Below are positions 1 through 43,970 of a DNA stretch of 43,970 nucleotides, in pieces; within the stretch, counting starts at the first letter, position 1; the number at the start of each line of letters is the position of its first letter. The position numbers and the translations under genes are program-made. Under the pieces are notes generated by a model. The model saw only the letters and a list, made by a program, of their open reading frames with translations. It made no database searches and had not been told where the DNA came from. Origin of the DNA: Thermodesulfobacteriota bacterium (GTDB lineage: Bacteria; Desulfobacterota_D; UBA1144; Nemesobacterales; CSP1-2); assembly GCA_036397855.1 (NCBI GenBank), contig DASWID010000045.1, forward strand, positions 1 to 43,970. Reading direction: 5' to 3'.

Positions 1-282
1 AAGGAAGATCTTACAAAAGAAGCGCGGCTTGAGGCGCGGACAACGTCCCGCGTCAAGGAGCTGATACAGCACGCAGCGGATCTGGAAGGGCGCAGCGTGA
101 GCGATTTTGTCATTGAGCATGCGCGGGAGGCGGCCGAGGACGTCATTGAAAAGCATAGCCACATCAGATTGTTGGCCAAGGACAGCGCATCGTTTGTGGA
201 AGCGCTGCTGAATCCGCCGGCGCCACATGAAAGGCTGAAAAGAGCGGCGCGCCGCCATAAAGAACTGATAAAAGATAAGTGA
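1..282 (+). CDS. DUF1778-family antitoxin (TacA-like), 5' partial
   Basis: Antitoxin of a type II toxin-antitoxin pair whose partner is a GNAT acetyltransferase. The open frame runs in from the left window edge, so the first residues and true start are missing; a GTG at 97 is an internal valine. The visible N-terminal part (KEARLEARTTSRVKELIQHA then DLEGRSVSDFV) is the ribbon-helix-helix region typical of DUF1778, which binds the operator and represses its own operon. The C-terminal part (from about residue 50) would wrap the toxin. The TGA stop overlaps the GTG start of the acetyltransferase by four bases, giving translational coupling as expected for a TA pair. The DNA here is visibly richer in GC than most of the window, consistent with horizontal acquisition (inference). 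Confidence 0.85.
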   Translation, partial: KEDLTKEARLEARTTSRVKELIQHAADLEGRSVSDFVIEHAREAAEDVIEKHSHIRLLAKDSASFVEALLNPPAPHERLKRAARRHKELIKDK

Positions 283-809
283 GCGGAAAGAAGCGGAAAG
301 AAGGGTTTTTCATTGAACCCCTGAAAGACTCGCATGACCGCGCAGAGTTTTCGTGCGGCATTGAGGAGCTGGACAGATATTTCAAAAATCAGGCGGGGCA
401 GGATGCGCGCCGCAAGGTTGCTGCGCCCTTCGTGCTGATCGATGGCGCAACGGGAATAGTGGCGGGTTTTTATACGCTGTCCATGCGCAGTGTTCTGCTG
501 GCGGAGTTGCCGGCAGGCGTTCGAAAGAAGCTTCCCCGATATCCTGATGTGCCCGTGGTTCTGCTCGGCCGCATGGGCGTTGACGTTAAATACCAACGCA
601 GGGGCTTGGGGGAAGCGCTTTTATTCGATGCGCTGAAACGCAGTTATGAAACCAGGACGGAGATTGCAGCTATTGCCGTGATTGTCGATGCCAAGCACGG
701 CGCGGAAAGCTTTTATTTGAAGTACGGTTTTCTGCGGTTCTCCGAACAAGAAAACCGGCTGTTTTTGCCGATGAAGACGATTCAAGCTCTGCTTAAAAAT
801 AAAGTATGA
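279..809 (+). CDS. GNAT-family N-acetyltransferase toxin (TacT-like)
   Basis: 176-residue GCN5-related acetyltransferase. In this toxin family the enzyme transfers acetyl from acetyl-CoA to the amino group of aminoacyl-tRNA and so blocks translation. The acetyl-CoA pyrophosphate-binding loop is visible as QRRGLGEALL (about residues 108-117) after the beta-4 strand VVLLGRMGVD. The N-terminus has the pattern seen in TacT/AtaT-type toxins (EPLKDSHDRAEFSCGIEELD), and the late FYLKYGF carries the usual catalytic-region tyrosine. The start is GTG at 279, overlapping the antitoxin stop. Length is normal for the family. The operon should be repressed by the antitoxin-toxin complex. The specific tRNA target cannot be told from sequence. 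Confidence 0.85.
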   Translation: MSGKKRKEGFFIEPLKDSHDRAEFSCGIEELDRYFKNQAGQDARRKVAAPFVLIDGATGIVAGFYTLSMRSVLLAELPAGVRKKLPRYPDVPVVLLGRMGVDVKYQRRGLGEALLFDALKRSYETRTEIAAIAVIVDAKHGAESFYLKYGFLRFSEQENRLFLPMKTIQALLKNKV

Positions 810-869
810 ATTTTTGGCCGAAAAATACTTTTTTTAAATCATGAAGGATTCTGGAGACAATATAAAGAT

Positions 870-987
870 AAAAGCGAAGGGGTCAAGCCTTCAATTGACA
901 ATACTTAAATCCTATTTTATTGATTTTTTTTCAATGGGTCCAGAAATCAACTATCCTTACTTATCTTTTCTTCAATCCTTCTAAACG
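870..987. other. Non-coding tail of a decayed RAYT-type insertion
   Basis: No convincing gene. The stretch contains the phrase ggggtcaagccttcaattga near 880-900, which resembles sequences I recall next to REP-associated transposase genes. It lies just downstream (minus sense) of the RAYT N-terminal scrap at 988-1110. I read it as the flank of a mostly deleted element. Confidence 0.25.
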
Positions 988-1110
988 TCATGATAATGTT
1001 AAGAAAACAGTCCAGTAATCATTATAGAGGAAGATCTTTTGTTGCCTTGAAACTCCATTCGTGTCGTGACACCGGGCACTGGGATATTGAATACGAAGGA
1101 GCCTTGGCAT
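988..1110 (-). pseudogene. Fragment of REP-associated tyrosine transposase (N-terminus only)
   Basis: The minus-strand frame from the ATG at 1110 reads MPRLLRIQYPSARCHDTN followed by GVSRQQKIFLYNDYWTVFL. This matches the characteristic opening of RAYT / Y1 transposases (M-x-R-x-LRI-x-YPGA-x-YHV-x-RG, then the segment ending in DD...FL). The histidine and tyrosine positions are degraded (CHDTN where YHVTNRG is expected, implying a small deletion). The frame stops at 988 with no HUH motif (P-N-H-x-H) or catalytic tyrosine region after it, so only about 40 of some 200 residues remain. It is a transposition scar in the accessory patch between the TA pair and the Abi-like gene. The remaining bases between 810 and 1220 show no gene. 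Confidence 0.45.
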
Positions 1111-1220
1111 TTTAGTATTTCCTTTAAACCAATTCGAATCTACATGGGTAGTATTGCCAATTGTAGACTTGGCCCCTTCTACTGACAAGCTCAAGGCAAA
1201 ATTTCATTAAGAAGCCGCGA

Positions 1221-2165
1221 CTATTTTTCCCCCGCCTCATATACCATTAATAAGATCGCTGAGGCAGTAGAATTAATTGCAAACTGAGCAATATGCTGAG
1301 GCACTTTCTTGGAAACTGTGCCCGCGCCGTGTGACTTACTAAGTCGATTTCTAAGGGTGGGGACAATCATGAGAAGTTGTTCGAAATAACTTTCAAGCTG
1401 GGTGTTGTCGAGGAATATTTTAACGAGTGTAGATACGTTATCCGTTTGTTTGTACAGCCAGCCTTTCCTATCACACAAAATTTTAAGAACACTTTCAAAG
1501 GCGCTCCCACACTTTGTCAAGCAATCTCCATAGTCCCCTTTTCGATAGTCCTGCAAAGCATCTAAGAATTCGTCATTAGCCAGTCGGAAATGGCCACGCT
1601 GAAGGAATTCAAGCGTTGGGACAATCACCTGAGTATGGATAAGCTCATTCCCTCGACAAACAACGCGTGGGTAGGAAACCACTTGTATTGCTTCGTGTTC
1701 CCGTCCATAAAGCCGTGATTTGACACGCTCCGTCACATAGTCCGTTAAGAAATAGGGAAGTCCATCTATCACAAGAAACGCATTTAACTCCCTAACCATT
1801 TCTTCTCTTGGCAAGTGAACATGGGATAAACAGTCCACGCTAAAAACATCTTCCACGAGGTCGAGAAACTGCTCGGTCGGACACGCCGTGACAAATTGGA
1901 ACGCATCTTCCGCTGGTGAACTAAAAGAAGTATGAGATAATTGAGCTTCACCATGCCGATATCGAAGAATTCTATGAATCTGATTCCAAAATTCGATAGT
2001 GTAATCGCCCCCAATCCCGAACTCGGTGACTCTTTTGTTGCCAAAAACTTCAGCACACCACATTAAAACTCGGTTTCGGAAAGTACGCGAAACCTCCACT
2101 AAAGGTTCTTCAGTTGGCCTGGGTCTCCTTGAGAAAACGTCAAATATTCGATCAAGCCACCACAT
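1221..2165 (-). CDS. AbiJ-N / Abi-C domain protein (STM4504/CBY_0614-like, HEPN-like)
   Basis: 314-residue protein resembling abortive-infection-associated proteins. The N-terminus (IFDVFSRRPRPTEEP, then an RNRVLMW helix) resembles the AbiJ N-terminal domain 4 arrangement. The C-terminal third (about 195-314) matches the Abi-C / STM4504 pattern: a helical pair with DYGDCLTKCGSAFESVLKIL, then PTLRNRLSKSHGAG, then helices ending in VYEAGEK. Within this, R274-x4-H279 fits the R-x4-6-H signature of HEPN nucleases, so RNA cleavage upon phage sensing is plausible (inference). A strong ribosome-binding site, AGGAGAGG, lies 6-8 bases before the ATG. No transmembrane segment or signal peptide. It sits in a small defence-like patch with another HEPN-like membrane protein and TA genes. 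Confidence 0.6.
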   Translation of the reverse strand: MWWLDRIFDVFSRRPRPTEEPLVEVSRTFRNRVLMWCAEVFGNKRVTEFGIGGDYTIEFWNQIHRILRYRHGEAQLSHTSFSSPAEDAFQFVTACPTEQFLDLVEDVFSVDCLSHVHLPREEMVRELNAFLVIDGLPYFLTDYVTERVKSRLYGREHEAIQVVSYPRVVCRGNELIHTQVIVPTLEFLQRGHFRLANDEFLDALQDYRKGDYGDCLTKCGSAFESVLKILCDRKGWLYKQTDNVSTLVKIFLDNTQLESYFEQLLMIVPTLRNRLSKSHGAGTVSKKVPQHIAQFAINSTASAILLMVYEAGEK

Positions 2166-2411
2166 AGTCCGCCTCTCCTAAACGACTGGCTTGGCTGCCT
2201 ATACTTATTATTTATACGGAAAGTTATTATATAATCAGGTATCTGGAAACCAAAATTTAGAGCTATCTTATCCATAAGTCTAAATTTCCATGCCGTCTGT
2301 TATCGCATCCAATAAATTATTACCAAAGGCTGTCGTTTACACAAAATTGGCAATAGTGTTTCATTCCACTTCTATTCGGAATGCTTAGGCGCTATTAGGG
2401 GACAATTCCGC

Positions 2412-3137
2412 TTAAACAGACCTCAATGCAGCTATCAAATTTGGAGCTACATCTTTAACGAAGGCCATTTGTGCTTTCGATACTTCTTCCCCGTGAATAG
2501 CGGGTGAAGTCACAGAATACACTTCTCTTATAACACTAATTAAAGCGGGGTCAATTAACTGTTCCTCGGCGAGCATACGACTTACCTGATGTATGGACAA
2601 TGGGCGACGCCGATCCTCTTCCCCATACCTTTCCTTCCAGATACGACGCAATTCTTTTTCGATGTTGTAGCGCACGCCAAACAAGAACGATACGTCATCT
2701 TCGACTTTCAAGTCATCGCTGGGCACCGCGGGCATTCGTAGATTATGAGCTCGAACAAACTCGTCGAGAATATTCCGCACGCGTTCTTCTATAAGAGGAA
2801 GCTGTGAATCTGACGGTGGGAGCGGCGCAAATGTAAAGCTGGGGTTAAACTGAGTCCTTATGTCGACGGTGTTGCGAATATCAGAGCGCAATTCAGCTAT
2901 CTCTCCCTTGACATCTGCCTTCAATGCTTCGATTTCCTTTTTGAAGGTCAGACCAAAGAAGCTGATCTCCTGAAAAAGGGGAAGTAAGAACAAGGCGACC
3001 CATATCAGAAACACAAAGACGTCCGCGTAGGATGAGTGCCCGACAACCAAGTCAGGGTACCTACGATACAGAAAATACGTCAGCCCGCCCAAGAGTAATA
3101 CCCACCAGAGAACTTTGAACCAGTTCGGAAGCTTCAT
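2412..3137 (-). CDS. Two-TM membrane protein with cytosolic helical (possibly HEPN-like) C-terminus
   Basis: 241 residues, function not recognised. Two N-terminal hydrophobic helices (about 7-24 and 37-56) are followed by a charged coiled segment, KKEIEALKADVKGEIAELRS (66-85), that looks like a membrane-proximal stalk. The C-terminal 100 residues are helical and end with a motif around SPAIHGEEV that recalls HEPN/DUF4145-type domains (hydrophobic helix, proline, HG), but without a clear catalytic arginine. The start ATG has AAGG about 7 bases upstream. It is transcribed in the same direction as, and upstream of, the Abi-like gene with a 246-bp gap, so they may have separate promoters. A defence or stress-sensor role is inference from architecture and neighbours. 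Confidence 0.5.
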   Translation of the reverse strand: MKLPNWFKVLWWVLLLGGLTYFLYRRYPDLVVGHSSYADVFVFLIWVALFLLPLFQEISFFGLTFKKEIEALKADVKGEIAELRSDIRNTVDIRTQFNPSFTFAPLPPSDSQLPLIEERVRNILDEFVRAHNLRMPAVPSDDLKVEDDVSFLFGVRYNIEKELRRIWKERYGEEDRRRPLSIHQVSRMLAEEQLIDPALISVIREVYSVTSPAIHGEEVSKAQMAFVKDVAPNLIAALRSV

Positions 3138-3188
3138 GATTATCCTTGCTGGACCCTAAATGCCGTGGATTTCCATACAATACATTTA

Positions 3189-3487
3189 TCACACAGCGCT
3201 GTCCAGGGCTTTTTTTACCTCATGCGGGTTTTCTCAATGACTGTCACAGAAGCCTTGGTCGGGCCTTCGGGCACACGATTATTGGTTTCCCATTTTTTTA
3301 ATGTCGATACAGGGATCGCAAAAGTCTCGGAAAAAACTTCCTGTGTCATCTGAAGTTTTTCACGGATTGCTTTGACATCTATATCTCTGTTGCGTACCTT
3401 GTAGGCGCGCTCTTTGGTTTTATCTCCTTTGAGATAAGCCAGAGCCTGCTTCGCACCTGTAATAATTTCCTTTCCTGCCTTGCTCAT
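3189..3487 (-). pseudogene. NadS/HigA-type HTH antitoxin with frameshifted C-terminus
   Basis: A 90-residue XRE/HTH antitoxin-like protein. The frame opens with MSKAGKEIITGAKQALAYLK and has the helix-turn-helix KLQMTQEVFSETFAIPVSTL, then WETNNRVPEGP, the typical NadS/HigA signature. The frame in this sequence stops at 3215 after VIEKTRMR. Adding one A to the A-run at 3229-3232 (minus sense AAAA) restores VIEKNPHEVKKALDSAV with a stop at 3189, which is the usual family ending. So the gene has lost one base, or the assembly has a homopolymer error. A perfect AAGGAGATG ribosome-binding site precedes the ATG at 3487. The RelE/HigB-type toxin expected next to it is absent, making it an orphan. Confidence 0.7.
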
Positions 3488-3940
3488 GGTTTCATCTCCT
3501 TCTTAATATCGTGAACGATTACATACAGGATATTAATTATAACCATTAAGGCTGAAATGAAACTTCCCGCAGTAACCTGCAGGCTATCACCATAGAAACT
3601 GAAAGTCTCAGATGACGCGAGGAACCCTGAGCCCAGTCGAAGGGGACGAAGCAATCGAAAACTGGGGAAAAGGATGAGATTGCTTCAATTTGCTTCGCAA
3701 ATTTCGCAATGACAGACAGCAGGAAACCCTGTAGCTACAGGGAATTCACTAGTTAAAACTAGTTTTTCACAAGGTATGTTGTCACTCCCTGATCGAGGGA
3801 ACAGACCATTCTAGTTTGAGCCCGTTGCCACCGTAGCGGTAATATCACCGCAAAACCCGTTGCAAAAGTTCTCTGTAAGCCGTCCAAAGATCGTGACCAC
3901 CGGCAATCGATTCTTACGAATCCGCATGAAACCCGTTTGT
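3488..3940. other. Intergenic region with repeat and small palindromes, no gene
   Basis: Nearly half a kilobase separates the orphan antitoxin (minus) from the adenosyltransferase gene (plus). Besides the dispersed repeat it holds a 16-bp perfect palindrome, ccctgtagctacaggg (about 3728-3743), and a small hairpin, actagt-taaa-actagt, followed by T residues (3748-3767). No remnant of an antitoxin partner toxin could be recognised, and no B12-box-like cobalamin riboswitch. Confidence 0.5.
3617..3715. repeat. Dispersed repeat, copy 1 (gcgagga... / ...cgcaatgacag type)
   Basis: Begins with gcgaggaaccctgag, contains gacgaagcaatc, and ends with gattgcttcaatttgc followed by ttcgcaaatttcgcaatga. The last 35 bases recur almost unchanged at 20612-20646. 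The opening block and the gacgaagcaatc block recur at 21978-22070. The halves are partly self-complementary (gaagcaatc / gattgcttc), so the element can fold. It is a non-coding, probably non-autonomous element. Confidence 0.65.
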
Positions 3941-3969
3941 TTGAACAGGTTTTCCCCTTCTGTTAGAAT
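3941..3969 (+). promoter_or_regulatory. Predicted sigma70-type promoter giving a leaderless transcript
   Basis: TTGAAC (3941-3946), a 17-base spacer and TAGAAT (3964-3969) are close to the -35/-10 consensus. Initiation about 7 bases after the -10 falls on or next to the ATG at 3976, and there is no Shine-Dalgarno sequence. The mRNA is therefore probably leaderless. Inference from sequence only. Confidence 0.6.
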
Positions 3970-3975
3970 TCTAGG

Positions 3976-4533
3976 ATGGCCAAGAAAAGAATAACAAAGG
4001 TCTATACTCGAACCGGGGACAAAGGTTTAACCTCACTTATCGGCGGGAAGAGGGTAAGTAAGGACTCTACAAGGGTGGATGCTTACGGGGAGATAGATGA
4101 GCTTAATGCAGTGCTGGGAATAGTACGATCTCAAGCCAAGGACGATGAAATAAAGACAATTATTTCAGTTATTCAGAATGATCTTTTCATTATTGGTGCA
4201 GATCTTGCCAGTCCAATGGATATCCTGGCACCAAGGATAAAACCCGATAGTGTAGAAAAGCTTGAGCGAACAATCGATAAATTTCTTAAGGAGCTCGAAC
4301 CACTGAAGGAGTTCATTCTTCCAACCGGTAGGGGCGGAGGACATTATCTTCACCTCGCAAGAACGGTTGCGAGAAGGGCCGAAAGAAGTATCGTGAAGCT
4401 TAAGAGAGAAGAAGAAATCAATGAAAACGTGTTGAAGTACATAAATAGGTTATCTGATTTGTTATTCGTAATGGCTAGAATTGAGAACAAGCGCTCTGGT
4501 TTTGAAGAAGCATTCGCAGATTTTGGAAATTAA
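3976..4533 (+). CDS. pduO: PduO-type ATP:cob(I)alamin adenosyltransferase
   Basis: 185 residues; attaches the adenosyl group of ATP to the cobalt of cob(I)alamin to give adenosylcobalamin. The conserved N-terminal ATP-binding stretch reads TRTGDKGLTSLIGGKR with a following DAYGEIDELNAVLG (about residues 11-48). The family signatures LPTGRGGGHYLHLARTVARR (about 115-134) and YINRLSDLLFVMAR (about 155-168) are present, with the catalytic/trimer-contact arginines. Full length, soluble, forms trimers in the family. The stop codon is directly followed by the ATG of an O-methyltransferase, so the two genes are co-transcribed from the leaderless-type promoter just upstream. A B12-dependent mutase partner is not in this window. 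Family is clear; naming it pduO rather than mmaB is convention. Confidence 0.9.
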   Translation: MAKKRITKVYTRTGDKGLTSLIGGKRVSKDSTRVDAYGEIDELNAVLGIVRSQAKDDEIKTIISVIQNDLFIIGADLASPMDILAPRIKPDSVEKLERTIDKFLKELEPLKEFILPTGRGGGHYLHLARTVARRAERSIVKLKREEEINENVLKYINRLSDLLFVMARIENKRSGFEEAFADFGN

Positions 4534-5184
4534 ATGGCCGCTTTGAATAATTTCGCAGATTATATCGTAAATCCACAAATCGAGGAATATCTAAGGAGCC
4601 TGGAACCGACAGATGACATTATACTGAAGGAGATGGAAGAGCTCGGCAGAGAAAGGGGTTTCCCAATCGTGGGACCGCTCGTCGGAAGGCTACTTCATCA
4701 GTTAGCCTTGGCCATAGGCGCAGAAAGGATCTTTGAGATGGGCTCAGGCTTTGGATACTCCGCATATTGGTTCGCTAAAGCACTTAGTGATGGCGGTACA
4801 TTATTCTTCACAGACTTTTCTAATGATAATGGTAAACTTGCCCTAAGTTTTTTTAAGCGTGCCGAGATTAACAACAGAATAAAGATCCACGTTGGGGACT
4901 CACTATCAATCCTGGATACAATACCGGGGCATTTTGATATAATATTCAATGACATAGACAAAGAACGCTACCCATTAGTAGTTGAAAAGGCCTACAACAG
5001 GCTGAGAAAAGGGGGTCTTCTCATCGCTGACAATCTCCTTTGGTTCGGAAGGGTATTAAGAAACGACGATTCTTCAAGCACAAAAGGGGTAAAGGAATTT
5101 ACAAGGCTTCTTCTTTCTGAAAAAGGGTTCCTCACCACTATCATCCCAATAAGAGACGGAATTTCAATCAGTCTAAAGCTCTGA
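4534..5184 (+). CDS. Class I SAM-dependent O-methyltransferase (COG4122 / TrmR-like)
   Basis: 216 residues, Rossmann-type methyltransferase of the catechol-O-methyltransferase-like family. SAM-binding motif I is IFEMGSGFGYSAYWFAKAL (about 65-83), followed by the acidic position in FFTDFS. The metal-binding loop is visible in IIFNDIDKERYP and IADNLLWFGRV (about 140-172), which supplies the Asp/Asn ligands typical of the divalent-metal-dependent O-methyltransferases. The ATG abuts the stop of the adenosyltransferase gene with no gap. Substrate cannot be assigned: relatives methylate caffeoyl-type phenols, and the TrmR branch modifies wobble-uridine tRNA. The tight coupling with cobalamin adenosylation may be only an operon convenience. 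Confidence 0.8.
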   Translation: MAALNNFADYIVNPQIEEYLRSLEPTDDIILKEMEELGRERGFPIVGPLVGRLLHQLALAIGAERIFEMGSGFGYSAYWFAKALSDGGTLFFTDFSNDNGKLALSFFKRAEINNRIKIHVGDSLSILDTIPGHFDIIFNDIDKERYPLVVEKAYNRLRKGGLLIADNLLWFGRVLRNDDSSSTKGVKEFTRLLLSEKGFLTTIIPIRDGISISLKL

Positions 5185-5244
5185 TCAAATTTTATAGGTA
5201 TCATATATTAAGATTATTTTCTCATTTACTGAAACCGTCACGTC

Positions 5245-7872
5245 ATGGAAAAATTAAGAATGCCTTCAAAAAAAGAAGATGGGTATCAAGGCGTCAAACT
5301 ACGCTACAAGGAAAAACAATATGAGTTAAAGAAGCTTCACGATAAACGAACCCTTTCAGGCATAGCGTTCTCACAAAGATTGTCTCTTATCACAGATGAA
5401 CTAATCAAAGAATCTCTAAAACATCTTGGCCTCCCTCATCTCAACGGCATCTCGATAATTGCAACTGGAGGCTATGGAAGAAAAGAGCTTTGTCCATACT
5501 CCGATATAGACCTGTTGTTCCTATATTCACCAACGAAAAAATCATTAGTAGAAGGGACAGCACAAAAACTACTGTATTCTCTTTGGGATCTAAATCTTCA
5601 ACTCGGTCATTCCATTAGGACAATTGACGAGTGTTTCGAAATCTCCCTTAACGAAGACACAACAATTCTCACGTCACTTCTCGACGGTAGATTCATTACT
5701 GGCGATAGGAAAGTATATAATAAATATGATAGAAGGCTCTTTCTTGAATTTCTTCCAACGATCTCGTCGAGGTTTATTGAAAAGAAATTAGAAGAAAATG
5801 AACAGAGGATCGACAAATTTGGTAGATCAATTTATCTCCTCGAACCAAATATAAAAGAAGGAGAAGGCGGCCTGCGAGACATCCACGCAGCACTGTGGAT
5901 TGCACAAGCAAAATTCAAGCTTAAGGAATTTAGAGAGCTCCTCTATAAAGGTATTCTGACTGAAAGGGAGCTCAATGTATTCAAAAAGGGATTGGATTTC
6001 CTACTTCAAATTAGAACGCAACTCCATTATTTAGCCGGAAGAGCAGAAAATATACTCAGGTTTGATTATCAGGAGAAAATTGCAAGGTTTCTTGGCTATA
6101 AAGATACAGAGCTACCCGCAGTAGAACGTTTTATGAGAATTTATTATCTCAGGGGAAATCTAATTAAAGAACAATCCAAGAAACTGATCGACAGATGCGT
6201 TTTTAGACCAAAACTTAGCTTCGGCTCTCAGAAGACAGTGCTCCTGGATAAAGGCCTTATCATTCAGGGAGGAATGCTCTCTGCTTCTAGCCGTAGAATC
6301 TTCCACGACCATCCTCAAAACTTCATTAAATGCTTTGAATACGCCGATAAATACAACATTAAAATGAGTAAATACCTGTCGGATTTAATCCGTGAAAACG
6401 TGAAGCTCATAGACGAAAATGTAAGAAATGACCCAGGGCTTAATTCTTCGTTCCTAAGTCTACTATCAAATGGTAAAGCCGTATCCAATACGCTTTTTGA
6501 AATGAATCGTCTTCGTCTTCTTGGTCATTATATTCCCGAATTTGAGAAAATAGTATGCATGGTCCAGCATGACGCATACCATGTTTATACTGTGGATATA
6601 CACTCAATTTTCATGATTAGAGAAATTGAAAATCTCATTGCTGGAAAATACGAAAAGGAGTTCCTTTTTCTCACAAAAATCTCTAGAAATATTTCAAAAC
6701 GACATATACTTTATCTGGCCTGCCTTCTGCATGATATAGGAAAGGGAGAGGGTAGGGATCATTCTCAAAAAGGCGCACAGATGATTCCGAAAATCGCCGA
6801 ACGAATAGGTCTTACAATTGAAGAAAACGAGAAACTTCAATTTATAGTTAAACATCATCTTATAATGCCCCATTTCTCCCAGAGGCGAGATCTTCATGAC
6901 GAAAGCCTAATAATTCGATTCGCCAAATCGGTAAAAACTGTGGAAACCCTCTCGTTACTGTATCTACTCTCATTTGCAGACGTTAGATCGGTAGGTCCCG
7001 ACGTATGGACAAACTGGAAAGGGATGCTCCTTGAAGAGCTTTATCTCAGGACCGCAGCGATATTGGATGAGGAGGAATTTGAGAAGGAAAGTCTAGAGGA
7101 AAGAGCGAAGAGGTTTACAAGAGATGTCATTAACCTTGTAAAAGAGGAAATCTTAGAGAACTGGGTAAAAAAAATTCTAAGAGGCATGCCCCACTCATAT
7201 TTTGCAGGTTATTCCCCACAAAAGATTGCCTATCATTTGAAATTGATTAAAAAATTTGCCAAAACGGTAGCAATGGATGTGGTTTTTCATCCCAGTGAAG
7301 AGTATGATGAGTTTACATTCTGGGGATTCGATAAGCCTGGTATCTTCTCCCATCTGTGTGGAGTGCTCGCCGGAAACGGGATTAATATTTTGGGCGCCAG
7401 AATCGTAACCCGTGATGACGGAAGAATCCTAGACGTGTTTTATGTAAACCGGCTTGGAAAATCCACCCATACGGAGAAAGATCTATGGTCTAAGGTAAAC
7501 GAGGACCTCAACGATGTATTGAAGGGTAAGGCAGAGGTAGGACAGATTGTCTCCAGGAGAAAAAAATACGGACCTATCTATGTAAAGACGATCCCCAAAC
7601 ATCCAGCACGTGTAGAAATAGATAATGAATCCTCCGAATCCTCAACAATCATAGATGTTTATACATATGACCGTGTAGGACTCCTGTACGACATAACAAG
7701 AGCCATAACCAATCTGGGACTTTCAATTACATACGCAAAAATCTCCACTAAGGTCGACCAGGTAGCAGATGTTTTTTATGTGAACGAAATAAATGGTGGG
7801 AAGGTCCACGATCCAAAGAAACTGAATCAAATTAAATCGATATTCAATACGATAGATTCCGAAAATCAATGA
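5245..7872 (+). CDS. glnD: Bifunctional PII uridylyltransferase / uridylyl-removing enzyme GlnD
   Basis: 875 residues, normal GlnD length. It senses glutamine and adds or removes UMP on PII (GlnB/GlnK), thereby steering glutamine synthetase and nitrogen gene expression. Domains in order: nucleotidyltransferase with GGYGRKEL (75-82) and the catalytic SDIDLL aspartates D87 and D89; the linker motif EGEGGLRDIH (205-214); an HD hydrolase domain with the metal pair in LLHDIGKGEGRDHS (H496, D497); and two C-terminal ACT domains (about 695-790 and 800-875) that bind glutamine. All catalytic residues are present, so both activities are expected. No PII or glnA gene is in the window. A methionine at residue 6 is an alternative start. 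Confidence 0.97.
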   Translation: MEKLRMPSKKEDGYQGVKLRYKEKQYELKKLHDKRTLSGIAFSQRLSLITDELIKESLKHLGLPHLNGISIIATGGYGRKELCPYSDIDLLFLYSPTKKSLVEGTAQKLLYSLWDLNLQLGHSIRTIDECFEISLNEDTTILTSLLDGRFITGDRKVYNKYDRRLFLEFLPTISSRFIEKKLEENEQRIDKFGRSIYLLEPNIKEGEGGLRDIHAALWIAQAKFKLKEFRELLYKGILTERELNVFKKGLDFLLQIRTQLHYLAGRAENILRFDYQEKIARFLGYKDTELPAVERFMRIYYLRGNLIKEQSKKLIDRCVFRPKLSFGSQKTVLLDKGLIIQGGMLSASSRRIFHDHPQNFIKCFEYADKYNIKMSKYLSDLIRENVKLIDENVRNDPGLNSSFLSLLSNGKAVSNTLFEMNRLRLLGHYIPEFEKIVCMVQHDAYHVYTVDIHSIFMIREIENLIAGKYEKEFLFLTKISRNISKRHILYLACLLHDIGKGEGRDHSQKGAQMIPKIAERIGLTIEENEKLQFIVKHHLIMPHFSQRRDLHDESLIIRFAKSVKTVETLSLLYLLSFADVRSVGPDVWTNWKGMLLEELYLRTAAILDEEEFEKESLEERAKRFTRDVINLVKEEILENWVKKILRGMPHSYFAGYSPQKIAYHLKLIKKFAKTVAMDVVFHPSEEYDEFTFWGFDKPGIFSHLCGVLAGNGINILGARIVTRDDGRILDVFYVNRLGKSTHTEKDLWSKVNEDLNDVLKGKAEVGQIVSRRKKYGPIYVKTIPKHPARVEIDNESSESSTIIDVYTYDRVGLLYDITRAITNLGLSITYAKISTKVDQVADVFYVNEINGGKVHDPKKLNQIKSIFNTIDSENQ

Positions 7873-7922
7873 GAAATATTCTTTCAGTCAGCAGGTTTTT
7901 GATTCTAATACACTAAATAGAT

Positions 7923-9533
7923 ATGCTCCAGTCCGAAAAATTAGCAGATAAAAAGCTTGAAGCGCCTTTTCTCATTGTAGGCAGTGGGTTAGCAGGACTT
8001 TATGCCGCCCTCTACGCTTCAAATTTTGGCGATGTAATTCTGCTTACAAAATCTACGCTTGAAGAGAGCAATAGCTATTGGGCACAGGGTGGCATAGCCG
8101 CCGCAATTGACCCAGAAGACTCACCACTATATCACCTTGAAGACACAATCAACGCCGGACGGGGTATATGCAATAAAAAAGCCGTCGAGATACTTGTCCG
8201 AGAGGGTAGGGAAAGAGTCTTTGATCTAATAAATCTCGGAATGAAGTTTGACTCTACTGATAAGGGCTTTGAGCTCGGGTTAGAAGGCGGACACACAAAA
8301 AGACGAGTTCTCCACTCGGGTGGGAATTCAACCGGAAAAGAAATTGTTGAATTTTTGATATCTTCCGTAAAAAAGTTAAAAGGAATTAAGATACTGGAAA
8401 ATACAGCCGTAGAGAAACTGATATCCGATGGGAAAAGATGTTTCGGGGCATTAGCCTTCAGAGAAACACCCTTGAATAGGATGCCCATCCTCTCAGGTGC
8501 GACCATACTCGCAACTGGTGGTGCCGGCGCACTATATTCAAGAACCACAAACCCCCCAGGCGCAACAGGAGAAGGTATTTCGCTGGCCTATAGATCGGGT
8601 GCTGAAGTCACCGATATTGAATTTGTGCAGTTTCACCCAACAACACTCTACGCAAAGAACGGCGGTAGCTTCCTGATCAGCGAAGCCGTAAGGGGTGAAG
8701 GTGCCTATCTCCTGAATAAGGATGGTGAAAGATTCATGCTTCGTTACCACGAGCTCGGAGAGCTAGCCCCGAGGGATATAGTGTCAAAGGCGATATTTAA
8801 TGAAATGAAAACATCAGGCCAAAACTACGTATTCCTATCTCTAAAACACCTAGACAAAGTGTTTGTAAGAAAACGTTTTGCAAATATACATAATATGTGC
8901 TCTAAATCGGGGATCGATATCAGCAATGATTTAATTCCGGTAGCCCCGGCTGCCCACTATACCATTGGAGGTGTTAAAACAGGTCTTATGGGAGAAACCA
9001 ATATCGAATGTCTCTTTGCATCTGGAGAGGTTGCGTGCACAGGCGTTCACGGCGCCAACAGATTGGCAAGTAACTCACTTCTTGAGTGCATCGTGTTCGC
9101 CAAACGAGCGGTTGACGCTGCAAGAAATAATGGCGCATCTATTAAAAACATCTATCCCGAGTCTATCAAAAAATACAATCAATCCTTTCTTGGTCAACAA
9201 GGTTCTCAAAATGAGGTATTTTCTAAAATCAAAAAGATTATCTCAGATTTAATGAACCAAAACGTTGGAATCATTCGTAGTGACGAGGGATTAAGAAATT
9301 CAATCACAGAACTAGAAAAAATATCGATGTCAACGAATGAACTACGCGGTTATTATAAGCACAGGATACAAGATATCCTTGAACTCTGTAAACTCACCGC
9401 AAATGCAGCCCTCCTGAGGAAGGAATCAAGGGGAGTACACATCAGGGAGGATTTTCCGGACGAAGATCCACAATTTAGGGCTCATATCGTGTGGAAAAGA
9501 GGATTCGAACCGTCAATAATCAAGTGTAACTAA
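7923..9533 (+). CDS. nadB: L-aspartate oxidase NadB
   Basis: 536 residues. FAD enzyme that oxidises L-aspartate to iminoaspartate, the first step of de novo NAD synthesis; it can use O2 or fumarate as acceptor. The FAD-binding GSGLAGLYAAL sits at about 20-30, followed by SYWAQGGIAAA (about 57-67). The dicarboxylate-binding segment EGGHTKRRVLHSGGNSTGKE and the second FAD signature ASGEVACTGVHGANRLASNS are intact. The C-terminal helical domain carries RKESRGVHIREDFPDE, typical of NadB and distinguishing it by context from SdhA/FrdA. Its product is handed to NadA, encoded 4 kb downstream with NadC on the same strand. Start chosen as the first ATG; there is no obvious ribosome-binding site. Confidence 0.96.
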   Translation: MLQSEKLADKKLEAPFLIVGSGLAGLYAALYASNFGDVILLTKSTLEESNSYWAQGGIAAAIDPEDSPLYHLEDTINAGRGICNKKAVEILVREGRERVFDLINLGMKFDSTDKGFELGLEGGHTKRRVLHSGGNSTGKEIVEFLISSVKKLKGIKILENTAVEKLISDGKRCFGALAFRETPLNRMPILSGATILATGGAGALYSRTTNPPGATGEGISLAYRSGAEVTDIEFVQFHPTTLYAKNGGSFLISEAVRGEGAYLLNKDGERFMLRYHELGELAPRDIVSKAIFNEMKTSGQNYVFLSLKHLDKVFVRKRFANIHNMCSKSGIDISNDLIPVAPAAHYTIGGVKTGLMGETNIECLFASGEVACTGVHGANRLASNSLLECIVFAKRAVDAARNNGASIKNIYPESIKKYNQSFLGQQGSQNEVFSKIKKIISDLMNQNVGIIRSDEGLRNSITELEKISMSTNELRGYYKHRIQDILELCKLTANAALLRKESRGVHIREDFPDEDPQFRAHIVWKRGFEPSIIKCN

Positions 9534-9653
9534 TCTCTAACGCTTCTTTATTTACAATCTAAAAATTAATGATAGAATTATCAGTTGGGTTTTTTTAATG
9601 AAAATAGATTTTTATATAAACATTGATTTAATTGTTTTTTACGGAGATAGCTG

Positions 9654-11498
9654 ATGGAAAGGCCAGAAGAAAGACTCGATAAAGTCACTGTAAAATTTGC
9701 AGGGGATTCCGGAGACGGTATTCAGGTATTGGGAGACCAGTTTGGAAATGTTACCGCAGTCGTCGGTAATGATTTTGCCACGTTGCCCGACTTCCCCGCA
9801 GAAATTAGAGCACCTCAAGGTACAACATTTGGGGTATCCTCCTACCAAATTCAATTTGCATCATACGATATCCACACACCTGGCGATAAGCCCGATGTGC
9901 TGGTCGCATTCAATCCGGCTGCTCTCAAGGTAAACATGCAATTCGTAAAACCGGGTGGAATAATTGTGGTAAATGAAGACGAATTTACCGAACAAAACCT
10001 TAAAAAAGCTGGTTTCGACTCCAATCCCCTTGAAGATGATTCACTGCATTCCTTTAGGGTGTATAAGGTGCCAATAACAAAGCTTACACTTGAAGCACTC
10101 ATGGATGAGACTGTTGGACACAGGGACAAGCTTAGATGCAAGAATTTTCTGGCACTCGGGGTGATTTCCTGGCTATTCTCCCGGCCACTAGATCCAGTAA
10201 TAAATTTCCTAAATAAGCGTTTCTCGTCCAAGAAAGAAATTATGGAAGCCAATATCAAAGCATTAAAAGCGGGTTATAACATTTGCGACACGATGGAAAT
10301 TTTCCCAGTGCACTATCAGATTCCACCGGCAAAGCTACAACCAGGGAAATACAGGAATGTTAACGGTTCACTTGCCACTGTATATGGATTGATTGTAGCC
10401 TCAGAAAAGTCTAAACTGCCGCTCATTTATTCAGGTTATCCTATCACGCCGGCAAGTGATATATTACAACTGCTTTCCGCTTTAAAGCACCACGGTGCTG
10501 TTTCAATACAAACGGAAGACGAGATAGCAGCAATAGCTATGGCTATAGGGTCTTGCTATACTGGGGTGCTTGGCGTAACTGGGACTAGCGGACCGGGGCT
10601 TGCTTTGAAAATAGAGGCACTCAACCTCGCTGTTATGACGGAATTGCCACTGGTGGTCTTTGATTTCCAGCGTTCAGGCATTTCAACAGGGCTGCCTACA
10701 AAAACCGAACAAGGGGATCTGCTTTTCGCTCTGTTTGGAAGACCTTCTGACTCTCATGTAATTGTACTGGCACCATGCTCACCCTCAGACTGCTTCTGGA
10801 CATCCATTGAAGCCATAAAGCTAGCCACCAAGTATATGACGCCTGTAGTTGTTCTTTCTGAGCAGTTTCTCCTTCATTCTTCAGAGCCATGGAAATTACC
10901 GGATATAGATAAGATACCTCCAATAGAGGTAAACTTCCGAACTGATCCAGATGGTTTTTATCCGTATATGAGGGATGATAAGACATTTGCTAGGCCATGG
11001 GTAAAATTAGGCACCCCGGGACTTGAGCATAGGATTGGTGGTCTTGAAAAAAGCAATATATCCGGAAACGTCTCTTACGACCCCGAAAATCACGATTTCA
11101 TGACCAAGACACGGGCGCAAAAGATACAAAAGGTCCTGCAAGATATTCCCGACGTAGAGGTTACAGGGCACCCTGAAGCTGAAATGATTGTGGTAGGTTG
11201 GGGAAGCACATACGGACATATTAAGGCAGCCGTTGAATTGGCAATGCAGGACGGTATGAAAATATCGATGACCCAGCTCAGACACCTCAATCCATTGCCA
11301 AAAAATCTTGGAGACGTACTTAGAAGTTACAAAAAGGTGCTAGTTCCCGAATTAAACCTCGGACAGCTCAACTTTGTCCTTCGTGGCAAGTATCTTGTTG
11401 ACACAAAGGGTTACGATAGAATCACAGGAAAACCTTTTGACGTTAGTGAACTATTAGAATTCTTCAGAGAAGAGTATAAAGGACTTAAAAAGCATTAA
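9654..11498 (+). CDS. korA: 2-oxoacid:ferredoxin oxidoreductase alpha subunit, fused gamma-alpha (KorA-type)
   Basis: 614 residues. Together with the next gene it makes a thiamine-diphosphate, ferredoxin-linked 2-oxoacid oxidoreductase, most likely 2-oxoglutarate:ferredoxin oxidoreductase. The N-terminal gamma domain (about 1-200) opens with VKFAGDSGDGIQVLGDQFGN. The alpha domain starts near 230 and shows the YPITPASDILQLLS signature and TSGPGLALKIEALNLAV. The C-terminal domain ends with the VPELNLGQL segment typical of KorA. A GGAG ribosome-binding site lies 8 bases before the ATG. KorB follows 35 bases downstream. The exact oxoacid cannot be read from sequence; lack of a fused delta (ferredoxin) domain fits KorAB better than PorABCD. 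Confidence 0.88.
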   Translation: MERPEERLDKVTVKFAGDSGDGIQVLGDQFGNVTAVVGNDFATLPDFPAEIRAPQGTTFGVSSYQIQFASYDIHTPGDKPDVLVAFNPAALKVNMQFVKPGGIIVVNEDEFTEQNLKKAGFDSNPLEDDSLHSFRVYKVPITKLTLEALMDETVGHRDKLRCKNFLALGVISWLFSRPLDPVINFLNKRFSSKKEIMEANIKALKAGYNICDTMEIFPVHYQIPPAKLQPGKYRNVNGSLATVYGLIVASEKSKLPLIYSGYPITPASDILQLLSALKHHGAVSIQTEDEIAAIAMAIGSCYTGVLGVTGTSGPGLALKIEALNLAVMTELPLVVFDFQRSGISTGLPTKTEQGDLLFALFGRPSDSHVIVLAPCSPSDCFWTSIEAIKLATKYMTPVVVLSEQFLLHSSEPWKLPDIDKIPPIEVNFRTDPDGFYPYMRDDKTFARPWVKLGTPGLEHRIGGLEKSNISGNVSYDPENHDFMTKTRAQKIQKVLQDIPDVEVTGHPEAEMIVVGWGSTYGHIKAAVELAMQDGMKISMTQLRHLNPLPKNLGDVLRSYKKVLVPELNLGQLNFVLRGKYLVDTKGYDRITGKPFDVSELLEFFREEYKGLKKH

Positions 11499-11533
11499 TA
11501 GGAAAGATCGAATAAAGAGGAGACAAAATTGTT

Positions 11534-12556
11534 ATGAGTACTACAACGGAACATATTGGGGAAACAAAATACAAATCGACTGATTTCAAGTCTGATCAGG
11601 AAATAAGATGGTGTCCTGGATGCGAGGACTACGCCATATTAAAAGCGTTTCAGACAGCTCTTGCAGAAATTGGGATCCCAAAAGAAAAACACGCTGTGAT
11701 ATCTGGTATTGGATGTTCAGCACGTCTCCCATACTACATGGATACGTATGGCTTCCATACGATCCACGGCAGGGCGATCCCGGTTGCCACCGGTGTTAAA
11801 GTGGCAAATCCTGGCCTCTCTGTATGGGTCATTACAGGAGACGGTGACGGAATTTCTATTGGTGGTAATCATCTTATACATGTCATGAGAAGAAATGTTG
11901 ATATTACCATCTTGCTCTTTGACAACAAGGTATATGGCCTCACGAAGGGACAGTACTCCCCGACGAGCGACAAGGGAACCATAAATAAATCGGTACCGAT
12001 GGGTTCCATAGAGGAACCTGTGCAACCTGTTACTCTTGCGCTCGCATCTGGTGCGACCTTTGTCGCCAGAACGTCCGCTTCCTATGTCCAGCATCTGACA
12101 AAAATGATAATTGAAGCACACAAACATAAGGGCACTTCATTTATTCACATCTATCAGAACTGCTATGTATATAACGATGAGGCTTTTGATTATTTCACCG
12201 CAAAATCCGTCAGGGATGACAGAAACATCTTTCTCGAACATGGAAAGCCGATGATTTATGGGAAAAATAGCGACAAAGGAATAAGGTTCAAGAGTGGAAG
12301 TATCGAGATTGCCGAATTCGAGTCCGGGAACCCACCTGATGATATTATCGCACATGACGAGACAGACCTCTCTCTTGCCTACACTCTTTCGAAAGTGTCT
12401 TGGCCAAAATACCCAGTCCCTATGGGTGTCATCAGAAGAGTTGAAAAACCGTCCTTTGAAGAGCAAATATACGAGCAAGTAGAAAGAGCAAAAAAGAAAT
12501 TTCAACCGGATCTTAAGAAGCTAATTTATTCTAGCGATACTTGGGAAGTTAAATAA
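11534..12556 (+). CDS. korB: 2-oxoacid:ferredoxin oxidoreductase beta subunit (KorB-type)
   Basis: 340 residues; the thiamine-diphosphate and 4Fe-4S carrying subunit. RWCPGCEDYAIL (about 25-36) and GIGCSARLPYYM (about 59-70) supply the cluster cysteines. The ThDP/Mg motif is GDGDGISIGGNH, followed by the N-x-x-Y-G-L-T-x-G-Q pattern in DNKVYGLTKGQYSPTSD. It has no C-terminal ferredoxin domain. An AGAGGAG ribosome-binding site precedes the ATG by about 11 bases. It forms an operon with korA. The pair links the TCA cycle at 2-oxoglutarate to ferredoxin, in oxidative or reductive direction, pointing to an anaerobic or microaerophilic lifestyle (inference). Confidence 0.88.
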   Translation: MSTTTEHIGETKYKSTDFKSDQEIRWCPGCEDYAILKAFQTALAEIGIPKEKHAVISGIGCSARLPYYMDTYGFHTIHGRAIPVATGVKVANPGLSVWVITGDGDGISIGGNHLIHVMRRNVDITILLFDNKVYGLTKGQYSPTSDKGTINKSVPMGSIEEPVQPVTLALASGATFVARTSASYVQHLTKMIIEAHKHKGTSFIHIYQNCYVYNDEAFDYFTAKSVRDDRNIFLEHGKPMIYGKNSDKGIRFKSGSIEIAEFESGNPPDDIIAHDETDLSLAYTLSKVSWPKYPVPMGVIRRVEKPSFEEQIYEQVERAKKKFQPDLKKLIYSSDTWEVK

Positions 12557-12655
12557 GAAGGATCATACTCGCGCAGTTCCAAAGCTTTCGAATACTTTTC
12601 TCTCGCAACCACTCATCCAAGCGGTTGCCCAGCCTAATTACTATAGAAAATAAAA

Positions 12656-13510
12656 ATGAAGATCGCAAAGTTAGACTGGAACCAAGTAGATTTGATTATC
12701 GAGAATGCCCTGGAGGAAGATATTGGACCCAGGGACTTAACCACTGAGCTGCTTTTTCCCGAGGATACCGAGGATAGTAGATGTAATGCCATTATTCAGG
12801 CTAAAGAAGAAGGAATTATAGCCGGGCTCCCGATAGCTAAAAGGGTTTTTAGAAAGCTAAAACATGATATTCGATGGGTTGAAAATACGAGAGATGGTGA
12901 AAGCATCGCCAAAGGCGATATACTCGTCAAAATCAATGGATCCGAAAAAGCAGTTCTCGCTGGAGAGCGAGTCGCTCTGAACTTCATCCAAAGGCTCTCA
13001 GGTATTGCGACACTAACATCAAAATTTGTAAAAGCGGTCGAGGGGCTATCCGTAAAAATAACCGACACACGAAAGACAGTTCCAGGCCTCAGAATCCTCG
13101 ATAGATACGCAGTCCGCACTGGCGGTGGTCGCAATCATCGCATGGGATTATTTGATGGAGTCTTAATTAAAGATAACCATCTGAAGCTCATTGGGAGCAT
13201 TACTGACGCAATAAACAAAATTAGAAAAAAGTCAGGGGTCCGATTTCAAATAGAGGTTGAAACATCCAGGCTAGAAGAGGTTCGAGATGCCCTGGCAGCC
13301 GGCGCTGATATAATAATGCTGGATAACATGCCCTTAAACACGATGAAAAAATCGGTTGAGATCATAAACGGTAGAGCACTCATCGAGGCCTCAGGCGGAA
13401 TTACCCTAAGAAATGTAAGAAGAGTGGCGGAAACCGGGGTCAATATAATTTCCATAGGCTCATTAACTCATTCTCCTAAGGCTTTAGACATCAGTCTGTA
13501 TCTGGTATAG
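12656..13510 (+). CDS. nadC: Nicotinate-nucleotide pyrophosphorylase (carboxylating) NadC
   Basis: 284 residues, type II phosphoribosyltransferase. Converts quinolinate and PRPP to nicotinate mononucleotide, CO2 and pyrophosphate. The N-terminal ALEEDIGPRDLTTELLFP (about 13-30), NFIQRLSGIATLT (about 112-124), DTRKTVPGLRILDRYAVRTG (about 140-159) and GRNHRMGLFDGVLIKDNHL form the quinolinate/PRPP pocket with the catalytic arginines, lysine and histidine. IEVET and DNM in the barrel are conserved. Full length. The 99-base gap after korB contains a GCAACC/GGTTGC hairpin (12605-12628) without a T run. nadA begins 9-42 bases downstream, so nadC-nadA are co-transcribed. Confidence 0.95.
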   Translation: MKIAKLDWNQVDLIIENALEEDIGPRDLTTELLFPEDTEDSRCNAIIQAKEEGIIAGLPIAKRVFRKLKHDIRWVENTRDGESIAKGDILVKINGSEKAVLAGERVALNFIQRLSGIATLTSKFVKAVEGLSVKITDTRKTVPGLRILDRYAVRTGGGRNHRMGLFDGVLIKDNHLKLIGSITDAINKIRKKSGVRFQIEVETSRLEEVRDALAAGADIIMLDNMPLNTMKKSVEIINGRALIEASGGITLRNVRRVAETGVNIISIGSLTHSPKALDISLYLV

Positions 13511-13551
13511 TTATATCTATGATTGAATGGGGACAGGAAGGTTTCAATAAA

Positions 13552-14502
13552 ATGGAAGACCGTACTTTGGTAGTGGAAGAAATCAACAGGCTGAGAAATG
13601 AAAAGAATGCCATTATCATTGCTCACAACTATCAAGTTCCAGAAGTGCAGGAAATTGCCGATTTCACGGGTGATTCTCTCGCCCTGTCTCAGCTCGCAGG
13701 AAAGACAAATGCTGATGTGATAGTTTTTTGCGGCGTTCATTTTATGGCTGAGACAGCCTCAATCATATCTCCAAATAAAACGGTGTTAATACCCGATCTG
13801 GAAGCCGGATGTTCTCTTTCAGATACCATAAATGCTCAACAACTCAGAAAATGGAAAACCGAACATCCAGAAGCAGTTGTAGTTTCTTACGTTAACACAA
13901 CGGCTGAGGTAAAAGCAGAAAGCGATTATTGTTGTACCTCATCCAACGCAGTAAAAATTGTAAATTCTATTCCTGAAGAAAAAGAAATACTTTTTCTTCC
14001 AGATATGTTCCTTGGAGCCTATGTTGGAAAGGTCACTGGTAGAAAGATCCACCTATGGCTGGGAGAGTGCCACGTACATGCCGGAATAAGACCTAAGGAC
14101 ATCGAACAAATGAGAGATGCTCACCCTGAAGCGGAAATGCTCATTCATCCTGAATGTGGCTGCACAACCTCATTCATCTACCATACCTGTAACGGTTTCG
14201 ACGGAGATAAAAACGTTCATATCCTCTCAACCGGGGGTATGATTGAGTATGCGAAGAGCTCTGAATCAAATGAATTTATAGTGGCTACGGAAACGGGGAT
14301 GCTCCATAGGTTGAGAAAAGATAACCCCGAAAAGGCCTTCTATCCAGCAAACGAGAATGCCATCTGCAGGTACATGAAAATGATTACGTTAGAAAAGGTT
14401 CTTAGCTCACTTCAAGACGATAAATATGAGGTAAAGGTACCAGAAGAAATTGCTAAAAGGGCACGAAAAGCAATTGACAGGATGCTCGAGATTTCCCATT
14501 AA
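13552..14502 (+). CDS. nadA: Quinolinate synthase NadA
   Basis: 4Fe-4S enzyme that condenses iminoaspartate (from NadB) with dihydroxyacetone phosphate to quinolinate, the substrate of NadC. I chose the ATG at 13552 because ggaagg lies upstream of it and family members begin close to this residue; an ATG at 13519 would add 11 residues but lacks a ribosome-binding site. Hallmarks include AHNYQVPEVQEIADFTGDSL, the Cys in EAGCSLSD, HPECGCTTSF, and the C-terminal Cys in NENAICRYMKMI; these three regions provide the cluster cysteines. The protein ends at 14502, where its stop codon overlaps the converging stop of the transposase gene. Confidence 0.95.
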   Translation: MEDRTLVVEEINRLRNEKNAIIIAHNYQVPEVQEIADFTGDSLALSQLAGKTNADVIVFCGVHFMAETASIISPNKTVLIPDLEAGCSLSDTINAQQLRKWKTEHPEAVVVSYVNTTAEVKAESDYCCTSSNAVKIVNSIPEEKEILFLPDMFLGAYVGKVTGRKIHLWLGECHVHAGIRPKDIEQMRDAHPEAEMLIHPECGCTTSFIYHTCNGFDGDKNVHILSTGGMIEYAKSSESNEFIVATETGMLHRLRKDNPEKAFYPANENAICRYMKMITLEKVLSSLQDDKYEVKVPEEIAKRARKAIDRMLEISH

Positions 14503-15116
14503 GAGTCTGCATTTATAAGAAATCTGGGGTTTATTTTTTTAAAATTGTTTTCAAACCACGCATCGAACTCGTCTTCACCTTCTCTATCAATGTTTTCCCG
14601 GTCCAAATTCCAGGTAAGTGGGTTGTTTTTAATGTATTCACGTATTCGCTTTAATGACCCTTCATCCCTGATGATGTGTTCATGATAATTCCGTTGCCAA
14701 ACTGACATATTTGGTGTATCTCGTACCGCATTTATTCGTTTCGAGGATTTCATTTTAAACCTTCCAACCATTTTAGGAATTAACATTTGACGTCGTTTCA
14801 TTTTGTCATTTCTGTTTTGTAGGGGCAATTCATGAATTGCCCCTACGCTTTCTTCAATCATAATAATTCCATGCACATGATTAGGCATCACAACGAAGGC
14901 ATCTGTCCTTACATTTGAATATAAATGATCTAGGTCATTCCAAAAACCTAATACAATCTTTCCATAATTATTAATCCTCAACTCCCCATCAAGATCTTTA
15001 CCGAATAAACACATCCTATCCTTTGTACAAATCGTGATAAAATACGCCCCAGGCTGTGAATAATCATAATCCTTTAAGCGAATAGATCGTCGACCTTTTC
15101 CAGAACCATGAGACAT
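14499..15116 (-). CDS. REP-associated tyrosine transposase (RAYT, Y1/HUH family)
   Basis: About 205 residues. Y1 single-strand transposase of the IS200-like RAYT group, which mobilises REP palindromes. The N-terminus has GAYFITICTKDRMCLFG, the metal-binding HUH motif is MPNHVHGIIMI, and the catalytic tyrosine lies in WQRNYHEHIIRDE followed by YIKNNPLTW. The ATG at 15116 is preferred over a TTG at 15128 that overlaps the gamma-glutamyltranspeptidase stop. The gene is wedged between nadA (convergent, stops overlapping) and the transpeptidase. Unusually, a 28-bp perfect palindrome lies inside the frame at 14819-14846 and is read as VGAIHELPLQ. The protein looks intact, so it may be active. Confidence 0.88.
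   Translation of the reverse strand: MSHGSGKGRRSIRLKDYDYSQPGAYFITICTKDRMCLFGKDLDGELRINNYGKIVLGFWNDLDHLYSNVRTDAFVVMPNHVHGIIMIEESVGAIHELPLQNRNDKMKRRQMLIPKMVGRFKMKSSKRINAVRDTPNMSVWQRNYHEHIIRDEGSLKRIREYIKNNPLTWNLDRENIDREGEDEFDAWFENNFKKINPRFLINADS
14819..14846. repeat. 28-bp perfect palindrome embedded in the RAYT gene
   Basis: The sequence gtaggggcaattca is followed by its exact reverse complement, with no loop. It resembles known genomic dispersed palindromes of the form rich in ggggcaatt/aattgcccc. It is in frame with the transposase, between the HUH motif and the catalytic tyrosine. No second copy was seen in this window. Confidence 0.8.
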
Positions 15117-15124
15117 TTTTATTC

Positions 15125-16909
15125 TCAATATCCTAAAGTCAAACTGCCAGGCGTCCTCGGATCGGATGCTCCGTAAAGAAAATACCCGATTTTCATGACA
15201 CTCTGTGTACTCCCTATCGTGTCCCCAATCACAACCCTGTGTCCCATTTCCCTTATAATTCTCACAGTATCTCCATTTAACCCCTCCTCAACAACCACTT
15301 CATCCGGTAGCCATTGATGATGAACCCTAACCGCATTTGTAGCAGAAGCTATATTCATATTGAAATCAATGACATTGAGAATAATTTGGAGCACAGCGGA
15401 TATAATCCTGCTCCCTCCCGGACTTCCGGTGAGGAGATAGGGCTTACCATTTTTTAATACAATCGTCGGAGTCATTGAACTCAACATTCTTTTCTCAGGC
15501 TCAATAGAATTGTACTCACCCCCTATAAGGCCATAGGCGTTTGGCACCCCGGGCTTTGAAGAAAAGTCGTCCATCTCATTATTCAATAAAATCCCTGTCC
15601 CGGGAACTGTAAGCTTTGTCCCATAACTGAAATTGAGGGTATAGGTATTTGAAACAGCATTGCCGTATCTATCAATTACTGAAAAATGAGTGGTATCTAC
15701 ACCCTCCTTATTCCTGCCGGGGGTTCCCGGAGATATTTTTTCGCTTGGTGTCGCCCTTTCAGTATTCAATTTCCTTTGCAGCTCGTTTGCATAATCCTTT
15801 GATATCAATCCTGTAACAGGAACGGGAACGAAATCTGGGTCTCCAAGATATTTAGACCTGTCTGCAAAGGCCAGTTTCATCGTCTCGACAAGGATATGAA
15901 TAGTCTTAGCTGTATTATGCCCATATAATCCTCTGGGAAATCTCTCAAGCATATTTAGCATTTGAATCAGATGCACGCCACCTGAGCTTGGCGGAGGCGT
16001 TGAATATATATCATACCCCCTGTAGGTCCCGTGAACCGGTTCACGAATCACAGGGTTATACGAAGCCAAATCTTCAGAGGTGATCAATCCACCTCCTCCC
16101 TTCATATAACAAACAATTTTCTCAGCTATCTTCCCTTTATAAAATGCAATGGGGCCATGCCTTGCTATCTGCTTGAGGCTCCATGCCAAATCCTCTTGTT
16201 TAAAGATTTCACCCTGATCATACGAAACTCCCCCCTCCTTGTAAAAGATTTTCATGCTCGGGGGTGAAGCCATCATCCTAGCCTTAACAGATAAAAGAGA
16301 TCTTCTGAGCTCCGAATCGATCGGAAATCCTTTTTCAGCCAAATCAATAGCAGGTTCAAGTGCTCGTTCTAATGTCATAGTCCCGTATTTTTCAAGCGCC
16401 ATTGCGAGGCCTGCCACAGTACCGGGAACTCCTACTGCCAACAAGCTGTGCAGTGATTTTTCACTATCGACATTTCCACTCTCGTCCAGAAACATATCCC
16501 TCGATGCGGCTTTTGGAGCCTTTTCTCGATAATCGATAGCCACCATTTTTTTTGGATCAGCCAGATAGATCAACATAAAGCCACCGCCACCCAAATTACC
16601 TGCGCGGGGAAAGGTAGCTGCAAGTGTAAATCCAACAGTCACAGCGGCATCAATTGCGTTTCCTCCCTCTTTTAAGACCTGAAGACCAGCCTCTGTTGCG
16701 TACATATTCGCAGATGAGACCATGCCATGTTTAGCTACGACGGGTTGAAATATATCCTTTGGATTGTAGATGGGTGGTTCTTGGGTAGTTAACGCATTGG
16801 AACCGAATAACAGAAAAAGAAATATGATTACCGAAATTCTCTTCGCGGGCACAGGATATGATTTAGTATTATGTTTCATGAAAATAACGTCATCCAAACT
16901 ATGAATCAT
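15125..16909 (-). CDS. ggt: Gamma-glutamyltranspeptidase precursor
   Basis: 594 residues; periplasmic or secreted N-terminal nucleophile hydrolase that cleaves gamma-glutamyl bonds of glutathione and transfers or hydrolyses the glutamyl group. A signal peptide is visible as the hydrophobic ISVIIFLFLLFGS (25-37) after basic residues. A second methionine at residue 11 (start 16879) may be the true start. The autoprocessing site and nucleophile are in VDTTHFSVID (T406), which becomes the N-terminus of the small subunit. The substrate-carboxylate arginine region and the oxyanion GSPGGSRI motif are present. Length is normal. It is followed at once by the RAYT gene, which likely landed at its 3' end. 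Biological role probably glutathione or peptide salvage. Confidence 0.93.
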   Translation of the reverse strand: MIHSLDDVIFMKHNTKSYPVPAKRISVIIFLFLLFGSNALTTQEPPIYNPKDIFQPVVAKHGMVSSANMYATEAGLQVLKEGGNAIDAAVTVGFTLAATFPRAGNLGGGGFMLIYLADPKKMVAIDYREKAPKAASRDMFLDESGNVDSEKSLHSLLAVGVPGTVAGLAMALEKYGTMTLERALEPAIDLAEKGFPIDSELRRSLLSVKARMMASPPSMKIFYKEGGVSYDQGEIFKQEDLAWSLKQIARHGPIAFYKGKIAEKIVCYMKGGGGLITSEDLASYNPVIREPVHGTYRGYDIYSTPPPSSGGVHLIQMLNMLERFPRGLYGHNTAKTIHILVETMKLAFADRSKYLGDPDFVPVPVTGLISKDYANELQRKLNTERATPSEKISPGTPGRNKEGVDTTHFSVIDRYGNAVSNTYTLNFSYGTKLTVPGTGILLNNEMDDFSSKPGVPNAYGLIGGEYNSIEPEKRMLSSMTPTIVLKNGKPYLLTGSPGGSRIISAVLQIILNVIDFNMNIASATNAVRVHHQWLPDEVVVEEGLNGDTVRIIREMGHRVVIGDTIGSTQSVMKIGYFLYGASDPRTPGSLTLGY

Positions 16910-17311
16910 ATATAATCTATAAAATATTTTCGTTAAACAAACTAGTCTTTATCTATCGCGTTCGGGTCCTAACGATACCCTATTGTGGAATATCAATTTA
17001 GTAATCTAAAGTTTGAAGGCGATGATTGTTCAGGTCTTCCTAGTTTAATTCAAAGCCATTGCCAATCCGATTATCGTGCGCTAATCGAAGAATTTATTAA
17101 AATTGATTCACTAACACGATTCATCCTTCGACTCGGTTAAGGCAGCAAGGTGATGTTCGTGATAATAACCTCTGAAGGGTCCGTATTTATTGTATCGTAA
17201 TAGAATCCGTAAAATCAACCGCCCAGGAGTCCAGATCCACCTATCTTCGCTATTGCTAATCAGTTAAGTAATATATCGTCTAACTTACTGTATATAAAAC
17301 AGAAATAAACC
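16910..17311. other. Divergent intergenic region, no gene
   Basis: AT-rich spacer between ggt (minus) and the glycosyltransferase (plus). I see no open frame with family character, no tRNA and no repeat copy. The right end carries a palindrome and a promoter described separately. Confidence 0.5.
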
Positions 17312-17323
17312 ACGCATATGCGT
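17312..17323. promoter_or_regulatory. Palindromic possible operator
   Basis: ACGCATATGCGT is a perfect 12-base palindrome ending 9 bases before the -35 hexamer of the glycosyltransferase promoter. The location suits an activator or repressor site. No known regulator is recognised. Confidence 0.35.
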
Positions 17324-17332
17324 ATAAATATC

Positions 17333-17360
17333 TTGACAAATCCTTTCGCATTGCTATATT
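17333..17360 (+). promoter_or_regulatory. Predicted sigma70-type promoter of the glycosyltransferase gene
   Basis: A perfect TTGACA (17333-17338), a 16-base spacer and TATATT (17355-17360). Initiation near 17367 would leave only about a dozen bases before the ATG at 17379 and there is no Shine-Dalgarno sequence, so the transcript is nearly leaderless. Confidence 0.6.
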
Positions 17361-17378
17361 TATATTTGATATACGTTA

Positions 17379-19256
17379 ATGGATTTTAATTTTGGGGAGC
17401 TGGCGACAGCGGGTTTTTTGTTCTACACACTCTGTTTCGCAGCATCAACATTTTTGCTAATTTTTAAGAAGCTTATAGATCGAGATAAATCCGGCGATTC
17501 TGCTGCTATTTATCTGAATGTCTATCTCCTGGCTGCTTTGGGTTCTTGGGTTTTCACCCAAAATCTATATGGGGTGCTACTTCCATTCTCAATAGGGTTC
17601 GTGGTAAGCATAATCTCAGATCGAGCACTAAAGGACTTTTCAGTTTCTGGACGATTTCTGCTTACATCCAATCTCCTTTTAACGATATTCTCTCTCTTAT
17701 GGGGTATGTGGTTTATAACGACCATTCATGTAAGCACACTCACCAAGATCTTGATGCTTTCTGGATATCCATTACTTTTATGCTCATTATTTGTAGGATT
17801 GGTCTCGACATTTGAACAATGGGAGGTACTCTGCAGGAAAATTTGGAATAGGCCCCGTTCTCCACTGCCCGGAGGAAATCTAAAGCACTATCCGAAGGTT
17901 TTACTCCAGGTACCTGCGCACTCAGAACCGCCTGAAATTGTAATTTCTACCATCGATGCCCTTGCTAACCTTAGATATCCAAACTTCGAAGTAATGGTTA
18001 TCGATAACAACACCAAAGACCCCAACCTCTGGAAACCCGTTGAGAAGCACTGCAGTAATTTAGGTGAACGTTTCCATTTTATCCACGTTGACGGTATTAA
18101 AGGCGCAAAGGCAGGAGCGCTAAACTATGCGCTTCGTCATACCCCGCCAGTTGTAGAAATCATTGGTGTGATTGATAGTGATTATCTGGCCGAACCAGAT
18201 TTCTTAGACCGGCTCGTCGGATACTTCGATGACCCGAAAATTGGGTTTGTGCAAACCCCACATGATTATCGAGATTGGAAGAATAGCATCTATCAAAGAA
18301 TGTGTTATTGGGAGTATAAATACTTTTTCGAAACAACCATGCCGAGCCTCAATGAAAGGGATTCGGCATTGACTGTTGGTACGATGTGTTTGATTCGCCG
18401 CAAAGCCCTGGAGGAAGCGGGCGGCTGGGCCGAATGGTGCGCTACTGAAGACTCTGAGCTTTCGATCAGGATACATGCGTTGGGCTATTCATCAGTCTAT
18501 ACAAATGAAACATTTGGCCGGGGTCTTATTCCCGAAACCTTTTCAGGCTATAAGAAGCAGCGGTTCCGCTGGACATATGGTCCGGTTCAGGAGTTAAGAC
18601 GTCACATGCGCCTATACTTACCGTGGAAATTACGGAAGCCATCAGCCCTTACTAGCCTTCAAAAGATACACCATCTAAACCATGGCCTGGGCTACCTGAA
18701 TATAGCAATTGGTTTCTTACTTCTACCGATTGGAATAATTACAGCAATCTCTATGGTCACGCGTGAAGAATTTATCGAAATTCCAAATATAGTATGGATT
18801 TCTTCCATTATAATGCTAAGTTCCGGAGCCACTCTATTTTTGTTTTCGTACCGCGTCCTTTTAAAGTGCTCGATTCCGGACACAATAGGGGCATTCTTTG
18901 CAAATAGATCCTTAAGCCATACTTACATAACGGCAAGTTTCTGGGCCTTAATCACCAAACAAATTCCGTGGAACAGGACAAATAAGTTCAAGTCGCTTCC
19001 CTTGGGATTGGGAGCCCTCGGTTCTGCGCAGACAGAACTTGCTCTCGGTATTGGTATGTTGACTTTTGCAGTAGTGGTTATATCAAACTATTCCAATTTC
19101 GGGCTCCACATGTTGTTAATGATCGGCGTTTTATTACGCAGCATCGATTATCTCGTTGCACCTCTTATGGCGCTCCTAGCAGAACACGATGTGAGATCAC
19201 GCCAAAAACCAACCAAATTTGCTAAACAGATTGCAAGCAGTACGGCAATTAAATAG
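17379..19256 (+). CDS. Membrane glycosyltransferase family 2, cellulose-synthase-like
   Basis: 625 residues. Processive-type polysaccharide synthase at the inner membrane. About four to five N-terminal membrane helices (10-150) precede the GT2 domain (about 165-390), and four to five helices follow (about 425-600). Catalytic motifs: the nucleotide-binding PAHSEPPEIVISTIDAL, the DXD-like VIDSDYLAEPDFL, the general base TEDSELSIRI, and QRFRW, i.e. the D,D,D,QxxRW pattern of cellulose, curdlan and hyaluronan synthases. No PilZ domain and no BcsB/BcsZ partners nearby, so the product (a beta-glucan or a short oligosaccharide) is unknown. It has its own strong promoter with an adjacent palindrome. 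The convergent neighbour is mepA. Confidence 0.85.
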   Translation: MDFNFGELATAGFLFYTLCFAASTFLLIFKKLIDRDKSGDSAAIYLNVYLLAALGSWVFTQNLYGVLLPFSIGFVVSIISDRALKDFSVSGRFLLTSNLLLTIFSLLWGMWFITTIHVSTLTKILMLSGYPLLLCSLFVGLVSTFEQWEVLCRKIWNRPRSPLPGGNLKHYPKVLLQVPAHSEPPEIVISTIDALANLRYPNFEVMVIDNNTKDPNLWKPVEKHCSNLGERFHFIHVDGIKGAKAGALNYALRHTPPVVEIIGVIDSDYLAEPDFLDRLVGYFDDPKIGFVQTPHDYRDWKNSIYQRMCYWEYKYFFETTMPSLNERDSALTVGTMCLIRRKALEEAGGWAEWCATEDSELSIRIHALGYSSVYTNETFGRGLIPETFSGYKKQRFRWTYGPVQELRRHMRLYLPWKLRKPSALTSLQKIHHLNHGLGYLNIAIGFLLLPIGIITAISMVTREEFIEIPNIVWISSIIMLSSGATLFLFSYRVLLKCSIPDTIGAFFANRSLSHTYITASFWALITKQIPWNRTNKFKSLPLGLGALGSAQTELALGIGMLTFAVVVISNYSNFGLHMLLMIGVLLRSIDYLVAPLMALLAEHDVRSRQKPTKFAKQIASSTAIK

Positions 19257-19313
19257 AAAATTGAGGGAATATATAAACTATCCTGTGATAATTATTGCTA
19301 CATGAAGACAATT

Positions 19314-20141
19314 CTAATATACGATCGATAGGCATTCATAGGGCAATTTCCTTACGATTCTCGTACTGGGCTTGTCCTTATTTTCTAACTCTTGCCGTCT
19401 TACCTTTGCCGATAACCACCATGCTAATTCACCATCGCATCCGTCACCTTCCGAAACTGGTTCCTGGGGTCTGCATAAAGGATTGTCATTCGGGCATTGA
19501 AGGCGCACATGAAAGTGTCCGTCATGTCCCCACCACGGACGAATCTTATTCAGCCACTGCTGACCCGGAAACATCTCACACAGTCTTTTCTTTATAACAG
19601 GGTTAACGAAAATTCTTTCAACATCACTAAATGACGCAGCCAATCTTAAAATTTTGGCATGCACAGGACTCCATCTGGTCGGATCAATAACCGTAAGGCT
19701 GGGGTTGAGTAAAGACAGGGGCTCAATCATTTCTCTCTCGGCAAGCGTTAGTGTTCTTATCGTAGCAATCGGATTCTGCCAGAACAAAATATCGGCATCA
19801 AGCCCAATCTGATGACTGCTATGCCCATCAGGCATAGGCCCGCCGTTTTTCTGTGAAAGATCGCCAATCAACAAAGCTGCTCCGTATAAACCGTGCGCTT
19901 CTCTAGCTAGGGACTGAATAAATTTAATAAGCTCAGGGTGTCCATAAAACCTATCCCTGCTTAACCTTATCACCTGATAACCTGCCCCATCTCTCGGTAA
20001 CGCAGAAGAGTGCTTAATACAACCTGCAGTATAAAAACCAATTGTCTGTGCCGTTGCAAGTTCAGAGGCTCTTAATTCATGTAATGATTGTAAAGATATT
20101 ATAAGACAAATAGTCAGATAAAGGTACTTAACCTGTTTCAT
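19314..20141 (-). CDS. mepA: Penicillin-insensitive murein endopeptidase MepA
   Basis: 275 residues, M74/LAS-type zinc metallopeptidase that cuts D-Ala-mDAP (and mDAP-mDAP) cross-links in periplasmic peptidoglycan. The signal peptide is the hydrophobic stretch YLYLTICLIISLQS (6-19) ending near HELRAS. Zinc ligands are visible in GHSSHQIGLDADILFW (His and Asp) and in the C-terminal WWGHDGHFHVRLQCP (HxH). Cysteines in the C-terminal part likely form disulphides as in E. coli MepA. It converges on the glycosyltransferase with a 57-base gap. This is one of the signs of a Gram-negative envelope. Confidence 0.92.
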   Translation of the reverse strand: MKQVKYLYLTICLIISLQSLHELRASELATAQTIGFYTAGCIKHSSALPRDGAGYQVIRLSRDRFYGHPELIKFIQSLAREAHGLYGAALLIGDLSQKNGGPMPDGHSSHQIGLDADILFWQNPIATIRTLTLAEREMIEPLSLLNPSLTVIDPTRWSPVHAKILRLAASFSDVERIFVNPVIKKRLCEMFPGQQWLNKIRPWWGHDGHFHVRLQCPNDNPLCRPQEPVSEGDGCDGELAWWLSAKVRRQELENKDKPSTRIVRKLPYECLSIVY

Positions 20142-20400
20142 TCTCCATCCACAAGATACAAAGGTCGAAGAAAATGATTAATAGTTTTTTCTATTCTAAA
20201 CTAAAAATTCTACGAAATCACTATCTATAGCAAAATTTACGAAATCAATTCTTACCAACGAGCTTATCAAATTATAAGATAGATTGAAAAGACCTAAAGC
20301 AATGCTCACGTCATTGCTGTAGATGTCATATATTTCGTGGACAAAATCGTTACCGTTTCTCGAATAGATTTATTTTCATTAATCCTATTCAGAATCAAAA
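20142..20400. other. Intergenic, no gene recognised
   Basis: AT-rich DNA upstream of mepA (minus), leading into the repeat cluster. No open frame with family character, no RNA gene. A weak mepA promoter may lie here but no consensus pair stands out. Confidence 0.4.
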
Positions 20401-20511
20401 GGACTTGAACGGCCTTCCAAAAATTGCGTTAAGAAAATCAGGAACGAAGACGTACAGAAAAATTTGCGGGTTGTGGTCGAATTAAATTTTTTAGTTGTAA
20501 TGTCATCCCCG
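20401..20511 (-). repeat. Inverted copy A of a long dispersed repeat arm
   Basis: Read on the minus strand from 20511, it starts ggggatgacat, then ctaaaaaatttaat, cgcaaatttttct and gcaattttttgga-like blocks. The same blocks occur in the same order on the plus strand at 21836-21931. The two copies face each other across the broken UDP-glucose dehydrogenase gene. Confidence 0.65.
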
Positions 20512-20604
20512 AGGACTCCCCGATCAAGGATTTCGAGGACAAGCTCTGTCGGGGATCCAGAAGTATTTTTATGGATTCCCAATAACTGCGCTTGGGAATG
20601 ACAG
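20502..20604. repeat. Hairpin-rich dispersed repeat (gtcatcccc... / ...gggaatgaca)
   Basis: Starts with gtcatccccgaggactcccc and ends with tggattcccaataactgcgc then ttgggaatgacag. Internally it has tcggggatcc complementary to ggattccc and the outer gtcatcccc. This pattern is like the abundant gtcattcccg.../...cgggaatgac repeats of many bacterial genomes. A related hairpin occurs at 21787-21844. Confidence 0.6.
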
Positions 20605-20605
20605 G

Positions 20606-20650
20606 GTATGCGATTGCTTCAATTTGCCTCACAAATTTTGTAATGAAGAA
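20606..20650. repeat. Dispersed repeat, partial copy 2
   Basis: The stretch gattgcttcaatttgcctca continuing to aatga (20612-20646) matches 3678-3712 with about four substitutions over 35 bases. Only the right half of the element is present here. It abuts the preceding hairpin repeat, suggesting nested or composite insertion. Confidence 0.65.
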
Positions 20651-20856
20651 GGACGGGAGAGCCGTGCATCCCCTGGAGCATTAAGATAAGTGAAGCTAAT
20701 ACGATTTAGGATTTTGTCAACGAAATATCTAAGATCCTTCGACGAACCAAGGTGCATGAAGCTTCCTCGAAAAACATAGTCCTACATAATCAACCACTAA
20801 TTAATGAGCGAATCGATAACCGAAACGACTCCAAAAAATTTTCTTTATTTTGAAGT
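20651..20856. other. Intergenic, no gene
   Basis: Short spacer between repeat copy 2 and the decayed dehydrogenase. In the minus frame the dehydrogenase could once have continued through here, but no residual family motifs beyond the frameshift zone could be recognised. Confidence 0.4.
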
Positions 20857-21549
20857 TCAGCCCCCCGAAGCCGACGCAGATTTGCGGTTAGACTCATTAA
20901 CGACACCTCTTTTCAAGTATTTAATATCCGATTGTTTCGTTAGTTCGGCTACTCGTATAGGAACAGAAATAAATCCATCACTAGACCTGACAAACGGTGC
21001 ATAAAGATCTTTTATTAATTTCTCAGCGGAAGGGTTATCCGTCCCAATCACTAACGTGTCTTGATTCATAAAATCCTCGATTGCAGATCCATCTTTGAGA
21101 AACACTGGGTTAGAGACAACATCAAACTCAACATCAGTAAAGGCTTTCATGATGTCACGAACCAATTCGGTAGTCCCCAAAGCAGATGTACTCGACGTAA
21201 TAATAATCTTGTAATCATCCAAACTTTTCCCTATCGATCTTGAAACTCTGAAAATTGGAGTTGTATCCAGACTACCATCGCCATCAACCGGTAGCCCTGT
21301 GGTCATAAAAACTACAAAAGAATCTTTAACAGCTTGATGAATATCATTAGTAAAAACCAGACGCCCCTCTTTGAAGTTTTTAATTATCAGGTCAACAAGA
21401 CCAGGTTCATGTAATGGTGACCTTCTGTCCCTAAGTCCTTTGTACTTTTCATGACCAATATCGACCAATTTTACGTTATTGCCAGTTTCTGCAAAGCATG
21501 TTCCTACAACAATACCGACAAAGTCTGTGCCAATTACGGATATGTTCAT
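20857..21549 (-). pseudogene. Truncated, frameshifted UDP-glucose/GDP-mannose 6-dehydrogenase
   Basis: The first 210 residues match the N-terminal NAD domain of UDP-glucose 6-dehydrogenase (normally about 430-450 residues, making UDP-glucuronate). The nucleotide-binding loop is altered (GTDFVG where GxGYVG is normal), and the NPVFLKDGS segment replaces NPEFLREG, losing the catalytic glutamate. After AELTK the alignment breaks. A +1 shift near 20890 restores a trace of the central helix (TANLRRLRGAE where IANLCExLGAD is expected), then homology ends. The substrate domain and catalytic cysteine are missing. It lies between two inverted repeat copies, which probably took part in the deletion. 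Non-functional in all likelihood. Confidence 0.75.
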
Positions 21550-21786
21550 GATAAACCTCCCTTAATCCATTAAGTATCTAAAAAAATAAAATAAAGAAAT
21601 TTATTGTTAGCTGCAGTATGTATCTCACTATTCTTTTCTTTACTCGGGTTCTCAGCCCTTCAATTAATCGAATAACCGTGCGAGAAGCTGCAGGAGATTA
21701 ACAGATAATCAGTCATTGCTGTAATTGTCTCGTAATTCGAGGACAGAATCCAAAAAATAATAAATTTTCTCGAAATTTACTCATCC
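21550..21786. other. Intergenic, no gene
   Basis: AT-rich spacer upstream of the decayed dehydrogenase, before the second repeat cluster. No gene, RNA or clear promoter recognised. Confidence 0.4.
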
Positions 21787-21844
21787 GTCATCCTCGAATG
21801 TTCCCCGCCAGCTACATGCGGGGACAAGCTTAATCGGGGATGAC
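21787..21844. repeat. Two-tier hairpin repeat
   Basis: Outer stem gtcatcctcga (21787-21797) pairs with tcggggatgac (21834-21844) over 11 bases with one G-T pair. Inside, ccccgc (21803-21808) pairs with gcgggg (21818-21823). It belongs to the same family as the hairpin-rich repeat near 20.5 kb. Confidence 0.7.
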
Positions 21845-21931
21845 ATAACGGCTAAAAAATTTAATCCAATCGCAATTCGCAAATTTTTATTAACGCTTCC
21901 GCAATTGATTTTGGCAATTTTTTGGATGCCC
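21836..21931 (+). repeat. Inverted copy B of the long dispersed repeat arm
   Basis: Plus-strand blocks ggggatgacat, ctaaaaaatttaat, cgcaaatttttat, acg and gcaattttttggatgcc occur in the same order as on the minus strand of 20511-20401. Identity is patchy, with short indels, so the copies are old. Flank of the hairpin repeat at 21787-21844. Confidence 0.65.
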
Positions 21932-21975
21932 AATTAAGATCTAAGAGACTGTCCCCGAATTGTGCAACGTCTAGA

Positions 21976-22072
21976 ATTGCGAGGAGCCCTGAGTTTGGCG
22001 ACAACTCGGAATAAATTTCGCAGGGAACGAAGCAATCTCAATTAGATTCGTCGCTGCGCTCGGAATGACACT
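21976..22072. repeat. Dispersed repeat, copy 3
   Basis: Opens with attgcgaggagccctgag (compare gcgaggaaccctgag at 3617), then gggaacgaagcaatctc, then gattcgtcgctgcgctcgga ending in atgaca. It shares both outer blocks with copy 1 but has a different middle, so the family has a variable centre and conserved self-complementary ends. Confidence 0.6.
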
Positions 22073-22293
22073 TCGCATCGGATCGCATCACGGAGGGTGC
22101 ACTGAGTAAATCGACGGTTTCGCTTACACTGAAATGGGAATAGGGTTACGATAGAAAAGCAGAACTAAATGAGTGCTATTGTATTCTTAATCTATTCGCT
22201 ATTCGCACGGAACGGCTAACTTATTAATATGATTTTTAATTCTGGAATTTAAACGTAAATCGATTTAAACTGGCCCGAACGCAGGCTACTGAA
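22073..22293. other. Intergenic, no gene
   Basis: Spacer downstream of glmS (minus). I see no strong intrinsic terminator and no gene. Confidence 0.4.
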
Positions 22294-24132
22294 TTACTCT
22301 ACCGTAACACTCTTAGCCAGATTTCTTGGCTGATCAATGTCACAACCTCTCTTTTTGGCAATATGATAGGCAAATAGTTGTAATGGAATGTTAAATAACA
22401 GCGGTGATAGCTGGTCATTAGTTTTAGGAATGTAAAATACATTGTCAACCTTATCTTTTATTTCGTTATCACCTTGAGACGAAATAGCAATCACCTTGCC
22501 ATCTCTCGCTTTTACTTCCTCTATATTGCTCAACATTTTTTCATAAATTGAGTTGAGAGGGATTAGGGAAACGACGACCATTTTCCTGTCAACAAGTGCA
22601 ATCGGACCGTGCTTCATTTCTCCTCCGGCGTAACCTTCAGCATGAAGATAGGATAATTCCTTTAACTTCAGGGCACCCTCTAATGCGATTGGATACATAA
22701 TTCCTCTTCCCAAAAAGAAAAAACTCTTTTTCTTCCAATATAGATTTGCTAGATGCTCAATTTCTCTTTCCTTTGCAAGCACTAGATTAATTTTTTCAGG
22801 AATCGCAGCCAATTCATCCATCATCTCACGGAATTGAATCATACTCATAAGACCTCTAATCTTCCCAAGATATAGTGCGAGTAAATAAAGAGCTACGACC
22901 TGCGAGGTGAATGCTTTAGTAGAAGCCACGCCTATTTCCGGCCCTGCATGGGTATATATCACGCCGCCTGATTCCCTAGTGGCCGTACTCCCTACAACAT
23001 TACATATAGATAGCACTTTAAAGCAAACCTTTTTGGCTTTTCTCATAGCTTCCAAAGTATCAGCGGTTTCACCAGACTGAGTTATTCCGATCGTTAAAAC
23101 ATTTTTGTCCAAGATAACATCCCGGTACCTAAATTCTGATGCTAGATCAACCTCTACAGGAATCCTAGCAATTTTTTCAATAATAAATTTGCCGACAAGT
23201 GAGGCGTGCCAGGACGTTCCACAAGAAACCAAATGAATCTTTGATATATTATTAATCTCCTCGATTGTAAGATTTATCTCATCCCATTGAATCCTACCAT
23301 TATCTAGATTTATTTTTCCAGAATAGGTGTTTCTTGCGGCTTGGGATTGCTCATGAATTTCCTTTAGCATAAAATGCGGGTAACCGCTCTTCTCTGCTAG
23401 CTCGGAATCCCAAGGGATTTTGTATATGTTTTCTTCCCTATTGTAACCATTTTCAAGATTGATTATTTTTATGCCATTTTTTTTATCTAGAATTACCAAT
23501 TCATTCTCCTTTACAAAAATAGCATCCTTCGTACATATTAGTATCGCCGGCAAATCCGATGCAAGAATATATTCTCCATTTCCCTTGCCGATGACCAGTG
23601 GGCTACCCCGTCGCGCTGCTATGATTTTATCAGGATCGGTACTACTCACTATTGCAAGTGCATAAGTTCCCTTAATTTCTGATAACGCTGATGTAATAGC
23701 TTTCAATAAATTTCCATCTTCGAGCTTTCTTTCTATAAGATGTGCAATTACTTCCGTATCAGTCTCCGAAAGTAGGGTATGACCGTCAGCTATTAGGGAT
23801 TTTTTTAGTAAAGAAAAATTTTCAATTATTCCATTATGTACTACAGCTATTTTCCCCGTGCAGTCGCTATGTGGATGTGAGTTTATATCACTTGGTTTTC
23901 CATGAGTAGCCCAACGTGTGTGACCTATTCCCACATGAGTATCGTAGAAGGAGTTTTCCAGCATGGATTCAAGGTTTTTCAACTTGCCAAGACTCTTTCT
24001 CAAAACAACGTTGCCATTCTCAATAAATGCAATGCCTGCTGAATCGTAACCACGGTACTCAAGCCTTCTAAGTCCCTCTAATAATAAGGGGACCGCATTC
24101 CTTTTCCCGATATATCCGACTATTCCGCACAT
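22294..24132 (-). CDS. glmS: Glutamine--fructose-6-phosphate aminotransferase (isomerizing) GlmS
   Basis: 612 residues, standard length. Makes glucosamine-6-phosphate from fructose-6-phosphate and glutamine, the entry to UDP-GlcNAc, peptidoglycan and LPS. The N-terminal glutaminase domain begins MCGIVGYIGKRNAVPLLLEG; Cys2 becomes the nucleophile after Met removal. HTRWATHGKPS and the SETDTEVIAHL segment are conserved. Two SIS domains follow, with VSCGTSWHASLVG and ITQSGETADTLEAM (first) and the LGRGIMYPIALEGALKLKE isomerase helix (second). The C-terminus ends RNLAKSVTVE, as expected. No glmS ribozyme core was recognised upstream. The receiver-only regulator lies 55 bases upstream on the same strand and may be co-transcribed. 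Confidence 0.97.
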   Translation of the reverse strand: MCGIVGYIGKRNAVPLLLEGLRRLEYRGYDSAGIAFIENGNVVLRKSLGKLKNLESMLENSFYDTHVGIGHTRWATHGKPSDINSHPHSDCTGKIAVVHNGIIENFSLLKKSLIADGHTLLSETDTEVIAHLIERKLEDGNLLKAITSALSEIKGTYALAIVSSTDPDKIIAARRGSPLVIGKGNGEYILASDLPAILICTKDAIFVKENELVILDKKNGIKIINLENGYNREENIYKIPWDSELAEKSGYPHFMLKEIHEQSQAARNTYSGKINLDNGRIQWDEINLTIEEINNISKIHLVSCGTSWHASLVGKFIIEKIARIPVEVDLASEFRYRDVILDKNVLTIGITQSGETADTLEAMRKAKKVCFKVLSICNVVGSTATRESGGVIYTHAGPEIGVASTKAFTSQVVALYLLALYLGKIRGLMSMIQFREMMDELAAIPEKINLVLAKEREIEHLANLYWKKKSFFFLGRGIMYPIALEGALKLKELSYLHAEGYAGGEMKHGPIALVDRKMVVVSLIPLNSIYEKMLSNIEEVKARDGKVIAISSQGDNEIKDKVDNVFYIPKTNDQLSPLLFNIPLQLFAYHIAKKRGCDIDQPRNLAKSVTVE

Positions 24133-24187
24133 TATAAATTACCTTTTAAAAAAATTTTATGAATTAAACAAGATAAGCTGAAGAAAC

Positions 24188-24664
24188 CTAATGGCGACTC
24201 GACAAAGTATTAAAGTAGAAGTCAGACATTCGAAGAATAACTTTTGACATCAATTTTCTTTCGATCCAAACTTCAGATCTCGTTAAAGCCCGAACTGATT
24301 TTGCTAATTCTGTGGCGGATGCATTTTTACTAATATATCCTAAGCAACCTGCAAAGATGGCTCCCATGATTCTTTCCGGATCATATTTACTTGTTAGTAA
24401 TAGTACTTTCAGACGAGGAGATTTTTCCTTTATCAACTTCATGATTTCGAATATATCTAAGCTACTCATATCGGCATCAAGGATAAGGATATCCCCCGAA
24501 ATTGCACTATTTAGGATTTCTTTAATATCATTGGCTGATGATACCTGCGCTATTATTTCTAATTCTTTTTCAGAAGTTAAAAGTTTAATTATTGCTTCAC
24601 GCTCTAACGCATACTCACTGGCTACGATAATTTTGGAGTAACTTGGCAACAGACCGATCTTCAC
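24188..24664 (-). CDS. Stand-alone receiver-domain protein of the NarL/FixJ type (no HTH)
   Basis: 158 residues with one receiver domain and no LuxR helix-turn-helix. The phosphoacceptor candidate is D63 in ILILDADM, the switch threonine is in VLLLTSKYD, and the conserved lysine is in GYISKNA. The N-terminal acidic pair is reduced to ASEY. It is a paralogue of the three regulators at 25.0, 26.4 and 28.0 kb, which continue into a DNA-binding domain; this one ends after the linker helix (MSDFYFNTLSSRH), so it is either a truncated regulator or a single-domain phosphate sink/antagonist. It precedes glmS by 55 bases on the same strand. Confidence 0.7.
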   Translation of the reverse strand: MKIGLLPSYSKIIVASEYALEREAIIKLLTSEKELEIIAQVSSANDIKEILNSAISGDILILDADMSSLDIFEIMKLIKEKSPRLKVLLLTSKYDPERIMGAIFAGCLGYISKNASATELAKSVRALTRSEVWIERKLMSKVILRMSDFYFNTLSSRH

Positions 24665-24991
24665 CGGACATTAATTGATATTTCTGGATTTGTAATTTGA
24701 ATCTATTAAATATGGTTCGTTATAATTCACTAAGATGAGCGGAAAGAAATTTTTGACTTATCCACAAGAACTTCTTTTTACCCTCACTGATTATATGAAA
24801 CTATAAGAAGCGCCTATAGGATATTGAGGTTAAAGAGATTTAAAACTTCATAATATAAAGATGATAAAAAATTATAATTATCCAAATGGTTACCATATTC
24901 TGCTTGAGGAGATGCACTATCAAGTTCAAAATAATTTAATCCAGAACAATATTGCGCTATAATAATTGTTATACGAAATTATTCCTTTCAG
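24665..24991. other. Intergenic, no gene
   Basis: Very AT-rich spacer between two minus-strand regulators. No remnant of a LuxR HTH for the truncated receiver protein could be found here, and no RNA gene. It probably carries the promoter of the receiver-only gene. Confidence 0.4.
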
Positions 24992-25666
24992 TTAATTTGC
25001 TACAATACCCTTTCGATAACCATAAAGTATGAGCTCAGATCTGTTCTTGACAGCTAGCTTTCTAAAAATTTTATATAAGTGAAACTTTACTGTTTTTTCA
25101 CTTAAAAATACGTCTCTAGCGATTTGTTTATTGGAGTGACCTTCCAAAACCATTTTAAATATTTTTAGTTCAGTTTTAGTGAGATTGTATATAGGGGCGT
25201 TTGCCCTTTTCCCTCTACCATTAGGAGTATATGAGGAGGCTTCTAAAGCCTTAGTCATTATTTCCCTTTTTACCCAATGTTGTCCATCAGATACAAAATT
25301 GATTGCTGACTTAAGCTGATTTGAATTAGAATCCTTTGATAAATAACCTCTTACACCTAAAAGAATCGCATCTATGAGTTGATCCTCATCGAATTTGTCG
25401 CCAATTATTAATATCACTTTACAACCACTTTTATTCCTAATCGACTCCAGAATCTTTGAAAGTTTCAATCCTTGTAGGTCTGCATCAAGCAGCAATATGT
25501 CAAATTGAAACTCTTCGCAGAATTGAATCAGTTCTAATAAATTACACGCCTCAGCTACAACTTGTATACCTTCATCCTCATGTAGTATCTTAGATATTCC
25601 CTCTCTCAGTAGTGTATTTTCACACGCTACTAATGTTCTATTTAGGCGAGACATTTTATCCTTCAT
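24992..25666 (-). CDS. NarL/FixJ-family response regulator with atypical receiver
   Basis: 224 residues. Receiver domain (about 9-125) then a LuxR-type HTH (about 160-222) with LTKTELKIFKMVLEGHSNKQ and the recognition-helix region FLSEKTVKFHLYKIFRKL. Phosphoacceptor D61 (LLLDADL) and K111 (YLSKDS) are retained, but the acidic pair that binds Mg is reduced to ACEN (one Glu) and the switch Thr/Ser is replaced (VILIIGD). Phosphorylation is therefore doubtful. It shares long stretches with the regulators at 28.0 and 26.4 kb (e.g. REGISKIL), so the set arose by duplication. Monocistronic with large AT-rich flanks. Targets unknown; nearby sugar-nucleotide and antiterminator genes suggest surface polysaccharide control (inference). 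Confidence 0.85.
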   Translation of the reverse strand: MKDKMSRLNRTLVACENTLLREGISKILHEDEGIQVVAEACNLLELIQFCEEFQFDILLLDADLQGLKLSKILESIRNKSGCKVILIIGDKFDEDQLIDAILLGVRGYLSKDSNSNQLKSAINFVSDGQHWVKREIMTKALEASSYTPNGRGKRANAPIYNLTKTELKIFKMVLEGHSNKQIARDVFLSEKTVKFHLYKIFRKLAVKNRSELILYGYRKGIVAN

Positions 25667-26376
25667 TTTTAACGCGATAAAATTACAAATTGGATTAGAG
25701 ATTCATCCCAAATTAAATGATAAATAAATTGAATCGACACAAACAAAAGAACCAAGTTTTTTGAAAATCGCCAGAAGTGATTAATAATCTAAAGAATCAA
25801 GGCTACCGCGATCCACTTACATAAGTGATGTCCATTTGAATGTATGATGTTCTACTATTTATTTATCTCATTTTACGAGCCTGAGATCAATTGGACGACA
25901 GTTTAATTATTCGGTAATCATCAGTATTAGTATTAGGGTAAGTTAAGACTTAAGTTAGCAAGCACTTATTAGTCTTTTAGTTTTTCTTTGCTTAATAATT
26001 TAGATAAGTGGAAAAAGTTGAAGAGTTAATGGGGAAAATACATCCTCAAATTCTTATCAGGATTTATATACGGGTGCAGTAAGTTCGGTAGAAGTTTTGA
26101 TAGAGCTAGATATTAGTTTAGATTTTAGATAAGAGTTTATATTGGATCGGGTAATTCGATTTATGAGTGAAGTAAAGTTTCAGACCATAAAAAAAATGAT
26201 CTTGTGGGGTCTAGATTCTTTACCAGTCGAATAGAAGAATTCCTTAGATTTGAAAAAACAAATCCGGCCAACTTAAGGATGCCCACCAATCACATAAATT
26301 GTTTCAACTTTTTAGCATTTGAGATTTATTTATTGGATCACGGAGGATAACTAAAAATGGGGGGATATTCCGGATT
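25667..26376. other. 710-base AT-rich intergenic region, no gene
   Basis: Unusually long spacer between two paralogous regulators. I see no open frame with family character, no repeat copy of the types described above and no tRNA. There are local patterned motifs (for example agatattagtttagatttta near 26109) but nothing assignable. It may be a relic of a duplicated regulator or a regulatory landing region. Confidence 0.4.
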
Positions 26377-27069
26377 TTAATTCAACATTCCACTGCGAAA
26401 ACAATGAAGTATTAGCTGAGACCTGCTCTTTATCGAAAGTTTCTTGAAAACTTTATACAAATGAAATTTTACTGTCTTTTCACTGATATACATATGGCTA
26501 GCAATCGTTTTATTCGAATAACCACTCACAACCATTTTTACGATATTTAGCTCGGTATCAGTTAGATCATATAATGTGCCTGTTCGTGATCCCCTTCTGT
26601 TTTTGCGACGATATAAGAAAGCATCAAACACCTTACCGGCGATCTTTCTTTCTATCCAAAATTGTCCTTCACTTACGGCATCAATGGCTTCCTTGAGTTG
26701 TTTTGAATTTGAATCCCTTAATAAATAACCTCTTAACCCCAAAGATATAGCATCTACCAGTTCATCCTCATCGTACTGTCTGTCGATGAACAATAGTACC
26801 TTTCCTCTATTTTTCTTCTTTACCATCTTCAGAATCCTTTTAAGATTTAAGCCTTCTAGATTCACAGAAATCAACAATATGTCAAATAAATATTCTTGAC
26901 AGCCTCGAATCACTTCTAAAGCATTAGAAAGCTCGGAAACAATTTCAATGTCTTTATCCTCTTTCAGTATCTTCGCTATTCCGTCCCTAAATAACCTATT
27001 ATTTGAGGCTAAAATTATGTTGGTTTTTTTATTCTTTGCCGAAATACGAGTTTTATCTGGTTCTATCAT
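26377..27069 (-). CDS. NarL/FixJ-family regulator with pseudo-receiver domain
   Basis: 230 residues: receiver-like domain (about 16-130) and LuxR HTH (about 165-228; LTDTELNIVKMVVSGYSNKT and YISEKTVKFHLYKVFKKL). The receiver has lost its chemistry: the acidic pair is ASNN, the phosphoacceptor position is serine (S68 in ILLISVN), the switch residue is F94 and the conserved lysine is R118 (YLLRDS). It cannot be phosphorylated in the normal way and probably acts by concentration, ligand or partner binding. It starts 31 bases after the antiterminator gene stop, so both are probably in one transcript. Paralogue of the neighbouring regulators. Confidence 0.85.
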   Translation of the reverse strand: MIEPDKTRISAKNKKTNIILASNNRLFRDGIAKILKEDKDIEIVSELSNALEVIRGCQEYLFDILLISVNLEGLNLKRILKMVKKKNRGKVLLFIDRQYDEDELVDAISLGLRGYLLRDSNSKQLKEAIDAVSEGQFWIERKIAGKVFDAFLYRRKNRRGSRTGTLYDLTDTELNIVKMVVSGYSNKTIASHMYISEKTVKFHLYKVFKKLSIKSRSQLILHCFRSGMLN

Positions 27070-27100
27070 AATATATCACCAATAATTCTCATGAAAAATT

Positions 27101-27613
27101 CTAAAGCAACTCAATGTCATGTACATGAACTTCAACGCTTACAGACCTTTTAATCAGATCAACAGATAATACTACAATATGTTTCGATGGCCTTTTTTCT
27201 ATAATTTTCCCTACGACGCCTGCGAGAGGACCATTCTTTATTTCGGCCTCTGCTCCGATATTAACATAGGGGTAAGGATCATATTTGAGATCGCTTTTAA
27301 CGAGCTTCTCAATGGATTCAATTTGCTCATTAGGAATTGGGTAAGGCACTCCATTTATGCCAACCATTCTTAATACGCCCTTTGAATAGATAACATTATG
27401 TATATCTTTTTGAAGTATATTTACGAAAACGTAAGAGGGGAAAAGAGGTACGGTAATTAACTTTTTACGATCTTTCCACCTGGATAAAACGCTTCTTAAA
27501 GGTAAAAAGGTTACAACACCCCTGCTCACGAGAAATTTGCTCGTTAACTTCTCGTGACGACTTTTAGTATAAACTGCATACCAATTCGGATTTTCCTTAC
27601 TCAAATCAATCAC
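27101..27613 (-). CDS. NusG-like (UpxY/RfaH-type) transcription antiterminator
   Basis: Specialised NusG paralogue expected to load on RNA polymerase and promote read-through of long surface-polysaccharide operons. The NGN domain starts NPNWYAVYTKSRHEK and continues through FLPLRSVLSRWKDRKK and PLFPSYVFVNI; the KOW-like C-terminal part has VNIGAEAEIKNGPLAGVVGK. I chose GTG 27613 (171 residues, the family's usual size) because ggaag lies 8 bases upstream. The frame is open back to an ATG at 27682 and a TTG at 27733, but these put the G10 tract (27629-27638) inside the coding sequence. Downstream and probably co-transcribed is the pseudo-receiver regulator. No polysaccharide operon follows directly, so its target is elsewhere. 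Confidence 0.8.
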   Translation of the reverse strand: MIDLSKENPNWYAVYTKSRHEKLTSKFLVSRGVVTFLPLRSVLSRWKDRKKLITVPLFPSYVFVNILQKDIHNVIYSKGVLRMVGINGVPYPIPNEQIESIEKLVKSDLKYDPYPYVNIGAEAEIKNGPLAGVVGKIIEKRPSKHIVVLSVDLIKRSVSVEVHVHDIELL

Positions 27614-27628
27614 CCCATCATCTTCCAG

Positions 27629-27638
27629 CCCCCCCCCC
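27629..27638 (-). repeat. G10 homopolymer tract at the 5' end of the antiterminator gene
   Basis: Ten consecutive G on the minus strand, located between the predicted -10 box and the ribosome-binding site if translation starts at GTG 27613, or within codons 31-35 if it starts at TTG 27733. Tracts this long slip readily and are the classic substrate of phase variation. Confidence 0.85.
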
Positions 27639-27652
27639 ACCTTAGGCAATAC

Positions 27653-27681
27653 ATTATAATATAACTTCGTTATCAAAGTCA
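27653..27681 (-). promoter_or_regulatory. Possible promoter of the antiterminator gene
   Basis: A perfect TATAAT at 27658-27653 (minus sense), with a weak -35 candidate TGACTT at 27681-27676 after a 17-base spacer. Initiation about 7 bases further would start near 27646, just before the G10 tract. Confidence 0.35.
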
Positions 27682-27754
27682 TACACCGTATTCTGGGACG
27701 TAAAATGTAACCGAAAGAGTATTGGTTGTGCAATGTAAAAAAGTAACCAAAATA

Positions 27755-27800
27755 GAAAGTAAGATAGGTAAGAAGGTAAGTTTCACACTATCTTACTTTC
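27755..27800. repeat. 13-bp perfect inverted repeat between regulator genes
   Basis: gaaagtaagatag (27755-27767) is repeated inverted as ctatcttactttc (27788-27800), with a 20-base loop containing further gtaag units. It lies between the regulator ending at 27958 and the antiterminator gene, both minus strand. Downstream in minus sense the DNA is T-rich, so it could be a terminator hairpin or an operator. Confidence 0.6.
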
Positions 27801-27957
27801 ATTATGGATATGCACTCAAAAAACCAATATCTTAAGAAGGTACACTCACTTAACAAATTTAAATTTATCTCTAAAATCTAATGGCATTTTAGAACTATTA
27901 CACATTTATCAGATCAATAACACTGAATAAGTTTTTGTAAAATTGGTTGTGCGACAA

Positions 27958-28662
27958 TTAGCTATTTTGTTTATTAACGATTCCTTCGCGAAAACAATAA
28001 AGTATTAGTTCAGACCTACTCTTTACAGAAACTTTCTTAAAAATCTTACTCAAGTGAAACTTTACTGTCATTTCACTTAAATACAATTCTTTAGCGATAA
28101 GCTTATTCGAATAACCATCTAAAACCTTCTTAACGATTTTTATCTCAGCTTCAGTGAGATTATATAAAGGACCATCACCTTTCTTCCTTTTATGATTATG
28201 AGTAGATAACAAGGCGTCTAAGACCCTATACATCATTTTCCTTTCTACCCAAAGTTGTCCATCATTTACACCACTGATTGCTTGTTTAAGTTGTATTGAA
28301 TTAGCATCCATTACTATATAACCCCTTACACCCGAAAGAATTGCATTTATGAGTTCATACTGATCAAATTTGTCGGGAATGATTAATATTACTTTCCCAC
28401 TATTCTTATTCTTAACTAACCGCAGGATCTTCGAAAGTTTTAAACCCTGTAACTCTACATCAAGCAGCAATATGTCAAAGTCGAATTCTTCACAGGATTG
28501 AATCAGTTCTAATAAATTAGAAGCCTCAGCCAATATGTGGAGGGTTTCATCCTCATCTAATATCTTGGATATTCCCTCTCGCAATAATCTATTGTTAAAG
28601 GCTAATATCAAATTTATTGAATGAATCTTTGACGGTGAAATATTTGTAATCCCCTGATTCAT
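27958..28662 (-). CDS. NarL/FixJ-family regulator with atypical receiver
   Basis: 234 residues: receiver-like domain (about 16-130) and LuxR HTH (about 168-230; LTEAEIKIVKKVLDGYSNKL and YLSEMTVKFHLSKIFKKV). D68 is kept (ILLLDVEL), but the acidic pocket is AFNN and the conserved lysine is replaced by methionine (M118, YIVMDA), while the switch position reads LIIPD. It is close to the regulator at 25.0 kb (shared ISKIL, ASNLLELIQSCEEF and LQGLKLSKIL-type segments). Upstream is a long region with a dead IS element. Probably active as a DNA-binding protein without canonical phosphorylation (inference). Confidence 0.85.
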   Translation of the reverse strand: MNQGITNISPSKIHSINLILAFNNRLLREGISKILDEDETLHILAEASNLLELIQSCEEFDFDILLLDVELQGLKLSKILRLVKNKNSGKVILIIPDKFDQYELINAILSGVRGYIVMDANSIQLKQAISGVNDGQLWVERKMMYRVLDALLSTHNHKRKKGDGPLYNLTEAEIKIVKKVLDGYSNKLIAKELYLSEMTVKFHLSKIFKKVSVKSRSELILYCFREGIVNKQNS

Positions 28663-28885
28663 ATTACATCACCCAAACTAAACGCGATGCAAGATTCATG
28701 CCATCTCAGACATTAATCCAAATTACTTAGCATTTCAGAATAGTTAGTACGAAAAGGTGTGATGTTGCAACTATTTCAACGTGTTAATTAGTGGGGTTTT
28801 ACACACCAATAGCTGTGCAATTATTTCACAGTCTTGCAACTTCCGTGAATTAGGAATTAGTACAAAGAGATTTATTCCGTTTTCT
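28663..28885. other. Intergenic, no gene
   Basis: AT-rich upstream region of the regulator, with several TTGCAA/TTGTGCAA-like words (for example tgttgcaact near 28763 and cttgcaactt near 28834) but no clear repeat unit or promoter. Confidence 0.35.
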
Positions 28886-29331
28886 TCTCCACATCCTTTT
28901 TAAATTCTACAGATACTCGATCATCCCTTTGATAAAGACCAAAGGCTGGTTGGTGCAGTATTTTAGCATCTCTACCCCGTTTTACTACGTTTATCTTCCT
29001 GCAGTAATCCCTGCTCTTCATTCTTCTGTTCTAAAAATTAGGACCAATATAACTCTCATCTACCTCCGCCTGTCCAAAGAACCGATCCCTGCTCATACTC
29101 ATAGATAGCTTTCCTGATAGTAGATAAACACATATGAATTCTTTGCCAGGGGAAGTCTAACTTCCTATGCAGTCTTATTTGCTGTGAATTCATAAGTAAA
29201 ACACCAAAGTAGCTCATTCCATTGATCCAGTGGGAGAAGGCTCCTCTTAAGGTATATGTCGGTAAGAATGGAGAATTTATAATGACAAGGACAAAAGAAA
29301 AACCTGCCATCTGATAGTTTTGATAGCCCAC
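28886..29331 (-). pseudogene. Degenerate IS1595-family (ISXO2-like) transposase
   Basis: Two overlapping minus-strand frames together give a recognisable transposase. The first (29331 to 29056) has YTLRGAFSHWINGM and LHRKLDFPWQRIHMCLSTIR, like the helical region after the zinc ribbon. The second, shifted by one base from about 29095, reads FGQAEVDESYIGPNF, then a stop, then GRDAKILHQPAFGLYQRDD and VSVEFKKDVEKKTE. The EVDESYIG block is the first catalytic Asp of the ISXO2 DDE domain. At least one frameshift and one internal stop are present, and the C-terminal part is missing. Terminal inverted repeats were not found. It is an inactive relic. Confidence 0.6.
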
Positions 29332-29618
29332 GAAATTTGCGTCATAAACAGTGTCTCTTTTTCAGGGAATTTTGCGTGCCCAAAAATTCGCAAAATTGTG
29401 GACACGGGCAAAGTGCTTGAAAATCTTTTAGACATTGCGCTAAACCATTATACTCTGGTACCTGAAACGCGTAATTTGCTATAGTATCGTCATTTACTTC
29501 TTTGTTTAATATAGTTATAGATATATGTTCTAATTCTCAACTATTGGGGTACTACTAATTCATGATTCGATTTTCGTTCCTTAAATTATGCCATTTTCAT
29601 AAGCGTTAGAATCTTCAT
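29332..29618. other. Intergenic, no gene
   Basis: Spacer between the IS relic and the GGDEF-EAL gene. The left part may hold the missing transposase N-terminus (zinc-ribbon region) but it is too decayed to call. No clear promoter. Confidence 0.35.
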
Positions 29619-32552
29619 ATGAAGAAGTGTAACTTAAAAGGAAAAGAAAAGTTTATAATGGAAAAACGTAATTTAATGAAAGACAGGGAAGTTTTAGAAT
29701 CGGACAAGTTCGTTGATATTCCTGAGGAAAAGATGCTTAAAAAAAATAAGAGAAAACAGATATTACATACTAAGAAGATTGCTTTTCACAATAAAGGAAG
29801 TAAACCTAAAAACATAATAGGCATTTCAGAAGATAATAGCAGACTAAAGAAGGTAGAGGAAAAGCTAACTCAAACTCAAAGTCGTCTGACACTATTTAAC
29901 ACTATAATTAAAACTATCACCTCAGGTACGTCAGTTAATCAAGTTGTCAAACTAACAGTTAATAAAACTAGTGAGTATTTCAAAGATCTTCGCGTATCTT
30001 ATTCAACGATTAGAGAGAACGGCAATATGAAAGTGATTTATTCTAGAGAGACACAAGGAATGTCAATCTTGAACGGTTTAGAGTGCGACCTCTTAATGAC
30101 CCCAGATTATTTAGGCTCCTTGCGGAGGCGCGAACCAGTCATCATTGAAGATAGTACTGTTGACCAGAGGTTAGCGCCATTCGCCAAAATACTGTCGGCT
30201 TTTGGCAGTCGGGCATTACTTGGTGCGGCCGTCGCAGATTCCAAAAAAATAACAGGTTTGCTATGTCTTCACTCTAGGGAAGCTCACCAATGGAGCAATC
30301 ACGAGAAAAAAACCATAAAAGACGTAGCCCATTACTTGAGTATTGCCATTAATCATGCACATACGGAAATAAGAAATAAAGAAAACGAAAAGAAAATTAA
30401 GAAAAATCTAGAGGAATTATCCAAAAAAAGTAAATATCAATCTATTATAAGTAGAACAACTCGCAGTGTCCACCAGTCAATTGATCTTCAAGAAGTTATG
30501 GAACATGCTGTAGAGTCAATACGCGAAAATATAGATCTAGTAGACGCAATCGCGATTTATCTAGTTGAGGGTGAGGAGGCAGTTCTGAAATCCCATAGGG
30601 GTCTAACTGATCGATATATAAAGCTGGCAGGGAGAATTCCTTATCCTAAAGGTTTTACCTGGAAGACTATAATTGACCGCAAACCTAGGTATTGTCCAGA
30701 TGTGGACCAGGATGCAATTATCGGCCCAGCCGGAAGGCGAATGGGAATAAAGAGTTATTTGGCCATGCCTTTCAGCCACGAAGACAAAACCTCAGGGATT
30801 ATGGGCATAAATTCCTTTCAGAAGAATTCCTTTGGCGAAGAAGAGTTAAGGCTACTGGAAATGGTCGCACGGCAAATAGAGATAGCAATTAATAATGCCA
30901 AGCAGGCAGAAGCAATTCAGGAAAGTAAAGAAAAGTATCGAGCACTTATTGAGCAGTCAAATGATTGGGTATGGGAAGTCGATATAAACGGCTCCTTCAC
31001 ATACGTAAATCCAAAAGTGCGTGAAATAATTGGTTATGAACCAGAAGAATTGCTTGGTAAAACGACATTTGATTTTATGTCTACAGATGAGGCAAAACGA
31101 TTTTATGATTTATTAAGCCCCTATTTTTCAGAGAAAAGACCATTTAAGCGTCTTGAAAAAAAGCTGATGCATAAGGACGGGCATGAAGTTATTCTAGAAG
31201 TTAGTGGGACACCGATGTTTGACAGTCAAGGATTTTTCAAAGGTTATCTAGGAGTAGTGGAGGATGTTACTCAACGCAGGAATCAGGAGAAGAAAATACA
31301 CCATTTTGCCATGCATGATTACATGACCGACCTTCCCAATCGCCGTTCACTTGAAGAGGAACTAACTAGAATAACGAACCAAAATAGCGCCAAACAAAAG
31401 GGCGCATTGCTGATGATAGACTTGGATAACTTTAAACTGATAAACGATACTCTAGGTCATTTTGCTGGAGACCAGCTTTTGAAAGATCTGTCCAATGCTT
31501 TAGCAAAAATTATGCGCCCTAGAGATATGCTGGCAAGAATGGGTGGTGATGAGTTTGTTGTAGTACTCCAAAATGTTTCTCCGAAAGAGGCTAAGAAAAT
31601 AGTTGATAGGTTATTCAAATCAATAAACGAGTTCCAATTTAATATTAAAGGTTATAATTTGAATCTTAACTGCAGTATAGGCATTACCCTCATAGACGGC
31701 GAATCAAGCATCGAAGAAATTTTGCAAAAGGCTTATTCGGCTCTTTCCCAAGCCAAGTCCGAGGGGAAAAACCGGATAATCCGTTACGGTACAGGTGAAA
31801 CTATCATCAAAACTAAGCAGGCCAGCAATTGGAAAATCCGTATCAAAGAAGCACTTAAATTAGATCGATATACAATAGAATTTCAACCTGTGGTACGGCT
31901 TGATACTGAGAAGACGGAGTTTTTCGAGGCATTGATCAGGATGAAAGCTGACAACGGTCAAATTGTATTTGCAAAATCGTTTATTCATTTTGCTGAACGC
32001 TTTGGCTTAATATCAGAAATTGATCGGTGGATGGTGGAGAAAATAACGCATTTTTTAGCTAGCCACCCGAGCACGAAGCTTTCCATAAACCTTTCAGGAT
32101 CAAGCCTAAGAGATAAGTCTCTTCTTTCTTCAATCGAAAGATATATCCAGGAAGGTCGAATTTCTGCTGATCAATTGGTTTTCGAAATCACCGAACTTTC
32201 CGCAATTAGAGACTTATATAGCGTCCAAAAATGGCTCAATAAATTGCAGATCTTAAATTCCCGATTTGCCCTGGATGACTTTGGCAGCGGATTCTCATCA
32301 TTTAAGCACTTGCAGACTCTTCCAGTTGATTTTGTCAAAATTGATGCTTCCTTTATCTCCAAAATTAAAAATGACCTATCATGCTATGCGATTGTAGACA
32401 GCATAGCTTCTGTAGCACATGCTCTTGGAAAAGAAGTTATAGCCGAGGGGGTAGAAAATCGAGAAATTATAAAAAGCCTACGGGAGTTTAAAATAGAATA
32501 TGGGCAAGGAAAATTCTGGAAGTCAGAGAATCTGCGTTCTCTAAATTCATAA
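29619..32552 (+). CDS. GAF-GAF-PAS-GGDEF-EAL c-di-GMP turnover protein
   Basis: 977 residues, cytosolic, with no membrane segment. Two GAF domains (about 85-245 and 265-430) and a PAS domain (about 435-555; EVDINGSFTYVNPKVREIIG) precede a diguanylate cyclase domain (about 565-725) and an EAL phosphodiesterase domain (about 735-970). The GGDEF motif is intact at 642-646, and an RxxD product-inhibition site is present (R633, D636), five residues before it. The EAL motif is intact at 770-772 with DDFGSGFSSF (886-895) and EGVEN. Both activities are possible, so it may switch direction with GAF/PAS ligand. Start uncertain: ATG 29619 or ATG 29658, the latter preceded by a purine-rich stretch. It converges with the histidine-kinase operon. 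Confidence 0.92.
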   Translation: MKKCNLKGKEKFIMEKRNLMKDREVLESDKFVDIPEEKMLKKNKRKQILHTKKIAFHNKGSKPKNIIGISEDNSRLKKVEEKLTQTQSRLTLFNTIIKTITSGTSVNQVVKLTVNKTSEYFKDLRVSYSTIRENGNMKVIYSRETQGMSILNGLECDLLMTPDYLGSLRRREPVIIEDSTVDQRLAPFAKILSAFGSRALLGAAVADSKKITGLLCLHSREAHQWSNHEKKTIKDVAHYLSIAINHAHTEIRNKENEKKIKKNLEELSKKSKYQSIISRTTRSVHQSIDLQEVMEHAVESIRENIDLVDAIAIYLVEGEEAVLKSHRGLTDRYIKLAGRIPYPKGFTWKTIIDRKPRYCPDVDQDAIIGPAGRRMGIKSYLAMPFSHEDKTSGIMGINSFQKNSFGEEELRLLEMVARQIEIAINNAKQAEAIQESKEKYRALIEQSNDWVWEVDINGSFTYVNPKVREIIGYEPEELLGKTTFDFMSTDEAKRFYDLLSPYFSEKRPFKRLEKKLMHKDGHEVILEVSGTPMFDSQGFFKGYLGVVEDVTQRRNQEKKIHHFAMHDYMTDLPNRRSLEEELTRITNQNSAKQKGALLMIDLDNFKLINDTLGHFAGDQLLKDLSNALAKIMRPRDMLARMGGDEFVVVLQNVSPKEAKKIVDRLFKSINEFQFNIKGYNLNLNCSIGITLIDGESSIEEILQKAYSALSQAKSEGKNRIIRYGTGETIIKTKQASNWKIRIKEALKLDRYTIEFQPVVRLDTEKTEFFEALIRMKADNGQIVFAKSFIHFAERFGLISEIDRWMVEKITHFLASHPSTKLSINLSGSSLRDKSLLSSIERYIQEGRISADQLVFEITELSAIRDLYSVQKWLNKLQILNSRFALDDFGSGFSSFKHLQTLPVDFVKIDASFISKIKNDLSCYAIVDSIASVAHALGKEVIAEGVENREIIKSLREFKIEYGQGKFWKSENLRSLNS

Positions 32553-32760
32553 AACCCTTTGTGCTTATCGTCACTAAAAATAAGTTCGAACATAATCAAT
32601 AAATACTGGTGCAATTTATACATGGCTTCGACAGATTGATAATGCAGTTATCTAATTGAAAGGATCAAGATTAATGATATGCGCTTCAGCGATGATAATT
32701 CATCGTCCTTGTCCAATGCTAATATTTTGGGATGCGTTTGTATCAAGATTACATTTTTAC

Positions 32761-34653
32761 TCAGCCCCCAAAAACTTGTGATACAATACTTGTGATTTCA
32801 TTGATCTTAAAGGGCTTCTTTATAAACGAATATGCTCCTTCTGCTATTAACTTTTCTATATTCTCTTCTTCTCGCGTACCACTGATAACTACTATAACAG
32901 AACTGGGATCAAAGATCTTCATCTCTCTTAAGAGTTCAATGGCACTCTTTCCATTGATTGTCAAGTCTAAAAAAATAATATCATAGTGATTCTTCCTGAT
33001 TAGTTCAATCACAACATCAGCGCTATTGGCGGTATCAACGCTATGACCGGAGGTTACCAATGCTTCCTTTATAAGATTACAAATAAATTCTTCATCATCC
33101 ACAACAAGAATATTCCCTTTCCTCCTCGTTTTTCCGCCGGTATCGAAATTTGCTTGATCTGACGGATTCATTTCATCAGAGATTCGTTGAATATTCGGAA
33201 GCCTAATACTAAATGTTGTCCCCTTTCCAATCTCACTGCTTACTTCGATTGTTCCTACATGCCTCCCGATTATCGAATAAACCACAGAAAGACCAAGGCC
33301 TGTCCCGGACTTTGAATCATCGCTTTTCTTTGTCGTAAAAAAGGGCTCAAATATTTTCTGTAGATTTTTCTGAGGAATGCCAATCCCATTATCTGAGAAT
33401 TCTATCCTTACATAGTCACCATCAATATCAGTTTTTATCGCTATCGCCCCGCCTTCACTCATTGCATCCCTCGAGTTGAGCGCCATGTTGATGATCACCT
33501 GTTGTACTTCCCCCACGTTCATAACAATAGGAGGAACCTTTCCATAATGACGTATTATTTGTATACCATCCGATTTAAAAGTATGTTCGATTAGTTTGAT
33601 TGCATCTTCGATCACCTCCTCTAAACATGCAAGCTGCTTTTTGTTATCCCTATTTTTAGAAAAAGATAACAAAGTCGTTACAAGGTCTGACGCTCTCGCT
33701 GCAGCCTTTTCCACAACCTTTAAGTCCTCTCTTATACTCTCAATACTTGTCCTTGAAAAGGCAAAGCTTGTGTAACCAATGATCCCAGAAAGAATATTAT
33801 TAAACTCATGGGCGAGACCCGTTGCAAACTGACCTACTGCGGACATCTTGGCAGATTGAATCACTTGGGCCTCTAATTTCTTTTTTTCAGTTATGTCTTC
33901 GGTCACTACTGTCAGACCAAACTTCTCACCCGTCTCAGAATCAACCAAAGGTGAAAGAACGATCTCTAAGTATTTATCATCAAACTTTACAATATGATTT
34001 GTGCTGTATGAATCGTAATGAAGTATCTGAGGAATAACAGTCTTGAAATTGATTCCCTCGATGAGATTGTCTAGTCTCGAACCAATACAATCCTTCCCAA
34101 AAATCTTTAAAGTCTGGGTATTCGCGCTTTTTATTACCAGGTCCATATCGGTTGTCATTACACTCTCATGAGTGCTGAACAAAATATTGTTGAGCTCTCG
34201 AGTTCTATCCCTGATTTTAAGCTCAAGATTGGCATTAATGTGTTGGAGTTCTTGCATTAGACGCCTATTTTCCTGCATTAGTTCATATTTTTCAACAGCA
34301 TGCTTTATGATGCTTTTCAGTTTATTAAAGTCCAAAGGCTTGGATAAATAATCAAATGCACCATGCTTTACAGCCTCTACAGCCGTTTCTAGGGAGGCAT
34401 ACCCCGTCATGATGATAACAGGTATGTCTGGATTAAAGGTACGAATTCTATCAAGGAGATTTATGCCATTCTTCTCAGGCATGCGGATATCTGTAAGAAC
34501 GACATGAAAGAGATCTCCTTTCAGGAGATTGAGGGCTCTATCACAGTTCAAAGCGGTAATTACTTCATAACCTTCGTTTGAGAAGATATCAGAAATGATT
34601 TGTAAAATTAATTGTTCGTCATCAACCACTAAAAGTTTTCTTTTCCCCTTCAC
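32761..34653 (-). CDS. Hybrid signalling protein REC-PAS-HisKA-HATPase-REC
   Basis: 630 residues, cytosolic. An N-terminal receiver (D55 in VVLTDIRMP, K106 in YLSKP) is followed by a coiled coil (about 120-155), a PAS domain (about 155-255), a histidine kinase core with H282 (GLAHEFNNILSGIIGY), N box NMALNSRDAM and G boxes DNGIGIP / GTGLGLSV, and a C-terminal receiver with D563 (IIFLDLTI). It starts at GTG 34653 with AGGA about 8 bases upstream and overlaps the 3' end of the preceding histidine kinase by 32 bases, so the two are translationally coupled. A likely phosphorelay is membrane kinase to N-terminal REC, autokinase, then C-terminal REC. No DNA-binding output, so output is by protein contact or a separate regulator. 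Confidence 0.9.
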   Translation of the reverse strand: MKGKRKLLVVDDEQLILQIISDIFSNEGYEVITALNCDRALNLLKGDLFHVVLTDIRMPEKNGINLLDRIRTFNPDIPVIIMTGYASLETAVEAVKHGAFDYLSKPLDFNKLKSIIKHAVEKYELMQENRRLMQELQHINANLELKIRDRTRELNNILFSTHESVMTTDMDLVIKSANTQTLKIFGKDCIGSRLDNLIEGINFKTVIPQILHYDSYSTNHIVKFDDKYLEIVLSPLVDSETGEKFGLTVVTEDITEKKKLEAQVIQSAKMSAVGQFATGLAHEFNNILSGIIGYTSFAFSRTSIESIREDLKVVEKAAARASDLVTTLLSFSKNRDNKKQLACLEEVIEDAIKLIEHTFKSDGIQIIRHYGKVPPIVMNVGEVQQVIINMALNSRDAMSEGGAIAIKTDIDGDYVRIEFSDNGIGIPQKNLQKIFEPFFTTKKSDDSKSGTGLGLSVVYSIIGRHVGTIEVSSEIGKGTTFSIRLPNIQRISDEMNPSDQANFDTGGKTRRKGNILVVDDEEFICNLIKEALVTSGHSVDTANSADVVIELIRKNHYDIIFLDLTINGKSAIELLREMKIFDPSSVIVVISGTREEENIEKLIAEGAYSFIKKPFKINEITSIVSQVFGG

Positions 34654-37156
34654 TATCTTTTCCTGAAATCTCCTGAATTATTGGCAGTTCTATTATGAAG
34701 TTCGTTCCCCTCTCGGTATCACTGTATATTATAATGTTCCCATTGTGAGCTTCAATTATTTTATAGCTAACTGAGAGACCAAGCCCGGACCCTGTGTCTT
34801 TTGTCGTAAAGAAGGGGTCGAAAATCTTGGGGAGGTCTTCTTTTTTGATGCCAGGCCCATTATCTTCGAAACTTATAAATACATTATTTGGGCTTTCTTT
34901 TTGAAACCCTGTATTAATCCTGAGTTCACCGCCACAGGGCATTGCTTGAATAGAATTCATTATTACATTAATGAATACATGCCATATGTTATTTAGATCA
35001 GCCATGATTTTGGGAATCCGGTAATCTAGATTTTTAATGACCTCGATCTTATTATCAACAATCTGTTTTCTGGTTAAAGTCAAAACATCATCGATTAAGC
35101 TGTTAACATCAACAAGTCCAAAATTCGTTGATCCGGGCTTTGAAAACGCAAGCAAGCTATCTATCAATCTGTTTGTACGATCAACCTCGTGCTTAATGTA
35201 ATCAAGGTACTGTCGAATTAACGGAGATTCTTCTCGGTTCAAATTTTGTGATAAATAATATCTTGCACCTTCTATGATATTTAAAGGGTTTCGTATTTCA
35301 TGCGCAATTCCTGCTGCAAGTTGTCCTACAGCAGACATCTTCTCCGCCTGGATAAGCTGCGCTTGCGTTTCTCGAAGCTCTCTATTTTTTTCTTCTAACT
35401 TGTTTACGTAATCCTCAACCAATTTAAAAGCAAATGCGTTTTCAATAGCAATTGCAGTCTGGTTTGCCAGTGTCTTCAGTAGCTTCAAATCATAGCTTGT
35501 GTACATCAGTCCAGATTTCTTCTCTCCCAATGAAACAACACCTACCAACTCGTCCTTGAAGAAAAGCGGAATAATCAGTGAAGCTCTCAAAACAGAGAAG
35601 GTTTTTTTCAATTTTTCGCCATATATATAATATTTCTCTTCCGCAATCAAATCTTCTTTAAACATTTCTTTCTTTGAGCTATTTAATAAGAGGATTAACT
35701 TGTTATCGCTCTCGATGCTTAAACCATTTTTCTCCAAATCATCAATCGTCGTAGAATGAATCCTGTAACCATTTGTGCTTCGATCAAAAAGTAGAAGAGA
35801 GGCTGAGTTGATGAACATGGTTTCTGTAATAGTTTTAATAATTTTATTGGCTATTTCGTCAATATTAAGAATTGATGTCATGGCGTCGCTAAGATCAGAG
35901 ATTGTTTTATTGTAGTCATACCTTTTTCTAAAGAAAGCATTATCTAAAATGCTCTGAATTCGATTTCTGAGCGGATTAAGTGCTAACACAAGAAAGGCAC
36001 TTAAGATTAAAAAGAAAGCGGGATTTTTCCAACCGCCATGTTCAGCAAAAGCTATATTGAAACCAAGAACCATAAGAGCAAAAATTCCTACCACCAACCC
36101 TGTTAGGGAACCATAGACTAGTGTCTTTTGAATAATTACATCTATATCGAAGAGTTTATGCTTTGCGATAGCATAGCCTATTGAAAGAGGGAAAAATAAA
36201 ACGAGTATAGCTATGTAGTTAATATTACTAGCTCCATAAAAAACAACTGTCAAAGCAGCTACAGCAGGAAGAAAATAACCTAATACTGCACCTATCAACA
36301 CCACTTGGGCCCTTTGTTTATTTAACTCAGAATCAGGTCTTAAATAACTTACTGTTACAGAAGCCAGCATTGTTAGCGCCGCGAAAATTAAGTAAAACCA
36401 CATCACTGTATCTACCGTTTTCCACATACCAGGGTTATGAAGATAGATCAGTTGTAAAATGAATAATACGGATGAAAATAAAAAAGGAAGCAATATTATA
36501 CGTGGATACTTTTTAAATAATATCTTCTCATTAGGAAAAACTAAAGATAGATAAATCAAAAAAGACGGGCTAAAAATCTGAGCTAGATAGGACACATTTA
36601 CTGAATATATGAGTGAATAGTTGGTCTGATAATCAAAGTCTTCTATAAACCAAATCCCGATTGAAGAACAAAGCATTAAGAAGACCTTACTAGAAAGTAA
36701 ATTCGGTTTTAAAAGATAAACTAAAGCTCCTATTGTTAGAAAAATCAAACCAGTGACAAATTCTATTCCAAATACCTGCAAATAATCGCTAACGGTAAAT
36801 TTCATGGAAGGAAACGCGGCTTCGATAAAATTATTATCTCTTGAGAGTAGATAAGTTATAGGAGTACCTATGGGCTTCGCCGCGACGATATCATAAACCT
36901 CGTACGATCTTGATACTTCTCTTCCATCTACCTTAATAATTTGATCGTAAGATTTCAATCCAGATTTTCCACGCTCCGACCAACTAGGAAGGGTAACCTG
37001 ACTAACCAATAAGTTATTATAAATTAAAAAACCGGGGAAAGGTCTCCCCATCGATCTAAGTCCCTGAATTAGGCTATTTAAACTTAGAACAAGGGACAAG
37101 CCAATTATTATATACGCTATAACTTTAAATTTATCTTTATAAAATAAATAACTCAT
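34622..37156 (-). CDS. Membrane sensor histidine kinase with PDZ-like, multi-TM and GAF domains
   Basis: 844 residues. TM1 (about 13-32) leads to a PDZ-like extracytoplasmic segment (about 35-115; SGLKSYDQIIKVDGREV). About eight to nine helices follow (125-400), then a GAF domain (about 415-575), a coiled coil, and a kinase core with H619 in GIAHEIRNPLNIIEGA, N box NVIMNSIQAM, DNGPGI and GSGLGLSV. A large hydrophobic sensor region fits detection of a membrane-soluble or envelope signal. Its ATG overlaps the stop of the upstream reductase gene as ATGA, and its 3' end overlaps the hybrid kinase. Reductase, kinase and hybrid thus form one tightly coupled operon, which is an unusual metabolic-signalling link. 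Confidence 0.9.
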   Translation of the reverse strand: MSYLFYKDKFKVIAYIIIGLSLVLSLNSLIQGLRSMGRPFPGFLIYNNLLVSQVTLPSWSERGKSGLKSYDQIIKVDGREVSRSYEVYDIVAAKPIGTPITYLLSRDNNFIEAAFPSMKFTVSDYLQVFGIEFVTGLIFLTIGALVYLLKPNLLSSKVFLMLCSSIGIWFIEDFDYQTNYSLIYSVNVSYLAQIFSPSFLIYLSLVFPNEKILFKKYPRIILLPFLFSSVLFILQLIYLHNPGMWKTVDTVMWFYLIFAALTMLASVTVSYLRPDSELNKQRAQVVLIGAVLGYFLPAVAALTVVFYGASNINYIAILVLFFPLSIGYAIAKHKLFDIDVIIQKTLVYGSLTGLVVGIFALMVLGFNIAFAEHGGWKNPAFFLILSAFLVLALNPLRNRIQSILDNAFFRKRYDYNKTISDLSDAMTSILNIDEIANKIIKTITETMFINSASLLLFDRSTNGYRIHSTTIDDLEKNGLSIESDNKLILLLNSSKKEMFKEDLIAEEKYYIYGEKLKKTFSVLRASLIIPLFFKDELVGVVSLGEKKSGLMYTSYDLKLLKTLANQTAIAIENAFAFKLVEDYVNKLEEKNRELRETQAQLIQAEKMSAVGQLAAGIAHEIRNPLNIIEGARYYLSQNLNREESPLIRQYLDYIKHEVDRTNRLIDSLLAFSKPGSTNFGLVDVNSLIDDVLTLTRKQIVDNKIEVIKNLDYRIPKIMADLNNIWHVFINVIMNSIQAMPCGGELRINTGFQKESPNNVFISFEDNGPGIKKEDLPKIFDPFFTTKDTGSGLGLSVSYKIIEAHNGNIIIYSDTERGTNFIIELPIIQEISGKDSEGEKKTFSG

Positions 37157-38172
37157 TTTAATTCGAGAAGAGCATTAATCCCCCCGATATCATCGACCCA
37201 AAGTTTCAATTGTCTGAGTCCATCATCTATGCTAACTTTAGGCCGGTAATTTAATTCTCTGATTGCCTTTTCAACGCTATAATTTAAATTTCGACCCATC
37301 AGAGCAACAGCATATCTCGTCAAAGCAGGTGGATTTCTCGACTTTAATAACATCGCCCAAACTTCCATTACGGAGGCTAGTCCATAAGCAAAGAAATAGG
37401 GAAGGGATCTTACAGGTGACCATTTTATACCTAGACAGGAAAGAAGGCGCGAAATAAATTCCGAAAAGGTAATTTTGATATCATCATTTATAAAGAAAAC
37501 TTCTCCTCGAGCATCCTTGGTCTCACTCGCTAATATTATAGCATCGGTTAAGTTCTCGATATAACACAAAGAAATTAGATTATTTCCATCACCTATTAAG
37601 AATAGATCTCCGCAGATCGCTAATCGTAAAATTCTTGGAAGAATCACTTTGTCGCGGGGTCCCCATACTATGCACGGACGTATGATGACCGTCTCTAGCC
37701 TTCCTTCATGATTATATTTCAAGGCTAATTGTTCTGAAATGGCCTTTGTCTCACAGTAGGGATGCTTATATTTTTTGGGATAAGGATAACGTTCATCTAT
37801 CTCAATATGATTATCAAATTTCCAAACAACATCATTGCTACTTATAAAGACAACTCGTTGTACACCGCTTTCTTCACATGCCTTAAGCACGTTCCTCGTT
37901 CCCTCAACATTTACTCTATAGAATTCTTCTTTGCTTCCCCAGTCTCTGACCAAAGCCGCACAGTGAAATGCTAAGTCAACTCCCTTACTAATTTCTAAAA
38001 GAGAGTCGAAATCCAATAAATCCCCGTAATGAAGTTCTACTCCCAAACTCTCGAGCCTTTCAACGTCGCTAGTTTTCCTGACCAAGCATTTAACATAATC
38101 CCCCCTTGCTGCCAGCTTGCCTGCTAGATTTTCGCCTACAAACCCAGTCCCCCCAGTTAACATTACTTTCAT
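37153..38172 (-). CDS. NAD(P)-dependent extended SDR, 3-beta-HSD / epimerase-dehydratase type
   Basis: 339 residues. Rossmann motif GGTGFVGENLAGKLAARG (7-24), NAG-like AFHCAALVRDWGS, active-site S in VVFISSND and Y-x-x-x-K in YCETKAISEQ. VIIRPCIVWGPRD and the C-terminal LTRYAVALMGRNLNYSVEKA pattern place it near 3-beta-hydroxysteroid dehydrogenase-like reductases (OleD type) rather than sugar epimerases. Such enzymes reduce 2-alkyl-3-keto acids, and I recall that a ceramide-reductase of bacterial sphingolipid synthesis is also annotated as an epimerase/dehydratase. It is first in the operon with two kinases. Its natural partner may be the PilZ-oxoamine synthase upstream, whose product would carry a keto group (inference). 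Substrate unknown. Confidence 0.8.
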   Translation of the reverse strand: MKVMLTGGTGFVGENLAGKLAARGDYVKCLVRKTSDVERLESLGVELHYGDLLDFDSLLEISKGVDLAFHCAALVRDWGSKEEFYRVNVEGTRNVLKACEESGVQRVVFISSNDVVWKFDNHIEIDERYPYPKKYKHPYCETKAISEQLALKYNHEGRLETVIIRPCIVWGPRDKVILPRILRLAICGDLFLIGDGNNLISLCYIENLTDAIILASETKDARGEVFFINDDIKITFSEFISRLLSCLGIKWSPVRSLPYFFAYGLASVMEVWAMLLKSRNPPALTRYAVALMGRNLNYSVEKAIRELNYRPKVSIDDGLRQLKLWVDDIGGINALLELK

Positions 38173-38410
38173 TTCTGCATAGTCTTAAAACTTTGCGCTA
38201 GGCCTTACATCCTGAAAATTCGCATCCTTTTTTTTTGAGGATCAAACTCCCTTTTAAATTTTTTTTTAAAACCCCTAGTATCATATCTAAACCATATTTA
38301 ACGTAGCAAAGGTAGGAAAATAGCGAAAATTCCAACAGCCATATACGGAAACATCGTAAGAAATTCCATTATTACCATTGGCTTAGTTTTCTAATGAATT
38401 ATTATGCTTG
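38173..38410. other. Leader/intergenic region of the reductase-kinase operon, no gene
   Basis: AT-rich DNA with T8-T10 runs (38226-38275) between the structured leader and the reductase start (minus strand). No open frame. The long T/A runs may include a terminator-like region in minus sense or a slow-transcription zone following the putative riboswitch. Confidence 0.4.
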
Positions 38411-38530
38411 TTATTTCGGCAACCCGATTAACCTAGATTATTTGATCCCTGAGGTGTTGGGAATTGGTCCCCCATCCTTTCGACTGACTACCCGTTTCGG
38501 TAGTAGAACATGTACCTGAAAAACTATTGT
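38411..38530 (-). ncRNA. Structured leader, possible divergent c-di-GMP-I (GEMM-like) riboswitch
   Basis: In minus sense it contains CTACC-gaaacg-GGTAG, then GTC-agtcgaaaggatgggg-GAC with a cgaaag loop, TCCC-...-GGGA, and a 3' block atcgggttgccgaa. The order (GAAA-loop helix, GGGAC-like stretch, ATCC-like helix, GGGTTGCCGA at the 3' side) resembles c-di-GMP-I riboswitches. The canonical GCAAAGCC core is not present, so the assignment is uncertain. It lies in the leader of the reductase-kinase operon, next to a PilZ gene. Confidence 0.35.
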
Positions 38531-38688
38531 TTAAAGACTAAATAATAATTCAATTTTTTGTGAATTAAATAAGACAAGCTGGACTTATACAGAATCCTTT
38601 TAACTATTAATTGTTCTACAGAAACATCCATAAACTTATGAATAAACCTAAAATATTTCTTCAAAAAGACGGTAAAAAATATTCTTAT

Positions 38689-40323
38689 TCATGCAGCAAA
38701 TGATGAAAAACGACAATGATCCAAATCTAGAATATTGAATTCTCTTCCAACTTTTTCTAAAACCTCTAGAGTCTTATCCAAATCTTGTTTAGTATGGGTC
38801 GCCATAATGCTTAATCTGAAACGTTCTTCTCCTTTTGGCACAGCGGGATAAGGAACAGCGTTTAAAAAAATCCCTTCCTCATATATCCTTTTACTCATTT
38901 TTCTGAGCGTCAAACTATCTCCAATAATGATTGGAATTATAGCCGATTCGGTGTTTCCAACATTAAAGCCGATGGATTGAAGATTTCCTTTCATATATTT
39001 TATATTTCTCCATAAGTGATCATGCATTTCTGTCTCATTCTCCATAACTTCAATCGCTGCTAGTGCCGCTGCTGCTACAGCCGGCGGCAGGTTAATGGAG
39101 AAAAATCCTGATCTTGCATAGTACCTCAAGTAATTTACAACTTCACTTGAAGAAGCAACAAAGCCACCTAAGGCGCCTAAAGCTTTACTCAAAGTGCCCA
39201 TAACTATATCTACTTTACCCTCTATTTTAAAATGACTGGGGGTACCTTTACCTCTCTCTCCTATGACTCCGGTTGCATGAGCCTCATCAACCATGACTTT
39301 TGCACCGTACTGGTGAGCAACTTCAGTTATTTGGTCAAGAGGCGCAATATCACCATCCATACTGTATACACCATCAACTACTACTAATATACCGTTGTAT
39401 TTCTTCTCTGTTCTTTCCAAGACATCCTTCAGACTATCAATATTGGAATGTTTAAAACTTCTGAAAAAACCACCACTAAGCATACAACCATCTATAATGC
39501 TCGCATGTGCAAGCCTATCTATAATTACTGCGTCTCCTTTCTTTACTAAAGCAGATATGCACCCTACGTTAGTTGCATATCCTGTGGGAAAGACTGCCGC
39601 GTCCTCACAGCCTTTCATCCGGGCTAATCTAATTTCCAGTTCTCTATGTATATCATATGTCCCTGAAAGAAGTGCAGCACCCTCCGAGCCTGTTCCGTAT
39701 ACCCTGGTTGATTCTAAAGCAGCTTTTACTACTTTTGGATGTGTTGAAAGACCCAGATAGTTGCAACTTCCCATCATGACCATTTCTCTTACTTCACCAA
39801 AGTTTTTATCAAAGACCTCAACTCTATTTTTACAAGCTGTTATGAGAGGTATTCTATATTTATCAAAGCCTTTCTGGATAATATCTTCCATAAATTGGCT
39901 GAATGGTTTAGTCTTGTAAAATAAGTCTTTGTCTGAATTATCAACAAAATCTGCTAACGAGAGGTTATCAGAATTTATTTTTGTAGAACATTCCTCTATG
40001 GATTCCTGTAATCTCCTCTTATCTGCTTCAAACATAGTCTTAAATTCCACTCCCATCCCCAAATGGTCACCTAATCTTACTTTCTGGGCTTCTTTAATCC
40101 ATTTAATCTCGCTATATGCTTTTAGGGCTGTAACATCTTTGGGAAACCTAAATTCAAGAAGTATTTTTGTTCCAGGCTGTAGTAGTTGTTTGGATTCAAC
40201 AAACATTCCATAGGGGGAAATATCCCTTGCATGTCCAATTAATTGGCCATTGGTTCTTGACACAACTTTAATGTCCGAAAATGTGGTTCTCGAGCACCTC
40301 CTGCGTTCTAAACTCAATGTCAT
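38689..40323 (-). CDS. PilZ domain fused to PLP-dependent alpha-oxoamine synthase (AONS/KBL/SPT fold)
   Basis: 544 residues. The PilZ domain (about 1-112) has both c-di-GMP-binding motifs: RxxxR (R8, R12) and DxSxxG (D34-S36-G39). The C-terminal domain (about 150-530) is a fold-type I PLP enzyme of the alpha-oxoamine synthase family (8-amino-7-oxononanoate synthase, 2-amino-3-ketobutyrate CoA ligase, serine palmitoyltransferase, CqsA/LqsA). Visible are GSCNYLGLSTHP, the stacking H273 in LAHASIIDG, D346 and H349 in VDEAHATGVIG, and PLP lysine K380 in GTLSKALGALGG. Such enzymes condense an amino acid with an acyl-CoA. c-di-GMP should gate activity directly (inference). The next operon encodes a 3-beta-HSD-type reductase. 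Substrate unknown. Confidence 0.9.
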   Translation of the reverse strand: MTLSLERRRCSRTTFSDIKVVSRTNGQLIGHARDISPYGMFVESKQLLQPGTKILLEFRFPKDVTALKAYSEIKWIKEAQKVRLGDHLGMGVEFKTMFEADKRRLQESIEECSTKINSDNLSLADFVDNSDKDLFYKTKPFSQFMEDIIQKGFDKYRIPLITACKNRVEVFDKNFGEVREMVMMGSCNYLGLSTHPKVVKAALESTRVYGTGSEGAALLSGTYDIHRELEIRLARMKGCEDAAVFPTGYATNVGCISALVKKGDAVIIDRLAHASIIDGCMLSGGFFRSFKHSNIDSLKDVLERTEKKYNGILVVVDGVYSMDGDIAPLDQITEVAHQYGAKVMVDEAHATGVIGERGKGTPSHFKIEGKVDIVMGTLSKALGALGGFVASSSEVVNYLRYYARSGFFSINLPPAVAAAALAAIEVMENETEMHDHLWRNIKYMKGNLQSIGFNVGNTESAIIPIIIGDSLTLRKMSKRIYEEGIFLNAVPYPAVPKGEERFRLSIMATHTKQDLDKTLEVLEKVGREFNILDLDHCRFSSFAA

Positions 40324-40615
40324 TTTAGATATCCCCTCTTACCTTTATATTCTCAAACATAATAAAAATGGATTTTGAAAGTCATTACTATCGCATCTAA
40401 GAACTCCAAATAATTTCGCCTGCTACACCTTCCTACAACACTCTGTCATAAAAGACAAAGGTTTTAAATTAAGAAGCTTAGAAAATCCGTTTTAATTATA
40501 ACTTTCTTTTAACTATCGGAAAAGTAATAATTTAAACTTGTAGGGATATTAAACAAATAAAAAAAACACATTATTTATATTAATGACAAAAAGTTACATT
40601 TTACATTATATAAGA

Positions 40616-42484
40616 CTAAAGTTGCTCTTCGTGGAACCATGCTCTTTGCTTTAGGCTACTAGAGCCAGTCCATGTCCTAATGATTGAATCCAATGTAAAC
40701 ACAAATCTACCTTGGATAGCAAATGGAGCTTTTGGAGGATCAGCCGCTCCTATTGATGGAACTACCCCTTCAATAAAGGCTCTTTGACTAAGAAGATCAT
40801 CCAGACCATCACCCGCTATCACGACGCTGCCGATTAGATCAAACCAGAGGTGATCTAATATCTTCCAGGTAAGAGTACCCTCTAACTCTGTGCCAAGAAA
40901 TCTATTAACTTTAGGCAAGGGTGTTACGGGATCGAGACTTAAAGCATCACTTTCATCCACCCATGCGAATAAGACTTGAGGCGTAAAATAAAGGGGATCA
41001 AGTAATTTCATTGTAGTCCAAGTCCTGATATAGCCCGAGTTTATTACACTACCCTCAACTGCATATATATTCGGTATCATATGTTTAAATAAAAGGTTAT
41101 CGACTGTATAAGCGTTATTGAAAAAAATTGCGCTACCTTCTAATCTATCAGGGGTTTTTGCATCATCACCACTAGCCCAACCAAATTCAGCGAGAATTAG
41201 ATCTATAAAGCTTGGGGTTGGTTCATAACCGACCCTAGCGGCAAGAAGAAAATTTTCAGGCGATATATCGATAGCGTCACTTCCTACGATGACTGGTAAG
41301 GGTTCTTCTAAGTTATTTACTTTTCCAAAAAGGTCCTGGAATTCGAAAGTAGCAAAAAAGCGATCAAACTTATACTTTGTATATAATGACCAATTTACAG
41401 TGTTATCAAGATCTCCGGTAAGACCACTACTAACATCAAAGCCGTTCTGATTTACAAGAAATACATACCCTCCGAGTTCCAGGCTTTCACCTTGATATAA
41501 AGAACCGAATCCTACCTCCCATCCTTTTCCATCCGCTCCATTAGCTATTGTTCTCCCTTGACTGAGTCTGTCAATTACGACGGAAAAAAGTAGATTTTCC
41601 CAGCGCTTATCCATAAGAGCAAAGGGTGTAGTGTCAAACTCAAACCTATCCACAATACTCCCAAAATCCTGATCAGGCATGCTCCCTGCATTGTTTAAGA
41701 TTCCCAGCCCCCAGTCAAATGGCTGTCTCCCCACCCATAGTTCACCAACTTTTATCCCCCCTATCGGAATTCCGGCCACCATATAAAGCGACCTGATATC
41801 AACCAAATCTATATCTGTATTGACTGGTGAAAGTATCTCTCCCGTGAACGTATCTGTTACCTCCCTAAGAATTGAACCGCGGAATGAATCTCCCGGGCTC
41901 GGGGCTTCAAAGAATTTTCCGGACACGCTAGCGTCGCCTAAACCACCCCAAATTATATTTTTTGCAATATCAAACTGACTACGAAGTGACAAATTATCAC
42001 TAATTTCAATCATGGGAGAAAGAAGCAATCTCGAATCGACAAAAAAAATGTCATCGTCTTGACCGGGAACGGCACCCGCAAATGTAGCATCTTTAAATAC
42101 AAATCCTCTAGTTCGATAATAACTGGGAAAATCAGTGTTAAATTTTATTTTTCTCAACAATGGGCTCAATGAATCTAATTTTCTTGTCACAAAATCTTCG
42201 AGTGTTTTCTCATCAACTCCCTTTTCGGTTTCCAGATCTTTAATCTTTTCTTTGTCGGCTTCTCTACTGGCTTCGAGTCCCTCAATCTTTCTACGAAGCT
42301 CTTCAATCTGCGTCTGACTCCGTTTCTGTATTTCTTCGATCATCTTCTGATTCTGCTTCTGAATTTCTTGAACCTGCTCTTTAAGAGCTTCTATTTCTTG
42401 TTTCGGAGTTTGTGCCTCTGAGCTTCGGTCACATATCGTGATTATTAACAATAAACCGACGGCTAATATTAAAATTACCTTCAT
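40616..42484 (-). CDS. Putative outer-membrane beta-barrel protein with N-terminal coiled coil
   Basis: About 622 residues from the preferred ATG 42484; the frame is open to 42547. A signal sequence MKVILILAVGLLLIITICDR is followed by a coiled coil rich in EIQKQNQKMIEEIQKR and KIEGLE repeats (about 30-95 of the mature start). Beyond that the sequence shows alternating polar/aromatic strands with many W, Y, F and G turns and asymmetrical repeats such as RSQFDIAKNI and LWVGRQPFDWGLGIL, as in alginate-export or porin-like barrels. The coiled coil resembles the trimeric stalk of S-layer-tethering or Omp-alpha-like proteins. The family was not recognised. Role may be export or uptake of a polymer or lipid, or cell-envelope tethering. 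Confidence 0.6.
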   Translation of the reverse strand: MKVILILAVGLLLIITICDRSSEAQTPKQEIEALKEQVQEIQKQNQKMIEEIQKRSQTQIEELRRKIEGLEASREADKEKIKDLETEKGVDEKTLEDFVTRKLDSLSPLLRKIKFNTDFPSYYRTRGFVFKDATFAGAVPGQDDDIFFVDSRLLLSPMIEISDNLSLRSQFDIAKNIIWGGLGDASVSGKFFEAPSPGDSFRGSILREVTDTFTGEILSPVNTDIDLVDIRSLYMVAGIPIGGIKVGELWVGRQPFDWGLGILNNAGSMPDQDFGSIVDRFEFDTTPFALMDKRWENLLFSVVIDRLSQGRTIANGADGKGWEVGFGSLYQGESLELGGYVFLVNQNGFDVSSGLTGDLDNTVNWSLYTKYKFDRFFATFEFQDLFGKVNNLEEPLPVIVGSDAIDISPENFLLAARVGYEPTPSFIDLILAEFGWASGDDAKTPDRLEGSAIFFNNAYTVDNLLFKHMIPNIYAVEGSVINSGYIRTWTTMKLLDPLYFTPQVLFAWVDESDALSLDPVTPLPKVNRFLGTELEGTLTWKILDHLWFDLIGSVVIAGDGLDDLLSQRAFIEGVVPSIGAADPPKAPFAIQGRFVFTLDSIIRTWTGSSSLKQRAWFHEEQL

Positions 42485-42547
42485 TCTTAAGTGTTCTAAT
42501 CTTGTATAAATATGAGCCAATATAATATATTTGCTATATGATTTCAA

Positions 42548-42800
42548 GTAATACTTTAATTTCTGTTTTAAATCAGCTTAAATACACAACAATTTTTGTT
42601 TAAGTGCAAAGGACATCATGCGTTGAGAAGCCTCCTATGTATTGGCCTCGCGTTGATCGTAATAGTCTTTATATATTATATAATTCATGAAAGCAAAGGT
42701 TAGAAACACCCTAGTACAAAATCAATAATAGTTTTAACATTGATTCCTTCGCTCCCATTGTTACTATAAGCCTAAAGTTTTAAATGCCGGCAAAGTAAGT
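42548..42800. other. Intergenic, no gene
   Basis: AT-rich spacer between the barrel gene and the HD-GYP gene (both minus). No open frame or repeat copy; likely holds the barrel gene promoter. Confidence 0.4.
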
Positions 42801-42826
42801 TTTTATAAAACGGGCTTCTTTCCCGT
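42801..42826 (-). terminator. Intrinsic terminator of the HD-GYP gene
   Basis: In minus sense ACGGG-aaagaag-CCCGT is followed at once by TTTTATAAAAAC. It lies 45 bases beyond the stop of the HD-GYP regulator. The stem is only 5 base pairs, so moderate strength. Confidence 0.5.
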
Positions 42827-42870
42827 CAGGATTTCCGTTGATCCTAAATGTGCACGGAAATAAGTTTAAA

Positions 42871-43970
42871 TTATGAATTGGTAAGGTTAAACAAAAGATT
42901 TTTAAGATAATTCGAGCCGGCTCGTTCAATATTAGTTCGAGCCGTTGTCCATACCTCATCGGGGATATTGATGAAAATATTGATTATCTCTGGATCAAAT
43001 TGCCTGCCAGAAGATTGCTTTATCAAATCTATCGCCTCTTCGTGCGAAATTGCCTGGCGATAAGAACGACTGGTAGTCATAGCATCAAATGTATCAACAA
43101 CTGAAAATATTCTAGCGCCTAATGAAATTCCCTTCCCGGATATTTTGTCGGGATAACCGGTTCCATCAAAATTTTCATGATGACTCAAGACAATTTCAGC
43201 CGCTTGCTCCAAAAACTTTAATCTTTTTAGAAGATTATAACCGTAAACAGGATGTTTCCTCATTATCTCCATTTCATCGTCCGTGAGCTTTTCGGGCTTT
43301 AAAAGAATATGGTCTGGAACTCCTATTTTACCGATATCATGGAGGAGAGCGCCCTTGGCTATACTTTCCAAATCCGAATACGGTACGCCAAAATTCTTAG
43401 CGAGGATTATCGTATATTCAGTCACTCGATACGAATGGCGGCCGGTTTCACATTCTCTCATATCGAGAGCGGAAATCATTGCTTCAAGTGTATCCGCATA
43501 AACACTAATTAACTGATTTGCCTGTGTTATCACCTTTCTCTCAAGATTTTCCTGATAATCCTTGATATCGTTAATCAGCCTCGATCTCTCAACCGCACGA
43601 TTTATTACCGACTTTACACTACTACTATTAAAAGGCTTGACAATATAATCATATGCCCCTTCCTTAAGTGCCAACCTTGCGTATTCGAATTCTTTCGATG
43701 CTGTTACAATTATTATCGAAATATCGGGATAGAGTTTTTTAAGTCTCCTCAGTGTCTCAATTCCACTGAGTTTTGGCATATGAATGTCCAAAAGAACTAT
43801 GTCGTAAAAGTCTCCATCTCTAAACTTTTCTAGACACTCAATTCCATTCGACACACTTTCACTTGCAAAACCCTCCTCCGCTGCAATTTCCTTCAGCAAA
43901 TCTGCTAAGACCTTTTCATCATCAACTATAAGTATTTTCTCTCTATTCTTATTTTTTTCGTTTGTATGAT
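42871..43970 (-). CDS. REC-HD-GYP response regulator, c-di-GMP phosphodiesterase (RpfG-like), 5' partial
   Basis: The frame is open through the right window edge, so the start is outside; the first visible TTG at 43899 is not the start because the upstream codons encode KILIVDDEKVLADLL, the beginning of the receiver with its acidic pair. The phosphoacceptor Asp lies in DIVLLDIHMP and the lysine in YDYIVKPFN. A coiled linker leads to the HD-GYP domain with HDIGKIGVPDHILLKP and the HHENFDGTGYPD signature, plus SLGARIFSVVDTFDAMTT. This class hydrolyses c-di-GMP to GMP (or pGpG) on phosphorylation. Terminator at 42801-42826 ends the transcript. Completes the set of c-di-GMP synthesis, degradation and effector domains in this region. 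Confidence 0.93.
   Translation of the reverse strand, partial: HTNEKNKNREKILIVDDEKVLADLLKEIAAEEGFASESVSNGIECLEKFRDGDFYDIVLLDIHMPKLSGIETLRRLKKLYPDISIIIVTASKEFEYARLALKEGAYDYIVKPFNSSSVKSVINRAVERSRLINDIKDYQENLERKVITQANQLISVYADTLEAMISALDMRECETGRHSYRVTEYTIILAKNFGVPYSDLESIAKGALLHDIGKIGVPDHILLKPEKLTDDEMEIMRKHPVYGYNLLKRLKFLEQAAEIVLSHHENFDGTGYPDKISGKGISLGARIFSVVDTFDAMTTSRSYRQAISHEEAIDLIKQSSGRQFDPEIINIFINIPDEVWTTARTNIERAGSNYLKNLLFNLTNS

Follow-up and report, generated by a model that had tools for sequence, protein, structure and literature searches.

A PilZ domain fused to an alpha-oxoamine synthase in Dadabacteria: a candidate c-di-GMP-controlled enzyme of lipid metabolism

Effectors of c-di-GMP are known mainly from exopolysaccharide synthesis, motility, secretion and transcription. 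The outputs of PilZ proteins of the BcsA and YcgR type are polysaccharide synthesis or motility, and not the formation of a C-C bond by a PLP enzyme. The stretch of DNA analysed here (the window, 43,970 nucleotides), which belongs to Dadabacteria, encodes a protein that joins a PilZ domain to an alpha-oxoamine synthase (AONS). This raises the question of whether c-di-GMP could directly control such an enzyme and, if so, what the enzyme makes.

Domain layout and distribution of the fusion

The original prediction of a PilZ domain fused to an AONS at 38689-40323 was borne out. Both Pfam domains lie above cut-off in one chain (PF07238, 41.6 bits against a cut-off of 22.5; Aminotran_1_2, PF00155, residues 180-522, 199 bits against 19.7) and the reading frame runs along the minus strand; the plus strand across the same interval contains many stops (Table 1). 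Each residue of the complete c-di-GMP motifs (R8-x3-R12 and D34-x-S36-xx-G39), a pattern (RxxxR and (D/N)xSxxG) shared with BcsA, YcgR and other PilZ effectors, was at the position claimed for it, as was each of the catalytic residues H273, D346, H349 and K380. The AONS domain is a fold type I PLP enzyme with a complete His, Asp, His, Lys active site. A profile built from the PilZ part of the fusions gave weak matches to solved PilZ proteins, including YpfA (5vx6), and a PDB search with the single-sequence PilZ part returned spurious matches only. The AlphaFold model of the fusion protein has a mean pLDDT of 88 and a pTM of 0.76. The solved structures nearest to it are serine palmitoyltransferases (SPT), namely those of Sphingobacterium multivorum (3a2b/8guh; 40% identity, TM 0.96 of the target for 8guh) and Sphingomonas paucimobilis (2jg2; 34%, 0.95), which share the AONS fold and the full catalytic set.

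Table 1. Positions of the fusion gene, its parts and its neighbours in the window.
Feature	Coordinates	Strand	Basis or remark
PilZ-AONS fusion gene, 544 aa	38689..40323	-	ATG 40323, stop (TGA) 38689
Likely ribosome-binding site GAGGGG	40333..40338	-	Sequence, upstream of the fusion ATG
PilZ domain, residues 6-110	39994..40308	-	PF07238 and weak profile match to solved PilZ proteins
RxxxR c-di-GMP motif, R8-R12	40288..40302	-	Unchanged in 14 fusions
(D/N)xSxxG c-di-GMP motif, D34-G39	40207..40224	-	S36 and G39 invariant; 34 always D or N
Linker / N-terminal extension, residues 113-178, 'NSDxxxLADF...DLFxK'	39790..39987	-	Also on stand-alone AONS of other phyla
AONS domain, residues 179-533	38725..39789	-	PF00155, AlphaFold model, SPT fold match
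H273, stacks on PLP	39505..39507	-	
D346, PLP nitrogen	39286..39288	-	
H349	39277..39279	-	
K380, Schiff-base lysine	39184..39186	-	
Extended SDR ketoreductase, 3-beta-HSD/OleD-like, GGTGFVG and YxxxK present	37153..38172	-	
Membrane histidine kinase, PDZ, GAF, HisKA, HATPase	34622..37156	-	
Receiver - histidine kinase - receiver hybrid	32761..34653	-	
GGDEF-EAL protein, intact GGDEF motif, c-di-GMP turnover	29619..32552	+	GGDEF domain detected; EAL read from sequence
HD-GYP-type response regulator, continuing past the window end	42871..43968	-	PF13487

Searching other genomes for the fusion had been proposed as a check, and the complete PilZ-linker-AONS frame was found in at least 14 Dadabacteria species (independent assemblies, with the window counted); one further copy is cut by a contig end. 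These copies occur in several Dadabacteria families, some of them on contigs longer than 500 kb, and the named matches to the linker patterns are Bacterium HR37 and Candidatus Dadabacteria MAGs. Outside Dadabacteria, a scan of 84,980 species with two linker patterns, which a PilZ-AONS with a different linker could escape, returned only stand-alone AONS without PilZ. In Dadabacteria isolate nzgw197 (L033:7974-9623, the same as L016:8900-10552) a CAT (His) codon replaces that of the Schiff-base lysine ('GTLSHALGG'), and this copy is possibly a pseudoenzyme or an assembly error.

The original prediction also knew of no PilZ fusion to this enzyme class, and we met no report of one: searches of the open literature turned up nothing relevant that links PilZ to AONS, SPT, sphingolipid or ceramide. 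Myxococcus xanthus PixB (PilZ-PilZ-GNAT) is likewise a PilZ fusion to an acyltransferase-fold enzyme but, unlike the protein described here, it has no AONS, works in motility and development, and lacks the Ser in its second PilZ motif (PMC8316039).

Conservation of the PilZ motif and co-occurrence with GGDEF proteins

Pairwise identity of the PilZ domain among 14 aligned fusions falls to 21%, with a median of 36%. Nevertheless, R8, R12, S36 and G39 are invariant and position 34 is D or N in all 14, so that homologues without the motif residues, named beforehand as refuting the idea, were not seen in this set. Only 7 of the 109 PilZ positions are invariant, and the enrichment of motif residues among them has a hypergeometric P of 3e-5. 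The putative c-di-GMP motif of the fusion is shown by this alignment to be under selection.

Of 58 Dadabacteria genomes, 28 encode GGDEF proteins; all 15 genomes with the fusion belong to these 28, and none of the 30 GGDEF-less genomes carries it (P = 1e-6, with kinship ignored). Because most of the genomes without GGDEF come from clades with small genomes, this co-occurrence is consistent with a link and is not proof of one. No PilZ protein besides the fusion was found in the window genome, which has three GGDEF proteins, one of them within the window. Direct c-di-GMP control of the AONS, by putative binding and gating, is a good hypothesis because a full PilZ motif and an AONS active site stand in one chain that is conserved over much of the phylum and occurs only in genomes with diguanylate cyclases.

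Family of the AONS domain and a third domain in relatives

The AONS domain scored under the cut-off of every NCBIfam AONS model. This applies to the SPT models (NF047600, 388.8 of 640; NF047599, 350 of 500; NF047603, 290 of 670) and to the BioF (389 of 426), KBL (384 of 460) and ALAS (281.9 of 338.6) models; the CqsA/LqsA score (211 of the 428 bits required) is far under those for SPT, BioF and KBL. FastTree phylogenies place the Dadabacteria fusions in a single group (support 0.91-0.94), nested within a clade of stand-alone AONS sharing an 'NSDxYTLADF...DLFxK' extension. These stand-alone proteins come from Neomarinimicrobiota, Spirochaetes, Atribacteria, Desantisbacteria, Omnitrophota, Verrucomicrobia, Deltaproteobacteria and Leptospiraceae. 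The clade is separate from SPT, BioF, KBL, ALAS and PigH, and the SPT-containing clade (support 0.985) leaves out the window AONS. Model cut-offs and tree together reject strict SPT membership and identity with KBL, ALAS or CqsA/LqsA, and identity with BioF is rejected by these and by a true BioF that adjoins BioA elsewhere in the window genome. Unlike bacterial Spt, the fusion has PilZ and a linker in front of the enzyme, and most members of its AONS group lack 'GSR' before the 'LNGT' loop. The AONS belongs to an uncharacterised clade.

Evidence about the product comes from the relatives. In over half of them (L015, L017-L023, L025 and the contig-cut L030) the reading frame continues for about 370 residues into a third domain, a GNAT by Pfam. 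In L015 this domain is homologous over its full length to E. coli YghO (24.7% over 367 aa, 1e-29), and there is also full-length homology (27%, 1e-46) between the third domain and a stand-alone GNAT whose gene comes immediately after that of a Bacteroidota-type SPT in genome G058. The yghO gene (ECD_02850) is listed as the counterpart of Caulobacter CC_1154, which is needed for dihydroceramide (PMC9386255). In E. coli and Rahnella, relatives of the third domain are encoded within spt-acp-SDR-acyl-AMP ligase/yghO clusters; those of Streptomyces, Rubrobacter, Aureispira and G058 adjoin AONS and SDR genes. Since members of the YghO/CC_1154 family elsewhere adjoin AONS and SDR genes, the fused ceramide-synthase (CerS) family domain points to a sphingolipid-like product. 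The domain is absent from the window copy and from L014, L016, L024, L026 and L027, and a genome search found no homologue in those six genomes. A FemAB-like protein occurs in 12 of 14 fusion genomes; it is also present where the GNAT is fused and is apparently unlinked, and it is therefore uninformative as a candidate for the missing acyltransferase.

The arrangement resembles the ceramide genes of Caulobacter and E. coli (spt, acpR, aasR, cerR and cerS, the last being CC_1154 or yghO) in having an AONS, a YghO-family N-acyltransferase (fused in relatives) and an SDR nearby. It differs in that relatives carry PilZ, AONS and CerS on a single chain, CerS is missing from the window copy, no acpR or aasR was seen beside the fusion, and the SDR is of the OleD type. 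Caulobacter Spt and bCerS are both cytoplasmic, and the proposal is that they work one after the other, ahead of CerR in the periplasm (PMC11087976); a fused Spt-CerS chain fits this order. Of the products suggested in the original prediction, the sphingoid base was strengthened by the CerS-family domain, whereas a biotin-like intermediate is unlikely because of the separate BioF beside BioA, and a CqsA/LqsA-type signal matched its model poorly.

We give about an even chance to the reading that the fusion is a c-di-GMP-controlled AONS of lipid metabolism, a sphingolipid-like synthase. By this reading c-di-GMP would bind PilZ at R8/R12 and D34/S36/G39, and the bound PilZ would shift relative to the AONS dimer or the acyl entrance and so switch activity. 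The AONS would catalyse the condensation of an amino acid, most likely serine, and a long-chain acyl thioester to a 2-amino-3-oxo lipid. In the relatives, the attached YghO/CerS-family N-acyltransferase would then acylate the amine to an oxidised-ceramide-like lipid; in the window organism, where this domain is missing, the adjoining SDR may reduce the ketone instead. Points against this reading are the scores below the SPT cut-offs, the position outside the SPT clade, the lack of a CerS domain in the window copy and of any CerS homologue found in its genome, no acyl carrier protein or acyl-ACP synthetase seen nearby, an SDR that is not a dedicated partner, and the His in place of the Schiff-base lysine in the nzgw197 copy. 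More tentatively, and with a less than even chance, a single Dadabacteria polypeptide may unite c-di-GMP sensor, oxoamine synthase and N-acyltransferase and yield a ceramide-like lipid, so that c-di-GMP would allosterically set membrane lipid composition.

Gene neighbourhood and alternative readings

The SDR gene lies between the fusion and two kinase genes in the window, and its end overlaps the start of the first kinase by 4 bases. It is possibly the reductase of an aminoketone. The same genome has a 50% paralogue of this OleD-like SDR, in a neighbourhood that is uninformative, and relatives have copies too; as one copy of a widespread type, the gene is unsupported as a dedicated CerR. The gap at 38173-38688 yielded no small ACP gene, and neither an acyl carrier protein nor an acyl-ACP synthetase dedicated to the pathway was seen near the fusion. 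The kinase pair (membrane histidine kinase and hybrid) comes after the fusion in all Dadabacteria loci reaching that far, and in relatives the kinase genes often overlap or abut its end. At six loci in other phyla (L042, L043, L044, L046, L047 and L048) the gene after a stand-alone AONS of the fusion clade encodes a FemAB-like acyltransferase (assigned by PF04339 at the two loci scanned and by similarity at the rest), with a histidine kinase too in five of the six. AONS of this clade are thus repeatedly paired with an N-acyltransferase-fold protein and a kinase, and AONS, FemAB-like protein and kinase form an unrecognised module in several phyla, possibly for lipid synthesis with a sensor.

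Other parts of the window hold four similar response-regulator genes on the minus strand (24188-28662; at 24188, 24992, 26377 and 27958, the first shorter), which apparently arose by duplication and then diverged; a NusG/RfaH-like gene lies among them (27101-27733). There is also a shortened UDP-glucose dehydrogenase-like ORF of 230 aa whose C-terminal part seems to be missing (20857-21549), a REP-associated (Y1) transposase-like ORF between nadA-like and gamma-glutamyltransferase-like genes (14499-15128) and, at the window edge, a GNAT gene like the TacT-type toxins of toxin-antitoxin pairs (279-809).

The two kinases after the fusion, and those near stand-alone AONS of the same clade, would also suit a signal synthase that makes a diffusible aminoketone or hydroxyketone (CqsA- or LqsA-like) sensed by the neighbouring kinases, with PilZ coupling c-di-GMP to the signal. 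We consider this unlikely, since the CqsA/LqsA model score is about half its cut-off, the CerS-family domain fused in relatives is a better fit to a membrane lipid, and the neighbouring kinases have no recognised autoinducer sensor.

A second alternative concerns the PilZ domain. Many PilZ domains work via partners, and this one might bind c-di-GMP merely to place the enzyme at a membrane or a partner protein, or might have no effect on catalysis, leaving the AONS constitutive. In M. xanthus PixB, motif substitutions left the enzyme-dependent reversal function unaffected (PMC8316039). The invariance of the motif residues at high divergence and the strict co-occurrence with GGDEF argue that ligand binding matters, but not how it acts. 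We regard a PilZ that does not gate the enzyme as quite unlikely.

It is very unlikely that the AONS acts in secondary metabolism with acyl-ACP and serine, as PigH, the prodigiosin AONS, would. Among plasmid matches, the best annotated ones are PigH proteins of prodigiosin-type clusters, with 41-43% identity that includes part of the linker and with a related N-extension; PigH has carrier-protein domains where the fusion has PilZ. However, PigH stands apart from the Dadabacteria clade in the tree and no polyketide, ACP or pyrrole genes were seen near the fusion, and tree and gene context together reject orthology. Plasmid clusters with such PigH-like AONS were seen in Methylocystis, Pseudoalteromonas and Thioclava (L086:5161-7290, L083:7680-9596 and L085:5674-7311). 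Finally, although the source assembly is fragmented (195 contigs), an assembly or reading-frame artefact has practically no chance of being the explanation, since the same frame and domain order across independent assemblies of several families, on contigs of up to more than 500 kb, rule out chance, frameshift and chimera.

Returning to the more tentative reading of a ceramide-like lipid made by one polypeptide, this would, if true, be the first case in which c-di-GMP directly controls synthesis of the sphingolipid type, exerted on an oxoamine synthase of an uncharacterised family. The data also indicate that this unstudied family exists in several phyla, and the PilZ-AONS-CerS chain supports, independently of Caulobacter, the consecutive cytoplasmic action of Spt and CerS ahead of reduction. 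In a sphingolipid-like pathway, a PilZ domain at the committed and irreversible step would place membrane lipid composition among the direct outputs of c-di-GMP. In the little-studied Dadabacteria, a biofilm-type signal may thus directly switch the synthesis of an unusual membrane lipid.
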